In this document: piece after piece, positions 1 to 64,000 of the stretch
Numbering within the stretch: position 1 is the stretch's first letter
Layout of the letters: the number at the start of each line of letters is the position of its first letter
Assembly (NCBI GenBank): GCA_003045895.1
Contig: PZPC01000001.1
Coordinates: 62,001 to 126,000, forward strand
Origin: Bacteroidota bacterium
Lineage (GTDB): Bacteria > Bacteroidota > Bacteroidia > Chitinophagales > Saprospiraceae
Direction: 5' to 3'
DNA length: 64,000 bases
Notes under the pieces: generated by a model
Told to the model about the DNA's origin: nothing
Databases searched by the model: none
What the model saw: the letters and a program-made list of their open reading frames with translations, nothing else
Position numbers and translations under genes: made by a program

Positions 1-40
1 GGAAGCATAAAACCAACGCTCCCTTTGGTCTCTTTGACTT

Positions 41-68
41 TTCTTTGACCACGGTATAGGTCAAAGAA
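41..68 (-). terminator. Inverted repeat at end of polysaccharide operon, possible terminator
   Basis: A perfect 10-bp inverted repeat, TTCTTTGACC / GGTCAAAGAA, flanks an 8-nt loop. It begins just past the stop codon of the last polysaccharide gene, where the 25-kb minus-strand operon should end. There is no clear U-tract after the stem on the minus strand, so termination is inferred from position and structure only. Confidence 0.45.
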
Positions 69-77
69 GGTGTATGT

Positions 78-1055
78 TTACTTGGTCTCCAGGACGGTTT
101 TTTCTACTTGCTCGGCTATCCAGCGAAAGGTTTTTGCCATTCCTTCCCGGAGCGGTAAAGTAGGTTTCCAGTGAATCTTCTCCTGGATCAGGCGGTTGTC
201 CGAATTCCGGCCCCGCACCCCGGTTGGGCCGGGAATGTTTTTGATGCTGATCTGCTTGCCGGAAATCTCAATGACCATTTTAGCCAGGTCGTTGATCGCG
301 ATCATCTCATCGGAACCAATGTTGACCGGCCCACTAAAATCCGATTCCATCAGCCGGCGTACCCCTTCGAGGCACTCGTCGATGTAGAGGAAAGAGCGGG
401 TCTGTTTGCCATCGCCCCAGATCTCGATGTGATCGCCATCCTCGGCCTCGGCTACTTTGCGACAAACTGCTGCCGGCGCTTTTTCCCGGCCGCCGGTCCA
501 GGTGCCTTCCGGGCCGAAAATGTTGTGAAAACGAGCCACCCGGACTTCCAGGCCATAATTTCGCTGGTAGGTGAAGTAGAGTCTTTCGCTGAATAATTTC
601 TCCCAACCATATTCACTATCCGGCTGAGCGGGGTAGGCCGAATCTTCGGAGCATACCGGGTTGTCGGGGTCCAATTGGTTGAATTCGGGATAGATGCAGG
701 CCGAAGAGGAATAGAAGATTTTCTTGACGTTGGCCATTCTGGCGGCGTGCAGGATGTTTAAGTTGACGAGTGCCGAATTGTGCATAATATCGGCATCATT
801 TTCGCCGGTGAAGATAAATCCAGCTCCGCCCATATCCGCTGCCAGTTGGTAGATTTCATCAAAAGGTCGGTTGACTACCCGGCCACAGACCACCGGGTCG
901 CGCAGGTCGCCCAGGATGAATTCATCCGCGGCAAAGTCCGAAAATTCGGGGTGTTTCAAGTCTACGGCCCTTACCCAGTAGCCTTCATTTTTTAGCCGCA
1001 AACAGAGATGAGACCCAATAAAGCCTCCCCCGCCACATACCAGTGCATGTTTCAT
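78..1055 (-). CDS. GDP-mannose 3,5-epimerase-like NAD-dependent sugar epimerase
   Basis: Extended SDR-family nucleotide-sugar epimerase of 325 residues, predicted cytosolic. The NAD-binding glycine motif GGGGFIG lies at residues 8-14. The Tyr-xxx-Lys pair is Y149/K153. The segment SSSACIYPEF and the stretch FHNIFGPEGTWTGGREKAP closely resemble plant GDP-mannose 3,5-epimerase. C120 and K192 fall exactly where the plant catalytic Cys145 and Lys217 lie (constant offset of 25, shared with Y174/K178). The family converts GDP-D-mannose to GDP-L-galactose or GDP-L-gulose, so this gene probably supplies an L-sugar donor for the polymer. It is the last gene of the operon in this window. A related GDP-sugar epimerase activity is possible, but the catalytic residue match makes the call fairly firm. 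Confidence 0.82.
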   Translation of the reverse strand: MKHALVCGGGGFIGSHLCLRLKNEGYWVRAVDLKHPEFSDFAADEFILGDLRDPVVCGRVVNRPFDEIYQLAADMGGAGFIFTGENDADIMHNSALVNLNILHAARMANVKKIFYSSSACIYPEFNQLDPDNPVCSEDSAYPAQPDSEYGWEKLFSERLYFTYQRNYGLEVRVARFHNIFGPEGTWTGGREKAPAAVCRKVAEAEDGDHIEIWGDGKQTRSFLYIDECLEGVRRLMESDFSGPVNIGSDEMIAINDLAKMVIEISGKQISIKNIPGPTGVRGRNSDNRLIQEKIHWKPTLPLREGMAKTFRWIAEQVEKTVLETK

Positions 1056-1088
1056 TTTTTTTGAATTTTAGGTTGGTTAATGAATGAT

Positions 1089-1775
1089 TTAAAACGATTT
1101 TTCTTGCTGTACGCCTTGGATCGGCCTGATCACCCGGCAAGGGTTCCCGCCGGCGATTACATTAGCAGGGATATCATGGGTGACGAGGCTATTGGCTCCA
1201 ATGACCGTGTTTTCCCCAATAGTAACCCCTTTGAGGACGACGGTATTCAGCCCGATCCAGGCGTTCCGCCCAATCCGGACCGGCCGTGCCTCCTCTCCCC
1301 CGATGGTGTGCCTTTGCGCGGCGGCCAGCGGGTGCCAGTCCCAGTCGGTGATCAGCACGTTGGCACCGCAAAGCACGCCGTCTTCAATGATGACTTGCCT
1401 GGCAGCTCCGATCACCGTACCGCTCATGCCTACCCCGTTGCCGATCACCACTTCCGCTTCCGGGCGAAGAGTAGAGATCATACACCTGCGGTTGACGCCT
1501 ACCAGATTGGAAGTTGCATCCGAGCGAAAGGAACAGTCCGAGCCGATCGAGATATTCGATAGGGGCGTGCGGTGCACATAGGGGCGCCCAAAAAACGTGG
1601 CATTGTGGCCAAGGGCGATGCCTTTTAACCGAAGCAAAAAACAGGTGGTCTGGGTAGAATAGCGGCACAGCAGCCACAGGCGACTGCGCCGGATCGTATT
1701 GAAGACCCGGCCCGGCAGGTCAGATCTCAGTTTTTGATTAAACGTCCCAGGTATTTTGACCGTACCGTACATCAA
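1089..1775 (-). CDS. Left-handed beta-helix (hexapeptide repeat) O-acyltransferase
   Basis: A 228-residue hexapeptide-repeat acyltransferase of the WcaF/maltose-acetyltransferase type. Irregular [LIV]-G-x4 repeats run from about residue 85 to the C-terminus. The motif DWDWHPL in the middle is the usual catalytic-His loop of sugar O-acetyltransferases. The end, IAGGNPCRVIRP, is the standard signature of the family. A roughly 70-residue N-terminal part without repeats precedes the helix. It probably acetylates a hydroxyl of the repeat unit from acetyl-CoA. It lies 33 nt from the epimerase gene and belongs to the same operon. It does not look like the WbpD N-acetyltransferase that the WbpB/WbpI pathway would need, so that step may be encoded elsewhere. 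Confidence 0.8.
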   Translation of the reverse strand: MMYGTVKIPGTFNQKLRSDLPGRVFNTIRRSRLWLLCRYSTQTTCFLLRLKGIALGHNATFFGRPYVHRTPLSNISIGSDCSFRSDATSNLVGVNRRCMISTLRPEAEVVIGNGVGMSGTVIGAARQVIIEDGVLCGANVLITDWDWHPLAAAQRHTIGGEEARPVRIGRNAWIGLNTVVLKGVTIGENTVIGANSLVTHDIPANVIAGGNPCRVIRPIQGVQQEKSF

Positions 1776-1808
1776 AAAAGTGCTTTTCGGATGGCTATTG
1801 GCAGCCCC

Positions 1809-3515
1809 TTATTTTTGGATGAAATAGTTGTTGATAAATAAGCCGTCGATCCCGGAATCAAACAGGCAGCGGATAGCCTCTTTGGGATGATTGATGATTG
1901 GCTCGCCGAGGATATTAAAAGAAGTGTTGAGGATAACGTATTCTCCTGTCAATTTCCCGAATTCGTGGATCAGCTCCCAATACCTGGGGTTGGTTTCCTT
2001 GCGCACCAGTTGAGGGCGAGCCGTGCCGTCTACGTGCACCACCGCAGGGATTTTGTCTTTTTTTTCCGCTTTGACATCAAAAGAGGTGATCATAAAAAAC
2101 TCTTCCCGGGCTCCATCGAGGTATTCATGCATTTTTTCGTGTAGCATGGAAGGGCAAAAGGGGCGGAATCCTTCCCGGAATTTTACCCAGGCGTTAATGA
2201 TGTCTTTGTTTTCCGGCTTGAGCGGACTCATGAGGATGGAGCGATTTCCCAAAGCGCGGGGGCCGGCTTCCATCCTGCCCTGAAACCAGGCAATGATTTT
2301 ATCCTCAGCAAGTAACTGAGCCGCTAATTGGGAGGGATTCTCTACGTATTCATATTTCAGCTTGCGTACTTTGAGTATCTTTTCAACTTCTTCGTTGGTA
2401 AACTGACTGCCCTTATAGAGGTCTTGTAGCTGGTAGCCTTTGAAGGGATGATGCCGGTAATAAACATTTAGGGCAGCTCCTACCGCCAGACCAGAATCAC
2501 CCGGGTTGGGATAGATGTATTGTTTTTCGATCAGTTGGCCGCGGTTGTTCCAAATCCGTTGATTCAATTTTACGTTCAAAAAAACGCCTCCAGCACAGGC
2601 AATGCTTTTAACCCCCGTCTGCTGGCACCAACCAAACACCAGGTTCATGATGCAATCTTCCAGTTTGCGCTGTGCTTCCGCGGCAATATTTTCCCGGCCG
2701 TATTGTTTGATCAACGCTTCGACTTCTTTGGCTTCGGCCAGGTGAAATTGGGTGGATCCGCTTTCATTCCAGTAAGCTGTTTCGCCAATCTCCGCAGGCT
2801 TTACCAGCTTTTCGCCTTCAAAGACGGGGAAATACTTGTCGAGCACCCCCTGGCAAGACGTGGTATCGCCATAAGGGGCAAGCCCCATGGTTTTGCCTTC
2901 GCCATCGCCATGTATCCAGTGCAGGCCTTCGGTGACAATGCTGTAGGCCAGGCCAATACCGGCTTCCCGCCCGTATCGCACGAGTGGGCGAATGGTGTTG
3001 CCTTCTCCCATCCAGACCGAGGTGGTTACCTCATCCCCCATGCCGTCAATGGAGAAGATCAGGCATTGATCGTAGACTTCCTGCGTGAAATAAGCCGAGG
3101 CTGCATGTACCAGGTGATGCTCCTGGTTGATAAATTTGGAAGTATCATGCAGTTTAAAGTCCGGATAGTAGATGGGGGGTAAGATCTCTTCGATGCTCAG
3201 GGATCGTTTCAGCGTCGCTGTTATTTTATCTTTGATTAAACGGGCTTTATCGGCTCTGCTCAGGCTGTTGTTGCGCAAGCCCAGCAGCGAGATCAGGTTC
3301 TTGGGGGTGTCTTTCCAACTAAAACCGATGTAATCGAGGTCGTTGATGCTATTGAGTTGGCCCTGCTTCAGACAATAGGCAATCGATTGTACCGGCACAT
3401 TGTTGGAATGTTTGATCCTAACCAGTCTTTCTTCCTGGATGTCAGCGACAATTTCACCATCCACAATCAGTGCGGCACTAGAGTCGTGTCCGACATGAAT
3501 TCCTAATATTTTCAT
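1809..3515 (-). CDS. NodU/CmcH-family carbamoyltransferase
   Basis: 568-residue O-carbamoyltransferase. The N-terminal YrdC/Kae1-like half starts MKILGIHVGHDSSAAL. It carries the metal-binding His motif QEHHLVHAASAYF near residue 135. The C-terminal half has the NodU signature RMEAGPRALGNRSIL near residue 420 and ends NTSFNILGEPI, also typical. The family transfers carbamoyl from carbamoyl phosphate, through carbamoyl-adenylate, to a sugar hydroxyl, as in Nod factors and antibiotics. Here the acceptor is presumably the exopolysaccharide repeat unit or its nucleotide-sugar precursor. It lies between a GT4 gene and the acyltransferase, which suggests a decoration block at the 3' end of the operon. 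Length is normal for the family. Confidence 0.9.
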   Translation of the reverse strand: MKILGIHVGHDSSAALIVDGEIVADIQEERLVRIKHSNNVPVQSIAYCLKQGQLNSINDLDYIGFSWKDTPKNLISLLGLRNNSLSRADKARLIKDKITATLKRSLSIEEILPPIYYPDFKLHDTSKFINQEHHLVHAASAYFTQEVYDQCLIFSIDGMGDEVTTSVWMGEGNTIRPLVRYGREAGIGLAYSIVTEGLHWIHGDGEGKTMGLAPYGDTTSCQGVLDKYFPVFEGEKLVKPAEIGETAYWNESGSTQFHLAEAKEVEALIKQYGRENIAAEAQRKLEDCIMNLVFGWCQQTGVKSIACAGGVFLNVKLNQRIWNNRGQLIEKQYIYPNPGDSGLAVGAALNVYYRHHPFKGYQLQDLYKGSQFTNEEVEKILKVRKLKYEYVENPSQLAAQLLAEDKIIAWFQGRMEAGPRALGNRSILMSPLKPENKDIINAWVKFREGFRPFCPSMLHEKMHEYLDGAREEFFMITSFDVKAEKKDKIPAVVHVDGTARPQLVRKETNPRYWELIHEFGKLTGEYVILNTSFNILGEPIINHPKEAIRCLFDSGIDGLFINNYFIQK

Positions 3516-3550
3516 GGGTAAAGGGTTTAAAATTGAAAGCAGGTTTTCAA

Positions 3551-4846
3551 TTAGGGGATTAAATTGTTGGTTGAATAGGTTTTCTTAGCTTCGAGCAAAT
3601 GCTGGTAGATGCGGATGAGATCCTGGTAGATCACATCCGGATTATTGCGTACCAGCCCTCTTTTGCGGGCCTGACGGCCCAGGGCTGCGGCTCTTTCCGG
3701 GTCCCGAATGAGTTCGAGAATGGCTCCGGCCAGCGCCCAGGGGTCACCGTCCTGAACTAAAAGCCCTTCCTGGTTGTCTTTGAGCAGGCTGCCTGTTCCA
3801 CCGGAATTGGTCGAAACAACCGGGATTCCCAGCAGCATCGCTTCCTGCACACTATTGGGGGCATTATCGATATGAGAAGGATGTACGAAAATGTCCACCG
3901 CTAACAACTTCCGGGTCAAGCCATCCGGTGTCAGGTTGCCCAGCAAGTTGACCTGGTAATCCTCGAACCGTAGGCCGAGCTGCTTGCGAACGATTCGCGC
4001 CAATTGGCTCTGCGGCGCAATGCCTGCAACTCCCCACTCAAAATTGGGCCCCAGGATGCCTTTGAGTAAAACGGCGGATTCTAAGATCGTTTCGAGGCCT
4101 TTGTAGAGGTTTTCCCGGATGGTGGACAACAAGATAAACTTGCCCCGCCCGGTATGCGACTCCCATTCCATTTGGTGAAAGGCGGGTCGGATCATATCAT
4201 CGCAATGGTGATAAGTGGCTTGTGGCGCCAATACTTTGGTCAGCCGGCGGTCCCAGTCGGTTCGGCCAATAAAATGCCTGGCAGTTAGAAAGATTTCGCG
4301 CTCGCGCCGGGCAATTTTAAGGGCCTGGAGGTATTCCTGCCAGTAGCTATTGCCTTTTAGTAGGTCGATTAGGCGGCTGTAGCGAATGCTATCCCATTTG
4401 GAAATGCCACTGAAATATTTCCGCGTGTAAACGGTCAAATTTCCCTGGATCCACACAACTACCGGCAAAGTGGTCGCAGTGGCCACCCGGCCAAAGCCCT
4501 GCTCCGTACCAAAAATATGGATCATATCCGGTTTAAAGTCCCGAATGACTTCCATAAAATCCGCCAGTTCACGGGGGGGCTCAATCCGGGCGGTGTGCCG
4601 CCACCAGAGCCTGCTCCATTTGCCTTGCGGATACTCGGGTAAGAGATAATACCGGGTGTCGGAATGATCCGACGGGAAAGATTGTACGGCTGGCACTTTC
4701 CACCTGAAAGCCAGTGCTAATTGAATAGTAGGATCTGCAGCAAATTTTTCCTCGAGGGAATCAACCCAGCCTCCGCCAACGCCAACCTGGCCGGTCAGCT
4801 TTTCGGTGGCCAGTGACGGGGTATTGGTAAACCAAAGTATACGCAT
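3551..4846 (-). CDS. Glycosyltransferase family 4 (GT-B fold)
   Basis: 431-residue retaining GT-B glycosyltransferase. The N-terminal acceptor domain begins MRILWFTNTPS. In the C-terminal donor domain, STIRENLYKGLETIL marks the start of the second Rossmann fold. The motif HIDNAPNSVQEAMLLGIP provides the EX7E-type nucleotide-sugar binding site, followed by VVSTNSGGTGSLL. No membrane segment is evident. The enzyme probably acts at the cytoplasmic face, adding a sugar to the undecaprenyl-linked repeat unit. Sugar specificity cannot be read from the sequence. It sits between the flippase and the carbamoyltransferase with short gaps. Confidence 0.88.
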   Translation of the reverse strand: MRILWFTNTPSLATEKLTGQVGVGGGWVDSLEEKFAADPTIQLALAFRWKVPAVQSFPSDHSDTRYYLLPEYPQGKWSRLWWRHTARIEPPRELADFMEVIRDFKPDMIHIFGTEQGFGRVATATTLPVVVWIQGNLTVYTRKYFSGISKWDSIRYSRLIDLLKGNSYWQEYLQALKIARREREIFLTARHFIGRTDWDRRLTKVLAPQATYHHCDDMIRPAFHQMEWESHTGRGKFILLSTIRENLYKGLETILESAVLLKGILGPNFEWGVAGIAPQSQLARIVRKQLGLRFEDYQVNLLGNLTPDGLTRKLLAVDIFVHPSHIDNAPNSVQEAMLLGIPVVSTNSGGTGSLLKDNQEGLLVQDGDPWALAGAILELIRDPERAAALGRQARKRGLVRNNPDVIYQDLIRIYQHLLEAKKTYSTNNLIP

Positions 4847-4888
4847 AGTAGAAGAATTGTTAAATAGGGTAGTAGGTTACAGGTTCGA

Positions 4889-6232
4889 TCAACGGTTCCA
4901 AATGCCCGTCGCCTTGCCCGTAATGATTTTTTTGTATTGGACGGCAGAAACAAGGTGACCGAAAAACAGACAGGTTATCGTGGCCAGGATAACGCCCGCA
5001 CTACCCAGTCCGTAGGTTTTAGCAAATAAGATGGATAACGGAATATTCAACGCGGCAGAAACGACTGCCAGCAGCAGTTGCAGCCGCACTTTGCTGACCC
5101 CATTGAGAAAGGTCACGTAGATGCCGCCCCAGGATACTTCGATGACATAAACCATCATCAAGATCGAAAGCAAGACCGGAACCTCCACGCTTGGTACCCA
5201 CAACTGGTAAAAGGGGCGGGAGATGAGCATTAACACCAGGCTTCCGACAAGCAGGAGCCGCCAAATCTTGATCAGCTTGCGGTTGGTTGTTTGAATCCAC
5301 GGGGTGTCTTTTTTTACGTATGCTTCGGTGTAAGCTGACCAAAACGGCAGGCAAATAATGGAAAAGACCTGCGTGGCAATGCCAAAATACTTGTAGGCAA
5401 TGTTGTAAGGCGTCACCGCTGCCGGTCCCAGGATTTGGGTAATGATCATGTTGTCGGTGGAAAACATCACGGTGGCTGAAATCTGAATAATGAAAAACTG
5501 TATTCCCAGCGAGGCCAATTCTTTAAAATGTCCGGGTCGTACGTATTTAAGCCCGGGCCGGTAGGCTTGGTAGTTTTTGGAAAAGGAAAATATATTGGCA
5601 AACAACAAAACCAGTACGGGGCTTAGCCCTACCGCAATTCCCAGATAGACGAGTGATCCTGTTGTGGTTCGGATCAGTACGACAATGAGCAGCAACGACA
5701 ACAGGTTGGCGACCAGGTTGTAAAATCCGCTCAGGGAAGGTTGCTGGTCTGCGGTGAAGATCATGTAAACCAGTTTGAGCACAAAAGTGGTGCTGAAGAA
5801 ACTCACGACAATGATCGCCAGCAGGCTGAGGTCCTGGGTAAGGGAGGGCGAAGCATTTAGAATACGCGACCAATTCAACAGGGGATTGATCGCCAAAAAC
5901 AAAGCCAGCATAGCCAGGGAAATCATCGTGATGATCGCGTAGGCGGAACTGACGTAGATACGCCCCAGGTCCTTGTTTCCATTGGCCATTGCTTCCGCCA
6001 GGCGATTTCGCAAGCCGTTGCCCAGGCCAAAATCAAAAAAAGTAAACCAACCGACTACCGAAGAGAGCGTGAGCCAAATGCCATATTGCTCTTCATTGAC
6101 GTAACCAATCGTAAGCGGAACCAGCAGTAAGCCGATTGCCATGTTGCAGCCCTTGATCAGGAGCGAGGCTAGAATTTGCTTTTTGGTTCTTACCGACCGC
6201 TGGTTGCCCCGGTTGATTAACTCCAGCAGCAT
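4889..6232 (-). CDS. Wzx-type polysaccharide flippase (MOP superfamily)
   Basis: Integral membrane protein with about 12 hydrophobic segments, of the Wzx/polysaccharide-synthesis MOP family. The N-terminal part has QILASLLIKGCNMAIGLLL followed by the EEQYGIWL motif typical of Wzx (inter-helix loop, 'YG.W'). It probably flips the undecaprenyl-diphosphate-linked repeat unit to the periplasm for polymerisation. I chose the internal ATG preceded by AGGAAA. An upstream in-frame ATG at 6310 would give 473 residues but overlap the polymerase gene by 35 nt, unlike the 4-8 nt overlaps elsewhere in the operon. The adjacent polymerase fits a Wzx/Wzy-dependent pathway. Confidence 0.87.
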   Translation of the reverse strand: MLLELINRGNQRSVRTKKQILASLLIKGCNMAIGLLLVPLTIGYVNEEQYGIWLTLSSVVGWFTFFDFGLGNGLRNRLAEAMANGNKDLGRIYVSSAYAIITMISLAMLALFLAINPLLNWSRILNASPSLTQDLSLLAIIVVSFFSTTFVLKLVYMIFTADQQPSLSGFYNLVANLLSLLLIVVLIRTTTGSLVYLGIAVGLSPVLVLLFANIFSFSKNYQAYRPGLKYVRPGHFKELASLGIQFFIIQISATVMFSTDNMIITQILGPAAVTPYNIAYKYFGIATQVFSIICLPFWSAYTEAYVKKDTPWIQTTNRKLIKIWRLLLVGSLVLMLISRPFYQLWVPSVEVPVLLSILMMVYVIEVSWGGIYVTFLNGVSKVRLQLLLAVVSAALNIPLSILFAKTYGLGSAGVILATITCLFFGHLVSAVQYKKIITGKATGIWNR

Positions 6233-6275
6233 TTTCCTGACGCTTATAACAAGTTGATACAATTTATCTTTAATT

Positions 6276-7619
6276 TTAAGCAACTGGTTGTGGAAACATA
6301 GGCACTTCAACGATCGGCTGTTCCGTGGCGGTGTCAGCGGAATTGGTTGTCAAAATTTCCTGGGTAGCAGCCGGGTAAAAATGATTGGAAAAAATCAGTG
6401 CCAGCAAGAGACCGTGATAAAAGGGGCTCCACTGGACTATCGTAAAGTTGGCAATGGCAAAAGCCAAGAGGGCAAAAAAACTACCCCAATATTGGGACTG
6501 CCGCGCCTTTTTCCACAATTGCATCAGGAAAGAAAACAGAAAGGCCAGGTACATGATTCCACCGACCAACCCATAGTAATAGAACAGCTTAAGATAGCCG
6601 ACGTGAATTTGAGAGCTACGTCCCATCAGGAGCCGCTCCATTGCTGGTGTATCTATACCTCCGGTGCCAAATATTGGCTGCTTGGGAAACACTTTGAAAA
6701 ATACTTCAAAGGCAAAAAGTCGGGTACTTGCACTATGGTCAAACAATCTATTCTTAACAAATTGCTGCACATTTACACCTAATAAATTGGCGGTAGTAGC
6801 TAAGCCCACGATCAGAACGGTGGCCATCAGGGCATACTTCAGGGCATTCAAGAGCTTATTTCGCTGGGTAAATGTATTTTGGGCAGCAACAATCAGAAAG
6901 CCCAACATAATCCAGCGGGCACTCGATAAGAAACTGAGGAGCCCGGCAGCAATCAGCCAGATGCCTTTCTTCAACCCGCTGGTATGGGGTAGGCCCCAAA
7001 GGATACTGAAGATGGCAATCGCATCTATCCCAATGGAAGAGGTGGTGATCCAGGAATAAATGGAAAGCCGGTAACCTGCCAAAAAACGGGATACCGCATC
7101 AGTTGATTCTTTTGGGTGCTCCGCGTAATATTGTGACAAGCGATCAAAGGACAACCCCGCTTTGAAATCCTCCATATTTAGAAAAAAGGAAGGGTTGCTA
7201 ATTTGTAAAATCGAGGTTATGGCTGCTATTACCAGCGTCACACCAAGTATATTTACCGAAATATGGATCCATTTTGCTGGAAAATGAGTGTTTTCGATCC
7301 ACAAAAAAGCCACGAAGGAAAGAATAAAAGGGTTGGAATAAAAGTATTTGACCACCTCAATGGGGGTCACATTGTCCGACACTAAAATATTCGACACCAG
7401 GGTATAAGCAGCGAAGCAACCCAGCAAAACCAGGTAATAAGGAATGCGGAGGTTTTTCCCGCTGGTATAAATACGGTAGAACGAGTGTGCCAGCAACAGC
7501 ATTCCCAAAAATCCGAATACATAATCCGGCACGGTACCGGTTCCGTACCGGACCACGTAGCTGTAAAAGGGATACAGGCTGAGCGTTAAAAGATAGATGA
7601 CAGCAGGGGCATTTTTCAC
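6276..7619 (-). CDS. Wzy-like O-antigen/exopolysaccharide polymerase
   Basis: 447-residue polytopic membrane protein with about 11-12 hydrophobic helices and a large extracytoplasmic loop in the second half (around GTGGIDTPAMERLLMGRSS). This arrangement matches the Wzy/O-antigen-ligase superfamily. The family is poorly conserved, so the call rests on topology and on position next to the flippase. It would link undecaprenyl-linked repeat units into polymer at the periplasmic face. The hydrophilic C-terminal tail of about 35 residues is probably cytosolic. An O-antigen ligase role is the main alternative. Confidence 0.78.
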   Translation of the reverse strand: MKNAPAVIYLLTLSLYPFYSYVVRYGTGTVPDYVFGFLGMLLLAHSFYRIYTSGKNLRIPYYLVLLGCFAAYTLVSNILVSDNVTPIEVVKYFYSNPFILSFVAFLWIENTHFPAKWIHISVNILGVTLVIAAITSILQISNPSFFLNMEDFKAGLSFDRLSQYYAEHPKESTDAVSRFLAGYRLSIYSWITTSSIGIDAIAIFSILWGLPHTSGLKKGIWLIAAGLLSFLSSARWIMLGFLIVAAQNTFTQRNKLLNALKYALMATVLIVGLATTANLLGVNVQQFVKNRLFDHSASTRLFAFEVFFKVFPKQPIFGTGGIDTPAMERLLMGRSSQIHVGYLKLFYYYGLVGGIMYLAFLFSFLMQLWKKARQSQYWGSFFALLAFAIANFTIVQWSPFYHGLLLALIFSNHFYPAATQEILTTNSADTATEQPIVEVPMFPQPVA

Positions 7620-7629
7620 GACGCAGGGA

Positions 7630-8580
7630 TTAATGTGCTTTGGTAAGGGCTGGGTGTGCTACCTGTGCGGGTCTGGAGACCGGTGCCGAGCGAATCTGAT
7701 TGACCAATTCAATCGAAGGCCGGACGTCGTTGAGGCCATAGCCGTTCCCTTCCAGGATGACTTCGTACATCCGGGTATGCAGATCGGTAAACCCTTCGGA
7801 AAATTCCATTTCTTCCCCGTCGACGGTGATGGAGCGGTAAGTGGGTTTACCTGCTGCTACGGCCTGGTGGGGCAGGTCGTTTTTGTCAATGGCCAGGTAC
7901 CAGTTGACGTAGGCGTTTTCCAATTCCAGGAAGCCACTCATCTTGTTCGGTTCCTTCAGATAAACCTTGTTTTGGATTACCGGCCCGAAGATCCAGATCA
8001 GCATGTCAAAAAAGTGAATGCCAATATTGGCAGAAATGCCGCCAGACTTACTTTCATCTCCCTTCCAGGAATAATTGTACCACCGGCCGCGGGAAGTGAT
8101 ATAGGTAAGATTAACTTCCTGCTTGTCCCTTTTGGGTTGGGCCATAATCTTCTCCCGGAAGGCAATAATCAGCGGGTGTACCCGCAGTTGTAGAATGCCG
8201 TACACCCGGCCCTCGCTTTCCAACTCCAATTGCTGGAGCGCATCCAACTGCCAGGGATTGGTGACCAGGGGTTTCTCACAGATGGCGTGCACCCCCAGGC
8301 GCAGTGCCAGGCGCATGTGCGCGTCGTGCAGGTAGTTGGGCGAGCAAATGGTGAGGTAGTCAATAGCGGTTCGCGCGGGGTCGCGTTTGATCCGTTCGAG
8401 GTGCCGGTCAAAGCGTTCGAATTCGGTAAAAAAGGCAATGTCGTGGGAATAGCGATCGAGAATGCCCACCGAATCGTTGGGGTCCAGGGCGGCGATGACA
8501 CTGTTGCCCGTAGCTTGAATGGATTCCAGGTGGCGAGGAGCTATATAACCAGCTACCCCCGTAATTCCGAAGTATTTCAT
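7630..8580 (-). CDS. wlbA: UDP-N-acetylglucosaminuronate 3-dehydrogenase (WlbA/WbpB, Gfo/Idh/MocA family)
   Basis: 316-residue Gfo/Idh/MocA oxidoreductase. The N-terminus, with GYIAPRH in the dinucleotide-binding loop, then SVGILD, CSPNYLHDAH, ICEKPLV and SANIGIHFFDML, follows the known WlbA/WbpB enzymes closely. WlbA oxidises C3 of UDP-GlcNAcA, the first step towards UDP-2,3-diacetamido-2,3-dideoxyglucuronic acid. Length is normal for this subfamily. Its start overlaps the upstream 2-epimerase stop by 4 nt, implying translational coupling. The 2-epimerase and the UDP-sugar 6-dehydrogenase in the same operon support the pathway. The partner aminotransferase (WbpE-like) and N-acetyltransferase (WbpD-like) are not in the window. 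Confidence 0.9.
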   Translation of the reverse strand: MKYFGITGVAGYIAPRHLESIQATGNSVIAALDPNDSVGILDRYSHDIAFFTEFERFDRHLERIKRDPARTAIDYLTICSPNYLHDAHMRLALRLGVHAICEKPLVTNPWQLDALQQLELESEGRVYGILQLRVHPLIIAFREKIMAQPKRDKQEVNLTYITSRGRWYNYSWKGDESKSGGISANIGIHFFDMLIWIFGPVIQNKVYLKEPNKMSGFLELENAYVNWYLAIDKNDLPHQAVAAGKPTYRSITVDGEEMEFSEGFTDLHTRMYEVILEGNGYGLNDVRPSIELVNQIRSAPVSRPAQVAHPALTKAH

Positions 8581-9716
8581 ACGCTCAAGGTGTTTTGGAA
8601 GTTTAGAATAGTATGCAGCACTTGTTTGGCCGTTTGGCCATTACCAAAATGTTGGCGGACCGATTCCGAAAAGTCGACCCGGCCATCTCCTAACTGGTGC
8701 TCCCAATGGAGGAAGGCCTGTTCGATTTTTTTGGGGTCAGCGCCGGTGATCACATTTCCTTTGGCCGCTACCGTTTCCACCCACTCGGTTTCCTCCCGGA
8801 GGGTAACGCAGGGGCAATTCAGGAAAAAGGCTTCTTTTTGGAGCCCGCCGGAATCGGTGAAAGCAAGGCGGGCACCCTGGGTCAGTTGGAGCATGTCGAG
8901 GTAGCCAACGGGCGGAATGATGCGGAGTTGCGGATGCGGAGCCCAATCGGGTAAGGACATTTTAATCCGGTTGGTCGTACGTGGATGTATCGGGAAAACG
9001 ACGGGATACTGATGAGCGGCGATTTTGTTCAACTCGTTCAAAATGGCCAGCAGTTTTTGCGGATCATCGGTGTTTTCGGCCCGGTGCACCGTGGCCAGGT
9101 AATAAGCGTGTGGTGTCAGTTGCAACTGCCGGAGCAAGGTCGATTTGCTGGCCGCCAGGCGGATATTCCTCCGGACGGTATCGTACATAATGTCGCCGGT
9201 CAGGGTGGTTTTATCCGCCAGACCTTCCCGGCGAAGATTTTCAACAGCCGTGGCGGTCGGCGCCAATAAAATATCCGAAAGGTGATCGGCGGCAATGCGG
9301 TTGATCTCCTCGGGCATCCTGCGGTTGAAACTCCGCAGCCCGGCTTCTACGTGGGCGATCGGAATCTGGAGTTTGGCGGCCGCCAGGGCACCGGCCAGGG
9401 TGGAGTTGGTGTCGCCAAAAATGACCAGCAAGTCGGGCTTTTCCTGCAGCAAGACCTGCTCGATCCCGGCCAGCATTTTTCCGGTCTGCAGCCCGTGGCT
9501 GCCGGAACCCACACCGAGGTTGATCTCCGCCGGGGGGATTTCCAGTTCCTCAAAAAAAATGTCGGACATATCCGCATCATAGTGCTGGCCGGTGTGTACG
9601 GTAAGGTGTTCCAGCCTGGGCGACCCCGTCCGGTTGTGGTCAGCCACCGCCTGGAGAAAAGGCGCGAGTTTGATGAATTGGGGCCTGGCGCCCACTATGC
9701 TCATTAGTTTCATCAT
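8577..9716 (-). CDS. UDP-N-acetylglucosamine 2-epimerase family (WecB/WbpI-like)
   Basis: Non-hydrolysing UDP-sugar 2-epimerase, 379 residues from the chosen start. Family motifs appear in order: GARPQFIK at the N-terminus, HTGQHYD, GDTNSTLAGA, HVEAGLRS, PEEINRI, HRAENTDD and SGGLQKEAFFL. I used the ATG directly before MKLMSIVGARP. A longer reading from 9815 adds 33 charged residues with no family counterpart and runs into the upstream gene. WecB makes UDP-ManNAc. WbpI makes UDP-ManNAc3NAcA from UDP-GlcNAc3NAcA. Coupling to wlbA favours the WbpI role, but sequence alone does not separate the two. Confidence 0.9.
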   Translation of the reverse strand: MMKLMSIVGARPQFIKLAPFLQAVADHNRTGSPRLEHLTVHTGQHYDADMSDIFFEELEIPPAEINLGVGSGSHGLQTGKMLAGIEQVLLQEKPDLLVIFGDTNSTLAGALAAAKLQIPIAHVEAGLRSFNRRMPEEINRIAADHLSDILLAPTATAVENLRREGLADKTTLTGDIMYDTVRRNIRLAASKSTLLRQLQLTPHAYYLATVHRAENTDDPQKLLAILNELNKIAAHQYPVVFPIHPRTTNRIKMSLPDWAPHPQLRIIPPVGYLDMLQLTQGARLAFTDSGGLQKEAFFLNCPCVTLREETEWVETVAAKGNVITGADPKKIEQAFLHWEHQLGDGRVDFSESVRQHFGNGQTAKQVLHTILNFQNTLSV

Positions 9717-9756
9717 TAGGTTGGTCTTATTCGGCGGTTTTTTGGATGCATGGTCT

Positions 9757-11094
9757 TCAACCTTCCCCCTCGGGGACTGATCCACGTTGGTTGATCGTTT
9801 CGGGTGGACCGCCAAGCTTTATCTGCACCTGACAATTCCAGACGTAGGCGTTGAATAAGAACAGGATAGGGGAGATGACCAAGAGGTTGCGGGCGCTGCC
9901 GTTCAACAAGGTCAGCTCGCCGATGTACAACAGCCCCAACAAAAAGATCGGCCATAATTCCAGCGGCATGGTTTTGTAATTGTACAGTGCGATCAATACG
10001 CCCAGCACCGTAAAGACGAAAAGGAAAGAACCGGGCAAAATGTAGAAAAAAGTCTGAAATTTCTGCGTCGTATAAGTATGGGGGAAGTTGAAAAAGAGCC
10101 GTAGAAAACTGCTGACGGTATTTCGAGCAAAGTTTGCGGGATTACTTTTCAGGTGCTCGATGGCCTTTTGCATCATGCGTTCATTCCTTTCCGATAGGGG
10201 CAAGTCTTGAATTTCCTGGATGAAGGCCAGGTGCCTGGCTTGTAGCTGGTCGATGGCCCAGCCATCCAGGTTGTCGACCTGGTCTTTGCCCTGCACCACA
10301 TCGAAGGAGATCCAGTCGCCATTTTCGTCCGGATAAGGCGTGGATCGCCAATACAAGATCTCTGCTCCGTTATCTCCTGTAAGCATGAATTTGCCGGTAG
10401 CGATTTTATTGTAAATCACAAAAGGCGCATACACCAGGCAAGCCAGCAGGAAAATGGCCGAATACCGGCTAAATTCTTTTCGACGGGTGAAGAGGTAGCC
10501 GATCCCCAGAACAACCAAAGTGGCTAAAAGCAGGTGGATAAATACATATTTGGTCAACGTCAGGAAACCCAACAAAAGCCCGGCGTAGATCAGTTGCCGG
10601 GAATGCCGTTTTTTTGTTCTCACGTATACGATAGCATGGTAAAGTGCCCCACTCAGCAGCAGCAGCCCCAACGCTTCGGAGTACAGCTGTGGCAACCATT
10701 TGAAGATGGTGGGGTAGAGCCCGAAAAGATAGGCACCTAGTACAGCTGGCCGGGTTGGAAGGTAAAGGGTTAGCGCTTTAAACAGGTACCAGACGGCTCC
10801 GAAAAGCAGGAAGCTATTAAGCGACCGCATCAACCAGTAAGGCAAACCAAGGGCAACCATGGGCGCCAGCAACAAAGGATATCCGGGGCCATTAGCGATC
10901 TCCAGATCACCAGGATTGGCGTAGTAGCCATGGGTAATATTGGTGGCATAACGAAGATGCCGGATCTCGTCTCCTGTTATTTCGTGATGGGTGAAAAGTA
11001 TTGCTATCAGCAAGTAAAGCACCAGGAGCGGCAAGAAATATTTCAAATTGCGGGGCAACTCATTTACCGGCGCGGAAGAGGGCTTTTCTTTCAT
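9757..11094 (-). CDS. GT39/ArnT-like membrane glycosyltransferase
   Basis: 445-residue polytopic membrane protein with about ten hydrophobic helices. An acidic motif, THHEITGDEIRHLRYA, lies in the first extracytoplasmic loop. This matches the GT-C transferases of the PMT/ArnT (GT39/GT83) group, which use polyprenyl-phosphate sugars and keep catalytic acidic residues in that loop. A soluble loop follows around residues 215-330. It probably transfers a sugar from a lipid-phosphate carrier to an acceptor outside the membrane. It overlaps the GT2 gene start by 4 nt (ATGA). That GT2 is the likely maker of the lipid-linked donor. Acceptor and sugar are unknown. Confidence 0.75.
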   Translation of the reverse strand: MKEKPSSAPVNELPRNLKYFLPLLVLYLLIAILFTHHEITGDEIRHLRYATNITHGYYANPGDLEIANGPGYPLLLAPMVALGLPYWLMRSLNSFLLFGAVWYLFKALTLYLPTRPAVLGAYLFGLYPTIFKWLPQLYSEALGLLLLSGALYHAIVYVRTKKRHSRQLIYAGLLLGFLTLTKYVFIHLLLATLVVLGIGYLFTRRKEFSRYSAIFLLACLVYAPFVIYNKIATGKFMLTGDNGAEILYWRSTPYPDENGDWISFDVVQGKDQVDNLDGWAIDQLQARHLAFIQEIQDLPLSERNERMMQKAIEHLKSNPANFARNTVSSFLRLFFNFPHTYTTQKFQTFFYILPGSFLFVFTVLGVLIALYNYKTMPLELWPIFLLGLLYIGELTLLNGSARNLLVISPILFLFNAYVWNCQVQIKLGGPPETINQRGSVPEGEG

Positions 11095-12173
11095 TTTACT
11101 ACCGCGTTGTTGCTGTTTTTGAAAATGGAAGAGCCCAGGTGAAACAACTCGTCAAAATAACGTTTGCTTTGCAGGGACAAGAAGCCCAGACTGAGAAACT
11201 GCAAGGCCAGAATCAAGGTGACTCCACCGACAAAAAAGGAGTAGGGGCGGTCCTGGAAAACGGTGGCTACGGAGAGCGAAAAGGCTTGTTCGACATCCCG
11301 GGCGCCAACGGCAATGTCGGGATATATCGCGAACGTATTGACAAATATCCAGCCGATAACATAGATGGAAATGAGCGACAAAATCCCGCCGATGGTCATA
11401 AAGAAGGCATAGGGCCGGAAAATAAAACCCGTCATTAAGCCGGAAAAAATGCCGGACAGGATCTTAATACTGGAAGTTCGACTGACCACTTTACTTTGTT
11501 CGCTCCAATCCAAATGGGCTGGAATTTCCTGGATTCTGCTCCGTAAAATACACGCTTTATTGATGATCTCAGGATTGATGGTGTAGGTGTTGGACTTGAG
11601 GTTCAGGTTCTGCAAAAATTCTCGTTTGTAGGCGCGCACCATACCGGTATAGGTGTGAAGGTCGGCTGGCGAAGTCCATCTTAACAACTTATTCATGGCC
11701 CGGCTCAGCAACTCTCGCTTAAAGGGGATTTTGGTGGTTTTTCCCCCTTTCATGTAGGGGGAAGCGACGACAATGTCAGCGTCGGTTTCCACTGCTTCCA
11801 CCAGCAATCGCTCGATATGGTACGGGGCGTAGGTCAGGTCAATATCCAGTACGATAACGTAATCACCCCGACAGTGTCGGAAGCCGGTTTGCAATGCGCC
11901 TCCGAGGTTGCGATTGATCTTGTGGTGAATCACCCGCATATTGTCTTTGGTGCGCGCAAGCTCATCGGCTAGTTTTCCGGTATTATCGCGGCTTCCATCG
12001 TTTACTACTACCAACTCCCAGTCGTATTCGTCTTCCAGTTGTTGCATGTAGTCATAAATGGTTTGGACACTTTTCTCGATGATGTCCGCCTCGTTATAGG
12101 CTGGCGTAAGGATGGAAACCAGCAGCTTTTCCCGGGCGGGAATAGTGTTGTTCAGTGGTTTGGTGTGTATCAT
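11091..12173 (-). CDS. GT2 polyprenyl-phosphate glycosyltransferase (DPM1/ArnC-like)
   Basis: 360-residue GT2 enzyme. The N-terminal GT-A domain shows SILTPAYNEADIIEKS, VVNDGSRDNT, NLGGALQTGFRHC and the metal-binding DxD-type motif VLDIDLTYAP. Two C-terminal hydrophobic segments (about 255-285 and 315-340) anchor it in the membrane, as in ArnC and dolichyl-phosphate-mannose synthase homologues. It probably charges undecaprenyl phosphate with a single sugar at the cytosolic face. Translational overlap with the ArnT-like gene, and the nearby flippase-like pair, support a lipid-sugar decoration pathway rather than main-chain synthesis. Confidence 0.87.
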   Translation of the reverse strand: MIHTKPLNNTIPAREKLLVSILTPAYNEADIIEKSVQTIYDYMQQLEDEYDWELVVVNDGSRDNTGKLADELARTKDNMRVIHHKINRNLGGALQTGFRHCRGDYVIVLDIDLTYAPYHIERLLVEAVETDADIVVASPYMKGGKTTKIPFKRELLSRAMNKLLRWTSPADLHTYTGMVRAYKREFLQNLNLKSNTYTINPEIINKACILRSRIQEIPAHLDWSEQSKVVSRTSSIKILSGIFSGLMTGFIFRPYAFFMTIGGILSLISIYVIGWIFVNTFAIYPDIAVGARDVEQAFSLSVATVFQDRPYSFFVGGVTLILALQFLSLGFLSLQSKRYFDELFHLGSSIFKNSNNAVVK

Positions 12174-12194
12174 AAGCTCGGCGTTTTAGATCTT

Positions 12195-13286
12195 CTAGGG
12201 AGTGGTCAGACGGTCCAGTGTTTTTGCCAGGGCTTGAAAAGTGGCGGCATCAACCTTGCGCTTATTGGCTACCGTTAACGGCGGTAATTGTGCTTCCAGC
12301 TTGGCCCGGTCCAGTGGTTGCCCCAAGATTTCTTCGGCTACCTTAGCGACCCAGTAGGCTGGCCGGGAGCAGAAATCTTCGTAGGGCAAAATAATAAACC
12401 GGTCTGCGCCGATCCGTTCCTGTTGACGCTTGTTGAGTGCCTGATGAAAAAGTGCCTGCTGGCAGATATCCTCCATCGGATCATCTTTTTTAGAGACCGG
12501 ACCCTGAATGCCATAGGGGAGATGCTCGTCTCCGTTGATGAACTTTCGGGCCAGGAAGAGGGATTGTGCCAAATACAACGGATCCCGATCCAGACAGATA
12601 AAATAAGCATGGGGAAGCACCGGCGCTACCAGGTGCGCGTAGGTGTTTAAATTGTTGTTCTTGGCCACCAATGGCTTGCCAGAATAAGCTTCAATGGCGC
12701 TGAAAAAACGAGCCAGCTCAACTTGGGTTGCTGGCGCAAAAGCAGTGGGTATTTTTTTGCGGTCAAGACCTACCCACCGGTCCCAAATGTACAGGGCATC
12801 GTTGGGGTAAGACAAGCGGGTGGTGCGGCCATAAAAGCTTTCCAGCGGTAATTCCTGCTGGTTGTCAGGTAGCATCCGGCCAAAGAGCTTGTTGGCGGTA
12901 ATGGGAGAACGGGGGAACAAGCTGGTCAGGTTGTTGAAATAGAATACCGGCAGGTGTTTGATGAGCGTTTGGGCCACCACCGTCGTGCCACTTCTGGGAG
13001 CACCACACACAAAGAGCTGCGGAAGTTGGCTTTGGCCAATATGATCGTAGTACTTGCGTTCCGCTATTTGTAACACACTGTCAAACGGAATCATGATTAA
13101 ACCCATTATCGAGTACACGATTGCCATTCGGCCAGCAGGTTTGCCTTCCAGCAAGAGCCGACGGGCCAACCCCGGGAGATCGTGAAAATTAGCGGGTATA
13201 AACCGGTCTACCCAATGCCGGAAAGTAGAATAGGAAGGCTCTTTTTGATCGGCATGGGTATCAAAAGCGGGATGATCTGATTGCAT
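12195..13286 (-). CDS. PAPS-dependent sulfotransferase family protein
   Basis: 363-residue sulfotransferase-fold protein. The 5'-phosphosulfate-binding loop FVCGAPRSGTTVVAQT lies near residue 92. The 3'-phosphate-binding region LDRDPLYLAQSLFLARKF lies near residue 225. The N-terminal 90 residues include a hydrophobic stretch (RMAIVYSIMGLIMIPF) that may bind the membrane. The family moves sulfate from PAPS to a hydroxyl or amine of a glycan, so the polymer or lipid-linked sugar is probably sulfated. No PAPS-synthesis genes are in the window. The gene is embedded in the operon, next to the GT2 and the EamA pair. Confidence 0.82.
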   Translation of the reverse strand: MQSDHPAFDTHADQKEPSYSTFRHWVDRFIPANFHDLPGLARRLLLEGKPAGRMAIVYSIMGLIMIPFDSVLQIAERKYYDHIGQSQLPQLFVCGAPRSGTTVVAQTLIKHLPVFYFNNLTSLFPRSPITANKLFGRMLPDNQQELPLESFYGRTTRLSYPNDALYIWDRWVGLDRKKIPTAFAPATQVELARFFSAIEAYSGKPLVAKNNNLNTYAHLVAPVLPHAYFICLDRDPLYLAQSLFLARKFINGDEHLPYGIQGPVSKKDDPMEDICQQALFHQALNKRQQERIGADRFIILPYEDFCSRPAYWVAKVAEEILGQPLDRAKLEAQLPPLTVANKRKVDAATFQALAKTLDRLTTP

Positions 13287-13333
13287 ATTCTGATGAGATT
13301 TGCTGGTTACGGGTTGGGGCTAACCCACCCCGA

Positions 13334-13699
13334 TTAGCTCAGCGCAATGAGAAATATTCCGGTACAGATGACCCCAATCCCGAGCAGGCGGTAATTGGAG
13401 AGCTGCTCGTGGAAAAGGATGGTGGAAAACACCGGAATTAAAATATAATTAAGGCTGAGAAAAGGGAAAACAAAACTCAATTCCAGGTGCGAAAGCGCCA
13501 ACAACCAGCATCCGGCTGCCACCACGTTGAGGGAAAGGCCGCTGAAAATATGTTTCTGAAAAACCATTCGCCATAAGCGCAAGAGCAACCCGGCAGAAGA
13601 ATCGGGCCGTAGTTCCAGGTAGAGGACGCCTTTTTTAAACAAAATTTGCGATACCAGAATCAGCGAGATGCTGGCCACCGCATAGACCAGTGGATTCAT
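13334..13699 (-). CDS. Small EamA/SMR-like transporter subunit (ArnE/ArnF-like)
   Basis: 121 residues with four predicted membrane helices, the size and layout of the SMR/EamA half-transporters. Such proteins work as pairs. The E. coli ArnE/ArnF heterodimer flips undecaprenyl-phosphate-Ara4N. The motif LSFVFPFLSLNYILIPVFSTILFHEQLS, split over helices 3-4, is typical of EamA repeats. Its start overlaps the stop of the partner gene by 4 nt, so the two are co-translated. A lipid-linked sugar flippase role is inferred from context. Confidence 0.72.
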   Translation of the reverse strand: MNPLVYAVASISLILVSQILFKKGVLYLELRPDSSAGLLLRLWRMVFQKHIFSGLSLNVVAAGCWLLALSHLELSFVFPFLSLNYILIPVFSTILFHEQLSNYRLLGIGVICTGIFLIALS

Positions 13700-14127
13700 T
13701 TTTTATGCAGATCAACCGACATGATAAATGCCCCCAGACAGATCACCAACATACCTGTTAAGCGAAGGGGTGAAATTTGCTCATCAAACAACCACCAGGC
13801 ACCGACAAAAATAAGGATGTACTGGAGGGTGCCAATGGGGTAGGCCAGGCTCAGATCCAGTTTGCTCAGGCACAGAATCCAGAGGATCATGCCCGAGCCG
13901 TACAGCGAGAGTCCACCAATTACCTCCACATCGAGGGCCATAGTAGCTACATAGTTTAGCCAGCCAGCTCCAGCGTCGAAGGCGCCAAGTCTTAACATCG
14001 CATTCTTCAGCACCAACTGGGCGGCAACACTTACCAGGATATCAACGCCCAGGTAAAGCAAACCGAGCGTGATGTCGGCCCGGGACCGGACCCGGTACGA
14101 GCGCTTAGGGTTTGTCTTGGAAATCAT
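13696..14127 (-). CDS. Small EamA/SMR-like transporter subunit, partner of the downstream one
   Basis: 143 residues. A basic N-terminal tail of about 20 residues is followed by four predicted membrane helices. The third and fourth contain LAYPIGTLQYILIFVGAWWLF and DEQISPLRLTGMLV (given here as separate segments), the usual EamA pattern. Together with the overlapping downstream gene it would form an ArnE/ArnF-like heterodimer. It sits 3 nt from the deacetylase gene. Function as a polyprenyl-phosphate-sugar flippase is inferred from the Arn-like neighbourhood. A small-metabolite exporter is the alternative. Confidence 0.72.
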   Translation of the reverse strand: MISKTNPKRSYRVRSRADITLGLLYLGVDILVSVAAQLVLKNAMLRLGAFDAGAGWLNYVATMALDVEVIGGLSLYGSGMILWILCLSKLDLSLAYPIGTLQYILIFVGAWWLFDEQISPLRLTGMLVICLGAFIMSVDLHKK

Positions 14128-14130
14128 TGA

Positions 14131-15096
14131 TTAGAAAGATACCGCAATATTGGGGAGCCGCTTGTCGGCATAGACATGTTCGGCGTGCATACCCATACTC
14201 CCCAATTGAAAATGTTTCCCCAACTTGTCCATCACGTCGATGAAAATTTCAACCTTGCGGGTGCTGCTCGTCCGCATACCCGGAAAGAATTTTAGCGCAG
14301 GTACCTGGTCCCCACCGATTAGGTCAAGCGGATGCAACAAATAACTGGGTTGGGTGCCGTGTAATTTGCACAGTTGGATGGCCAGGTTTAAATAGGCGTT
14401 CATAAGACCCATCGAAATTTCACTCAGGTACATCAGGTAGCTGAAGTGAAAAGGGGTCTTGATCCCTGGAATGGTGGTCACAGGGATTTCTAATAAAGTT
14501 TCTTCGTTGCTCAGCTTCCAAAAGTAAGGATCAATGGGCCGTAATCCATCTTTGAAACTACCGAACAATGCTTTGCGTTCCTCTCTTTCTTCTTTCGTCA
14601 ACTTGGCCGTCCAGAAATAATACCACCGGGCAAGCGGGCCGAGATAGGTGGGCAGCGTGGAGGCATCATAGCGATAGCCTCGCTCTTGGAGCACCTCCAG
14701 CACCAGCGGACCCCAACTGTAGCCAGGGCTCCGGAAACCGGTGGGGTGCTGCCCCGTCACCCGTTCGATGTGGGCTTCCGCCAGACTGATCTCTGCTACT
14801 AGTTCTTCCCTGGTATATGCATACAGCCAGGAGTTATGGTGAAAGGAATGGTTGCCAATTTCGTGGCCTCTGTCTACAATGGCTTGCAGGTATTCCTTGT
14901 TTTTATCCAAAGCCGCATCCTGGCCGACGACAAAAAAAGTAATATTAAGTTGGAGATCGTCCAGTACTTTCAGGACGTGCGGAATAAAAGTGTCCAGGTA
15001 GGAAGGGAAAGTCTTCCAGCTCTTGTCTCCGTGAACTTTGAGGTAAGACCATTGATTGTCAAGGTCCAGGGATACACTCCCTATTGGCTTATTCAT
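14131..15096 (-). CDS. NodB-domain polysaccharide deacetylase
   Basis: 321-residue carbohydrate esterase 4-type protein. The first motif, SLDLDNQWSYLK, supplies the catalytic/metal Asp. NITFFVVGQDAA follows. The metal-binding motif HEIGNHSFHHNSW has the His pair, and GFRSPGYSW is motif 3. No signal peptide is visible, so the enzyme is probably cytosolic and acts on a sugar nucleotide or a lipid-linked sugar. That would resemble ArnD, which deformylates the lipid-linked Ara4FN. It overlaps the FAD oxidoreductase gene by 8 nt. Substrate is not determined by sequence. Confidence 0.83.
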   Translation of the reverse strand: MNKPIGSVSLDLDNQWSYLKVHGDKSWKTFPSYLDTFIPHVLKVLDDLQLNITFFVVGQDAALDKNKEYLQAIVDRGHEIGNHSFHHNSWLYAYTREELVAEISLAEAHIERVTGQHPTGFRSPGYSWGPLVLEVLQERGYRYDASTLPTYLGPLARWYYFWTAKLTKEEREERKALFGSFKDGLRPIDPYFWKLSNEETLLEIPVTTIPGIKTPFHFSYLMYLSEISMGLMNAYLNLAIQLCKLHGTQPSYLLHPLDLIGGDQVPALKFFPGMRTSSTRKVEIFIDVMDKLGKHFQLGSMGMHAEHVYADKRLPNIAVSF

Positions 15097-16438
15097 GTAT
15101 TTGGGTTAGTGTGATGGCTTGGTTAGATTGGCTTACGATGCCGGGTAGTTCCCGGTCGGCCAGTTGTAGGGTCTCGTTCACATTGAGCGTACCGTTGGCG
15201 ATGTGCGCGGAGTTCAGGATATGCACTCCGGGGATATTGGTGGATACCGGCGGGAGTTTTTCAGAATAATGAATAGTAGATGGTGCAAAGACATTTGGGG
15301 CACGCGCTACTTGAAAGCTGATCAGATCATCGTCGCTCAGCTGGTCATACATGTTTAACAAGCTTTGCCAAAAATGGTCCTTGATCTGCTCGTCACTCCA
15401 TTTGAAAATGGGGTCGGTTCTTTTAACGTATTTAGGCAGATAGACCAGCGAATGACCCTTTAAAAAACGGGGGTCAACGATATTGGACATTTCGATTACG
15501 CCGGTAAAGGGGCTGTCATCCGTAATGTTGGTCACGTAATAAGGAGAAATCGGCTTTTTCAGCAGTACGGAGGGACAAATTACCCCCAGGTAATCGATTT
15601 GTTGGTGCTGCGCTATTTCTTCCGGGCTCAGGCCTTCGCAAAGGTGGGCTGCCAGATGCGAAGGCACCGTAAGAATGACTTCATCGAAAGCTAAAGCCTT
15701 GCCCTGCGCTTCTTTTACCCAAACGGCCCCTCCCTCATCGGCGGACACGCTGGATGCCTGAAAATCAGTGCGGATTTGTACGCCCTGGTTGAGCAGGTGT
15801 TGGGTGAAGGCGTCCAGTATCCGGGCATATCCGCCTTTCACGTAGCCAAACATTTCCTTCTTCAGGCCGGTTTGCCGGGCGGCGTACATCCGTTGGATCG
15901 TAGCCCAGATAAAGGCCGCAGAAGTTTGTTGGTAGCTCTCGCCCAGTTTGGCCCGCAGCAGGGGGAGCCAGATTTTGTTGAAGGTGTTTTTTCCCGACAG
16001 CTTTTTAAGCCAGTCTGCCACGTAGATGCCTTCCAGGCGCTTCCAGTTCTTCACCCTGGAGGCGTAAAAGATCGTTAAGCCCAACCGGAATTTGTCGATC
16101 AGCGACAGCGGCGGGAATTTCAAAAATTCAATGGAATTGGACATGGAGAAGAGCTGGCCGTCGGTATAAAATCCGGTTTTGGTTTCTACCCACAGGGTCT
16201 CCTGGTCCAGGCCGATCTCTTGCAGCAGGTTCCGGAGCCTGGTGTCGGAAAGCAGGATGACGTGGTAGTACTTGTCCCAGGTTATATCCCCCAGTTTCCA
16301 GGCCGAAGTCAGGCCGCCCAGCGTTTTTCCAGCTTCCAGGATCGTCACCTGGTGCCCCTGCTGAGCCAGGCTGTTGGCCAGCTTCATGCCCAAGATGCCG
16401 CCACCGATAATGCCCCAGTGTTTTGTTGCTTTTTTCAT
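15089..16438 (-). CDS. FAD-dependent oxidoreductase (amine-oxidase/UDP-galactopyranose-mutase-like fold)
   Basis: About 449 residues from the chosen ATG. The N-terminus WGIIGGGILGMKLANSL is a canonical GxGxxG FAD-binding loop, followed by an acidic residue (ILEAGKTLGGLTSAW) and the GG motif of the amine-oxidase/protoporphyrinogen-oxidase group. A C-terminal flavin motif is NSAHIANGTLNVNETLQLAD. A longer reading to 16531 would overlap the upstream dehydrogenase and add a spurious tail, so the start before KKATKHWG is preferred. The substrate is unknown. Genes of this type recur in polysaccharide clusters next to deacetylases, and oxidation or ring contraction of a sugar is possible. Confidence 0.75.
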   Translation of the reverse strand: MKKATKHWGIIGGGILGMKLANSLAQQGHQVTILEAGKTLGGLTSAWKLGDITWDKYYHVILLSDTRLRNLLQEIGLDQETLWVETKTGFYTDGQLFSMSNSIEFLKFPPLSLIDKFRLGLTIFYASRVKNWKRLEGIYVADWLKKLSGKNTFNKIWLPLLRAKLGESYQQTSAAFIWATIQRMYAARQTGLKKEMFGYVKGGYARILDAFTQHLLNQGVQIRTDFQASSVSADEGGAVWVKEAQGKALAFDEVILTVPSHLAAHLCEGLSPEEIAQHQQIDYLGVICPSVLLKKPISPYYVTNITDDSPFTGVIEMSNIVDPRFLKGHSLVYLPKYVKRTDPIFKWSDEQIKDHFWQSLLNMYDQLSDDDLISFQVARAPNVFAPSTIHYSEKLPPVSTNIPGVHILNSAHIANGTLNVNETLQLADRELPGIVSQSNQAITLTQIHE

Positions 16439-16500
16439 TGTTGTTGCCTGTTCGTTATCGTTGTGAGTCCAGGAGTGAAACCATAAATAAAAAAACGCCG

Positions 16501-18237
16501 TTAAGCCAACGAGTACTGTTGTTTGGCACACACGGCCAACCTGGAGCTAAATCCGTGGTAGGTTGGGAGTGCTTCTACCGGGCCCGGATCAACGATCACA
16601 CAGCCGGTATTACAACTGGCGGCCAGCCGTTGCACTTCTTTAAATTGTACTTTATTGAAAGCTTCGTGGGCGTAGTGGTCATTCAGGAAATCAACCAGCG
16701 CGTTGACTTCATTGGCCAAGCCTCTTTCCATATGGATAAAACCGTCGAACACGAAATCGACAAATTCATCAGTGGGCACCTGGCGACCCCGGCCAATTCC
16801 GGCGTAACTGTACCCCAGGGCTTCGATCGTGGCCCGCTTGTACAAATTGCAGGCATCAACCAGGCCGGCTAAATGATGGGCCTGTTTGAGGATTTCCGTT
16901 AGCCCTTCCAGGTAGGTTTTATGGGCGGTGGCGAAGAAAAGGTAGTCGGCCCCCGCTACTGCTGTGGCGAGGTCATTGGTAAAGTATGGGGCTACTTCAA
17001 ATTGCAGGAGGTGCTGATCGTCGGGTTTTACAAAAGGATCGTGCAGCATCACTTCGCAGCCCTTGGCAAGCAACGCTTTGGCCAGTACAATGGATGGCGA
17101 GTTGCGGGTGTCCTCGGAATTGAAACGGTACGCCACACCCATTACGGCTATTTTTTTACCACTGATCGCTCCGAATTGGCGTTCGGCCAGGCGAATCGTT
17201 TCGGCCGGTGATTCGTCGTTGATTTCCCTTGATTTTAAGATCAGGCTTTGGGAAATATCGGCGCCACTTTCAACCCTGCGCCACCACAACAGAATGCCAT
17301 CCTTGGGCAGGCAATGCCCGCCCACCCCAACCATCGGAATCAGGATGCCCCCACTGGGTACCGCGTTGGGGTCGTGGGAAGCATCATCGCTTTGGGCCAG
17401 CTTTTTATTCACCTGGTCCCGCACGGCGTAAAAATCAATATCCTGCTCATCACAGTAGCGTACGATTTCGCTGGAATACGCAATGCGCACGTCCCGGTAG
17501 GCGTTTTCCAGGGTCTTGACAACTTCCGCCGTCATGCTGTTCGTCTCGTGCAGGGTGCCGGCGGTAACAATATGCTGGTAAACGGCTTTGATCATGCGCG
17601 GCGTTTCCGGATGCAAGCCAGCGACCAGTTTGTCGGATTCGGTAACGCGTTCTACTAATCTTCCCGGCATCACCCGGTTGGGGCTGTTGCCCAGCAAAAT
17701 ATCCTCTCCCTCGATCAGACCATAACTTTCGAAGTGGTCTTTCATGAGGGTTGCCATGGAGGAAGGAGCCAACGTCGATTCAAAAACGATGACGGGCACC
17801 TTGTGGGCGGGTTTGTGCAGCAGCGCCTGCGCCAGGGTGGTCAGGCCGCCAAACATAGGCCCGTAATCCGGTTCAAAGCTGTTGGGCTTCTTGTCGGTTT
17901 GGATGCAAACCAGGATGAGGTCCGCGTCGGCCAGTTCCTGGTAGTCGTGCGATGCGTACAACAGGCCATTGGCTACGGCATCGTGGACAATGGTGTCCAA
18001 GCCGGGTTCGATACCACCGATGACGGATTTCCCCGAATTGATAGCAGCTACCTTCCAACCGGAGTTTGCCGAATTGCGCTGAACCACCACCACTTTAGCG
18101 GGCTCGTCCGTACCGATTTTGATCCGTGCGTTAGCCAGTAGCGCAGCCATTGGCATACCTACAATACCGGGGCCAATCACCGCGATCTTTTCTACTTTCC
18201 AGTTGAATGTTTTGTTGTTGTTCAGCCTGATTTCCAT
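16501..18237 (-). CDS. UDP-glucose/GDP-mannose dehydrogenase family (UDP-HexNAc 6-dehydrogenase), C-terminally extended
   Basis: 578-residue NAD-dependent nucleotide-sugar dehydrogenase; the family usually has about 420-450. The Rossmann motif GPGIVGMPMA lies at residues 22-31. The catalytic Cys is C309 in GVGGHCLPKDG. The C-terminal UDP-binding domain contains MGVAYRFNSEDTRNSPS. It oxidises C6 of a UDP-hexosamine to the uronic acid in two NAD-dependent steps, giving the UDP-GlcNAcA used by WlbA. An extra segment of about 100 residues (from about 480) follows the usual end and has no motif I recognise. A UDP-ManNAc dehydrogenase role is the alternative. Confidence 0.85.
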   Translation of the reverse strand: MEIRLNNNKTFNWKVEKIAVIGPGIVGMPMAALLANARIKIGTDEPAKVVVVQRNSANSGWKVAAINSGKSVIGGIEPGLDTIVHDAVANGLLYASHDYQELADADLILVCIQTDKKPNSFEPDYGPMFGGLTTLAQALLHKPAHKVPVIVFESTLAPSSMATLMKDHFESYGLIEGEDILLGNSPNRVMPGRLVERVTESDKLVAGLHPETPRMIKAVYQHIVTAGTLHETNSMTAEVVKTLENAYRDVRIAYSSEIVRYCDEQDIDFYAVRDQVNKKLAQSDDASHDPNAVPSGGILIPMVGVGGHCLPKDGILLWWRRVESGADISQSLILKSREINDESPAETIRLAERQFGAISGKKIAVMGVAYRFNSEDTRNSPSIVLAKALLAKGCEVMLHDPFVKPDDQHLLQFEVAPYFTNDLATAVAGADYLFFATAHKTYLEGLTEILKQAHHLAGLVDACNLYKRATIEALGYSYAGIGRGRQVPTDEFVDFVFDGFIHMERGLANEVNALVDFLNDHYAHEAFNKVQFKEVQRLAASCNTGCVIVDPGPVEALPTYHGFSSRLAVCAKQQYSLA

Positions 18238-18268
18238 ATTGTTAATTAAAAGGTTCAGAAATTGGTGC

Positions 18269-20149
18269 TTAATTATCGATAAACTGCCGGAACCACAGTT
18301 CTACACACAACGCTCCCCAAAGCGTGCGGCCAAAGGCCCGCTCATTGTCAATGAGGTTTTCCAGTTTTTTGGGGTCAAAAATTCCGCGCTCCCGACAGGT
18401 CTTTGACAAAAGGACATCCCGGAAAAACACACCGGCACCGTTCTTTGCCCACAGGTGCAGAGGAACCGGGAATCCCATCTTGTCTTTTCGTTCCATAATG
18501 ACTGGTGGGAGGATGTTTTTGGCCGCTTTCTTCAGGATATATTTCATTTCTCCGCCCTTAAATTTCATCGCGGCTGGCATGGTCGAGATCAGGTCTACAA
18601 TGCGCCGATCCAGTAGTGGTACCCGCGATTCCAACGACACGGCCATACTGACCCGATCTTCTACCTGCAGCAAGCCGGGCAAGCTGCCGAAAAGGTCGAA
18701 GTGGGTCATTTTGTTGAAATAAGAGCGGGTGTCCGGATGATTGAACAATTTACCAAAGCGGGCAAAAATAGCTTGCCGGTCAAACTGCTGCTGAAAATCC
18801 TGGGTGTACACCTCCAGGGCACTTTCGCTGCGGTCAATGAGATGAAAATAGCGCAGGTCCATTTTACCAAAAGCATCCTTTTTCCAAAATTCCCGCATCA
18901 TGGGAATGTACTGGCGCAGGTAGGGGAGGTTGGGCAGAATAGATTGCAAGGATACCAGGTGTTCGCCCTCGTCGTTGGTTTCGTGGATGGCCCCCTTGAG
19001 CGCCTGCTCCAGATAGGCTACGACGTAGCGGGTATAGCCGCCGAAGATCTCGTCGCCGCCCTGGCCTCCGAGGATGACTTTGACGTTTTCCGCAGCCAGT
19101 TTGGATACCATGTACTGGGGGAAAAGCCCCGGACCCACCACGGGTTCATCCAGATGATAAATCAGCTTGGGCAGGGTATCAATAAAATCCGTTTCGGTGG
19201 GGTAGATTTTAAACATCTCGGCCTGACACACCTTGGCAACCACCTCGGCGTAGGGCGTTTCGTCGTAGGCCTGCCCTTCCCGGAAGGCACCGGTAAAAGT
19301 CTTTAACCCTTGCGGAATGTGGCGGGATGCCAGGATGGATACGATACTCGAATCCATGCCGCCGCTCAGGTAGGTACCCAAAGGTACATCACTGCGGAGT
19401 TGGATTTTTACGGCGTCTTCCAGCAGGCGTTGGATTTCGTACACGAAGTACTCGAGCGAATGGTGGTTATCTACTTTGAAATTCGGTTCCCAGTATTTTT
19501 GTAGCCGGGAAGTGTTGTCCTGGAGGTCAATAACCAGAAAATGACCAGGCAGTAATTTCCGGACGCCTTTAAAGAGGGTGTCTTCCTGGAGAATAAACTG
19601 AAAAGTCAGGTATTCATTCAAGGATTCCTGAGCAAGTTCAGCTTTTACTTGGGGGTGAGCCACAATGGCCTTGATTTCTGATGCGAAGATCATTTTCTCC
19701 CCGTCCTCAAAGATGTACAAGGGCTTGATACCGAAATGATCCCGGGCCGCCAGAACGCGCTGCTGGTTGCGGTCGTAGAGCAGGAAGGCGAACATACCGT
19801 TGAGCTGCGAGATCGCTTGCTCTCCGTATTCACGGTACATTTTGAGGATAACCTCCGTGTCAGAATGGGTCTTAAAAACGTGGCCTTTCTGAACCAGTTC
19901 CTGGCGCAATTCCAGGTAGTTGTAGATTTCGCCGTTAAAAATAAGGGTGTACGCTCCGTCGGTCATCGGCTGCTGGCCAGTTGCGAGGTCAATAATAGAC
20001 AACCGCTTGTGGAAGAACCCGATTTTATGATCCAGGTACATGCCCTCATCATCCGGCCCGCGATGATGAAGGGTGTCTCCCATCATCTTCAGTAAATCCG
20101 GCTGAACCGGTACCTGGTTTTTATTGATAATTCCGACGATTCCGCACAT
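18269..20149 (-). CDS. asnB: Asparagine synthase (glutamine-hydrolysing) family amidotransferase
   Basis: 626 residues, typical AsnB length. The mature N-terminus would be Cys2 (MCGIVGII), the nucleophile of class II glutaminases. GLRHRGPD-type residues appear as HHRGPDDEGMY. The synthetase domain has the PP-loop SGGMDSS near residue 260 and GGQGGDEIFGGYTRY near 365. The family makes asparagine from aspartate and glutamine with ATP, but homologues in glycan clusters can amidate uronic acids. Its place between the tyrosine kinase and the uronic-acid dehydrogenase favours sugar amidation or a cluster-specific use. Ordinary asparagine synthesis remains possible. Confidence 0.88.
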   Translation of the reverse strand: MCGIVGIINKNQVPVQPDLLKMMGDTLHHRGPDDEGMYLDHKIGFFHKRLSIIDLATGQQPMTDGAYTLIFNGEIYNYLELRQELVQKGHVFKTHSDTEVILKMYREYGEQAISQLNGMFAFLLYDRNQQRVLAARDHFGIKPLYIFEDGEKMIFASEIKAIVAHPQVKAELAQESLNEYLTFQFILQEDTLFKGVRKLLPGHFLVIDLQDNTSRLQKYWEPNFKVDNHHSLEYFVYEIQRLLEDAVKIQLRSDVPLGTYLSGGMDSSIVSILASRHIPQGLKTFTGAFREGQAYDETPYAEVVAKVCQAEMFKIYPTETDFIDTLPKLIYHLDEPVVGPGLFPQYMVSKLAAENVKVILGGQGGDEIFGGYTRYVVAYLEQALKGAIHETNDEGEHLVSLQSILPNLPYLRQYIPMMREFWKKDAFGKMDLRYFHLIDRSESALEVYTQDFQQQFDRQAIFARFGKLFNHPDTRSYFNKMTHFDLFGSLPGLLQVEDRVSMAVSLESRVPLLDRRIVDLISTMPAAMKFKGGEMKYILKKAAKNILPPVIMERKDKMGFPVPLHLWAKNGAGVFFRDVLLSKTCRERGIFDPKKLENLIDNERAFGRTLWGALCVELWFRQFIDN

Positions 20150-20186
20150 GGGTTTTAGCCTGTTTTAAGTGAGCGCAGGTAATACT

Positions 20187-22616
20187 TTAAAACAACCAAT
20201 TTTTGATCGCCTTTAATCCCAACCCGCTGCGGGCTGTTTCTCTTCCGCCGTATTCGTACCGGTCGTATCCATATTTGAATGATTTACCCACCGCTCCGTT
20301 GAAGAGCAGGTAGACATGCTCCAGGGTCTTGCTGTTTGTAAGCTTATTCAGGTTTTTCAGAAAAGAAAGCTTGGACAACTTCCTTCTTACCACAAATAAA
20401 TTGATAGCTATCAGCGGGCTAATCAATAAATAATCTGACACCAAACCAATGGCTGGGGAGTCAATGATGATATAATCATACTGCGGTTTTAGTTCCTCAA
20501 TCAGTTCGGCATAACGCGCGCTGGACAACATAATTTGGGGGTTATCTTCCTCTTTGCTGGTCATCACCAGGTGCAGATAGGGAATGTCCGGATGGGTGTG
20601 GATGATGGATGCTGCCGCAATTTCCTCATCCAATAGGAATTCGGCAAAATCCTTCTTCCCTTCATTGGCAATGGCTTCCAAATGGCTGGGTTTGCGAAAA
20701 TCCGAATCGATCAGGAGTATTCTTTTACCTGCTTTCGCGAAATGAATACCCAGGTTGATGGCACAAAAAGACTTGCCTTCTCCGGGAATAGTGGAAGTGA
20801 TGCCGATCACATTTTTGGTCTTATCGGGAATCAGGAACTGGATGCTGGCCGTCAGGTCCCGAAAAGATTCTTCTACTTTCCATTCCTTTATTTCCGCAAC
20901 GGACAGGCTGGATTTGGATTCATCCGTAGCAATACTGGCCAGCACGGGCACTTTGCTAAAGGTTTCTAATTCGTGGATATTGTTGATGGTCTCATCCAGC
21001 GAATCATACAGGATAATCCAACCCAACGGGAAGATCATCCCCAGGATAAAGGCCAGCGCCAGGATCAGTTTTTCTTGTGGAGCAATGGGCCCATCGCCCA
21101 TCATCCGTGCGGGGTCCAGTACCTTGGTGTCGGGGATTTCCTCCGCTTTGGCAATCCCCGTTTTGGCCAATTCCTGGCTCAGGTAGTTGAACAGGTTTTC
21201 GTAGAGGGTGCTTTTGCGTTGGTAGTTGAGCAATTGTTTCTCATTATTGGGCAACTGGCTGATAATCCCTTCCTGGTTGGCCATTTGCAGCTCAATGTTT
21301 TGCAGCGTAAACTGGGAAGCCTGCACGAGATTCCTTAAATTCTCCCGGAGCGAATTGGTGCTGTTTTTTATTTGCTGGTTCAATAACTCAACATCTAAGC
21401 TGCGTTGGCCTTTGGTGAATTTTAGGCGGGCTCTTTCTGCGTACAATCGTTTTATTTCCAGGAGGTTGTCGTTCAGCAAGGGGTCGTTTATACCCACCAC
21501 CGAAGGCGCGAGAATTTGGTCAATGGCAGAACTGTCCTGCAGGGTCTGGAGCTGAGACTGGTAATAGCGGATACTAACCTCGAGCTGTGCTTTTCGGGAG
21601 GTCAGATCCTGCACCTGGTTGAGTGCATTGGCGCCGGTTTGGGTCAGATCAATGGCCCGGCTATTGCGGCGGAAATTTTCCAGGCTCCTTTCTGCTATCG
21701 CCAGGGAGTCGGCAATGCTGAACAGCTGTTGGCGAATGAAGTCCTCCTTGTTCTGGGCAATTTCGTCTCTTTCCAGGAGCTGACCTCTAATGTAATTTTG
21801 CACCAGTTTGTCGAGGAAATCAGTTTCTTTAGCAACGATTGTTCCTTTTAAACTTAATTCCAGGATGCTCGCCTGGATGTCGATTTGACTCACTTCCAAA
21901 TTGCTGAGGTAGCTGTCGGTCACATTTTTAAACGAGTATACCTTGAACAATAGCCGCTTATCGCTAAATTCATCCAGGACGACCGGATAAGAAGGCTTGC
22001 GGAGGATGAAAGAGAAATAGCTGTGGCTCAGGGGTTTTCCAAAAGTGCCTGTTTTGGTGTAGTCCAGTGCTTTTTCGATGGTTCTCGACGTGCCGTTAAC
22101 CGGATTGGATAGCTCAAATTTATTGGCCTTAACACGCAGCCGATAGGTCGAATCGGATAAAATAGCTATATAAATAGGGGTGTCAAAGATTTGGGGATGG
22201 CTATAATCGAGTATCACCTCAAAAGGGAAATAACCATAGTATTCCTGCTCTTTATAGTTGGTTTCAGCAAAGTAACCGACGTCAAAATTCAGCGCTTTTA
22301 CCGTCTGCTCAATAAGTCCAAACGATTTTATAACCCCAATTTCGTTAAAGATATTTTTATCCGGCTCCAGCATGCCGACCCCGCCGTCCATGTATTTGCT
22401 CTCGCCCAATTGCCGGCTGGTGCCGGAGGGATCAATCAGTAAAGAGGTGCTTATTTCGTAAACCGGCGTACTCAACTTGATGTAAGCCATGGCAAAGCCC
22501 AGGCAAGTAATAATGCTAATCAAAAACAAATACTTATGCTGGAGTACCTGCTCCAGTAAGCGTTTTAAATTTACTTCCATTCCTTTGGTAATTCCGGGGA
22601 AATCAATCTCGCTCAT
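20187..22616 (-). CDS. Wzc-type polysaccharide co-polymerase / tyrosine autokinase
   Basis: 809-residue inner-membrane protein. An N-terminal Wzz domain is bounded by hydrophobic segments near residues 33-52 and 510-530. The periplasmic part is rich in coiled coil (about 265-480). The cytosolic BY-kinase domain has Walker A STIPGEGKSF (Lys about 615) and Walker A' LLIDSDFRKP. A short Tyr cluster near the C-terminus (FKYGYDRYEYGG) is the likely autophosphorylation site. It should control chain length and couple polymerisation to export with the Wza-like lipoprotein encoded just upstream. Length and order match a full-length fused Wzc rather than split CpsC/CpsD. Confidence 0.92.
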   Translation of the reverse strand: MSEIDFPGITKGMEVNLKRLLEQVLQHKYLFLISIITCLGFAMAYIKLSTPVYEISTSLLIDPSGTSRQLGESKYMDGGVGMLEPDKNIFNEIGVIKSFGLIEQTVKALNFDVGYFAETNYKEQEYYGYFPFEVILDYSHPQIFDTPIYIAILSDSTYRLRVKANKFELSNPVNGTSRTIEKALDYTKTGTFGKPLSHSYFSFILRKPSYPVVLDEFSDKRLLFKVYSFKNVTDSYLSNLEVSQIDIQASILELSLKGTIVAKETDFLDKLVQNYIRGQLLERDEIAQNKEDFIRQQLFSIADSLAIAERSLENFRRNSRAIDLTQTGANALNQVQDLTSRKAQLEVSIRYYQSQLQTLQDSSAIDQILAPSVVGINDPLLNDNLLEIKRLYAERARLKFTKGQRSLDVELLNQQIKNSTNSLRENLRNLVQASQFTLQNIELQMANQEGIISQLPNNEKQLLNYQRKSTLYENLFNYLSQELAKTGIAKAEEIPDTKVLDPARMMGDGPIAPQEKLILALAFILGMIFPLGWIILYDSLDETINNIHELETFSKVPVLASIATDESKSSLSVAEIKEWKVEESFRDLTASIQFLIPDKTKNVIGITSTIPGEGKSFCAINLGIHFAKAGKRILLIDSDFRKPSHLEAIANEGKKDFAEFLLDEEIAAASIIHTHPDIPYLHLVMTSKEEDNPQIMLSSARYAELIEELKPQYDYIIIDSPAIGLVSDYLLISPLIAINLFVVRRKLSKLSFLKNLNKLTNSKTLEHVYLLFNGAVGKSFKYGYDRYEYGGRETARSGLGLKAIKNWLF

Positions 22617-22661
22617 AATGGTATATTTTAAGGAATGCCTGGTTCATAGGGGGAGGGCATT

Positions 22662-23483
22662 TTACCTTCTAACAATAATACTGACAATGACGGCAGCTAA
22701 GGATACTCCTGATATTACGACACCTACTGAGCGCGAACTGACATCGAAGGATTTCGCTTTCAAAGGCTGTACGTAGATCACATCATTCGGTTGCACATAA
22801 TAAAATGGCGTGGCCAGAAAATCGGATCGGTTCAGGTTCAGGTACACACTCTTTACACCCGTATCGGTTTGCCGGATTACCTTCACCTTTCGGCGGTCGC
22901 TGAAGGGCGTGAAATCACCCGCCAGGCTGATGGCCTCCAGGAGGGTGTTTTTTTCGTTGTAGAGGTACTGGACGCCGGGGCGCTGGACTTCACCCATCAG
23001 GGTAACCCGCCGGTTACCCAGCTTGACGTTCGTGGCCGCCAGGCGCAAGTAGGGCTTTAATTCTTCGTCCAGTAAGGTTTGTATCTCCGTGGTCGTCAGC
23101 CCTACCACGGGTATTTCTTCCAGGATGGGGAGTTTGATGAAGCCCGAATCACTCACACTGTAGCTGTTGAAATAAACGGTCGATGGATCGTACTGCAGGC
23201 GGTTAAACCCGTTTTGGTTACCCTGGTTCTGGTTGATAAAGTCGCCGGTACTTCCTTCGAAAGAATTGACTTGGATCACCAACTGGTCATTGGTGCGAAC
23301 TTTATAAGGCTGAAATGCGGGAGTCGGAACCACTTGGGCCATGCTGTCTGGCATGCTGTCTTTGGGCGAGAAATAGAAATCTTCACCATTCAGGGAAATC
23401 AAGTCCCGATGGGACACACAGGACGATCCCAAAAGGATCATGGCCGCCGCGGAAAGTAAAATCATTTTTTTATAAGAGGACAT
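22662..23483 (-). CDS. Wza-like polysaccharide export lipoprotein (SLBB domain)
   Basis: 273 residues. The N-terminus MSSYKKMILLSAAAMILLGSSC is split here as signal peptide plus lipobox LGSSC, so Cys22 should be lipidated. A Poly_export domain starts at FQPYKVRTNDQLVIQV, followed by an SLBB segment around VTLMGEVQRPGVQYL. A C-terminal hydrophobic helix (VGVVISGVSLAAVIVSIIV) is the usual membrane segment of Bacteroidota Wza homologues. It would form the outer-membrane export channel with the Wzc-like kinase. Confidence 0.9.
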   Translation of the reverse strand: MSSYKKMILLSAAAMILLGSSCVSHRDLISLNGEDFYFSPKDSMPDSMAQVVPTPAFQPYKVRTNDQLVIQVNSFEGSTGDFINQNQGNQNGFNRLQYDPSTVYFNSYSVSDSGFIKLPILEEIPVVGLTTTEIQTLLDEELKPYLRLAATNVKLGNRRVTLMGEVQRPGVQYLYNEKNTLLEAISLAGDFTPFSDRRKVKVIRQTDTGVKSVYLNLNRSDFLATPFYYVQPNDVIYVQPLKAKSFDVSSRSVGVVISGVSLAAVIVSIIVRR

Positions 23484-23751
23484 TGGGTTTTAATTTTTGT
23501 TTGGGTATTTAATGGTTGAATTATGATTGTTGAAACGGCTTCGCCGATGATAAGTCGCAAAGACTTAATCTCAAAAAAAGAACCACCTGTTTTGATTCTC
23601 TGAAAATTTTGAGGATTAAGTCAATCAAAAACCAAAACCACACCTCTTTTCAAGGGGAGATAATTTCTGGTTTAGCTTGAATTAAAAAATCGTCAGAGCA
23701 AACTATTTCATTCACGACCGGATCGTTCCGGGTTGGTATGGTGATTTTGAA
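23484..23751 (-). promoter_or_regulatory. 268-nt operon spacer with competing inverted repeats
   Basis: AT-rich gap within the polysaccharide operon, between the initiating transferase and the export lipoprotein. In the minus-strand RNA the segment GACTTAATC (23614-23622 region) can pair perfectly over 9 bp with GATTAAGTC (23562-23570). The latter can instead pair over 6 bp with the next GACTTA (23551-23556) in a tight hairpin with a 5-nt loop. Mutually exclusive pairings are typical of attenuators. I see no U-tract and no gene here, so a regulatory role is only inferred. Confidence 0.35.
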
Positions 23752-25155
23752 TTAAAAAGCATTTTTTCGTGTTTTTTTACCAAATAGGGTTAGCCAAATA
23801 ATTTTCAAATCCAAGCCAAAGCTCCAGTGTTCAATATACCACAGGTCGTGTTTTACCCGTTCCCGCTTCTGTTCATTGGTCTTAGTGGGGCCTCGCCAGC
23901 CATTTACCTGCGCCCAACCGGTAATTCCTGGTAGCACATAATGCCGAACCATGTACTCATTGACAATTCGCCGGAAATCATGCTGTAGAAAAACCCGGTG
24001 TGGCCGCGGGCCCACCACGCTCATGTCGCCCAGCAGGACGTTGATAAACTGGGGTAATTCGTCGATATCGTATTTCCGCATGAATCTCCCTATCGGGGTA
24101 ATCCGTGGATCGTTTTCTACGGTGGATTGCCGACCATTTACCGGGTCGTCGCAAACGGACATCGTTCGGAATTTGTAGCATTTGAACGAGGCGCCTTTTT
24201 TCCCCTTTCTGATTGGGGTGTAGAAGATTGCACCACCGTCTTCCAGATAGATGAAGAGGCCAATGATCAAAAAAACAGGTGCTAGCATAACCAGCACGGC
24301 TAGTGAAAAAGCAAGGTCAAATATCCGCTTGATTACATAGTTCTTGAAGTCGTCCAACGGACTTCTCCGGAGTTGATAAGCGGGATACTCTTCGTAGGCT
24401 TTGGGCTGCCACTTAGTCGCCAGGAAATCGGGTTTGTCCGGAACCAAAGTGACCCGAACCCCATGGTAATCAGCGGTTTCAATGGCGTGGATGACCTCGG
24501 TTTTATTCAGCGAATTGAAGGCGATAAATATTTCATCCACCGGATTGGCCTCCAGCACCAGGGAGAGGTCGTCTACCTGGCCATTCACACCATAGGGGGA
24601 AGGCTGCCGTCGGTGGCCATTGTTGTCCAGCATGCCAATTACCTGGTAGCCCTGATCCCTAACCGTTTCCGCGAAATCGGGCATTTGTCCCCCGGATTTG
24701 TCACTGCCCACAATTAAGACTTTGGCAGCGTCAGCGGTGGTTGTTTGCTGCGGCGAAAACCGGACCCAAAGTTTGAATAAAAGGACATTGAAGAGGTTGA
24801 ATAGAATGATGTGGACGAAAAAAGTCGCCTGAATGAAGAAATTAACCTGGAATAGAAAGCACACCAGCGAAACAAAGGCCAGCAGCATGATGGAATGGGG
24901 GATAATGAGCGCCAGCCGCTTGCGAAAACTATTGTCCAGGTAGCTTTCTGAATTGCCATAGTTGTAAAGAATCACTGCCCAACAGATGTTGAACAGGATA
25001 ACCAGATAGAGGTAGTTTTTCAGAAAAACTTCGTCTCCGGGATGATCAATGGCATAACGAAAGTCAATGAAAAACACGACTAATAAGCTTAGATTAAGCG
25101 CGAAGAACTCCAATAGGACCAGACGAAGAATTCTCTTCCAGTTCTTGTTTTTCAT
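23752..25155 (-). CDS. Polyprenyl glycosylphosphotransferase (WcaJ/WbaP-type initiating sugar transferase)
   Basis: 467 residues. Four N-terminal membrane helices are followed by a nucleotide-binding-like domain (KVLIVGSDKSGGQM). A membrane re-entrant segment (KRIFDLAFSLAVLVMLAP) leads into the C-terminal phosphosugar transferase. That domain carries KCYKFRTMSV, RKYDIDELPQFINVLLGDM split around ELPQ, MSVVGPRPH and PGITGWAQVNG, all signatures of the bacterial sugar transferase family. It transfers a sugar-1-phosphate from a UDP-sugar to undecaprenyl phosphate and so starts repeat-unit assembly. It is the first gene of the operon, preceded by a 500-nt leader. Confidence 0.93.
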   Translation of the reverse strand: MKNKNWKRILRLVLLEFFALNLSLLVVFFIDFRYAIDHPGDEVFLKNYLYLVILFNICWAVILYNYGNSESYLDNSFRKRLALIIPHSIMLLAFVSLVCFLFQVNFFIQATFFVHIILFNLFNVLLFKLWVRFSPQQTTTADAAKVLIVGSDKSGGQMPDFAETVRDQGYQVIGMLDNNGHRRQPSPYGVNGQVDDLSLVLEANPVDEIFIAFNSLNKTEVIHAIETADYHGVRVTLVPDKPDFLATKWQPKAYEEYPAYQLRRSPLDDFKNYVIKRIFDLAFSLAVLVMLAPVFLIIGLFIYLEDGGAIFYTPIRKGKKGASFKCYKFRTMSVCDDPVNGRQSTVENDPRITPIGRFMRKYDIDELPQFINVLLGDMSVVGPRPHRVFLQHDFRRIVNEYMVRHYVLPGITGWAQVNGWRGPTKTNEQKRERVKHDLWYIEHWSFGLDLKIIWLTLFGKKTRKNAF

Positions 25156-25667
25156 AGTGTTTTAAGTGCTTAACTATTGTCCTGAATCCAAGCCTTTAAG
25201 CTCCTTTTAGAAAGCTAATTAAGCTTGATTTTAAAAATGAAAGTTAAGTCGAATGTCAATAAGACATTCGATTGTTAACTACCCGTAAGTTTCAATAAAA
25301 GGGGGATACCAATCACATAGTACCTGCCCGTTTTTCATGGATATGAACTGGCGGTGAAATTGAGAAACGGTTGTGATATGAATGGAAGGGGGGGGGTTAA
25401 GGCAATACACGAAAAAAAGTTACCAAAGTAAATACTAAGGCACTAGTAGGTATACTTAACAAGGGGTGGGGGGGATGTTTTAGAATACAATTATACGAAA
25501 AAAAAAATTAAGTTCACTCAATTTTTGGGTAAAACGACAGATATTTTTTTATAACATAATTACTGTTTTTATTTAATGCCTTTTAAGTTTAGTCTGCAAC
25601 AACTCCTGCTTTTAACTAAAATGTGGGAAGGTTTATTATTTTTTTATGATAATTTTTGAGGCCAGGC
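25156..25667. other. AT-rich intergenic region upstream of the polysaccharide operon
   Basis: About 510 nt without a gene. It lies between the 3' end of the PPTase gene and the first polysaccharide gene, both on the minus strand, so it should hold the operon promoter and leader. It contains homopolymers (a G9 run near 25388, a G7 run near 25468, an A11 run near 25498) and the strong inverted repeat listed separately. I did not find a full TTG/TAnnTTTG promoter match on the minus strand. Confidence 0.6.
25242..25280. promoter_or_regulatory. Interrupted 15-bp inverted repeat in the polysaccharide operon leader
   Basis: Two nested perfect arms, AGTTAA...TTAACT (6 bp) and TCGAATGTC...GACATTCGA (9 bp), surround the loop AATAA. 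They are separated by a small asymmetric bulge (G versus TTG). It lies about 90-125 nt upstream of the first gene of the 25-kb operon. It could be a dyad operator for a dimeric regulator or a stable leader hairpin in the mRNA. There is no following U-tract, so a simple terminator is unlikely. Confidence 0.6.
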
Positions 25668-26303
25668 TTACTGGAATGGACATCTCCAATTAAGTTGAGT
25701 CACCTCCCGCCCGGAGCAAAGCGCACCGGCAAAATCGGGACCCAGCTCCAGCTGCCGAAGGTGCCATTGTTGCCCCTCTGCCACAACGTATGCCTGGGCG
25801 GGGTCAAGGTGGATTTGTTGGAGATAATTCAGGTTAACCCCCAGCGCCTTGATAATGCTTTCTTTGCGGGTCCAGTATCCGTAAAAGGTTTGGAGGGGCG
25901 CTGGCGCCGTGCAGATCGCCAACCACTCGGAGGCGGTAAACCAGGGTTTGAAATGGGCTAACTCAACGGGCTTGATTTTTTCGAGGTCAATGCCTACCTG
26001 GGCGTCGGGAGAGAGGGCGCAAAGGACGCGGTCGTCGGTGTGCGAGATACTGAAAAAAGTGTGCGCCAGCCAGGGTTTACCACTCGGCTGGTACTGGATA
26101 TCGGTTAATTGTTCACCCCGGCCAAGTGCCTGCAGCCCGCTTTGTAGCAAAAGCCGCCCCAATACGAAATGGAGGGCATCCCGTTCAAATTGGTACCGCC
26201 GCGCCCGCTCGTGTAGGGCTGCCGGTAGCTCGGTCAGCAGGTCAGCCAGTTTTTTCCGGCGGGTAATCAACGGTACATCGGCCTGGTAAATGCTTACGTG
26301 CAT
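25668..26303 (-). CDS. 4'-phosphopantetheinyl transferase (Sfp type), PfaE role
   Basis: 211-residue Sfp-family PPTase. Magnesium and CoA motifs are VGIDLEKIKPV near residue 103 and YGYWTRKESIIKALG near residue 145 (consensus GID and WxxKES). The N-terminal half has the pseudo-dimer repeat with LVLGRLLLQS-like FVLGRLLLQSG. It transfers phosphopantetheine from CoA to the conserved Ser of ACPs, here most likely the five ACPs of the adjacent synthase. It is transcribed divergently from the TetR-pfa operon with a 178-nt shared intergenic region, so co-regulation is plausible. It could also serve other carrier proteins. Confidence 0.88.
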   Translation of the reverse strand: MHVSIYQADVPLITRRKKLADLLTELPAALHERARRYQFERDALHFVLGRLLLQSGLQALGRGEQLTDIQYQPSGKPWLAHTFFSISHTDDRVLCALSPDAQVGIDLEKIKPVELAHFKPWFTASEWLAICTAPAPLQTFYGYWTRKESIIKALGVNLNYLQQIHLDPAQAYVVAEGQQWHLRQLELGPDFAGALCSGREVTQLNWRCPFQ

Positions 26304-26481
26304 AGACGGTTTTATGGGAAATCGACAAAATTCCTGGCCAAAGTAGCCAAGTTTACCGGAAAATAAAGAATAATCTCCCCAGATCGTAGGACACCTAAAT
26401 AAATTTACTTTTCTTTGCGGTACTTTCGGAACAAAAATATTACCACCGGTGTTGTAGCATCATGAAAACCTGAACAACAGT

Positions 26482-27099
26482 ATGGTTACCAGCGAATTGA
26501 TCATTGAAACAGCAACAAAGTTATTTATCACACACGGGGTAAAAAGCATTACCATTGATCGGATCGTGAAGGAATTACATACTTCAAAAAGGACCATCTA
26601 CAGCCATTTCGAAGATAAGATCACCCTTTTGCGCGCCTGTCTGGATGTGTACCACACCAAGATCAGGGTCGAAAACGAAGAAATCATCCAGTCGGCCGAC
26701 AATGTGATCGAGGCCATGGGGTTGCTTCACCAAAGGATTGTTCAACGGTCGCACCAGGTCAACCCCAATTTTTTTAGTGATATCATCCACTACTACCCCG
26801 GTTTGTTGAACGAATCTTATGAGCAAAACGGCAATTTTGCCCACCAGCAGCTGATCGACCTGGCGCAGTGGGGGCTGGAAGCCGGGATTTTTGTGGAAGA
26901 CATGGATGTGGAAGTGGTGGGTAAAACCGTTATGGTGATGCTCAAATTGCTGAAAGATAACAACCTGTTTCCGGTCACCGAGTTCAGCAAGGAAAGATTG
27001 ACTTTTGGTATCCTCGTGCCCTATTTACGGGGGCTTTGTACGCCGGAAGGTATTGAGTTGCTCCAGGTCCAGGAAGAACTTTTCCGGGTCTCTATTTAA
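26482..27099 (+). CDS. TetR/AcrR-family transcriptional regulator
   Basis: 205 residues. The N-terminal helix-turn-helix domain spans about residues 5-50 (ELIIETATKLFITHGVKS, then TIDRIVKELHTSKRTIYSHF), a clear TetR pattern. The C-terminal ligand domain is not diagnostic. It is followed after 24 nt by the PUFA-synthase genes on the same strand and faces the PPTase gene, so it probably controls this locus, possibly by sensing an acyl-CoA. I could not identify a convincing operator. Its ligand and sign of regulation are unknown. Confidence 0.9.
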   Translation: MVTSELIIETATKLFITHGVKSITIDRIVKELHTSKRTIYSHFEDKITLLRACLDVYHTKIRVENEEIIQSADNVIEAMGLLHQRIVQRSHQVNPNFFSDIIHYYPGLLNESYEQNGNFAHQQLIDLAQWGLEAGIFVEDMDVEVVGKTVMVMLKLLKDNNLFPVTEFSKERLTFGILVPYLRGLCTPEGIELLQVQEELFRVSI

Positions 27100-27123
27100 A
27101 AACAATTGTAGCCAGCATAGCTA

Positions 27124-30100
27124 ATGAATCTTAACTCCTCCTTACAGAAAACCCCCATTGCCGTCATTGGTATGTCCGCCATCTTTGCTGATGCCCGTAA
27201 CCTCGAAGAATTCTGGACCAACATCATCCAGTCGAAAGACAGCATCAAGGAGGTTCCCGCCAATCGCTGGCTCATTGAAGATTACTACGACGAAGACATG
27301 TTCGCGCCGGACAAGACCTACTGCAAACGCGGCGGTTTTTTGCCGGAGATTGACTTCAATCCCCTGGAGTTTGGCTTACCCCCCAATATCCTGGAGGTGA
27401 CCGATGCTTCCCAGCTGCTCGGCCTGGTTGCTGCCCGCGATGCCCTCGCGGATGCCGGCTACGGCCAGGATGCGGCTAAATTTACCAAAGCGCTGAAAGA
27501 AAAAACCGGTGTTTTGTTGGGCGTTGGTGGGGGCCAGAAATTGATCACCCCGCTGATTGCCCGCCTCCAGTATCCCATCTGGGAGCGCGCCCTGCGCGCC
27601 AGTGGGATCTCGGAAACGGACATTCCCCGGATCGTTGATAAAATGAAGAAGGCTTACGTTAGCTGGAATGAAAATGCGTTCCCCGGCTTGCTGGGCAATG
27701 TGATTTCCGGCCGTATCACCAATCGCTTCGACCTTGGCGGCATCAATTCGGTGGTGGACGCCGCCTGCGCCGCCTCGCTGAGTGCCATCAAAATGTCGTT
27801 GAGTGAACTGGTGGAAGGCCGCTGTGACATGATGCTGACGGGTGGTGTAGATACGGACAACTCACCCTTTATGTTCATGTCCTTCAGCAAGACGCCCGCC
27901 TTCTCGAAGTCGGGCAACATCAGCCCCTTCAGCGATGCCGCGGACGGGATGTTGATCGGCGAAGGATTGGGCATGCTGGTCTTAAAGCGATTGGCTGATG
28001 CCGAACGCGATGGCGACCAGATCTACGCGGTAGTTAAGGGCGTAGGTACCTCCAGCGATGGTCGGTTCAAATCGGTTTACGCACCGCGCCCGGCCGGGCA
28101 GGCCCTGGCCATGAGCCGCGCTTACGAAGATGCCGGTTACGCTCCCGCCACGGTGGGTTTGCTGGAAGGCCACGGTACGGGTACCGGCGCGGGCGACCCC
28201 ACGGAATTTACGTCTATGCAGATGGTCTTCGGTGCCGACAATCCCCGCAAGCAAAGTATCGCCCTGGGATCGGTGAAATCGCAGATCGGACACACCAAAG
28301 CAGCAGCTGGTGCAGCGGGTATCATCAAGATGGTATTGGCCCTGCACCACAAAGTACTGCCCGCGACGATCAACGTCGAAAAACCCAACCATAAATTTGA
28401 CATCGAAGAATCGGCGATGTACATCAATACCGAAACCCGTCCCTGGTTACGCAACGGCCATCCCCGCCGGGCTGGCGTCAGTGCTTTTGGTTTTGGTGGA
28501 ATCAATGTACACCTGACCATGGAGGAGTACCTGGGCCCGCAAGCACAGGCCTACCGCCTGCACGAGCCCTACAAGACGGTGCTGTTGCAAGCCGCCAGCG
28601 TGGCCGAACTGCAACAAGCCTGCCGGGTAGCACAGGCGCAAATGCAAGGTGCGGAACCCGACGATGCTTTTGTGGCATTGGCACAGGCGGCTAAAAACAT
28701 AACTTTAAATCCCGCTCAGCCCCGCCTCGGTTTCGTAGCCGAAAATTGGGAAGAAGCGGTTGCGTTGTTACAAATCGCAGTCGATAACCTGGCCACCAAC
28801 GCCAATGCCTGGAACCATCCTAAAGGTATTTACTTCCGGTCCAGCGGCGTGAATCTGGCCGAACAAAAGGTAGTCGCCCTTTTTTCCGGACAGGGTTCCC
28901 AGTACGTGGGCATGGGCAAGGAATTGGCCAATGCTTTTCCGGAAGTGGCGCAAACCTTTGCCCAGACCGATACCTTGTTCCAGGCCAGTGGCGAAGCGCC
29001 CCTGTCGGAGCAGGTATTCCCGATTCCCGTGTTTTCCAAGGAAGAAAAATTAGCGCAACAGCGCACCCTCACCCAGACCCAGCTGGCGCAGCCCGCCATT
29101 GGTACCCTCAGCATGGGGCAGTACCGCGTGCTGCAAAGGGCTGGTTTCAAGGCTCAACTGACTGCGGGTCACAGCTTCGGCGAACTCACGGCCCTCTGGG
29201 CAGCGGGCGCCTATGACGACGCCACCTTCCTGGCCCTGGCCAAGGCCCGGGGAGCCGCCATGACCACGGCTAATCCGGGTGCCGATACGGGGAGTATGCT
29301 CGCCGTTAAAGCCCCCGAAGCACAGGTCGCACAAGCTATTGCCAACCTGCCCGGCGTGGTGATCGCCAACGTCAATTCCAACGACCAGGTCGTACTCGGT
29401 GGCAGCACCCCGGCGATCAAAGCGGCCGAGGAACAGTTGGGTGCCCAGGGATTTGCCGTCGTGCCCTTGTCGGTAGCAGCCGCGTTCCACACCAGCTTTG
29501 TAGGCCATGCCCAGCAGCCCTTCTCCAGCGTGGTTCAGCAGCAGCAGTTTAATAGCCCGCAGCTTCCCGTGTACGCCAACACCACCGGCGAGGTCTACCC
29601 CGTTGCGGTACCCGCGCTGAAAACATTGCTGGCCAACCAGCTCTTACAACCCGTTTTGTTTAAAAAACAAATCGAAAACATTTACCGGGACGGTGGTCGC
29701 ATCTTCGTAGAATTTGGCCCCAAAGGCATCCTTACCCACCTGGTGGAAAATATCCTGAAAGACCAGGAACACGTGGCCGTTGCCCTGAACCCGAACGCCA
29801 GAAAAGATAGCGACCTGCAATTCCGGCAGGGTGTGGTGCAGTTGCAGGTGCTGGGGCTACCCCTGGCCAACCTGGATCCTTACAAGAAAATGATGGTTCC
29901 GCTGCCGCCGAAGTCCAAGCTGACGGTTAAACTCAGTGGCAACAACTTCGTGTCCGCAACCACCCAACAAGCCTATGAAGAGGTGATGACCGATGGCTTT
30001 CAAGTGGCCGGAGGATCACCCCGGGTGGTGGAGAAAATCGTAACGGTAGAAAAGATCGTGGAGGTCCCCGTTACCAATGGTGTGCAGGTTCACACCACAA

Positions 30101-32094
30101 ATGAAGAAGAAATGATGAACAAAGAAGCCCTCCAGTTGCTACAGGCAACCATTGAATCGTTCCAAACCAACCAGACGAAGTCTTTGGAGATTTTCGAACG
30201 TTTCCTGCAGGAGCAAAACCAGCAGTCGCAACAGTTGCTGCAAATTTTAGCCCAGCAAATGCCGGGCGCTGCGCCGGTGCCGGCCGCTAAGCCTAACCCG
30301 CTGGTGAGCAATGGGGCGCCCAGCGTGCCGGAAATGCCTCTTTATACCAATGGAAATAACGGCCGTAACGGAAAAGCAACTGCGGCAGCCACGCTGACGG
30401 TTCCTGCTCCGGCAACGGCAGCTCCTGCTGCTGGTAGTGGCCTGGATCTTAATAAGCTGACTGCTATGCTGCTGACCGTGGTCAGCGAAAAGACGGGCTA
30501 CCCGGCCGAGATGCTGGACCTGTCCATGGACATGGAAGCCGACCTCGGCATCGACTCCATCAAGCGGGTAGAAATTTTTGGCGCCCTGACGCAGCAGTAC
30601 CCCGCCATTTCGGGCATCAACCCGAACGAACTGACGGAACTGCGCACGCTGGCGGAAATCGTCAGCTACGTAGGTGGCAAAGGGGGCGCTACGGCGGCCA
30701 AAGCTACTGCGCCAGCCGCAGTTCAGCCAACACCTGCACCAGCGGTAGCGGCAACGCCGGCACCAGTGGCAGCAGCACCAGCACCCACGACAACGGGTCT
30801 GGACCTGACCGAACTCACCGCCAAATTGCTGGCCGTAGTGAGCGAAAAGACGGGCTATCCGGCCGAGATGCTGGACCTGTCGATGGACATGGAAGCCGAC
30901 CTCGGCATCGACTCCATCAAGCGGGTAGAAATTTTTGGCGCCCTGACGCAGCAGTACCCCGCCATTTCGGGCATCAACCCGAACGAACTGACGGAACTGC
31001 GCACGCTGGCGGAAATCGTCAGCTACGTAGGTGGCAAAGGGGGCGCTACGGCGGCCAAAGCTACTGCGCCAGCCGCAGTTCAGCCAACACCTGCACCAGC
31101 GGTAGCGGCAACGCCGGCACCAGTGGCAGCAGCACCAGCACCCACGACAACGGGTCTGGACCTGACCGAACTCACCGCCAAATTGCTGGCCGTAGTGAGC
31201 GAAAAGACGGGCTATCCGGCCGAGATGCTGGACCTGTCGATGGACATGGAAGCCGACCTCGGCATCGACTCCATCAAGCGGGTAGAAATTTTTGGCGCCC
31301 TGACGCAGCAGTACCCCGCCATTTCGGGCATCAACCCGAACGAACTGACGGAACTGCGCACGCTGGCGGAAATCGTCAGCTACGTAGGTGGCAAAGGGGG
31401 CGCTACGGCGGCCAAAGCTACGGCACCAGCCGCAGCTCAGCCAACACCTGCACCAGCGGCCGTATCAACACCAGCACCCACGACTACGGGTCTGGATCTG
31501 ACCGAACTCACCGCCAAGTTGCTGGCTGTAGTGAGCGAAAAGACGGGCTACCCGGCCGAGATGCTGGACCTGTCGATGGACATGGAAGCCGACCTCGGCA
31601 TCGACTCCATCAAGCGGGTAGAAATTTTTGGCGCCCTGACGCAGCAGTACCCCGCCATTTCGGGCATCAACCCGAACGAACTGACGGAACTGCGCACGCT
31701 GGCGGAAATCGTCAGCTACGTAGGTGGCAAAGGGGGCGCTACGGCGGCCAAAGCTACGGCACCAGCCGCAGCTCAGCCAACACCTGCACCAGCGGCCGTA
31801 TCAACACCAGCACCCACGACTACGGGTCTGGATCTGACCGAACTCACCGCCAAGTTGCTGGCTGTAGTGAGCGAAAAGACGGGCTACCCGGCCGAGATGC
31901 TGGACCTGTCGATGGACATGGAAGCCGACCTCGGCATCGACTCCATCAAGCGGGTGGAAATTTTTGGCGCCCTGACGCAGCAGTACCCCGCCATGTCGGG
32001 CATCAACCCGAACGAACTGACGGAACTGCGCACGCTGGCCGAGATTGTCAACTACGTAGACCAGCACAGTAAAAAAAAAATGCTAGCGCAATAG
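27124..32094 (+). CDS. pfaA: PUFA synthase subunit PfaA, N-terminal part: KS-AT-ACPx5
   Basis: 1656-residue iterative type I polyketide/fatty-acid synthase. The ketosynthase (about 10-470) has Cys215 in DAACAASL, His350 in GHGTGTG and His390 in KSQIGHTK. The malonyl-type acyltransferase (about 575-870) has Ser684 in GHSFGE and His789 in AAFHTSF. A linker contains the PfaA-typical VEKIVEVPV. Five acyl-carrier domains follow, with phosphopantetheine Ser at 1145, 1264, 1383, 1495 and 1607 in LGIDSIKR. Canonical PfaA continues into KR and DH, but this reading stops four residues after a poly-Lys stretch encoded by an A10 run. The missing domains are in the next reading frame. It should build PUFAs from malonyl-CoA with the PfaC and PfaD proteins. 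Confidence 0.93.
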   Translation: MNLNSSLQKTPIAVIGMSAIFADARNLEEFWTNIIQSKDSIKEVPANRWLIEDYYDEDMFAPDKTYCKRGGFLPEIDFNPLEFGLPPNILEVTDASQLLGLVAARDALADAGYGQDAAKFTKALKEKTGVLLGVGGGQKLITPLIARLQYPIWERALRASGISETDIPRIVDKMKKAYVSWNENAFPGLLGNVISGRITNRFDLGGINSVVDAACAASLSAIKMSLSELVEGRCDMMLTGGVDTDNSPFMFMSFSKTPAFSKSGNISPFSDAADGMLIGEGLGMLVLKRLADAERDGDQIYAVVKGVGTSSDGRFKSVYAPRPAGQALAMSRAYEDAGYAPATVGLLEGHGTGTGAGDPTEFTSMQMVFGADNPRKQSIALGSVKSQIGHTKAAAGAAGIIKMVLALHHKVLPATINVEKPNHKFDIEESAMYINTETRPWLRNGHPRRAGVSAFGFGGINVHLTMEEYLGPQAQAYRLHEPYKTVLLQAASVAELQQACRVAQAQMQGAEPDDAFVALAQAAKNITLNPAQPRLGFVAENWEEAVALLQIAVDNLATNANAWNHPKGIYFRSSGVNLAEQKVVALFSGQGSQYVGMGKELANAFPEVAQTFAQTDTLFQASGEAPLSEQVFPIPVFSKEEKLAQQRTLTQTQLAQPAIGTLSMGQYRVLQRAGFKAQLTAGHSFGELTALWAAGAYDDATFLALAKARGAAMTTANPGADTGSMLAVKAPEAQVAQAIANLPGVVIANVNSNDQVVLGGSTPAIKAAEEQLGAQGFAVVPLSVAAAFHTSFVGHAQQPFSSVVQQQQFNSPQLPVYANTTGEVYPVAVPALKTLLANQLLQPVLFKKQIENIYRDGGRIFVEFGPKGILTHLVENILKDQEHVAVALNPNARKDSDLQFRQGVVQLQVLGLPLANLDPYKKMMVPLPPKSKLTVKLSGNNFVSATTQQAYEEVMTDGFQVAGGSPRVVEKIVTVEKIVEVPVTNGVQVHTTNEEEMMNKEALQLLQATIESFQTNQTKSLEIFERFLQEQNQQSQQLLQILAQQMPGAAPVPAAKPNPLVSNGAPSVPEMPLYTNGNNGRNGKATAAATLTVPAPATAAPAAGSGLDLNKLTAMLLTVVSEKTGYPAEMLDLSMDMEADLGIDSIKRVEIFGALTQQYPAISGINPNELTELRTLAEIVSYVGGKGGATAAKATAPAAVQPTPAPAVAATPAPVAAAPAPTTTGLDLTELTAKLLAVVSEKTGYPAEMLDLSMDMEADLGIDSIKRVEIFGALTQQYPAISGINPNELTELRTLAEIVSYVGGKGGATAAKATAPAAVQPTPAPAVAATPAPVAAAPAPTTTGLDLTELTAKLLAVVSEKTGYPAEMLDLSMDMEADLGIDSIKRVEIFGALTQQYPAISGINPNELTELRTLAEIVSYVGGKGGATAAKATAPAAAQPTPAPAAVSTPAPTTTGLDLTELTAKLLAVVSEKTGYPAEMLDLSMDMEADLGIDSIKRVEIFGALTQQYPAISGINPNELTELRTLAEIVSYVGGKGGATAAKATAPAAAQPTPAPAAVSTPAPTTTGLDLTELTAKLLAVVSEKTGYPAEMLDLSMDMEADLGIDSIKRVEIFGALTQQYPAMSGINPNELTELRTLAEIVNYVDQHSKKKMLAQ
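30439..32067 (+). repeat. Five tandem ACP-coding repeats in two near-identical sub-families
   Basis: The carrier-protein units repeat with periods of 357, 357, 336 and 336 nt, measured between identical GAAAAGACGGG marks (30487, 30844, 31201, 31537, 31873). Units 2 and 3 and their preceding linkers look identical at DNA level, as do units 4 and 5 with theirs up to the last few codons. The two linkers differ: one carries an extra APVAA-type segment. This implies recent duplication or gene conversion within two classes. Confidence 0.95.
32071..32080 (+). other. A10 slippery run joining pfaA N- and C-terminal reading frames
   Basis: Ten consecutive A residues are read as AAA AAA AAA A in the frame of the KS-AT-ACP gene, which then ends MLAQ-stop. 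A -1 shift on A_AAA_AAA continues as Asn-Ala-Ser-Ala-Ile-Ala-Val-Pro-Val-Pro into the KR-DH frame, with no stop. The fused product would be 2485 residues with canonical PfaA domain order. An A11 run would give the same fusion without recoding. Programmed frameshifting, transcriptional slippage, phase variation and an indel error are all compatible with the sequence. Confidence 0.7.
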
Positions 32095-32102
32095 CCGTAC
32101 CG

Positions 32103-32143
32103 GTTCCCGTGGCTGCTTCGCCCAATGAGGTGACCACGGGAAC
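32103..32143 (+). promoter_or_regulatory. Stem-loop burying the GTG start of the KR-DH frame
   Basis: GTTCCCGTGG (32103-32112) and CCACGGGAAC (32134-32143) form a perfect 10-bp GC-rich stem with a 21-nt loop, 22 nt after the A10 run. The only early start codon for separate translation of the KR-DH frame, GTG at 32109, lies inside the 5' arm and has no Shine-Dalgarno sequence. The structure would hinder independent initiation and might assist frameshifting, although it is further from the slippery site than classical stimulators. Confidence 0.5.
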
Positions 32144-34580
32144 GTTTTACGGGGTGAACCGCTTCGCCGTAGAATTGGCTTACCTGCCGCAACCCGATTT
32201 CCTGGAATTTAGCCTGCCCACTACCCATTGTGTGCTGGTGACCAATGACGGCACGGAACTGACCACCACGGTGGTTGCAGCGTTGCGCGCTGCCGACCAG
32301 CGGGTAGTGGTACTCAACCTGCCGAACGTGGCTAATCCGCTGGCGGAACAGGCCGTGAACCTCGCCGCTTCTACCGACGAAGCTATCGGCACCGCGGTGC
32401 AGGCCATCCAGACGCAGTACGGCAAGATTGGTACCTTCATCCACTTGCATCCGCACTTCGAATTCCAATCCGGGAATTTTACCCAACACTTTTCCGCTGA
32501 CAAAGCCATTGTTAAGACCGTCTTCTTCCTGGCCAAGCATTTGCAAAAAGACCTCAATGAACTGGGGGCTACCCAACGTGCCAGCTTCCTGACCGTCACC
32601 CGGCTGGATGGCCAACTGGGGCAAGGCCAGCGCGGCAATACCTCCATTATCGGCGGCGGACTCCCGGGCCTGGTCAAATGCCTCAACCTGGAATGGTCGC
32701 CGGTTTTCTGCCGGGCCGTTGATCTCCAACCGGAATTGCCCATTGACCAAATTACGCGGCACATCGTAGCAGAATTGCACGATCCCAACGTAACGGTCGT
32801 GGAAGTTGCCGTGTCGGCTGACGGGCGCAAGACACCGGTAGCAAAAGCTACGCCAGTACCGGAAAAGCAAAAGATCACCACTACCGTCACCAGCAATTCC
32901 GTCTTTTTGGTCAGCGGCGGCGCCCGCGGCGTTACGGCTACCTGCGTGATTGAGATGGCCAAAACCTTCCGCTGTAAGTTCATCTTACTGGGGCGTTCGT
33001 CCTTCGATTACGTGGTGCCCGCTTTTGCGCAAGCCGAAAATGACGAAGGCATCCTGAAGCGCCTGATCATGAACGACCTGAAGGAACGGGGCGAGCAACC
33101 CAGCCTGGCCAAGGTCAAAAGTACCTTTGGGGATATTGTAGCCAAAAAAGAAATTGACGATACCGTGGCCCAGATCGAAGGATTTGGCGGACAGGTGGTT
33201 TACGTACAGGGCGATGTGACCCAATTGGCCGCCTGCCGGCAGGAGCTTGACCGGGCTACGGCCCAGTTGGGCAAAATTACCGGCATCATGCACGGTGCGG
33301 GCCGATTGGCTGATAAATACATCCAGGATAAAACCGAGAAAGATTTCGAAAATGTCTTGTCGGTAAAACTCGATGGCCTGCTGAGCTTGTTGGGAGCCGT
33401 CAAATTAGGCGATCTCGACCACCTGATTCTGTTCTCTTCCGTAGCCGGTTTTTACGGCAACGTAGGCCAAACGGACTATGCCATTGCCAACGAGATCCTC
33501 AGCAAGGCCGCTCACTTGTTCCGCACCAACCACCCCCGTACCCAGGTCTCAGCCATCAACTGGGGCGCCTGGGACAGCGGCATGGTGAGCGGGGAACTGA
33601 AAGCCCAGTTTGAGGCCGCCGGGATTAGCCTGGTCAATAGCGCTGGTGGTGCAGCCATGCTGGTCAACGAGTTGAGTACTGCTTACGCCAACCAACCGCA
33701 AGTGATCATCGGCGGTACTTTGCCCGCTGCCATCAGCCACCTCGGCGACCTGCGCAACTACCGCATTCGCCGCCATTTGACGCTCGACAATAACCCGTTT
33801 CTGCGGGACCACGTCATTCAGGGAAATCCGGTATTGCCCGTCGTTAGCGGGGCCAGTTGGATGGCACAGACCGCGGCCAGCCTGTATCCCGATTATACGA
33901 TCTTCAAAATTGAGGACATCAAACTGTTCAAAGGCATCATCTTCGACGGCAGCGAGAAAGAAGCCTACGTACTCGAATTAAAGGAACTGGACAAGGGGGC
34001 GGAACAGGTCGTTTTTGAGGCCACGATTTTCAGTGAGGGGGGCAAATTACCCACCAACCACTACCGTGCCCGCGTCACGCTGGTACACAAGCAGCAACTG
34101 CCGCTGGCACCCCACTTTACGCACCAGATCAGCGGTACTTACGCCCCCACCGCGGGTGCCACCCTCTACCAGGATGGCTCGCTGTTTCACGGGGCTTCCT
34201 TCCAGGGCATCGGGCAGGTGCTCGACTGTACGCCCACGCAGATGGTCTTGTCGTGTCAGGCACCGGCGGTTTCGCTGGCCACGCAGGGACAGTTTCCCGT
34301 AGCAGCCATCAACGCTTATTTTGCCGATATTCAGTACCAGGGTATGTTGGTGTGGGTACAAAAAAACCGCGACGGCGCCAACAGCTTGCCCCTGCAAACC
34401 GATAGTGCGGTATTTTACCAGCCCATTCCGATCGGGAAAAAGCTATTGGTACACATTGGTATCGTGGAAGCCACGGAAACCCAGATGGTCGCCAATTGCA
34501 CCGTTTATGACGAGGCCGGCACCGTGTACGTTGTAACCCGCGGCGCGGCCGTGACCATTTCACGGCAGTTGGTGTGGTAA
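32109..34580 (+). CDS. PUFA synthase PfaA, C-terminal part: ketoreductase-dehydratase
   Basis: 823 residues from GTG. After a divergent N-terminal Rossmann-like half, the KR nucleotide loop VSGGARGVTA lies near residue 267. Catalytic Ser444 and Tyr457 are in FSSVAGFYGNVGQTDYAIA. A polyketide-type hot-dog dehydratase follows, with His568 in RDHVIQGNPVLPV, and extends to the C-terminus. In known Pfa systems these domains are the C-terminal part of PfaA, so this frame is probably expressed as a -1 extension of the preceding gene. The frame is open upstream to within the A10 run and encodes an Ala/Pro/Val linker there. If translated alone it would be a separate KR-DH protein working in trans. Confidence 0.88.
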   Translation: MAASPNEVTTGTFYGVNRFAVELAYLPQPDFLEFSLPTTHCVLVTNDGTELTTTVVAALRAADQRVVVLNLPNVANPLAEQAVNLAASTDEAIGTAVQAIQTQYGKIGTFIHLHPHFEFQSGNFTQHFSADKAIVKTVFFLAKHLQKDLNELGATQRASFLTVTRLDGQLGQGQRGNTSIIGGGLPGLVKCLNLEWSPVFCRAVDLQPELPIDQITRHIVAELHDPNVTVVEVAVSADGRKTPVAKATPVPEKQKITTTVTSNSVFLVSGGARGVTATCVIEMAKTFRCKFILLGRSSFDYVVPAFAQAENDEGILKRLIMNDLKERGEQPSLAKVKSTFGDIVAKKEIDDTVAQIEGFGGQVVYVQGDVTQLAACRQELDRATAQLGKITGIMHGAGRLADKYIQDKTEKDFENVLSVKLDGLLSLLGAVKLGDLDHLILFSSVAGFYGNVGQTDYAIANEILSKAAHLFRTNHPRTQVSAINWGAWDSGMVSGELKAQFEAAGISLVNSAGGAAMLVNELSTAYANQPQVIIGGTLPAAISHLGDLRNYRIRRHLTLDNNPFLRDHVIQGNPVLPVVSGASWMAQTAASLYPDYTIFKIEDIKLFKGIIFDGSEKEAYVLELKELDKGAEQVVFEATIFSEGGKLPTNHYRARVTLVHKQQLPLAPHFTHQISGTYAPTAGATLYQDGSLFHGASFQGIGQVLDCTPTQMVLSCQAPAVSLATQGQFPVAAINAYFADIQYQGMLVWVQKNRDGANSLPLQTDSAVFYQPIPIGKKLLVHIGIVEATETQMVANCTVYDEAGTVYVVTRGAAVTISRQLVW

Positions 34581-34618
34581 GAACAGGGAGCAAGAATCTC
34601 GCAATTTGAAAAGGGAAT

Positions 34619-37600
34619 ATGACAAAAATAGCCATCATAGGAACATCGGCCCTCTTTCCGGGCTCCGCCACCCCAGAGGCGTTCTGGGAGAACCTGCTGC
34701 AGGAAAAGGACCTGACCGGTTACGCCCGCGAAGAAAATTTTGGGGTTGATCCGCAGCTTTTTTTCCAGCCGGAAAAAGGGGTCGTGGACAAGTGTTACTC
34801 CCTGCGCGGGGGGTACATCCGGGATTTTAATTTTGATCCCACCGGCTTTGCCCTGCCCGCCGATTTTTTGGCCAACCAGGACAAGCTGTACCAGTGGTCG
34901 CTGTATACTGCCCGCGAAGCTTTGCGCGACGGGGGCTACCTGACCGACGAAAATAGCCGGGCCAACTGCGGCCTGGTATTGGGTAATTTGTCTTTCCCGA
35001 CGACATCTTCTCACAAGCTGATCTCGGAGTTGTATACGGATACTTTGGAAACGGCCCTGCAAGGCTTATTGGAGGACCCCAACTTTAGCCTCACCACGTA
35101 CCGGGGCGATGCGCCTCCCAACGAAGTGCTGGCTTATACGCCCTCCGCAATGGTGACCGAGGCCCTCGGCCTGCAGGTCAACAACCACTACGCCCTCGAC
35201 GCGGCCTGTGCCACGTCGCTCTACGCGATCAAGCTGGCTTGTGACGAACTGGTCACGGGCAAAGCAGACCTGATGCTGGCCGGCGCCGTCAGCGCCTCCG
35301 ACCAGTTGTTTATCCACATGGGCTTCTCTATTTTTCACGCCTATGCGGCCAACGATAAGAAATTTGTGCCTTTCGATAAAAATTCTGCGGGTCTGGTTTC
35401 GTCAGAAGGAGCGGGGATGGTGTTGCTCAAGCGGTTGGCCGACGCCGAGCGCGACGGCGACCGAATTCTGGGCGTAATTGGTGGCATTGGCTTGTCCAAC
35501 GACGGGCGGGGAAAGTTCCTCCTCAGCCCCAACCCCAAGGGCCAGCAACTGGCCTTTGAGCGGGCCTACGCGGCAGCGGATATCTCCGCCGCCGACACTT
35601 CTTACCTGGAATGCCACGCAACGGGTACCCCGCTGGGCGATGTGACGGAACTGAATTCTATTGCCGATTTTTTCGCCCCCCACCATACTACCCCTCTGCT
35701 GGGTTCCGTCAAGTCGAATATGGGCCACTTGCTGACGGCGGCCGGGATGACGGGCCTGCTAAAAGTATTAATGGCCATGCAGCGCGGCGTGGTACCGCCC
35801 AGCATCAACCTGGCCGATCCGCTACAGCCGGACAACCACTGGCCCAAAGGGGCCAATATGATCACCCAGGCTACGCCCTGGGTGGGTGATCACCTGCAGG
35901 CAGGCATCAATTCTTTTGGCTTTGGCGGCACGAATGCCCACATGGTGGTGCAGCAATACCAGCAGCACCAGGCGGAGCAGGCTACCGCCACGCCACTCGT
36001 GCCGCGGCAACCGCTGGCCATCGTAGGGATGGATGCCCATTTTGGCGACTGCCAGGGGCTGGCCGATTTTTACGCGACCATCTACCACGGGCGGCAACAT
36101 TTTAAACCCCTGCCTCCCCAGCGGTGGAAAGGTATGGAAGCCAACAGCGATTTGCTGACGCGCTATGGTTTTGCCGACGGGCAAGCCCCGCACGGCGCCT
36201 ACATTGATGCCTTTGAAATTGATTTACTCCGCTATAAAATTCAGCCTAAAGAAGCCGAACGGCTGCATCCCCAGCAGGCGCTCCTGCTCCAGGTCGCCGA
36301 CAACGCCATCAAGGACGCTGGCCTGGCGGAACAACAAAACGTAGCCGTGCTGGTGGCCATGGAAACGGAGTTGGCCATTCACCAGTGCCTAGCGCGCTGG
36401 GACGTGAGTTGGCAGGTCAAAGAAGCCCTGGAACAGCGCCAGTTGGTGTTGGACGAAGCCCAGGAAGCGGAGTTGATCCAGCTCTGCCAGCGGGCCGTTT
36501 ACCACCGCGAGGGCACTCCCGCACCAAGCGAATTTACCAGTTTCATTGGCAACCTCATGGCGAGTAGGGTAGCGGCCCTGTGGGATTTTTCCGGCCCGGC
36601 CTTTACGGTGTCTTGTGGCGAGAACTCCTTGTTCAAAGCCCTGGAAATTGCACAAAATATGCTATCTCAGGGCGAGGTGGATGCCGTCGTCGTGGGCGCC
36701 GTCGACTTTTCCGGGGGCATCGAAAACGTACTTCTGCGCAACTTGCAGGACCCCGTTAATACGGCCGCTAACCCGAGTATGTCTTTCAATACCAACGAAC
36801 ACGGCTGGTTAGTGGGCGAAGGCGCTGGCGCCATCGTCCTGAAGCGGGTCAGCGACAGCCAGGCGGACCGGGTCTATTCGGTTATCGATGACATCGGACC
36901 GGCGCAACCCCTCGCTACCGGGGGCTACCTGGAGCTGGCTGCTACCGGTATTGCTACACAAGACCAGGCAGAGTTACAATTGTTGCTGCACCACCAGGCG
37001 CCGGCAGCGGTAGCCCTGGGTTCGGTAAAAGCAAATATTGGCCATACCTACGCGGCGGCGGGCATGGCCAGCCTAATTAAAACGGTGTTGTGTGTACACC
37101 ACCGCTTTATTCCCGGCATCCCCAATTGGAAGGCGCCCCAGGCGGCGGCTGATTTTGCGCCGACGGCCTACTATTTTCCGGCCCAGGCACGTCCCTGGCT
37201 GCTCGGGGAGGGGCAGTCTCGGCGCTACGCTGCGGTAAATGGGATGGATGGATTGCAGATTCGGTTGTCGGCGGTCAGCGAAACGCCAGCCGTGGCTTCC
37301 GACTTCCTCCAGCATCAGGCTCCGCAGCTGTTGGTCTTGTCGGGCCACGACGAGGCAGCATTGCGCGGGCAATTGACCGCTCTGGCCAGTGCGCTGGCGG
37401 CAGGGGAGGAGCTGACCCAATTGGCGGCCCAGTGCTACCAGACCTTTAAATCTCACCAAGGCAACCGGCGGTTGGTTCTCCTCGCGGCACAGCCCGCTGA
37501 CCTGGCACGCGAAATTCAGTTTTTCCAAAGCCAACTGACCGCCGCCTGGCAAAACAACCAGGTGCTAAAAACGCCCCGCGGGAGTTACTTTACCCCCAGT

Positions 37601-40600
37601 CCGCTGGGTGAAAAAGGCCAGGTGGCCTTCGTCTACCCCGGATCGGCTACGGCCTACACCGGACTCGGACAGGATCTCTTTCAATATTTTCCGCAACTGC
37701 TGAGCCAATTCGAACAGCGAGTCGGGCACATCGACGCCTTCGTCGGGTCTGATTACCTGTTCCCCAAAATGCAAAGCACGGCGGATCCGGTTCCCGATAT
37801 TTACCAGGACGCGATTGCCATGATGTCGGCGGGGGTTTTTTATTCGGCGGTCTACACGGAACTGCTGCGTACCGCTTTTAAACTGGAACCCGCAATGACC
37901 TTTGGCTACAGCATGGGCGAATGCAGCAGCATGTGGTACGCGCTGAACGTGTGGCACCCGGATGGAGCCGGAAAATTCCGCGAGTCGCCGATCTTCAAGA
38001 ACCGCTTTGCCGGCGACCTGGAGCTGCTGGCCGAGCATTGGCAGATCGATACCGAAGAAGCCAAAGCACGCTGGATCAGCCTGGTTCTGCTGGCCCCTAA
38101 AGCCCAGGTGGAAGCGCTGTTGGTGGGTAAGGAGAAGGTCTACCTGACCTTTATCAATACCGATAATGAGGTGATCATTTCCGGCGACAAGGCCACCTGC
38201 CTGGCTATTGCTGAACAGTTGGCCTGCCCCGTGGTTGCCATTCCGTTCCAGAATATCATCCACCAGGATTTTTGTATCAAAGAAGAAGCGGGCTTGTTGG
38301 ACATGCACCACTTTCCCTTGTCGGCGGAACCCGCCATCGATTTTTACTCCAGCATTACCCAGGCGAAGATGGGCTTCAACAGCCAGGAAATTGCGGAAAA
38401 CTCCGTGGCCGTTTGTGCCCAACAGGTAGATTTTCCTACCACCGTAAAAACCGTCTACGATGCTGGTGCCCGCATCTTTGTGGAGCTGGGCGCCAATGCA
38501 ACCTGCACCAACTGGATTGCGACCAACCTGAAAGGCCAGGAACACCTGGCGGTGGCGATCAACCACAAGGGCAAAACGGATATTCAAGCGATTCTGTCCC
38601 TGTTGGCCCAGCTGGTGAGCCATGGTGTCGAGTTGGACTTGTCTATCCTTTACCCAACGGCGGTGGCGGCTACCGCGGAACGCCAGTTTTTAAAAGCCAT
38701 CATTCCGGGCGGCAGCCCCGTTTTCGACCTTTTTGCGGAAGAAACGGTGCGCGCTCGTTTTGCCAACCTAAAAAGATCCTCCGTTCCCGTACCCGTACGG
38801 GAGCCTGCGCTCGCCCTGGCGGGAGCACTTTCGGATTCATTTCCGATTGCATCAACTCATCGGACAGCCCGACCTGCGCAAGTCGAAGCTGCTCCCTTAA
38901 CCAAGCTACGCGCCCACAAAATTATGCCCGTTATGAAATCAGAAACTTTAGCGCCCGCCACTACGGCCGTGGTTGCGGACAATAAAATGGGGGAGAACGG
39001 CCTGCGTTTGCAGGACTTTACTTCCGGTGAACAGTTCGAAGGCAAAGAAATTGTCTTCTCCCAGGCTGATCTCGAAGAGTTCGCCACCGGAAAGATCGGC
39101 AAGGTCTTTGGCCCGGAATACGATATCATCGACACCTACCGGCGCCGGGTCATGCTGCCCATGTACCCGTACCTGCTGGTGAGCCGGGTGACCGCCATGA
39201 ACGCCAAACTGGGGGTTTACGAACCCTCGACCATGACCACAGAATACGATATTCCCTACGGCGCCTGGTACACCACCGACCAGCAAATTCCGGCCGCCGT
39301 CTGCGTAGAATCGGGCCAGTGCGACCTCCTGCTCATCTCTTACCTGGGCATTGACCTCAAAAGCAAGGGCGATCTCGTCTATCGCCTGCTCGACTGTACC
39401 CTGACTTTTGTCGACGACTTTCCTTACGAGGGGCAGACTTTGCGCTACGACATTTCCATTAATTCCTTCGTGAGCAACGGACCCAACCTGCTCTTCTTCT
39501 TCAGCTACCTGTGCTATGTGCAAGACCGCCTGGTGTTGAAGATGGACGGTGGCTGTGCGGGCTTTTTTGCCGACGACCAGCTGGTGGATGGCGCCGGCGT
39601 GGTGTACGCCAAAAGTGAAATTGAAGCCCGCCTGAATGCGGAGCGCAAATATTTTACCCCCCTGCTGACCACCAGGAAGACGGCCTTTTCCAAGGCCGAC
39701 CTCCAACACCTGATTGACGGCAACATTGAAAAATGTTTCGACGATATTTCCTATTTCGCCAACGGTCGCAACCCCTCCCTGCGCATTCCGCCGGAAAAAA
39801 TCCTGATGCTGGACCGCATCACCTCGGTAGACATCACCGGGGGCGCCTACGGACTGGGCACCATCGTGGCCGAAAAAGATTTGCATCCCGACGACTGGTA
39901 TTTCCCCTGCCACTTCCGCGATGATGAAGTACTGGCGGGCTCCCTGCAAGCTGAAGGAGGTGGCAACCTCCTGCGCTTCTTTATGCTCATGCTCGGGTTG
40001 CAACGCCTGACCAAAGATGCCCGCTTTCAGCCGGTCTTCGACCAGCCCCAGCGGGTGCGCTGCCGCAAGCAGGTGACGCCCACCAAGGATACCAAGCTCA
40101 TCTACAAGCTGGAGATCAAAGAAATCGGGCTGTTTCCCCATCCGTACGTTATCGGTGACCTGGAAATTATTTCCGACGGCATCATTACGGTACACTTCGA
40201 AAACCTGGGTTTGCAACTGCGCGAAAAGTCGAACCCCAAGTACCTGGACCCCAACGATGGGGTGTACATCAGCCCCCGTTCGGCAGGCGCCTTGATGAAC
40301 GAAAAAGACATCACCACCTTTGCCCTGGGCAACATGACCGACTGCTTCGGTCCGGAATACGCGGTGTACAACAACCGCAAAACGTCGCGCCAGCCCAATT
40401 CGGACCTGCAGCTGATCTCGCGCATCCTGAAAGTGGACGGTACCCGCGGCGACTTCTCCCGGCCCTCCACCATCTTCGCCGAGTACGACGTGCCGGTGGA
40501 TGCCTGGTACTACGAGCAGAATTCGGCGATTACCATGCCCTATTCCATGCTCATGGAGATTGCTCTCCAACCTTGTGGCTTGTTGGGCGCCTACCTGGGG

Positions 40601-41440
40601 AGCACCTTGCAGTTTCCCGACATGGAGCTCTTTCTCCGCAACCTGGACGGCGACGGGGAGACCTTCGACCTGCCTACGGGCACCGACTTCCGGGGCAAGA
40701 CCATCGCCAACAAGTCGGTATTAACCTCTTCCATTGCCCACGGCGGCACCATCCTGCAGCGCTACACCTTTGAGCTGTCTATCGACGGGGCTGTCTTCTA
40801 CCGGGGCAATTCCTCCTTTGGGTTCTTTACCGCCGAGGCCCTCGCTTCGCAGGCGGGTCTGGACAAAGGTGCGGAGGTGCCAGCCTGGTACGTGACGCAG
40901 CAGCTGGCGCCCAAAGACTACTTCCAGGTGAAACTGGACTCCCTTTACGGGAAAATGAAACTGTTGAAAGCACCCGCCGATAAGCCCCACTACCGGCTGG
41001 CTGAGGATCAGTTGAACCTGTTGGACAACCTGATCATCGCCAAAGGCCAGGGGCAGTATGGCCAGGGCTACGTGCACGCTACCAAATTCGTAAAAACCTA
41101 CGACTGGTTCTTCACCTGCCACTTCTACCAGGATCCGGTGATGCCGGGTTCGTTGGGCGTAGAGTCCATCTTGCAGGCTATGCAGGTATTTGCGCTGCAG
41201 CAGGATTTGGGCAAAGCCTTCAAGTCACCAAAATTCGTCCACTTACCCAACCACAAAACGGTTTGGAAATACCGCGGACAGATCTTATTGCCCGTGCAGG
41301 AGATGCACCTGGAGGCCCACATCAAGTCGGTAGAAATGCGGGGCAACCAACTGGTCCTGATCGCGGATGCTTATTTGTGGAACAACAAGATGCGCATTTA
41401 CCAGATCACGGATCTGGCATTGGGGATGGAAGAGAGCTGA
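34619..41440 (+). CDS. pfaC: PUFA synthase subunit PfaC with integrated acyltransferase: KS-CLF-AT-DH-DH
   Basis: 2273 residues. The active ketosynthase (about 1-460) has Cys197 in DAACATSL and HATGT and SNMGH His motifs. The chain-length-factor domain (about 465-870) has FTVSCGENSLF, where the alignment puts Gly at the active Cys position. An acyltransferase (about 1000-1400) has Ser1098 in GYSMGE, resembling PfaB. Four FabA-like hot-dog units follow (about 1460-2270). Units two and four keep catalytic His (H1765 in FPCHF, H2168 in FTCHF). Units one and three lack it, so there are two double-hot-dog dehydratases. Shewanella keeps the AT on separate PfaB, whereas myxobacterial Pfa3 has it fused between CLF and DH as here. 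The ATG follows AAGGGA. Confidence 0.92.
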   Translation: MTKIAIIGTSALFPGSATPEAFWENLLQEKDLTGYAREENFGVDPQLFFQPEKGVVDKCYSLRGGYIRDFNFDPTGFALPADFLANQDKLYQWSLYTAREALRDGGYLTDENSRANCGLVLGNLSFPTTSSHKLISELYTDTLETALQGLLEDPNFSLTTYRGDAPPNEVLAYTPSAMVTEALGLQVNNHYALDAACATSLYAIKLACDELVTGKADLMLAGAVSASDQLFIHMGFSIFHAYAANDKKFVPFDKNSAGLVSSEGAGMVLLKRLADAERDGDRILGVIGGIGLSNDGRGKFLLSPNPKGQQLAFERAYAAADISAADTSYLECHATGTPLGDVTELNSIADFFAPHHTTPLLGSVKSNMGHLLTAAGMTGLLKVLMAMQRGVVPPSINLADPLQPDNHWPKGANMITQATPWVGDHLQAGINSFGFGGTNAHMVVQQYQQHQAEQATATPLVPRQPLAIVGMDAHFGDCQGLADFYATIYHGRQHFKPLPPQRWKGMEANSDLLTRYGFADGQAPHGAYIDAFEIDLLRYKIQPKEAERLHPQQALLLQVADNAIKDAGLAEQQNVAVLVAMETELAIHQCLARWDVSWQVKEALEQRQLVLDEAQEAELIQLCQRAVYHREGTPAPSEFTSFIGNLMASRVAALWDFSGPAFTVSCGENSLFKALEIAQNMLSQGEVDAVVVGAVDFSGGIENVLLRNLQDPVNTAANPSMSFNTNEHGWLVGEGAGAIVLKRVSDSQADRVYSVIDDIGPAQPLATGGYLELAATGIATQDQAELQLLLHHQAPAAVALGSVKANIGHTYAAAGMASLIKTVLCVHHRFIPGIPNWKAPQAAADFAPTAYYFPAQARPWLLGEGQSRRYAAVNGMDGLQIRLSAVSETPAVASDFLQHQAPQLLVLSGHDEAALRGQLTALASALAAGEELTQLAAQCYQTFKSHQGNRRLVLLAAQPADLAREIQFFQSQLTAAWQNNQVLKTPRGSYFTPSPLGEKGQVAFVYPGSATAYTGLGQDLFQYFPQLLSQFEQRVGHIDAFVGSDYLFPKMQSTADPVPDIYQDAIAMMSAGVFYSAVYTELLRTAFKLEPAMTFGYSMGECSSMWYALNVWHPDGAGKFRESPIFKNRFAGDLELLAEHWQIDTEEAKARWISLVLLAPKAQVEALLVGKEKVYLTFINTDNEVIISGDKATCLAIAEQLACPVVAIPFQNIIHQDFCIKEEAGLLDMHHFPLSAEPAIDFYSSITQAKMGFNSQEIAENSVAVCAQQVDFPTTVKTVYDAGARIFVELGANATCTNWIATNLKGQEHLAVAINHKGKTDIQAILSLLAQLVSHGVELDLSILYPTAVAATAERQFLKAIIPGGSPVFDLFAEETVRARFANLKRSSVPVPVREPALALAGALSDSFPIASTHRTARPAQVEAAPLTKLRAHKIMPVMKSETLAPATTAVVADNKMGENGLRLQDFTSGEQFEGKEIVFSQADLEEFATGKIGKVFGPEYDIIDTYRRRVMLPMYPYLLVSRVTAMNAKLGVYEPSTMTTEYDIPYGAWYTTDQQIPAAVCVESGQCDLLLISYLGIDLKSKGDLVYRLLDCTLTFVDDFPYEGQTLRYDISINSFVSNGPNLLFFFSYLCYVQDRLVLKMDGGCAGFFADDQLVDGAGVVYAKSEIEARLNAERKYFTPLLTTRKTAFSKADLQHLIDGNIEKCFDDISYFANGRNPSLRIPPEKILMLDRITSVDITGGAYGLGTIVAEKDLHPDDWYFPCHFRDDEVLAGSLQAEGGGNLLRFFMLMLGLQRLTKDARFQPVFDQPQRVRCRKQVTPTKDTKLIYKLEIKEIGLFPHPYVIGDLEIISDGIITVHFENLGLQLREKSNPKYLDPNDGVYISPRSAGALMNEKDITTFALGNMTDCFGPEYAVYNNRKTSRQPNSDLQLISRILKVDGTRGDFSRPSTIFAEYDVPVDAWYYEQNSAITMPYSMLMEIALQPCGLLGAYLGSTLQFPDMELFLRNLDGDGETFDLPTGTDFRGKTIANKSVLTSSIAHGGTILQRYTFELSIDGAVFYRGNSSFGFFTAEALASQAGLDKGAEVPAWYVTQQLAPKDYFQVKLDSLYGKMKLLKAPADKPHYRLAEDQLNLLDNLIIAKGQGQYGQGYVHATKFVKTYDWFFTCHFYQDPVMPGSLGVESILQAMQVFALQQDLGKAFKSPKFVHLPNHKTVWKYRGQILLPVQEMHLEAHIKSVEMRGNQLVLIADAYLWNNKMRIYQITDLALGMEES

Positions 41441-41509
41441 AGCAAAAGGGGCGTACCCAAATAATACCCATTTAAAAAGAGAGGCTACCAGGCCGCAAAA
41501 TAGTATACC

Positions 41510-43129
41510 ATGGCTTTACAGTATAGCGGGACACCGCAGCAACTTTTTTGGCAGGGATCGCCCCGCGACATCGTCTTCGACGCGGCCGGCATCCAGGAAA
41601 AGCTGGCGCAGACCGACCAGCCCTGCTACGTCATGCGCGACTTCAGTGGGCGCATCGGGGTGAGCAACGGCGGCGCGCTGGTGGCGGAAGGCCGCGGCCT
41701 GCAGGTGCTGGCCCTGGCCCACCCCATGACGGCCAGCCAGCTGGGCGACCCCGGTTTTCGGGAAGATTACGGGGTAAAATATGCCTACAAGACCGGCGCA
41801 ATGGCCAACGGCATTGCTTCGGCCGACCTGGTCATTGCCATTGGCAAAGCCAATTTGCTGGCTTCCTTCGGGGCGGCGGGCCTGGTGCCGGGGCGCATTG
41901 CCGAAGCCCTAAAAAAGATCAAAGCTGAGCTGCCACACCAGACTTACGCCGTCAACCTGATCCACTCGCCGGTGGAGGCTGCGTTGGAAGCGGGGGCCGT
42001 GCAGTTGTTTCTGGACCAGGGTATCCGGGTGGTGGAAGCATCGGCCTTTCTGGCGCTCACCGAGCACATCGTCTACTACCGCGTGGCGGGTCTGAGCCGG
42101 GGTGCCGACGGGCAGGTCCTGATCGGCAACAAGGTGATCGCCAAAATTTCCCGCAGGGAAGTAGCGGCCCCCTTCATGCAGGCGCCCCCGCCTGCGCTGG
42201 TAGCTGCTTTGCTGGAGCAGGGCAAGATCACGGCTTTGCAGGCCGAACTCGCCCAGCACGTGCCCATGGCCGACGACATTACCGTGGAGGCCGACTCCGG
42301 TGGGCATACCGACAACCGGCCCCTGGTAGCGCTCTTACCCATTATTATCCAGTTGCGCGACGAACTGCAGGCCAGGCATGGCTTTGCGCAGAAAATCCGC
42401 ATTGGGGCCGCCGGCGGTATCGGCACGCCCGCGGCTGCTCTGGCGGCGTTCATGATGGGGGCGGCTTACGTGGTCACCGGTTCGGTGAACCAGGCTTGTG
42501 TGGAGGCGGGCACTTCGGAACACGTCAGGAAGCTCCTGCAAACCGTCGATTCGACCGACGTCATGGGGGCGCCAGCTTCGGACATGTTCGAGATGGGCGT
42601 CGAATTGCAGGTACTGAAGCGGGGCAGCCTCTTCGGGCCGCGCGCCAAGAAATTGTACGAATATTACCAGCGCTACCGCTCCATCGACGAGATTCCTGAG
42701 GAGGAGCGTACCAAGCTGGAAAAGCAGCTCTTCCGCAGGCCACTGGAAGAGATCTGGCAGGAGTGCATCCAGTTCTTTGCCGAGCGAGACCCCGAGCAGA
42801 TCGCCCGCGCGCAGGACAATCCCCACCGCAAAATGGCGCTGATCTTCCGCTGGTACCTGGGCTTGTCGTCCAACTGGGCCAACGCGGGCACACCCACCCG
42901 GGAGCTGGATTACCAGATCTGGTGCGGGCCAGCCATGGGTGCCTTCAACGACTGGGTCAGGGGTTCCTACCTCGAAGACTACCAGAACCGCCGCGTGGCC
43001 GACGTCGCCGAGCAGCTCATGCAGGGCGCCGCCTATTTGTACCGGATCCAGAGCCTGAAGCTGCAAGGGGTGCAGTTTTCGGTGGCGCTGGCGCAGGCGC
43101 AGGTGAAGGAGGTGGAATTGGTGGGTTAA
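41510..43129 (+). CDS. pfaD: PfaD-type trans-acting enoyl reductase
   Basis: 539 residues, normal for PfaD. It is an FMN-binding TIM-barrel protein of the nitronate-monooxygenase/2-nitropropane-dioxygenase superfamily. The phosphate-binding region is IGAAGGIGTPAAALAAF followed by MGAAYVVTGSVNQA. TVEADSGGHTDNRPL and the C-terminal QEC..FFAERDP region follow known PfaD proteins. It reduces enoyl intermediates in trans during PUFA assembly, and selective use of this step leaves cis double bonds. It is the last gene of the pfa operon, 69 nt after pfaC. Confidence 0.93.
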   Translation: MALQYSGTPQQLFWQGSPRDIVFDAAGIQEKLAQTDQPCYVMRDFSGRIGVSNGGALVAEGRGLQVLALAHPMTASQLGDPGFREDYGVKYAYKTGAMANGIASADLVIAIGKANLLASFGAAGLVPGRIAEALKKIKAELPHQTYAVNLIHSPVEAALEAGAVQLFLDQGIRVVEASAFLALTEHIVYYRVAGLSRGADGQVLIGNKVIAKISRREVAAPFMQAPPPALVAALLEQGKITALQAELAQHVPMADDITVEADSGGHTDNRPLVALLPIIIQLRDELQARHGFAQKIRIGAAGGIGTPAAALAAFMMGAAYVVTGSVNQACVEAGTSEHVRKLLQTVDSTDVMGAPASDMFEMGVELQVLKRGSLFGPRAKKLYEYYQRYRSIDEIPEEERTKLEKQLFRRPLEEIWQECIQFFAERDPEQIARAQDNPHRKMALIFRWYLGLSSNWANAGTPTRELDYQIWCGPAMGAFNDWVRGSYLEDYQNRRVADVAEQLMQGAAYLYRIQSLKLQGVQFSVALAQAQVKEVELVG

Positions 43130-43133
43130 GGGG

Positions 43134-43241
43134 CGCTGGTTCAGCGTCATTTATGGCGCCGCATTTTGCTTGGTTAGATGGAAGTGTTTTGGCCATGCTA
43201 AAGCTTGGCAAGCTCACACTGAAGCATGGCGAACCAGTGTG
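43134..43241 (+). other. Inverted repeats after pfaD, before the PPK2 gene
   Basis: The gap between pfaD and the PPK2 start (about 208 nt) has no convincing gene. It contains CGCTG-GTT-CAGCG (43134-43146) immediately after the pfaD stop, and CACACTG...CAGTGTG (43215-43241) with a 13-nt spacer. The first may be a weak terminator for the pfa operon, but no good U-tract follows. Confidence 0.3.
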
Positions 43242-43337
43242 CAGGCCTCTAGCGGGTGGGCATGGCCCCAAAATATGCAGCACGGCACAAAAATGCCAGA
43301 AAAATACCTATTTTTAGCTGATAACCCAATCCTTACC

Positions 43338-44069
43338 ATGGCAGAACTCAGTAACAAATCCACCAAAGCGCCCGGGAGTTTAGATCGATTAGCGATCGAA
43401 CAAGAACTTAAAGACATTCAGACCCGGCTTTTCAGGGTTCAAAACCTGCTGTATGCGAATAACAACCGCTCCCTACTGATTATCTTGCAAGGCTTGGATG
43501 CGGCGGGAAAAGACAGCACCATCAAGCACGTTTTCTCGTGCGTGAATCCGATGGGGTGCAACGTCAAGTCGTTTAAAAAGCCCACCGAAGAAGAACAGCG
43601 ACACGGGTTTCTGCACCGCATCTACCAAAATTTGCCAGCCAAAGGCATGATCCAGATTTTTAACCGTTCGCACTACGAAGATATTCTGGTGCCTACGGTG
43701 CACGGCACGTTGGATCGGAAAAGCCTGGCGCACCGCTACGCCTACATCAATTCCTTTGAAGACCACCTGGAAAAGAATAGGACCATCATTTTAAAGTATT
43801 TTCTGCATGTTTCGGAAGAAGCTCAACTGGCGAAAATAGAAAAGCGGCTTTCTGACCCGGAAAAGCGATGGAAGTACGACGAAGCCGATGAAAAGGAAAA
43901 GGCCAACAGGAAAGCCTACCTCAAGGTGTATGAGCATATTTTCAAAAAGTGCAGCCCCCAGATTCCCTGGCAGATTATTCCGGCCGATCAAAAGTGGTAC
44001 CGGAATTATCTGATTGCCAAAACGGTCGTCGAAAAATTGGAGGGATTGAAAATGACTTATCCGAAGTGA
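43338..44069 (+). CDS. Polyphosphate kinase 2 family phosphotransferase
   Basis: 243 residues from the ATG before AELSNKST. Earlier in-frame starts (43170) add a tail without family counterpart. Walker A is LQGLDAAGKDSTIKH. The Walker B/lid region is IFNRSHYEDILVP. The KRLSDPEKRWKYDE stretch is typical of one-domain PPK2. These enzymes move phosphate between polyphosphate and nucleoside mono- or diphosphates. The subclass (ADP- or AMP-preferring) cannot be fixed from sequence alone. It is monocistronic and convergent with aconitase. Confidence 0.9.
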   Translation: MAELSNKSTKAPGSLDRLAIEQELKDIQTRLFRVQNLLYANNNRSLLIILQGLDAAGKDSTIKHVFSCVNPMGCNVKSFKKPTEEEQRHGFLHRIYQNLPAKGMIQIFNRSHYEDILVPTVHGTLDRKSLAHRYAYINSFEDHLEKNRTIILKYFLHVSEEAQLAKIEKRLSDPEKRWKYDEADEKEKANRKAYLKVYEHIFKKCSPQIPWQIIPADQKWYRNYLIAKTVVEKLEGLKMTYPK

Positions 44070-44105
44070 ATTTCTAAATAAGAAACAAGTCTATTCTACA
44101 GCGCA

Positions 44106-44185
44106 TGCTGCTTTTGGCAGCGGTAGCCCGACGCAGGAGGGCTAAGAGCGGACAGCCCGGTGCCCCCCGCCAACAGCGGGGGGCA
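44106..44185. repeat. Three consecutive hairpins between PPK2 and aconitase genes
   Basis: The convergent gap holds GCTGC-TTTTG-GCAGC (from about 44106), TAGCCC...GGGCTA (44124-44144) and a perfect 10-bp GC-rich stem TGCCCCCCGC-CAACA-GCGGGGGGCA (44161-44185). The last could stop transcription leaving PPK2, although no U-tract follows. The dense palindromes resemble an extragenic repeat element, which I cannot confirm without genome-wide comparison. Confidence 0.5.
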
Positions 44186-44192
44186 CGGCCCC

Positions 44193-44233
44193 AAAAAAGA
44201 ATCCCGAACTTTGGACGGGGCCAAAATTCGGGA
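44193..44233 (-). terminator. Intrinsic terminator of the aconitase gene
   Basis: In minus-strand RNA, UCCCGAA-U-UUUGG pairs with CCAAA-G-UUCGGGA around the loop CCCCGU, giving about 13 bp including one G-U pair. A U6 tract follows (A6 on the plus strand at 44193-44198). It lies about 50 nt beyond the aconitase stop codon. Structure and U-tract are both textbook for a Rho-independent terminator. Confidence 0.85.
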
Positions 44234-44284
44234 ATCCTTAAAATTTTATCAGGCCAGTAAGGCCAGAAAGGTAGCTACCTATCA

Positions 44285-46552
44285 TTAGGCGGCCAATTCC
44301 TCCTTGATTTTATTGAGTGCCGAACCCGCCCGTACCCAGTCGATCTGGGCCAGGTTGTAGGTGTGGGCTACGGCGAAGCGTTCCTGGGTGCCGTCGGCGT
44401 GGTCGAGCACGATGGTCAGGTTTTTGCCGGGTGCCATGGTCTCAAATCCTTCGATGCTCACGTGGTCGTCCTGGCGCACCTTGTCGTAGTCGGCAGGGTT
44501 GACGAAAGTCAGGGCGAGCATGCCTTGCTTCTTGAGGTTGGTCTCGTGGATGCGGGCAAATGACTTCACCACTACGGCATTCACACCGATGAAGCGGGGC
44601 TCCATGGCAGCGTGCTCGCGGGAAGAACCTTCCCCGAGATTTTCTTCGCCGAAGATAATGGAGCCGATGCCGTGGTCGCGGTAGTAAAGGCCAGTGGTGG
44701 GTACGGGGCCGTATTCGCCCGTTTCCGCGTTGAGCACTTTGTTGGCCTCGTCATTGAAGGCGTTGATGGCGCCGATGTAGCAGTTCTGAGAAATGTTCTC
44801 GAGGTGACCGCGGTAGGTCAGCCACGGACCAGCCATCGAGATGTGGTCGGTGGTACACTTGCCCTTGGCCTTGATGAGCACGCGCATATTTTGCACCTGC
44901 TTATTGGTGATCGGCTGGAACGGTTCGAGCAGTTGGAGGCGATCAGATTTGGGATCTACTTTGACCACTACAGCGCTGCCATCTTCGAAAGGGGCAACAA
45001 AACCAGCGTCTTCGACAGCAAAACCTTTGGGCGGCAATTCTACGCCAACCGGTGGATCGAGCTTTACGGCTACGCCATCTTCGTTGATGAGGGTATCGGT
45101 GAGCGGGTTGAAGGTCATCTCACCGGAAATGGCCATAGCTGTGACCAGTTCGGGCGACGCCACAAAGGCGCGGGTCGCTGCGTTGCCGTCGTTGCGTTTG
45201 GCAAAGTTGCGATTGAACGAGGTGATGATGGAGTTGGCCCGGTTGGGATCGTCGGTATGGCGCGCCCACTGGCCGATACAGGGGCCACAGGCATTGGCCA
45301 GCACGACGCCACCAATTTCTTCAAAAGCATCGAGGATGCCATCGCGCGCCACGGTATAGCGGATGAGCTCGGAGCCGGGGGTGATGGTGAATTCGGATTT
45401 TACCTTCAGGTTCTTGGCCTTGGCCTGGCGGGCGAGGCTGGCGGCGCGGTCGAGGTCTTCGTAGCTCGAGTTGGTGCAGGAGCCAATGAGGCCAACCTCC
45501 AGTTTGGGGGGGAAGCCGTGTTCCTTGACGGCCGCAGCAAACTGCGAAATGGGCCACGCGCGGTCGGGCGTGTAGGGGCCATTGATGTGTGGTTCGAGGG
45601 TGTTGAGGTCGATTTCAATCACCTGGTCGAAGTATTTTTCGGGGTTGGCGTAGCATTCCGGGTCACCGGTGAGGTGTTCCGCTACTTTGTCGGCCAGTTC
45701 GGCAATTTCCGTCCGCTCGGTGGCGCGCAGGTAGCGAGCCATGGCTTCGTCGTAGCCGAAGGTAGAGGTCGTGGCGCCAATTTCGGCGCCCATATTGCCA
45801 ATGGTTCCCTTGCCGGTACAAGACAAAGAACGGGCACCATCGCCAAAATATTCCACAATTGCACCGGTACCCCCTTTTACGGTAAGGATTCCTGCAACTT
45901 TGAGGATTACATCTTTGGATGAGGTCCAGCCGCTGAGTTTGCCCGTCAGCTTCACGCCGATGACTTTGGGCATCTTGAGTTCCCAGGGCATGCCGGCCAT
46001 CACGTCTACGGCATCGGCACCGCCTACGCCAATAGCGATCATACCCAGGCCAGCGCCGTTGGGTGTATGCGAATCGGTACCGATCATCATACCGCCAGGG
46101 AAAGCATAGTTTTCCAATACGATCTGGTGAATGATACCCGCACCGGGCTTCCAGAATCCGATGCCATATTTGTTGGAGACATTGGTCAGGAAATCGTATA
46201 CTTCTTTGTTGACGTCGTTGGCTACGGCCAGGTCGGCAGCAGCACCTACCTCGGCTTGGATCAGGTGGTCACAGTGAACGGTAGAAGGCACCGCTACCTT
46301 GTCGCGGCCAGCCACCATAAACTGCAGGAGTGCCATCTGGGCGGTAGCGTCTTGCATCGCCACCCGGTCGGGGGCAAAAAAGACGTAATCTTTGCCGCGG
46401 TTGTAACTTTGCAACGGTGACTCGGGGTGCAGGTGCGCGTAGAGGATTTTTTCGGTTAGGGTAAGCGGGTGTCCTAACAGTTTGCGGGCAGCGGACACTT
46501 TGGCAGGCAGCGACGCGTAATAAGCCGCTATCATATCCAGATCAAAAGCCAT
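44285..46552 (-). CDS. acn: Aconitate hydratase (TCA cycle)
   Basis: 755-residue aconitase of the mitochondrial type. It isomerises citrate and isocitrate with a [4Fe-4S] cluster. The cluster ligands are the Cys of [13 protein letters not shown] and the two Cys of [28 protein letters not shown], split at GLG, and the C-terminal swivel domain with [14 protein letters not shown] are all present. Start [12 protein letters not shown] agrees with family length. A candidate promoter element and an intrinsic terminator flank it, so it is probably monocistronic. Confidence 0.96.
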
Positions 46553-46642
46553 GGTAGGTAGTTTTTATTAGAAAAAAAGCTGTGTTCGTTATGAATAACA
46601 ATCTAAATGGCACTTAGTAGTTGGTCAAGTGCCTTAAGATGA

Positions 46643-46650
46643 CAAAAGTA
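46643..46650 (-). promoter_or_regulatory. Candidate -7 element of the aconitase promoter
   Basis: On the minus strand the sequence TACTTTTG matches the Bacteroidota -7 consensus TAnnTTTG. It would place the transcript start about 85 nt before the aconitase ATG. No TTG lies at the expected -33 position, so the assignment is weak. Confidence 0.3.
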
Positions 46651-46690
46651 CATTTTTCCTGGCATCTAAAACAGCGGGTCAGCGAAAGAT

Positions 46691-48028
46691 TTATTTTACC
46701 CGCTGGCCGTGTTTCATGATCAGGTCCACGTCCTGGAGCAGACTGATGTAGCGCAAGACATCTCCTTTGACGGCGATGATGTCGGCGAATTTCCCTTCGG
46801 CGATGGTGCCGTAGTTGTCCTCGACGCCCATGAGTTTGGCGGGCCAGTAGGTGGCGCTCTTGATGGCGTACAGCGGGTCGATGCCAAAATCGTTGACCCA
46901 AACGTCGAGTTCGTGCCAGGTACTCTGGCAGTGGAATTTGGTGGGAATGCCGCTATCGGTGCCGATGAGTAAAACCACCCCGGCGTCGAGCAGTTGCTTC
47001 ACCTTGCGTTCCAGGGTCGGGCGGCGGGAGGGCGTCAGCTGAAAATAGGGGAGGCGGCCCGGGTAGCGGAGCGACTGCTGGATATCGGCGATGATGGAAT
47101 CCGGTAGGTCGAGGTGCCAGCAATCGTTGTCCAGTTCTTCGGGGTTGTCGCGTTTGTATTCGTAGTTGTAGAGCCCTTCCACGGTGGGGGTCCAGAACAG
47201 TGGGCCGAGGTTCATTTGGGCGGTGCGTTCCTTGATCAGGGTCATGACGTCCTCGGGGTATTCGGGGGCAGATGACAAGCCGGTATGCTCGAAGCAGTCG
47301 ACCCCGGCCGCCAGGCCTTGGCGAATTTCTTCGGGGCGGTGGCTGTGGCCCACCACGGTAAGCCCATGGGCGTGGGCTTCCTGCACCACGGCTTTAACCT
47401 CTTCGGGGGTCATCTGATCCTGGTCGATGAGTTTGATGCAATCTACGCCGGCTTCGGCGAGGCGCCGCACTTTGGCTTTGGCTTCTGCTACGCCGTTGAT
47501 GCCCCAGCGAAAGGCTTCGGTGCCGGGGTAGGGGGCATGCTGGATGAAGGGGCCGCTCATGTACATGGTAGGGCCGGGGATTTCACCTTTGTTGATGCGG
47601 TCGCGCACGTTGAGGCTTTCTTCCAAGGGGCCGCCCAGGTCGCGGGCACTGGTGACGCCAGCCAGCAAGAGTTGGTGTGCCGAGGCCGGCATGATTACGT
47701 CGCCGAAGCGAGCGATGTAGGCGGTGTCCCAGTGGGTATAATCGGCATGTCCGTTGATCATGAGGTGTACGTGCATGTCCCACAGGCCAGGCATCACGCT
47801 CATCCCTTCGGTAGAGATCACTTCGGCGCCGGCAGGAACTGCCAGGTTGCCCTGGTGCCCCACGGCAGTGATGCGATCGTTTTCGATGAGAATGACGCTG
47901 TTGTAGATGGGGTGGCCGCCGTAGCCGTCGATGAGGGTGCCGCCGACGAGGGCTTTGACCTGCGCTTGTCCGGAGACGCCCGAGAAGAGGAGGACGAAAA
48001 AGAGGAACATGGTTTTGTGGAAAGTCAT
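46691..48028 (-). CDS. Secreted amidohydrolase family protein (imidazolonepropionase/prolidase-like)
   Basis: 445 residues from the chosen ATG, which begins a signal peptide (MTFHKTMFLFFVLLFSG, then VSGQAQ). A longer reading to 48106 only adds unrelated residues. Metal motifs of the amidohydrolase superfamily are VMPGLWDMHVHLM, IKLIDQD (probably the carbamylated-Lys strand), VGHSHRPE, FEHTGLS and LIGTDSGIPT. It probably hydrolyses a small amide, peptide or cyclic compound in the periplasm. The substrate is not predictable. It lies 138 nt upstream of aconitase on the same strand and shares no obvious pathway. Confidence 0.88.
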   Translation of the reverse strand: MTFHKTMFLFFVLLFSGVSGQAQVKALVGGTLIDGYGGHPIYNSVILIENDRITAVGHQGNLAVPAGAEVISTEGMSVMPGLWDMHVHLMINGHADYTHWDTAYIARFGDVIMPASAHQLLLAGVTSARDLGGPLEESLNVRDRINKGEIPGPTMYMSGPFIQHAPYPGTEAFRWGINGVAEAKAKVRRLAEAGVDCIKLIDQDQMTPEEVKAVVQEAHAHGLTVVGHSHRPEEIRQGLAAGVDCFEHTGLSSAPEYPEDVMTLIKERTAQMNLGPLFWTPTVEGLYNYEYKRDNPEELDNDCWHLDLPDSIIADIQQSLRYPGRLPYFQLTPSRRPTLERKVKQLLDAGVVLLIGTDSGIPTKFHCQSTWHELDVWVNDFGIDPLYAIKSATYWPAKLMGVEDNYGTIAEGKFADIIAVKGDVLRYISLLQDVDLIMKHGQRVK

Positions 48029-48106
48029 ACTAGTCTGATTGATGATGAATGAATGAAAAGTGAGCCAGAAAATTCGCTGCTGTTGCTCGCAGAGTGGGTC
48101 GAACAA

Positions 48107-48540
48107 GTTTGCTGGATGGCACTAAGGGGTCGGCGAAGAATAACTTCCTCCTTTTAATACTGATCTTTCGGCGCTGAACTTCGTTGCTTATCACTTGCGT
48201 AGCTTAGGCTATGTGCGTTCTTCGCACCTCGTTCAATACCAAAACCGCTAGTCTGAAATGGGTAAATCGTTGAAAACTCCGAGGAGCTTGCGACGATCAC
48301 CGAAGGTAATCACTTCGCAAAATTTCCCAACAAGCTTTAAGCAAAGATAGCTTTACTGGTTTTTTTATTTTGATAGAACAGGTTTTTTATTTTTTGTTTA
48401 TTTTTTTTGAAAATAAAATTATTAGTACTATATTTGGGATGTAATTTGAGTAGACTAGCTTTGACCCTCTTCTCGGTTACTCATCGGTACTACCCCTTAC
48501 GGCGTAATCCTTCGCCGGGTCAAAAAGGGCATTCATAGGT
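48107..48540. other. Non-coding region upstream of malQ
   Basis: No gene is apparent. The left part (about 48110-48340) is of normal composition with small hairpins such as GTGCG-TTCTT-CGCAC and TAGC-TTAG-GCTA. The right part is very AT-rich and holds the promoter listed separately. The 141-bp repeat copy follows immediately. Confidence 0.55.
48406..48436 (+). promoter_or_regulatory. Bacteroidota-type promoter upstream of malQ
   Basis: TTTG (48406-48409) and TATATTTG (48429-48436) match the -33 TTG and -7 TAnnTTTG consensus, with a 19-nt spacer, in an AT-rich context. Transcription would begin near 48443. The nearest plus-strand gene is malQ, giving a leader of about 355 nt that includes the dispersed repeat copy. 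A separate non-coding transcript is also possible. Confidence 0.6.
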
Positions 48541-48541
48541 T

Positions 48542-48682
48542 TTTGTCTTTTGCATGGTTGTTCACCCTGGGTGAGCAAAGGTGGTGGTTTGCCCCGTACA
48601 GTCGTTTGGCTAAAGTTGGGGCCGGCGTTCAGGCCCTGAGGGTGGGCCCCTCCCAAGGGGCTCTTGCGCCCAGTCGAGAAAT
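48542..48682 (-). repeat. 141-bp dispersed repeat, copy A
   Basis: Read on the minus strand this segment aligns without gaps to the last 141 nt of the window, with about 13 mismatches by hand alignment. It contains the hairpin GCCCCT-TGGG-AGGGGC. An open frame of 83 codons crosses it, but most differences between the copies change amino acids, so coding is doubtful. The nature of the element is unknown. Confidence 0.85.
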
Positions 48683-48799
48683 CTGACCCCCTTTTTTCAC
48701 GGTTAACCTTTTCCTGAAAGTTGTCCAAAATATTATAGTTTTACCTTAAACTTACTTTTTATATTTAGGCCATCAAACGACCAACAGCCAATATCGCCT

Positions 48800-51454
48800 A
48801 TGCTTCTTCAATTCTCCATCCACTACCAGACCAGCTGGGGCCAGCAAGTTTTTGTTCAAACCAATAACCCACGGCACCCGCTCGTGGAACTGGCACCCGC
48901 CGGAGCAGGCTGGTGGAAAGGCAACCTGGATCTGGCTAAGCTGCCTGCTGATTTCAGGTATAATTACCTGGTCAAGGACCAACAGGGCAATGTGGTAGAA
49001 GAGCTGGCCTACCCACGTAGTTTAAAGGGATTGAAAGGGCACTCGGTCATTCTGGACGACACCTGGCGCAGTCGCCAGGATCCGGAAGCAGCCTTATTGG
49101 CCTCCGCTTTTGAAGAGGTTGTTTTTAAACAGACGCGAGCCGTAAAAAGTACGACCTTGAAACCCGCCAGGGGAAAGGTGATGGTGCAGTTGCAATTGCT
49201 GCAGGTGCGGGTTCCGTCTCATTTGGAGCTGGTGGTGCTGGGCAATACCGAAGCCCTGGGCAAGTGGGTGCCGGCCAAGGCTTTGCGCCTGAGCAATACG
49301 GCTTATCCGCTCTGGCAAGGTAAACTGCAGGCCCGCCCCGGTGACGAACTGGCCTACAAATATGCCCTGCGTGACCCCAAAAAGAAAACCATTGTCAGTT
49401 GGGAGGTAGGCCCCGACCGCGTGTTCGAGGTGCCTTTGGGAAGCGATGTGGTGGTGAAAACGGATGCCAATTTTGACAATGCCGCGCCCAGCTGGAAAGG
49501 AGCAGGGGTAGCGATGCCTGTATTCTCTTTGCGTACGGCGACCAGCTATGGTTGTGGCGAATTCACCGATATTAAAAAGCTGGTAGATTGGGCGAAACTG
49601 GTGGGTATGTCCATGGTGCAAATTTTGCCGGTCAATGATACCATCGCGACTTATTCCTGGATCGACTCTTACCCCTACGCAGCCATCTCGGTATTTGCCC
49701 TCCATCCGCTGTACCTCAACCTGGATGGGCTGGAAAAAACCATCAACAAGGCGGCGCTGGACAAAAAGCGGGCTACCCTGAACGCCCTGCCTGAGGTCGA
49801 CTACGAAGCAGTGCTCACCGATAAGCTTGCCTACGCCCGCCAGGTGTACCAGGAGGTGAAGGCTACCTTTGAGACGGGTTCAGCCTACCAAAAGTTTTTC
49901 GCAGAAAATGAGCATTGGTTGCGGCCCTACGCGGCCTTCTCCTACCTCCGCGACGAAAACAAAACGGCCAATTTTAACGAATGGACGACCCAGCAGGTGT
50001 ACGACGAGGCGGCTATTCGGGCGCTTACAGCTCCTAAAAGCAAGGCTTATGGCGCGATTGCCTTTTACTATTACTTGCAGTTTCACCTGGACCAGCAATT
50101 GGTCGCGGCCAGTGAATATGCCCGCAGCCAGGGGGTGGTGCTCAAGGGCGATATTCCCATCGGCATCTACCGCTACAGCGCCGATGCCTGGGTAGCGCCT
50201 GACCTTTACAACATGGACGGGCAGGCTGGTGCGCCACCCGATGACTTTGCGACCGAGGGGCAAAACTGGGGGTTCCCGACCTACGATTGGGCCGAAATGG
50301 CCAAAAATGACTACCTCTGGTGGCGACAGCGCTTTACCCAGCTGAGCCGGTATTTCGATGCTTTCCGGATCGACCATATCCTGGGCTTTTTTCGCATTTG
50401 GGAAACGCCCATCGATCAGGTGGAGGGCATTATGGGGCGCTTTAATCCCGCCTTGCCGATTACGATCAATGAGTTTTACCAGAACGGTATTTATTTTGAC
50501 TTCGACCGCTTCTGCCGGCCTTATATCACGCCGGAGATTGTCCGGGAAATTTTTGGTGCGGAGGCGCCCGAGGTTATCGCTACTTTCCTGCAGCCTTTTC
50601 ACGACCGCCTTCAGTTGTTGCCTGCCTACGCGACGCAGCGGCAGATTCAGGCCCTGCTGACGCCCAAACAGCAACACCTGCAGAAGGGGCTCTTTACGCT
50701 GGTGAGCAATGTGTTGTTCTTCTCCGAGGAGGGTTCCCAGGGCGGGCGGTTTCATCCCCGGATTGACCTGCAAAAAACCTGGTCATTCCGCTTCCTCGAT
50801 GGGTATACGCAGGGGCAGCTGACCCATCTTTACAACGACTATTTTTACCGTCGCCAGGAGGATTTCTGGCGCGAAAAGGGCATGACCAAGCTGCCCGCCA
50901 TGAAAGCGGCCACGAATATGCTCATCTGTGGCGAAGACCTGGGCATGGTGCCCGCTTGCGTGCCGGAGGTGATGAAAGACCTGGGCATTCTATCCCTGGA
51001 AATTCAGCGGATGCCCAAGAACCCCAAAACAGAATTTTTGCAGGCCAGGGATATTCCCTACTGGTCGGTTTGCAGCCCCAGTACCCACGATATGTCGCCC
51101 CTGCGGTTGTGGTGGGAAGAGGAAACGCCGGAACGCCGGGAGCGCTTCTGTCACCGCGAGCTCGGCTGGTGGGGCGAGGCGCCGCAAACCTGCATCCCGG
51201 AACTGGCCGAAGCCATCATTCGGCAGCACCTGCGCTGGCCAGCCATGTGGATCGTATTTCCCTGGCAAGATATGCTGGCCATGGATGGCGATCTACGTCA
51301 TCCTGATCCTGCAACTGAACGCATCAACATCCCCGCTATCATTCCCCATTATTGGCGCTACCGCATGCACCTGACCATGGAGGAGCTGCTGGCAGCCGAT
51401 AGCTATAACCACAAATTGCGGGAAATGCTGGCCGAAACCGGACGTGTTCAGTAA
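48800..51454 (+). CDS. malQ: 4-alpha-glucanotransferase, DPE2 type with two CBM20 domains
   Basis: 884 residues. Two N-terminal starch-binding CBM20-like domains (about 1-100 and 115-225; GNTEALGKWVPAKALRL is typical) precede a GH77 catalytic domain. GH77 motifs are FRIDHILGFFRIWETP with nucleophile Asp525, ICGEDLGMVPACV with the acid/base Glu, and SPSTHDMSPLR with the third acid. An insertion interrupts the catalytic domain, as in plant DPE2. The enzyme moves glucosyl or maltosyl units between alpha-glucans in glycogen or maltose metabolism. No signal peptide is seen, so it is cytosolic. The start follows a long leader with the dispersed repeat. Confidence 0.93.
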   Translation: MLLQFSIHYQTSWGQQVFVQTNNPRHPLVELAPAGAGWWKGNLDLAKLPADFRYNYLVKDQQGNVVEELAYPRSLKGLKGHSVILDDTWRSRQDPEAALLASAFEEVVFKQTRAVKSTTLKPARGKVMVQLQLLQVRVPSHLELVVLGNTEALGKWVPAKALRLSNTAYPLWQGKLQARPGDELAYKYALRDPKKKTIVSWEVGPDRVFEVPLGSDVVVKTDANFDNAAPSWKGAGVAMPVFSLRTATSYGCGEFTDIKKLVDWAKLVGMSMVQILPVNDTIATYSWIDSYPYAAISVFALHPLYLNLDGLEKTINKAALDKKRATLNALPEVDYEAVLTDKLAYARQVYQEVKATFETGSAYQKFFAENEHWLRPYAAFSYLRDENKTANFNEWTTQQVYDEAAIRALTAPKSKAYGAIAFYYYLQFHLDQQLVAASEYARSQGVVLKGDIPIGIYRYSADAWVAPDLYNMDGQAGAPPDDFATEGQNWGFPTYDWAEMAKNDYLWWRQRFTQLSRYFDAFRIDHILGFFRIWETPIDQVEGIMGRFNPALPITINEFYQNGIYFDFDRFCRPYITPEIVREIFGAEAPEVIATFLQPFHDRLQLLPAYATQRQIQALLTPKQQHLQKGLFTLVSNVLFFSEEGSQGGRFHPRIDLQKTWSFRFLDGYTQGQLTHLYNDYFYRRQEDFWREKGMTKLPAMKAATNMLICGEDLGMVPACVPEVMKDLGILSLEIQRMPKNPKTEFLQARDIPYWSVCSPSTHDMSPLRLWWEEETPERRERFCHRELGWWGEAPQTCIPELAEAIIRQHLRWPAMWIVFPWQDMLAMDGDLRHPDPATERINIPAIIPHYWRYRMHLTMEELLAADSYNHKLREMLAETGRVQ

Positions 51455-51483
51455 GTGTCTTTTGAAATTATGTAACAGATTGT

Positions 51484-52263
51484 CTATTTAATAATCAGCT
51501 GATTATATTCCTGTTTGATTCCCTGAATCCGGAGGAGGTAGGTGCCGGCGGGTAAGTCAGAAAAGGGAATATCAGTTTCCTGACCAGCCGGGAGTTCGTC
51601 CTGGCGCAACGGGCGTGCCAGCAGATCAAATAAGGTGTAGCGAATTACCCGATCGTTTTGGTTGTGCAGTTTGAGGTTATCCACCACTGGATTAGGACCA
51701 ACTTTGATTGGGTAGCTGTTCAGGGGAGTAGTCGTATTGAGTAGAATGGGGCAGTTTTCGGTGGAGTTTTGGAGGAAATCCAATAGATTCACTTCCATCA
51801 TATTTGTCGTTCCACCACCCAGCTTACCCTGGTTGACCACCAAATGGTAGACGCCGCATCCAAATAGGTCGAAAGTAGGATAATCGGGAATACCCGTGTA
51901 GCCTTCGGGCCACGGATAAGTGTCGAAAGCCAAACTAATAACCACCGAGTCGCCAGGGAGGAGATCAAAGATACTGGCGTTGCAGTTGAGCCCATCCTGG
52001 TTGATCATACTCAGGGTGTCGGGTAGTCCTTCCGACTGCATCGGGTCAATCACCTCCAGCGTGGTGAAATAGGCGGCCTCGTAGCCATCGTAATAACCGA
52101 TTTGATGGTCAATTACCCGCCCCAGAAAGACCCTGCCAAAAACGGCATTGGTGCAAAAAGAAGGAAATTCGGCACAGGAACAAGCTGCGAGGGGCTGGTT
52201 CACGCCCAGGCTAAAGGCCAGGAATAGGACAAAGGAATAGCGAATTTGGGTAAGCATAGGCAA
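51484..52263 (-). CDS. Secreted protein with type IX secretion C-terminal sorting domain
   Basis: 259 residues. A signal peptide (about 1-26) is followed by CSCAEFPSFC, a Cys-rich start reminiscent of NTR/TIMP-like modules. The middle region has no recognised function. From about residue 190 a Por-secretion-type sorting domain is visible: KVGPNPVVDNLKL, a LFDLLARPL strand and PFSDLPAGTYLLRIQG before the end QLIIK. Type IX secretion is confined to Bacteroidota, so this supports the taxonomic call. It converges with malQ with a 29-nt gap. Confidence 0.8.
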   Translation of the reverse strand: MPMLTQIRYSFVLFLAFSLGVNQPLAACSCAEFPSFCTNAVFGRVFLGRVIDHQIGYYDGYEAAYFTTLEVIDPMQSEGLPDTLSMINQDGLNCNASIFDLLPGDSVVISLAFDTYPWPEGYTGIPDYPTFDLFGCGVYHLVVNQGKLGGGTTNMMEVNLLDFLQNSTENCPILLNTTTPLNSYPIKVGPNPVVDNLKLHNQNDRVIRYTLFDLLARPLRQDELPAGQETDIPFSDLPAGTYLLRIQGIKQEYNQLIIK

Positions 52264-52296
52264 AATTTCAGCGGATTGTAACGCTAAATTTAGGAA

Positions 52297-52446
52297 TTAA
52301 TCAGGAAGGTATGCCACTTTTAGGAAGGGTACAAGTAGGAATTTGAAGGGGTAGTGCGCATCCATACGTTCGATCAGGTCGCCGCCCGGGCCGCCATCCC
52401 AAACTTCGTAGGAGAGGGTGATGATGTGGTGATCGGTTACGTGCAT
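52297..52446 (-). pseudogene. Truncated FKBP-type (SlyD-like) peptidyl-prolyl isomerase fragment
   Basis: A 49-codon frame reads MHVTDHHIITLSYEVWDG, then a Gly-rich bridge and LIERMDAHYPFKFLL before diverging and stopping. The first 36 or so residues resemble the N-terminus of SlyD-like FKBPs (VVTLSYEL..., PxxFLFG). The rest of the domain is absent. It is therefore best read as a gene remnant, or as a small protein derived from one. The similarity is judged from memory of family motifs only. Confidence 0.45.
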
Positions 52447-52532
52447 GAGGGTATTTTAGCTTAGGTGTTAAATGGAATCGGGGGGAGAAAGTTCAGTTGC
52501 CACCCGAACCATACCACCCGAACCATGCTGCG

Positions 52533-53957
52533 CTATTTCCCAATCGGTGGTGGTCCTTCCGGCAGGATAGCCTGGTATACGGCATCCCCTTTCCGCTCCT
52601 TAAACTCCGCTTGAATTTCCTTCACCAATTCGGGGCTTTCAAACAAGTCTACCATCGTCATGGCCAGGGCTTTGGCCGCGTGCAGCATTCCCTTGTGCCC
52701 GATGCTCATCCCTCCGCAGGCCACCACGGCCCACGAGTGCCAGGGCGTATCTTTAGGAGCTGTGGTTACACTGAGCCTGATTTCCGGTACCAACCAGCTC
52801 ACGTCGCCCACGTCGGTAGAGCCGCCTGATGGTTCCTTGGCGGTTTCTTTGAACGGTTGCAGACTCCCATCAATACCTAGCTGTGGTTTATCGGTGGCTT
52901 TCTGGATACCGTAGCCAAAGGCAGTTTCTTCAGCGGTATAGGTTATGGCCCCCAACTGCTCCAGGTTAGCGTGCATGGCCACTCCACCCGTGCGGTTGGG
53001 AAGGACCTCGTACAGCCCTGATACCAGGGTGATCTCGTAGTCGACATTGGCCATGATGGCTGCTCCCCGGGCAATCTCCTGCACCTGATCCCATACCGGC
53101 TGCATGCCGGCACGGTTGCTGTCGCGCACCCGCACCCAGAAGCGGGCGTAGTCGGGTACCACGTTGACCACGTCACCGGCTTGTTGCATATGGGTATGGA
53201 TACGAACGGTGGGGCGAATGTGTTCGCGGTAGGCATTGATGCCAGCCGACATCAATTCCATGGCGTCGGCAGCACTGCGTCCGTTCCAGGGATCAGCCGC
53301 CGCGTGGGCCGCCTGACCGCGGAATTCGACGATAAAATCGACCAACGCCATGGAGCTCTGCACATCGGCTTCAATACGGGCACTGGGGTGCCAATCGAGA
53401 CAAACGTCCAGGTCCGCAAACAACCCGGCGCGGGCCAGGTAGAGTTTGCCAAAGTACTTTTCCTCGGCCGGTGTGCCGTAAAAGCGCACGGTACCCTGGA
53501 GTTTGCCGCTGGCGATGAGTTCCTTCACCGCTACCGCTGCTCCCATACTACCTGTTCCGAAAAGGTTGTGGCCGCAGCCGTGGCCCGGCGCGCCGGGCGC
53601 TGCCGGATCTTTATCAGGAGAAACCTTTTGCGATAAGCCAGGCAGCGCATCGAATTCACCAAGAATACCGATGATTGGCTTGCCTGAACCGTACTCAGCG
53701 ATAAAGGCAGTAGGCATTTCGGCTACTCCCCGGCTTACCCTGAAACCTTGTTGTTCGGCGTAGGCTGCGAGGATTTCGGCAGAGCCATGCTCTTCGAAAG
53801 CGGTTTCGGCAAGGGCCCAGATTTGGTCACTCATCTTGATGAGATTCGTTTCCTGATCGGCAATAGAGGCCAGAACAGCCGCTTTGTTGACATTGCTTTG
53901 CGCAAAACAAAATGCGAGGGATTGAACTATTAATACGGTTAGTAGCGTTTTTCTCAT
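52533..53957 (-). CDS. M20-family amidohydrolase/peptidase (AbgB-like), secreted
   Basis: 474 residues with an N-terminal signal peptide (MRKTLLTVLIVQSLAFCFA). The M20D metal site is visible as GHGCGHNLFGTG. DWHPSARIEA and the dimerisation-domain start FRGQAAHAAADPWNGRSA match p-aminobenzoyl-glutamate hydrolase subunit B and related amidohydrolases. STDVGDVSWLVPE and TPWHSWA supply the C-terminal motifs. It probably cleaves an aromatic or amino-acid amide in the periplasm. The true substrate is unknown. The gene stands alone, divergent from the rhodanese gene. Confidence 0.9.
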   Translation of the reverse strand: MRKTLLTVLIVQSLAFCFAQSNVNKAAVLASIADQETNLIKMSDQIWALAETAFEEHGSAEILAAYAEQQGFRVSRGVAEMPTAFIAEYGSGKPIIGILGEFDALPGLSQKVSPDKDPAAPGAPGHGCGHNLFGTGSMGAAVAVKELIASGKLQGTVRFYGTPAEEKYFGKLYLARAGLFADLDVCLDWHPSARIEADVQSSMALVDFIVEFRGQAAHAAADPWNGRSAADAMELMSAGINAYREHIRPTVRIHTHMQQAGDVVNVVPDYARFWVRVRDSNRAGMQPVWDQVQEIARGAAIMANVDYEITLVSGLYEVLPNRTGGVAMHANLEQLGAITYTAEETAFGYGIQKATDKPQLGIDGSLQPFKETAKEPSGGSTDVGDVSWLVPEIRLSVTTAPKDTPWHSWAVVACGGMSIGHKGMLHAAKALAMTMVDLFESPELVKEIQAEFKERKGDAVYQAILPEGPPPIGK

Positions 53958-54111
53958 AGTTTGAAAGAGGTGTGGATTGAAAAAAAGTACAGCAATTGTG
54001 GGATGTCTTATTCCTCGTCAATGGCGGCACTATTTTCTGGATCCATTTTGAGTTGTATTAAATAAATTCCAAACCACCAAAATAGCGTTATTTGTGCAGT
54101 ATTCAGAAAAA

Positions 54112-54636
54112 ATGAACCGTCGATCAACGTGGCTGGCTATGGTTTTAGGTTTAATCTTATTTATGCCAATAGTCGGTTGTACCCAAACAAGCGGCATCGA
54201 AAGTACTTCTTACCGACTGATGCTCCATACGCTCCTTTCCCACGATGTGCCAGAAATAACGGTAGCAGCAGCTAGCCAGGCGGAGGATAAAGCGGTTTTC
54301 CTGGACGCCCGTGAGCCGGCCGAGTTCAACGTCAGCCATATAGCCGGCGCCATTCCCGTAGGTTATGATCAATTTGACCTCAGTGCATTGGCAGGCATCC
54401 CCAAGGACCAACAAATCATTGTCTATTGTTCGGTAGGTTACCGCAGCGAGAAGGTGAGTGAACAGTTGCTGGCCGCCGGGTACCAACGGGTCGCTAATCT
54501 CTACGGGGGCATTTTTGAGTGGAAAAACCAGGGCCATCCCGTCGTCAACCCGGCGGGTGAACCTACTGATGAAATCCATGCCTACAACCGAACCTGGGGG
54601 ATGTGGTTGAAAAAAGGTGCCACCAAAGTATATTAG
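54112..54636 (+). CDS. Rhodanese-domain lipoprotein
   Basis: 174 residues from the ATG before NRRSTWLAM. An upstream ATG at 54094 adds six residues. A signal sequence ends in the lipobox IVGC, so Cys is probably lipidated and the protein periplasmic. The single rhodanese domain has DAREPAEFNVSHIAGAIP and the active-site loop YCSVGYRSEKV with catalytic Cys, then NLYGGIFEWKNQGHPV. It may carry sulfane sulfur or act as a thiol-linked phosphatase-like domain. No partner gene indicates the pathway. Confidence 0.87.
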   Translation: MNRRSTWLAMVLGLILFMPIVGCTQTSGIESTSYRLMLHTLLSHDVPEITVAAASQAEDKAVFLDAREPAEFNVSHIAGAIPVGYDQFDLSALAGIPKDQQIIVYCSVGYRSEKVSEQLLAAGYQRVANLYGGIFEWKNQGHPVVNPAGEPTDEIHAYNRTWGMWLKKGATKVY

Positions 54637-54730
54637 ACTTGTTCTGCTGAACCAGTCGCATCAGTTTTAGCTTGAATCGTTTTTCTCCGCGTATATTTTT
54701 CGTCAACTTTGCCATTTCAATCCTTCCGTT

Positions 54731-55555
54731 ATGAGAATAGGCTTATCCTACTTATTGCCAGTAGCCTGTGCACTTTTACTTTCAGCGCAGGTGTCGGCCC
54801 AGATGGGCGTCGTAGTGGGCATTACCGGCAACCACCTGGTAAAAGTTAATATGGAAAACGGGGAGCTGATGCCACTGGCAGAAATCCCCAATTTGCCACC
54901 TGCTGCGGAGTTGCGCAATTTGGTCTACATCCCCCGTGATACGGCTTTCTACACCACCCTGCATACCGCCACGGGTTGTGAACTCGTTCGCCTGCGCACC
55001 ACGGGAGAGTGGAAAAAACTAGGCCCGCTGACGGTGGGCGGACAAGCTGCTTTTTTCAGCAAAGGCCTGACCTACGATGAAGCTACCGACCGCCTGATCG
55101 CCGGGGCCAGCCTGGACGGCGGCCCGATCCAGGGCGATGACCGCGCCGAAGCCTTGTTGGTGGTCAACCGGCAAGACGCCACCTGCCGGTTATTGGCCAC
55201 CATTCGGGCCAATCCTGCCCCTAATGATTTTGATGAGATTGCCGTATTCAACGGCCAGTTGTTCTGCCTTGATGCTACTCCAGATCGGGACAACACCTAC
55301 GTTTTTCCTTTTGCCTTACGCGACCTGACGGGGGAATTGTTTGCCGGCACCAAACAGAATATTGGCTATTACACCATGGATGATGTCGTACTGCTTAGCC
55401 ACCTGCTGTACTTTACCGACACCAAAACCCAGCACCTGTACTATTTCGACCTGATGGCCCGCAAATTGCAGACCGTCGCGCCGATCACCGGACCGGCCGT
55501 ATTGGGCACCATCAAACTGACGGGCCTGGCTTATCTTCCGCTTTCCCAAGCGTAG
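54731..55555 (+). CDS. Secreted protein of unknown function with beta-propeller-like repeats
   Basis: 274 residues with a signal peptide (MRIGLSYLLPVACALLLSA, cleaved near VSA-Q). The rest shows repeated short beta-strand patterns such as VVGITGNHLVKVNMENGEL, LVYIPRDTAFYTTL and LYYFDLMARKLQTV, which suggest a propeller of the kind found in periplasmic sensors. No catalytic motif is recognised. Its 3' end overlaps the xseB gene tail-to-tail by 44 nt. It could be a lineage-specific protein. Confidence 0.65.
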   Translation: MRIGLSYLLPVACALLLSAQVSAQMGVVVGITGNHLVKVNMENGELMPLAEIPNLPPAAELRNLVYIPRDTAFYTTLHTATGCELVRLRTTGEWKKLGPLTVGGQAAFFSKGLTYDEATDRLIAGASLDGGPIQGDDRAEALLVVNRQDATCRLLATIRANPAPNDFDEIAVFNGQLFCLDATPDRDNTYVFPFALRDLTGELFAGTKQNIGYYTMDDVVLLSHLLYFTDTKTQHLYYFDLMARKLQTVAPITGPAVLGTIKLTGLAYLPLSQA

Positions 55556-55712
55556 TTTCCAGATCGCGCAGCTTGGCCTGGCAGTATTGGATGAGCGCCC
55601 GGGCGCGTTCGCTCCGCTCGCTGAGGCGTTCTATGCTTACCTGCTCGTCTTGCAGTTCGTTCATGATGTCCTGCAGTTCGGTGATGGCTGCTTCGTAGGA
55701 TAAATCTTTCAT
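55512..55712 (-). CDS. xseB: Exodeoxyribonuclease VII small subunit
   Basis: 66 residues, typical for XseB. The N-terminus MKDLSYEAAITELQDIMNE matches the conserved start (SYEEAxxELExIVxxLE). LSERSERARALIQYCQAKLRD is the second helix. It binds XseA to form the single-strand exonuclease. It follows xseA with a 15-nt gap, and its C-terminal codons overlap the convergent secreted-protein gene. Confidence 0.9.
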   Translation of the reverse strand: MKDLSYEAAITELQDIMNELQDEQVSIERLSERSERARALIQYCQAKLRDLETTLGKAEDKPGPSV

Positions 55713-55727
55713 AGGGGGTGTAGTTAC

Positions 55728-56954
55728 TTAGTCAATCTTCAATCTTTTTTGACCGTCTTTGAAATGAATGACGATCTCCTCGTTGCTTTTCAGGGCTTCC
55801 TCGCTACGGATAATTTGTCCCGCGCTGGTAACCACGCTAAAACCGCGGCGCCAGGCGGTGTCCAGACTCAGTGACTGTTGCAGTTTCTCCAGTTGCAGCA
55901 ATTGGTCCTGCGCGTGCTTGAGCCGCTGGCTGACCAGGTGTGGCAATTGGGTTTCGTAGGTGTCCAATTGCCAAATCTGCCGACGCACCAAATGCCGCTG
56001 CAACAGCACCAGTTGCTGTTCGAACTGAGTGAGCTGGGATCGGGCTTGCTGCAGCGCTCGTTGTTGCAGTTGATCCAGGTTTTGCGCCTGCAACGCCACG
56101 CGTTGTTCGAATTGCTGCAAGCGGTCGATCAGAAAATTAGCTACGGCGGTGGGCGTCTTCAGCGCGGTATGTGCCAGCAAGTCCAGCAGGGATTGGTCGG
56201 TTTCGTGGCCAATACCCGTGAGGATGGGCAAGCCTGCGGCAGCCGCAGCCACGCACAGTTCGCGCTCGTCGAAATCGGCCAGATCGGTGCGCGATCCACC
56301 GCCGCGAATGATGACAATGGCGTCGAAATCGGCTTTTCGCCGCTCAATGGTACGCAACTGACGGCGGACTTCCGGGCTCGTCTGGCTGCCCTGTACGGCG
56401 GCGGGAAACAGCTGGCTGTGAAACTGGTACCCGTAGGGGTTGTGGTTGAGTTGAGCCAGAAAATCCTGCAGCCCGGCCGCGGCGGGTGAACTGATGATCG
56501 CCAGCCGTTGCGGGGCCAGCGGAAGGGCCAGGGCTTTGTTGGTCTGCAGGAGCCCCGCCTGTTCCAAATACGCGAGGGTTTGCTGCCGGAGTTGGGCCAA
56601 CTGCCCCAGGGTGAAGTGGGGATCCAGGTCGGTAATGACAAACTTAAGGCCGAAGCGTTCGTGAAAGTCGGCCCGGACCTGCAATTTTACCGACCGCCCC
56701 ACTTGCAGGAAGGCAGGTAAAACCAGCCGGTTGCGCCGTTGCCAGGCGCGTGCCGTGTTGTCCCACATGACGGCCTGCCCGCGGGCTACCAACGCTTCTT
56801 TTTCAGGATCTTTCTCCACCAGCGTCAGGTAATAATGCCCGCGCCGTTCGTCTACTTCGGCCAATTCCGCCCGGACCCACACCGCGTCGGGTAGGTTCAG
56901 CGCCACAAAACGCCGGATGTACTCATTGAGCTCGAAGAGGGAATAGTCGGACAT
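55728..56954 (-). CDS. xseA: Exodeoxyribonuclease VII large subunit
   Basis: 408 residues, close to the family norm of about 400-450. An N-terminal OB-fold (YSLFELNEYIRRFVALNL, then VRAELAEVDERRGHYYL) binds DNA. The catalytic domain carries RLAIISSPAAAGLQDFL, DAIVIIRGGGSRTDL and GIGHETDQSLLD. A long coiled coil (about 270-370) is the XseB-binding arm. It degrades single-stranded DNA in repair. The pair forms a two-gene operon. Confidence 0.94.
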   Translation of the reverse strand: MSDYSLFELNEYIRRFVALNLPDAVWVRAELAEVDERRGHYYLTLVEKDPEKEALVARGQAVMWDNTARAWQRRNRLVLPAFLQVGRSVKLQVRADFHERFGLKFVITDLDPHFTLGQLAQLRQQTLAYLEQAGLLQTNKALALPLAPQRLAIISSPAAAGLQDFLAQLNHNPYGYQFHSQLFPAAVQGSQTSPEVRRQLRTIERRKADFDAIVIIRGGGSRTDLADFDERELCVAAAAAGLPILTGIGHETDQSLLDLLAHTALKTPTAVANFLIDRLQQFEQRVALQAQNLDQLQQRALQQARSQLTQFEQQLVLLQRHLVRRQIWQLDTYETQLPHLVSQRLKHAQDQLLQLEKLQQSLSLDTAWRRGFSVVTSAGQIIRSEEALKSNEEIVIHFKDGQKRLKID

Positions 56955-57230
56955 AGGCGCTAAGATAAGCAGGTTTTGACAATAGGCGAGGGGTAGATTT
57001 GGCCGCCGGTCACGCCGGCGCGGAGATTTTTTCGAAAATATGCTAACTTAACGTGCTATTTGCGCCTGACAGGCCACCTCCCCGAGGGTGAACGCTACAA
57101 ATTGATGGGATAGGCCGACCTACAGGGCACCTCTCCGGGAGGCTTGAAATGACCCCGCGCTATACCGTCAATCAGGAGGTTGTTCAGGCTGGTTTTTGAA
57201 TTATTAACAACTGCAATGTTAAGCTAAGCT
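56955..57230. other. Intergenic region with an imperfect direct repeat upstream of the helicase gene
   Basis: About 276 nt without a gene. CAGGCCACCTCCCCGAGGG (57070-57088) recurs as CAGGGCACCTCTCCGGGAGG (57123-57142), 53 nt apart, each able to form a short CCTC/GAGG hairpin. A further stem CGCCGG-TCACG-CCGGCG lies near 57003. A promoter for the helicase gene was not clear. Confidence 0.5.
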
Positions 57231-60200
57231 GTGAGGAAAAGTTATGGAAACACCTGGTGGGGGCAGCAGTGGCTGAATGCACTCTCCGATATTGATTATT
57301 CCAATCGTCTTCCCCGTGGGCGAACCTACGCCAACAAGGGGCTGGCCAGGGATATTGTCATTCACCAGAACAACATTTCGGCCAAAGTACAAGGCTCCCG
57401 ACCTACCCCTTACCGGGTGAAATTTACCATTCCGCCGTTTTCGGCCAAAGCGCAGGCCAGCATCGTCGCGCTGTTGACTGCCAACCCTTTGCTCCTGTCG
57501 AAATTATTGAACAGGGTATTGCCGGAAGAGCTGAAGCACCTTTGTGATGCGCAAAATATCACCTTGTTCCCCGCCTCCTGGGACGACCTGGAGGGGAGCT
57601 GCTCTTGTCCCGATTGGGCGGTTCCGTGCAAGCACATGGCTGCGGTGCTGTACCTGGTGGCCAATGAAATTGACAAAAACCCCTTTCAGGTCTTTCAGTT
57701 GCGCAACTTTGATTTGTTCCAGACACTGGCAGCTATGGGCTACACGGGCCAGGCGCAGGCAGACATTCCGATTCTATTCACCACGGCTCTGGCACAAAGC
57801 TTTACCAGCAACCAAACCGCCCCGGAGTGGCAGGAGGAAGTGTACCAGCGGATAGATTTTTCCAATTTGCCCGACCTGAAGGAAGATTTGCTGACCATCC
57901 TGACCGAACAACCCGTGTTTTATCCCAATGGAGATTTTAAAGCGATCTTGAAAATGGCTTATACCGCCGTGGCTAAAAGCTTGCGTAAGCAGGAAATAGG
58001 CGAAGCTTCGGAGCAGGATACTGTACTACTTGATCGCCTGGAAGAAGTGGACATATTGCTCGATGAAGCCCGCGATTTTTTGGTGGCTACGCTGCGCGAC
58101 AGCGATGGGGAAACGGTATTGACCTTTTCGGAGCAAACTGCTTTTACCACCTGGTTGAGTGGGGTTGCCTTCCGGGATTTGTCCCGGTTTTCGGTGGCAC
58201 TTAGAAGCTTATGTCTGGTGTATCAATTTGCCTTTAAGCTGGCGCAACAGTCGGCTTACCTGCCCCAGTTGTTGCGGGTAGGGGCCAACCATTATAAAAT
58301 TCGTTGGTTGCCGGCCTTGCTCAACCCGGTGGTCAAAAGCACTTTTACCGAGATAGCATCCATCGCGGCCAACGACCAGTTGTTCTATAAAAACGGGAAG
58401 GAAATTGACGAACCCATTGCTGCGGATAAGTTACCCGCCCTCCTTGCTTTGTTTTTAAACGATTTGGTGGCGCGTAACCACAATTTACAACATCGCTTTG
58501 CCGAGCACGAGATAGGTCACCTGTTTTTTAACGGGGCTGTTTTGGCTTTCTCCAGCTACGAAACAAAGGAAAATCCGGCGGCTATCCAGTTGTGGCTCAA
58601 CACCTTTTTTATAGCAGAAAAGAACTGGATTCCGGTGGTGAAAATTGACGAAGCGGAAGGCGATTTTTTGGTCAATGTGCTGGTGCAAAAGAAAACCGGG
58701 CAGGTAAGTGCCCCCATTCCCCTGCGCAAGGTGCTGGCGCAAAAGCAATACCTGGATATGCGGATGGACGTACTGCGTGACCTGGCCATGGTGTCGGGGT
58801 ATTTTCCGCAGCTCAACAAGTTGGTGGCCAACCAGGGCAAAGAACCCTTGCGCTTTGATGCGGAAGCTTTCGTGGAAGTGTTGTTTAAGGTGCTACCCAC
58901 CATCCGCCTGTTTGGTATCCAGGTGCTGCTGCCCAAAGCCTTGCGGAAGCTGCTCCGTCCGCAGGTATCGATGCGCATAGCTGCTGCGGAAGATGCTGGT
59001 GTGGTCGCAAAAGGCAAGGCCCTGGCGTTGAACAATATGCTGTCTTTTCAGTGGCGCATTGCCCTGGGTAGCCAGCAGGTGACCCTGGAGGAATTCCAAA
59101 AGATGGTTAGCCAGTTTTCGGGTATCGTCAAGCTCAATGACGAATATGTTTTCTTTGATGAAGCGGAAATTAAGTCGCTCATCGATAAATTGGCGCACCC
59201 ACCCACCCTGGATAGCCAACAGCTGTTGCAAGTAGCCCTCACCGAAGATTACGAAGGCGCCCCGGTTGAATTGGACAAAAAGACGCAGCAATTGATGCAG
59301 CACCTTCTGGAGGGCGCCGACGTGAGTGTGCCCAAAGGGTTGAAAGCCAGCCTGCGCCCCTACCAGCTGCGGGGCTATGAATGGTTGTATAAAAACACCC
59401 GCATCGGATTCGGTAGCCTCCTGGCCGATGACATGGGGCTGGGCAAAACGCTCCAGGTGATCGCTACCTTGCTGCGGCTAAAGGAAGATGGCGAACTGGA
59501 CCGGAAAAAAGCGCTGGTCATTGTGCCGACTACTTTGCTGACGAATTGGGAGAAGGAGATCTACAAGTTTGCCCCCAACCTACGCCTCCATCTCTACTAC
59601 GGCAGCAACCGGGATTTGCAGCCCTTACAACAAGCCGATGTATTGCTAACGACCTACGGGGTGGTGCGTGCCGAAACGGCTGTTCTGCAAAAGCAACCCT
59701 GGCTGGTCATGGTGATCGACGAGGCGCAACAAATAAAAAATCCAGCCACCGCCCAGACCAAGGCCATCAAGAAAATAAATGCCCCCGTAAAGATTGCCAT
59801 GAGTGGTACCCCCGTAGAAAACCGCCTCAGTGAGTATTGGAGCATTTTTGATTTTTCCAATAAAGGGTACCTGGGGAGTTTGAAACAGTTTAAGGAAGGT
59901 TTTGCCAAACCGATAGAAGTAGACCGCAACCAGGAAAAACTCGAGAGATTCCGTAAGGTCACCGAGCCTTTCATTTTGCGGCGCTTGAAATCCGACCGAA
60001 GCATTATCAGTGACTTGCCCGATAAGATTGAGAAAGACCAATTCTGCCAACTCACCCCGAGCCAGGTGGCCATCTACCAGAATGTGGTGGATACGACCAT
60101 GAAGACCATTGAAAAAATGGAAGGTATGCAACGCAAAGGGACGGTGCTCAAGTTGATCACCGCGCTGAAGCAAGTCTGTAATCACCCCCGCCAATTTCTC

Positions 60201-60749
60201 AAAAAAGGAGCTGCCGACCCCGCCGCATCCGGTAAGACCACGCTCTTGTTCGAGCTCTTGCACGACATCCAGCAGCAAGGGGAGAAGACGTTGATTTTTA
60301 CCCAATACCAGGAAATGGGCAAGCTGCTGGTAGACATGCTGGAGGCCGAATTTGGGCTCAGTATTCCTTTTCTTCACGGGGGCGTTTCCCGCAAAGGCCG
60401 GGATGCCATGGTCGACAGTTTTCAAAACAACAGAGCTACGCGGGTAATGATTCTCTCGCTAAAAGCCGGCGGGACGGGCCTCAACCTCACCGCTGCCAGC
60501 AATGTTATCCATTATGACCTCTGGTGGAACCCCGCCGTCGAAGCACAGGCCACTGACCGTGCTTACCGCATCGGTCAGCAGCATAAGGTGATGGTGCATC
60601 GTTTTATTACGGAGCATACATTTGAAGAGAAAATCAATAAACTGCTGCAAGAAAAAAAGGAATTGGCCAATTTGACGGTTTCCACCGGAGAAAAGTGGCT
60701 GGGGGAATATTCCAACGAGGAGTTGAAGGAGTTGGTGAAGTTGGCGTGA
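57231..60749 (+). CDS. SWIM-zinc-finger SNF2-family DEAD/H helicase
   Basis: 1172 residues starting with GTG. An in-frame TAA lies two codons upstream, so no longer start is possible. The family N-terminus (YGNTWWGQQWLNAL) begins almost at once. A SWIM zinc finger, CSCPDWAVPCKHMAAVLY, lies near residue 123. The SNF2 ATPase occupies the C-terminal half: Walker A LADDMGLGKTLQ near 731, DEAH-box variant VIDEAQQIKN, ILRRLKSD, and helicase motif VI QATDRAYRIGQ. Such proteins act in DNA-protein remodelling or transcription recovery (RapA/HepA-like). No restriction or defence genes are adjacent. Confidence 0.92.
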   Translation: MRKSYGNTWWGQQWLNALSDIDYSNRLPRGRTYANKGLARDIVIHQNNISAKVQGSRPTPYRVKFTIPPFSAKAQASIVALLTANPLLLSKLLNRVLPEELKHLCDAQNITLFPASWDDLEGSCSCPDWAVPCKHMAAVLYLVANEIDKNPFQVFQLRNFDLFQTLAAMGYTGQAQADIPILFTTALAQSFTSNQTAPEWQEEVYQRIDFSNLPDLKEDLLTILTEQPVFYPNGDFKAILKMAYTAVAKSLRKQEIGEASEQDTVLLDRLEEVDILLDEARDFLVATLRDSDGETVLTFSEQTAFTTWLSGVAFRDLSRFSVALRSLCLVYQFAFKLAQQSAYLPQLLRVGANHYKIRWLPALLNPVVKSTFTEIASIAANDQLFYKNGKEIDEPIAADKLPALLALFLNDLVARNHNLQHRFAEHEIGHLFFNGAVLAFSSYETKENPAAIQLWLNTFFIAEKNWIPVVKIDEAEGDFLVNVLVQKKTGQVSAPIPLRKVLAQKQYLDMRMDVLRDLAMVSGYFPQLNKLVANQGKEPLRFDAEAFVEVLFKVLPTIRLFGIQVLLPKALRKLLRPQVSMRIAAAEDAGVVAKGKALALNNMLSFQWRIALGSQQVTLEEFQKMVSQFSGIVKLNDEYVFFDEAEIKSLIDKLAHPPTLDSQQLLQVALTEDYEGAPVELDKKTQQLMQHLLEGADVSVPKGLKASLRPYQLRGYEWLYKNTRIGFGSLLADDMGLGKTLQVIATLLRLKEDGELDRKKALVIVPTTLLTNWEKEIYKFAPNLRLHLYYGSNRDLQPLQQADVLLTTYGVVRAETAVLQKQPWLVMVIDEAQQIKNPATAQTKAIKKINAPVKIAMSGTPVENRLSEYWSIFDFSNKGYLGSLKQFKEGFAKPIEVDRNQEKLERFRKVTEPFILRRLKSDRSIISDLPDKIEKDQFCQLTPSQVAIYQNVVDTTMKTIEKMEGMQRKGTVLKLITALKQVCNHPRQFLKKGAADPAASGKTTLLFELLHDIQQQGEKTLIFTQYQEMGKLLVDMLEAEFGLSIPFLHGGVSRKGRDAMVDSFQNNRATRVMILSLKAGGTGLNLTAASNVIHYDLWWNPAVEAQATDRAYRIGQQHKVMVHRFITEHTFEEKINKLLQEKKELANLTVSTGEKWLGEYSNEELKELVKLA

Positions 60750-60820
60750 GTGCTTGCTTGTACCTCGTTTCGCCGTCACTTGCATAATAAAGACTACTTT
60801 TACCACCCGCAAAACATACC

Positions 60821-61915
60821 ATGGCACAAACATTCGCGCAGACCAGTAGTTTTCGCAGTCGGGCTTTGGCTTTGCTGTTACGGGTGGCCTTTTTTTGGTA
60901 CCTCGTGGCGTTGGTCAAAACGATTTACGATTACTACCTGCTCAAGAATAACAGTGGCGAAATTTTTGATTTTTCCAACTGGTTGATGGGCAGCTGGCTG
61001 GCTGTTACGCTGGGGCTGCTGCTGTTGGGCCCTTTTATCATCTACTTGCTGTATCGCATTCTGCGGGCTGCGCCTTACTGGAAGGTGCTGGTGTACTTGT
61101 TGAGTGGCTACACGTTCATTGCCCTGCTCACCAACTTTGCCGTCATGCCAATGATCTACGCCCTGGACAATGAGGCACCCCTTTACGGTAGCGCAAGCCT
61201 GGCCTACGCCGTGAACTATATTCAAACCCCCAATTTTCTGGCCATTTACTTTTTTTGGTTGCTCATGCTGGTGGTTACGGTCATCATTATTCTGGTGAAC
61301 GAAAAGTACGGGCCGGGGATGTTCGGGAAAATTCTCATGGGGCAATATTATCACCCCAAGCTGGAAACCCGCATTTTTATGTTTCTGGACATGAAATCGT
61401 CTACTACTATTGCGGAGACGATGGGGGAGGAGCTCTACTTCAACCTCCTCAAAGACTGCTTTGCCGACATGACGATGCCTATCCTGGACAACGCCGGGGA
61501 GATTTACCAGTACGTAGGCGATGAGATCATCGTCTGCTGGTCCATGGAAAAAGGCCTGGCGCAAGGCCGCTGTATCCAGACTTTTTTCGATGTGCGCAAG
61601 CAACTCCTCGCCCGGAAAGATTATTACGAAAGCACCTACGGTATATTGCCTTCCTTTAAAGCTGGCTTTCATTTTGGGCAAGTGGTGGCGGGCGAAATTG
61701 GCATCATCAAACGCGACATCACCTATTCGGGCGATGTGCTGAATACCACTTCCCGCATCCAGTCGAAATGCAATGAATTAGGGGTTGATCACCTGATTTC
61801 CGGCCCACTGTGGTCCAAAATAAAAGTGCATTTTCCTGCCGGGGGAGAACAGGTTTCTGACCAGATCGAGTTGCGCGGGCGACAGGAGCGGATGGACCTG
61901 TACCGCGTGTTGTGA
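60821..61915 (+). CDS. Membrane-bound class III adenylate/guanylate cyclase-like protein
   Basis: 364 residues. Four hydrophobic segments in the first 165 residues form a membrane module. The C-terminal cyclase domain follows (about 180-345). Its metal-binding Asp residues are those of MFLDMKSSTTIAE and YVGDEIIVCW. The last third has the typical GEIGIIKRDITYSGDVLNTT segment, split at RD. Substrate-specifying residues were not determined, so cAMP or cGMP is uncertain. It probably produces a cyclic nucleotide in response to a membrane signal. It converges with the MATE gene at 9 nt. Confidence 0.85.
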   Translation: MAQTFAQTSSFRSRALALLLRVAFFWYLVALVKTIYDYYLLKNNSGEIFDFSNWLMGSWLAVTLGLLLLGPFIIYLLYRILRAAPYWKVLVYLLSGYTFIALLTNFAVMPMIYALDNEAPLYGSASLAYAVNYIQTPNFLAIYFFWLLMLVVTVIIILVNEKYGPGMFGKILMGQYYHPKLETRIFMFLDMKSSTTIAETMGEELYFNLLKDCFADMTMPILDNAGEIYQYVGDEIIVCWSMEKGLAQGRCIQTFFDVRKQLLARKDYYESTYGILPSFKAGFHFGQVVAGEIGIIKRDITYSGDVLNTTSRIQSKCNELGVDHLISGPLWSKIKVHFPAGGEQVSDQIELRGRQERMDLYRVL

Positions 61916-61924
61916 CAACTCCGG

Positions 61925-63217
61925 TTACGGTTTGCGATGCAGGAACCGGGCATACCACCGCCACTGAATGCCGCCGCGCAAGACCATAAAACCCACCAGG
62001 CTGAACCACAGGCCATGGTTGCCCCAGGCTTGTCCAATTCCGTAATACAAAAGTAGGTAGCCCCCAAAAGCCAGCAACATGGTATTGCGCATGGCGGCGG
62101 ATGCGGTAAGACCGATGTAGACGCCATCCCAGATATAGCAGGGGGTGCTGAGTAGTGGAAAGATCACCATCCATACCAGGTAGGGTAGGGCCGCGTGAAT
62201 AACCTCCTGCTGATCGGTGAAGACACGCAACAACCCCGTGCCGCTCAGTCCGTATACCAGTGCATAAAGACCAGCCAGTACCATCCCCCAAACGAAGCTG
62301 GTTCGGATGGCGCGTTGCGCGCTGTTGTGGTCGTTGGCACCGTGGTACTTGCCGACCAGGCTTTCTGCCGCGAAGGCAAAACCATCCACTCCGTAGGACA
62401 TCCAATTGACGTACTGCAACAAGATGACATTGGCTGCCAGGACCAGGTCACCCATCCCCGCCGATTGCCGGTAGAAGAAAGCAAAAGACAGGGTCAGACA
62501 AAGCGTGCGGAGGAATATATCGCGGTTGATCCGCAAAAAGCGTTGCAAGGCCTGCCACTGTAAGAGGGTGCGCGCCTGCCAATGCTGCCGAACCCAACTG
62601 TAGCGATACCACAGCAGTAGCCCGCCCCCAACCAGGCCCGTATACTGCGCGATGACCGTACCCCAGGCCACCCCCTGGATACCCCAACCCCACTGGTAAA
62701 CCAGGAAATAGCTGAGCAGCATATTGACTATGTTGATGAGTATGGTCAGGACCAGTGGGAAAATGGCATTTTGCACGCCAAAAAACCAGCCCATCAGCGC
62801 GTACAGGCCGAGGGCTGCCGGTGCTGCCCAAATGCGGATGGTAAAATACTCGGACACCAGGGGTTGCTGGTCGTTGGTGACCAGAAGGAGGCTTTGCGCC
62901 ATGTTCAGCAATGGGATTTGGAGTAGAAACAAAAGGCTGGCTAAGCCCAGCGCCACAATCAGGGCCTGCCCCAGTACCGTGCTCATTTCCTGGCGGTTCT
63001 CGCGGCCGAAAGCCTGCGCCGTCATGCCCGTAGAACCCATGCGCAGAAAGCCAAAATTCCAGTAAATAAAGTTGAAGACCATACTGCCCAGACCGACCGC
63101 TCCGAGGTGGTCGGCACTGAGCCGCCCCATGAGTGCGGTATCAAAAGAGCTGAGTAACGGCACCGATATGTTGCTCAGGATATTGGGAATAGCCAGGCGC
63201 AGAATTTCTTTGTTCAT
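61925..63217 (-). CDS. MATE-family efflux transporter (DinF-like)
   Basis: 430 residues with about 12 predicted membrane helices in two homologous halves, as in MATE exporters. The N-terminus LAIPNILSNISVPLLSSFDT and the loop ALMGRLSADHLGAVGLGSM (about residues 28-46) are characteristic of the DinF branch. It exports drugs or metabolites using a Na+ or H+ gradient. The substrate is unknown. It is immediately downstream of the broken DUF1801 gene, with 8 nt between them. Confidence 0.9.
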   Translation of the reverse strand: MNKEILRLAIPNILSNISVPLLSSFDTALMGRLSADHLGAVGLGSMVFNFIYWNFGFLRMGSTGMTAQAFGRENRQEMSTVLGQALIVALGLASLLFLLQIPLLNMAQSLLLVTNDQQPLVSEYFTIRIWAAPAALGLYALMGWFFGVQNAIFPLVLTILINIVNMLLSYFLVYQWGWGIQGVAWGTVIAQYTGLVGGGLLLWYRYSWVRQHWQARTLLQWQALQRFLRINRDIFLRTLCLTLSFAFFYRQSAGMGDLVLAANVILLQYVNWMSYGVDGFAFAAESLVGKYHGANDHNSAQRAIRTSFVWGMVLAGLYALVYGLSGTGLLRVFTDQQEVIHAALPYLVWMVIFPLLSTPCYIWDGVYIGLTASAAMRNTMLLAFGGYLLLYYGIGQAWGNHGLWFSLVGFMVLRGGIQWRWYARFLHRKP

Positions 63218-63225
63218 GTCTTTAA

Positions 63226-63682
63226 CTAACGTTTATACAACGTCTCATAAATGCCAACCCATTCCGAAACACTCATTTTACCCACCAACTCACCAATAAG
63301 TCCAAATGGAATGTCCTCCATTTTCTTAAAGCGGATGCAGCTTTTTCCCATATCCAGTTTACGTGCGGAATGCCTGGGGTATTCGGCTACAAACCATTCC
63401 AGGAGTGGCGGACTGGCATATAGCCCCATGTGGTAAAGGGCAATAAAATTCTTTTGCGAAGCGATGTTCAGAAAGGGTAGGGGCAACTGGGGGGCGCAAT
63501 GATAACCCGCTGGAAAGATATTGTGCGGAACGACGTACCCGATCATGTTGTAGCTCATCGTTTCCTGAAAGCCAGTGGGAAAGATGGTCGAGAATAACCT
63601 GGCGGAGGTGCTGCATGGGAGCCTGGCGGTCTTCCGGCAGTTGCTCAATATGGTTTTCGGGTGAGGTGGCTTCTATTTTCAT
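63226..63682 (-). pseudogene. DUF1801/YdhG-like protein gene, frameshifted
   Basis: Two overlapping frames together make one DUF1801-type protein. The first supplies MKIEATSPENHIEQLPEDRQ through VILDHL. The second supplies PTGFQETMSYNMIGYVVP, PAGYHCAPQLPLPF, KLDMGKSCIRFKK and the rest. Removing one T from the TTT in the minus-strand CATCTTTCCCACTGG (plus about 63580-63582) restores a single frame of 151 residues. Neither half alone is the full domain, so the gene is either broken or the sequence has a one-base error. The intact family is small and of uncertain biochemical role. Confidence 0.75.
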
Positions 63683-63859
63683 TGGGTGGTAGTTTTATGG
63701 TTTAAGGTATGATTTTTTTGAAGTCAGGAGAAGTTTGGAAAGCGCTAGGCTCCATTCGCGCTATACTTTTATTAACACCCCATAAACAAGAAAGAGGTAA
63801 AAAGAGGGAAATTGGCTCAGGAGGTTTGCGTATTCAAGTGCTTCTGTTCGAATGTTGCA
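63683..63859. other. Intergenic region with no recognised feature
   Basis: Moderately AT-rich DNA upstream of the DUF1801 gene. I see no gene, clear promoter match or terminator in it. Confidence 0.5.
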
Positions 63860-64000
63860 ATTTCTCGCCGGGGCTCAAGAGCCCCTTGGGAGGGGCCCAC
63901 CCTCTAGGCCTGAACGCCGGCCCCAACTTTGGCCCAATGGCCGCGCGGGGCAAACCACCACCATTGCTCACCCAGGGTGAACAACCATGCAAAAGACAAA
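63860..64000 (+). repeat. 141-bp dispersed repeat, copy B (continues past the window)
   Basis: Gapless match to the minus strand of 48542-48682, in opposite orientation and 15 kb away. Besides the shared hairpin it has a perfect GGGGCT-CAAG-AGCCCC stem that copy A has lost by substitution. The right boundary is outside the window, so element length is unknown. Confidence 0.85.

Follow-up and report, generated by a model that had tools for sequence, protein, structure and literature searches.

A putative programmed -1 slip between the ACP array and the KR-DH half of pfaA, inferred by comparison of PUFA synthase loci in Bacteroidota

Introduction

In Escherichia coli, dnaX yields a short and a long product from one gene by ribosomal -1 frameshifting at A_AAA_AAG. 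A stem-loop lies downstream of the E. coli dnaX site. Some dnaX genes have the reversed polarity, in which the long product is made via the shift and a zero-frame stop directly follows the site (PMC5009743). In Thermus thermophilus, dnaX relies on slippage of the RNA polymerase at nine T, and stops lie nearby in both unused frames (PMC5009743). In magnesium chelatase, ORFs that are under purifying selection overlap at a conserved A_AAA_AAR shift site, and there is a potential downstream structure whose sequence is poorly conserved (PMC5009743). Cellular metabolic genes seem to contain few programmed slips.

The Type D pfa clusters of Psychroflexus torquis, Ulvibacter and Aureispira marina were described as carrying KS-AT-ACP5 and KR on "split" ORFs, with a fused pfaBC encoding KS-CLF-AT-DH2 (PMC3098273, PMC4882568). 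These papers treat the pfaA halves as separate genes; the word "frameshift" is absent from PMC3098273, and "frame" occurs once in PMC4882568, within "open reading frames". We found no report of a programmed slip in a PUFA synthase or any other megasynthase in the open-licence literature searched, which was covered only in part. The Type D split into two ORFs was already known, and we propose to read it as slippage: pfaA is very likely a single gene in which a programmed -1 slip joins the ACP array to the KR-DH half, an inference drawn by comparison, without protein, cDNA or reporter data.

Materials and Methods

The first homologue set contained 36 loci, one of which (L018) was unreadable since its contig starts within the run. 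The junction scans left out L021, together with its duplicate L058, because of an earlier TAG in the last ACP of the L021 assembly; L021 nevertheless has the usual A9 and -1 break. Among 59 matching genomes, the matches of G024, G187 and G208 were not used, as their contigs begin only past the junction, nor was that of G116, which lies in a different long synthase. The loci of the remaining 55 genomes were taken, L057 being an edge case. Junctions that shared the same 140 nt, or agreed there by more than 97%, were merged, which left 60 distinct ones. Most of the named relatives are metagenome-assembled genomes. The junctions share descent, so the P values overstate their independence, and the division into short and long junctions was defined only after inspection of the data. 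The Aureispira-labelled junctions examined were L030, L032, L033 and L039, and not those of the named Type D strains.

Results

The window, i.e., the whole analysed stretch of 64,000 nucleotides (positions 62,001 to 126,000 of contig PZPC01000001.1, assembly GCA_003045895.1, from a Bacteroidota bacterium of the Saprospiraceae), carries its pfa genes on the + strand. The zero-frame ORF of pfaA (27124..32094) starts at ATG 27124, encodes 1656 aa with KS, MAT and five tandem ACP domains, and ends in QHS-KKK-MLAQ before a TAG stop (32092..32094). A run of exactly ten A (32071..32080) lies at the ACP-KR boundary. Within it, the heptamer A_AAA_AAA (32073..32079) is in frame, with zero-frame codons AAA at 32074-76 and 32077-79. 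The -1 frame continues from the run (32079..34580) as KK-NASAIAVPVPVAA and stays open until the stop at 34578-34580, encoding an Ala/Pro/Val linker, KR and a PKS-type DH. The zero-frame stop follows four codons after the slip site, 12 nt from the heptamer and 11 nt from the run, and a +1-frame TAG (32084..32086) follows after one codon, so that both unused frames are closed. Pfam assigned KS, MAT and five ACP to the first ORF and KR and the PKS-type DH to the second. The single NCBIfam PfaA model TIGR02813 was likewise divided between the two ORFs, its best stretch being model positions 1-1055 on the first and 1755-2577 on the second. The predicted fusion has 2485 aa (1652 + 833, the latter after the slip). 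The sequence-only reading had described the A10 run at the end of the KS-AT-ACP5 frame, the -1 frame open from it through linker and KR-DH, and a fusion of this length. All of this held, with one small correction: 11 bases, not 12, separate the last A from the stop codon.

The A10 motif has 61 matches in the 5.57 Mb of this genome (both strands, overlaps counted separately), which makes its occurrence exactly on the ACP-KR boundary already unusual. The gene caller started the second ORF (823 aa) at GTG 32109, in a frame that is itself open from the A10 run. A pfaBC-type fusion with two KS-type domains, a PfaB-type AT and two FabA-type DH domains (34619..41440) and pfaD (41510..43129) follow. 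The locus meets the criteria of Type D clusters, namely, KS-AT-ACP5 and KR on different ORFs and a fused pfaB/pfaC with two DH domains. Compared with the described systems, the window resembles those dnaX genes whose long product needs the shift and whose stop comes right after the site. It differs from E. coli dnaX in that pfaA is a different gene, encoding a megasynthase, and in that the run is A10. Like Thermus dnaX, it has a homopolymer of at least nine residues, with a stop close by in each unused frame; the long product, however, is in frame in Thermus and needs a slip in the window. Like magnesium chelatase, pfaA has overlapping metabolic-gene ORFs that meet at an A-rich shift site, but the enzyme is another one, and the section on it in PMC5009743 reports no exchange of long runs for short heptamers.

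The junction was conserved among relatives. An in-frame -1 slip heptamer was present at the ACP-KR boundary in all 60 distinct junctions, whereas the rest of these ORFs, 95,066 codons, gave a background of 30. The halves were split by -1 in 52 junctions, in frame in 7 and at +1 in 1; in the first set of 36 loci, 34 were at -1 and one (L028) was in frame, besides the unreadable one. The gap between heptamer and zero-frame stop was exactly 9 nt in 33/52 split loci and never exceeded 15 nt. The two frames overlapped by no more than 25 nt in 28/51 split loci, so that the shift can be located at the run. Run lengths were 3 (n = 4), 6 (n = 9), 9 (n = 19), 10 (n = 27) and 11 (n = 1), and no run of 7 or 8 was found among the 60 junctions. 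The junction of Aureispira sp. CCB-QB1 (L039) was identical in G202 and G129, which possibly include the same strain. The sequence-only reading had proposed that homologous pfaA loci be aligned; the comparison showed the same break at the same domain boundary and supplied the decisive evidence for the observation.

The seven in-frame loci (five f25 relatives, L028 and Persicobacter JZB09) all keep the heptamer, and their -1 frame hits a stop after 1 to 18 codons. Six of them lie outside the main clade of 50 rows, in which the only exceptions to the -1 relation are the A11 locus L028, which is in frame, and the A9 locus L091, at +1. The polarity appears to flip: the in-frame relatives encode full-length PfaA, and a slip would give them the short form, as inferred from sequence alone, and the five f25 relatives have the polarity of Thermus dnaX. 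Wider sampling of the class gave a match in 6/395 genomes (our own and the five f25), and sampling of the order of G420 gave one in 5/7, the same five f25. The phylum sample matched only our own genome (1/395), and the order of G437 gave no match in 330 genomes, an empty result that carries little weight. Little was gained from the class, order and phylum samples on distant relatives such as Psychroflexus.

Runs of A9 to A11 occurred in 47/60 junctions, including that of the window. Lysine codons at these long sites were AAA in 134/141 cases versus 4441/6018 elsewhere in these ORFs, and only 7/47 sites ended in AAG. A +1-frame stop followed within 6 codons in all 40 long split loci (median, 1 codon; background median, 8 codons), and the distance to it was shorter than in the 12 short split loci (P = 7e-7). 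Every long locus split by -1 (40/40) met a stop within 6 codons in each of the two unused frames, the arrangement described for polymerase slippage in Thermus dnaX. When synonymous codons were randomized with the peptide fixed, a +1 stop was expected within 6 codons in 22.0/40 loci (observed, 40) and within 1 codon in 11.5/40 (observed, 28), and stops in both unused frames were expected in 9.8/40 (observed, 40). Stable downstream folds were in some excess in the long loci (percentile of ≤0.05 in 7/47 with 40 nt and in 8/47 with 60 nt), and hairpins are thus not confined to short junctions. Upstream hairpins as stimulators of polymerase slippage gave no clear signal in the 47 long loci; the median upstream-fold percentile was 0.39 (30 nt) or 0.41 (45 nt), with values of ≤0.05 in 4/47 loci each. 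In the window, the 40-nt downstream fold was unexceptional (percentile 0.22). A weaker hairpin (-10.9 kcal/mol) is predicted as possible from 32086, 6 nt past the heptamer, and a stable one of about -24 kcal/mol is predicted at 32103..32143, starting 23 nt past the heptamer, to which we assign no role.

The other 13 junctions have a short heptamer, A_AAA_AAG or G_GGA_AAG, and this type was found at no fewer than four separate places on the tree. Nine of these relatives (A6) carry the same heptamer as E. coli dnaX. The median percentile of the 40-nt downstream fold was 0.04 in short junctions (n = 13) versus 0.52 in long ones (n = 47; one-sided Mann-Whitney P = 2e-4), and a hairpin of ≤-7 kcal/mol starting 4 to 9 nt past the heptamer was predicted in 12/13 short versus 17/47 long loci. 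Within the A6 clade of five distinct sequences, two stem positions vary on both sides with pairing kept. One short locus (L076) resembles the long loci: the +6 hairpin is missing, and a single codon precedes its +1 stop. In the 12 split short loci the +1-frame stop lay at 1 to 105 codons, and with fixed-peptide codon randomization these loci were at chance (4/12 observed versus 3.4 expected). By analogy, the short design thus resembles ribosomal frameshifting, with a heptamer and mostly a stem-loop about 6 nt downstream, although this is inferred solely from sequence.

Discussion

The pfaA locus has a zero-frame KS-MAT-ACP5, a -1-frame KR-DH, a conserved slippery run at the boundary and stops nearby in the unused frames. 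We consider it likely that the window uses slippage on A10 by the RNA polymerase, the ribosome or both, in the absence of product data. In the polymerase route, some transcripts would gain one extra A on A10, and in the ribosome route, some ribosomes would slip by -1 on A_AAA_AAA; either would give full-length KS-MAT-ACP5-KR-DH, and the unslipped remainder would give the KR-less KS-MAT-ACP5. That slippage on A_AAA_AAA joins the PfaA halves and gives these two forms had been proposed before the comparison, and it now has strong comparative support as an inference. Which machine slips had been left undecided; for the window, polymerase slippage appears, from sequence alone, at least as likely as ribosomal slippage, and the data suggest that different relatives use one or the other. 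The same pair of products would then arise across relatives from two designs, long runs with dual stops or a short heptamer with, mostly, a stem-loop. Since the product encoded in frame flips among relatives while the slippery site stays, we infer that making both products is a selected trait; it remains possible that changes of frame are merely tolerated through rescue by slippage.

The closest competitor holds that in the window only ribosomes slip, by -1 frameshifting on A_AAA_AAA like that of E. coli dnaX, without polymerase slippage. The window heptamer is in frame, and 41 of the long loci are out of frame, 40 of them at -1 and one (L091) at +1, a one-sidedness that fits ribosomes. In the short-type relatives the run is only A6 or G3A3, less than ordinary polymerase slippage needs. 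Weaker support came from a crude pattern test for tRNAs, in which tRNA-like Lys-UUU matches were common by eye in the subset inspected and a tRNA-like Lys-CUU match occurred in 3/61 genomes (G078, G253 and G309). Against it, 30/47 long loci have no good hairpin at +4 to +9, both unused frames are closed in every long split locus (40/40), and lengths 7 and 8 are absent though sufficient for a ribosomal heptamer. Moreover, nine consecutive A or T allow efficient polymerase slippage (PMC5009743). On balance we lean slightly away from a purely ribosomal slip. A layout of two genes, pfaA1 and pfaA2, with the KR half initiated independently or by coupling, is what published Type D surveys state (PMC3098273, PMC4882568); a truly split pfaA homologue, with a different gene between the halves, exists in another clade (PMC13291983), and GTG 32109 could start an 823-aa ORF in the window. 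However, the stretch from the slip to the conserved KR core contains no ATG in 44/52 split loci and no ATG, GTG or TTG in 15/52, which makes separate initiation unlikely. Such a layout also requires neither a conserved slippery heptamer nor a constant frame relation, and we regard it as very improbable. The sequence-only reading would have been refuted by relatives with separate genes and normal start sites, but in the relatives examined no normal start site is consistently present for the KR half.

It would also have been refuted by a simple sequencing error. A homopolymer error of sequencing or assembly in an intact gene is suggested by the draft state of the assembly and by long A runs being the usual place of such errors, and L028 and L091 may be such cases. 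Yet the break is not isolated but common to dozens of assemblies: the -1 relation is shared by 52/60 distinct junctions, 12 of which carry no A9 or longer run, and the L039 junction recurs identically in G202 and G129, which may include the same strain. Errors could not produce conserved dual stops and hairpins, and this explanation is all but ruled out. Finally, the A-tract could be a phase-variable DNA switch whose length turns full-length PfaA on and off, as had also been suggested. A10 tracts are mutable, and L028 and L091 both lie within the main clade. The observed frames (52, 7 and 1), however, are not the mixture that phase variation predicts, 6/7 in-frame loci are outside the main clade, and 13 loci have no long tract. 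We therefore hold a switch to be very unlikely, and as a general rule the suggestion is not supported; a length variant would fit only L028 and L091 within the main clade.

Beyond the programmed slip itself, a bolder reading, which we could as readily accept as reject, is that the PUFA synthase of Bacteroidota is built for two lengths from one gene. Here selection would act on how much KR-less KS-MAT-ACP is made relative to complete PfaA, with either machine and either polarity, and the published "split" Type D pfaA would be a recoded single gene. This ratio could conceivably tune how many ACP chains are served per reducing unit, and it might respond to temperature. If the slip reading is true, Type D PUFA clusters have been misread, and halves cloned as separate genes would never make the native fused enzyme. 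Expression of A. marina pfa in E. coli gave little arachidonic acid until AmpfaA was swapped for Shewanella pfaA, a 48-fold effect (PMC5067506), and the slip reading may bear on this low yield. If true, pfaA would also add to dnaX a second case of relatives that seem to replace transcriptional slippage by ribosomal slippage, and what a KR-less PfaA does could be tested directly. In the window, the ACP array that both predicted products share contains a 336-bp tandem repeat.

Organization of the split pfaA gene

In the window's pfa cluster, pfaA (zero frame 27124-32094, with a -1 continuation to 34580) is followed by a pfaBC fusion (34619-41440) and pfaD (41510-43129), and these genes lie between those for a TetR-type regulator (26482-27099) and a PPK2-type kinase (43170-44069). 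The zero frame of pfaA encodes KS, MAT and five ACP domains and ends shortly past an A10 run (32071-32080), and the -1 frame is open from this run on and encodes a linker, KR and a PKS-type DH. The two ORFs matched complementary parts of the NCBIfam PfaA model TIGR02813. The sole other match to the KR-DH half in the same genome was weak (E 8.5e-4) and lay within a 247-aa frame.

The ACP array carries a 336-bp tandem repeat (30769-32059; 3.8 copies, 95% matches), which might point to a recent change in ACP domain copy number or to gene conversion. Another A10 run, at 25498-25507, is apparently intergenic, in the gap between an ORF ending at 25155 and one starting at 25668.

A slippery heptamer is present at all 60 ACP-KR junctions compared

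Homologous loci were collected from several samples. Among named genomes, a scan limited in reach to close relatives yielded 36 loci, all labelled Bacteroidota and mostly Saprospiraceae, of which 34 were split by -1, one (L028) was in frame and one (L018) was unreadable. In the family sample, 59 of 398 genomes matched and 55 were fetched, many of them duplicating named-genome loci; 53 were in -1, one (L091) in +1 and one unreadable. Five in-frame loci of a different family (f25) came from the class sample, and two Persicobacter records came from a plasmid collection. An initial tabulation of junctions comprised 101 loci with duplicates still counted: 92 were in -1, 6 were in frame, 1 was in +1 and 2 could not be read. 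Merging of near-identical junctions and addition of Persicobacter left 60 junctions (52 split by -1, 7 in frame and 1 in +1). At E 1e-20, the KR part found no match in any of the other three genomes of the window's genus (G001-G003); thus, the cluster either has a patchy distribution or was gained.

All 60 junctions carried A_AAA_AAA, A_AAA_AAG or G_GGA_AAG at the boundary in the ACP frame, against a background of 30 such heptamers per 95,066 codons elsewhere in the same ORFs. The run was A9-A11 in 47 junctions (long loci), A6 in 9 and G3A3 in 4 (together, short loci), and lengths of 7 and 8 were absent among the 60. The lysine codons at the long sites were AAA-AAA-AAA in 40 cases and AAA-AAA-AAG in 7. 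The KR and ACP frames overlap by no more than 25 nt in 28 of 51 split loci, and the shift must thus occur there. The sequence-only reading had PfaA split at the A10 run, with slippage yielding the full-length product and unslipped ribosomes a KR-less one; the split is borne out in relatives, and comparison strongly supports slippage as the link between the halves, the two products being inferred from sequence.

In L100-L102 (genomes G392, G390 and G387, from the window's own family), the KR half branches with Persicobacter and f25 and not inside the main family clade, possibly through transfer or an old duplication. In the assembled Phaeodactylibacter locus (L021/L058), the last ACP contains an in-frame TAG; the usual A9 junction is present as well.

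Probably one gene rather than two

The halves could instead be two separate genes, with the KR half initiated on its own. Indeed, they have been published as pfaA1 (KS-AT-ACP5) and pfaA2 (KR) (PMC3098273), and the KR region of A. marina was described as separate from pfaA (PMC4882568). However, the stretch from the slip site to the conserved KR core lacks ATG in 44 of the 52 split loci and all three of ATG, GTG and TTG in 15; we consider this explanation very unlikely. Hayashi and colleagues obtained little arachidonic acid from A. marina pfa genes in E. coli, and replacing AmpfaA with SopfaA increased it 48-fold (PMC5067506). This gain would fit a requirement for the fused form, but how AmpfaA was cloned is not known here and other causes are possible.

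The in-frame product changes while the site is kept

Seven loci (five f25 loci, L028 and Persicobacter sp. JZB09) keep the slippery site with the full-length frame uninterrupted. In these, respectively, the -1 frame stops after 1, 1, 18, 11, 1, 6 and 1 codons and the +1 frame after 4, 4, 1, 1, 4, 8 and 3 codons. G_GGA_AAG is present both in Persicobacter psychrovividus, which is split, and in JZB09. On the KR tree, the in-frame state requires at least three changes, one within Persicobacter, and the total is four with the +1 locus as a third state. Since the site is kept while the in-frame product swaps, we infer that both products likely matter.

L028 has an A11 run and lies inside the otherwise split main clade, with split L024 as its sister; its coverage is 4.5. 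The sole +1 junction, L091 (genome G065), has an A9 run and is followed by what looks by eye like a long inverted repeat; this junction may reflect an assembly error in tract length or a real variant.

Two designs of the proposed slip site

The 40-nt downstream fold, ranked against other stretches of the same locus, was the more stable in the 13 short loci (median percentile 0.04; 7/13 at or below 0.05); in the 47 long loci the median percentile was 0.52 (7/47). A hairpin of -7 kcal/mol or stronger beginning 4-9 nt past the heptamer was found in 12/13 short versus 17/47 long loci, the best beginning at +6 in eight short loci. In the A6 clade (five distinct sequences), 9 to 11 of the 11 stem pairs are kept and two positions are altered on both sides.

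Stops in the unused frames were compared with random synonymous codons encoding the same peptide. All 40 split long loci have a +1 stop within 6 codons (22.0 expected; median 1, background median 8), 28 of them within one codon (11.5 expected), and all 40 have stops in both unused frames (9.8 expected). The 12 split short loci, with +1 stops at 1 to 105 codons, were at chance level (4 observed, 3.4 expected). In Thermus dnaX, which likewise has nearby stops in both non-zero frames, slippage of RNA polymerase at nine T yields gamma (PMC5009743); the presence of two lysine tRNAs was suggested as a possible reason for the absence in Thermus of the ribosomal route taken by E. coli (PMC5009743).

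Given the folds in short loci, the dual stops in long loci and the likeness to dnaX, we infer, from sequence comparison, ribosomal slippage at the short loci. For the long loci, including the window, polymerase slippage is the preferred inference, and a ribosomal share is possible. The short/long division was drawn post hoc, on data already seen, and P values are too small because the loci are related. On the KR tree, short junctions are found in four or more positions. One locus, L076, is mixed: its heptamer is of the short type, the +6 hairpin is missing and the +1 frame closes after a single codon.

Predicted products in the window

RNA polymerase would add one A on the A10 run in part of the transcripts, giving KS-MAT-ACP5-KR-DH; alternatively, ribosomes would slip back on A_AAA_AAA to give the same chain. 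Reading without a slip would yield the KR-less chain, and messages shifted the other way would meet a stop after one codon. The productivity of other PUFA synthases is determined by how many ACPs they carry (PMC5067506); a reasonable guess by analogy is that the short chain may supply extra ACP-bearing chains per reducing unit; its role, the product shares and regulation are not established.

The open-licence literature searched contained nothing relevant on frameshifting in PUFA synthases or pfaA and, in the part of the matching papers that was covered, no polyketide synthase with frameshifting. In a survey of conserved frame transitions, "fatty acid", "acyl carrier" and "Saprospira" are absent and "polyketide" occurs once, for a cyclase (PMC3711429). 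The mechanism classes are already known; what is likely new is their use in this gene, in two designs that can replace each other and with flipped polarity.

Nine long-run loci, the window's own (L048) and L027, L074, L077, L081, L082, L083, L086 and L093, have hairpins of -18 to -25 kcal/mol beginning 16-36 nt past the heptamer. These are outside the usual stimulator distance, and their role is unexplained. By eye, the pairing in L082 and L083 is kept despite sequence changes.
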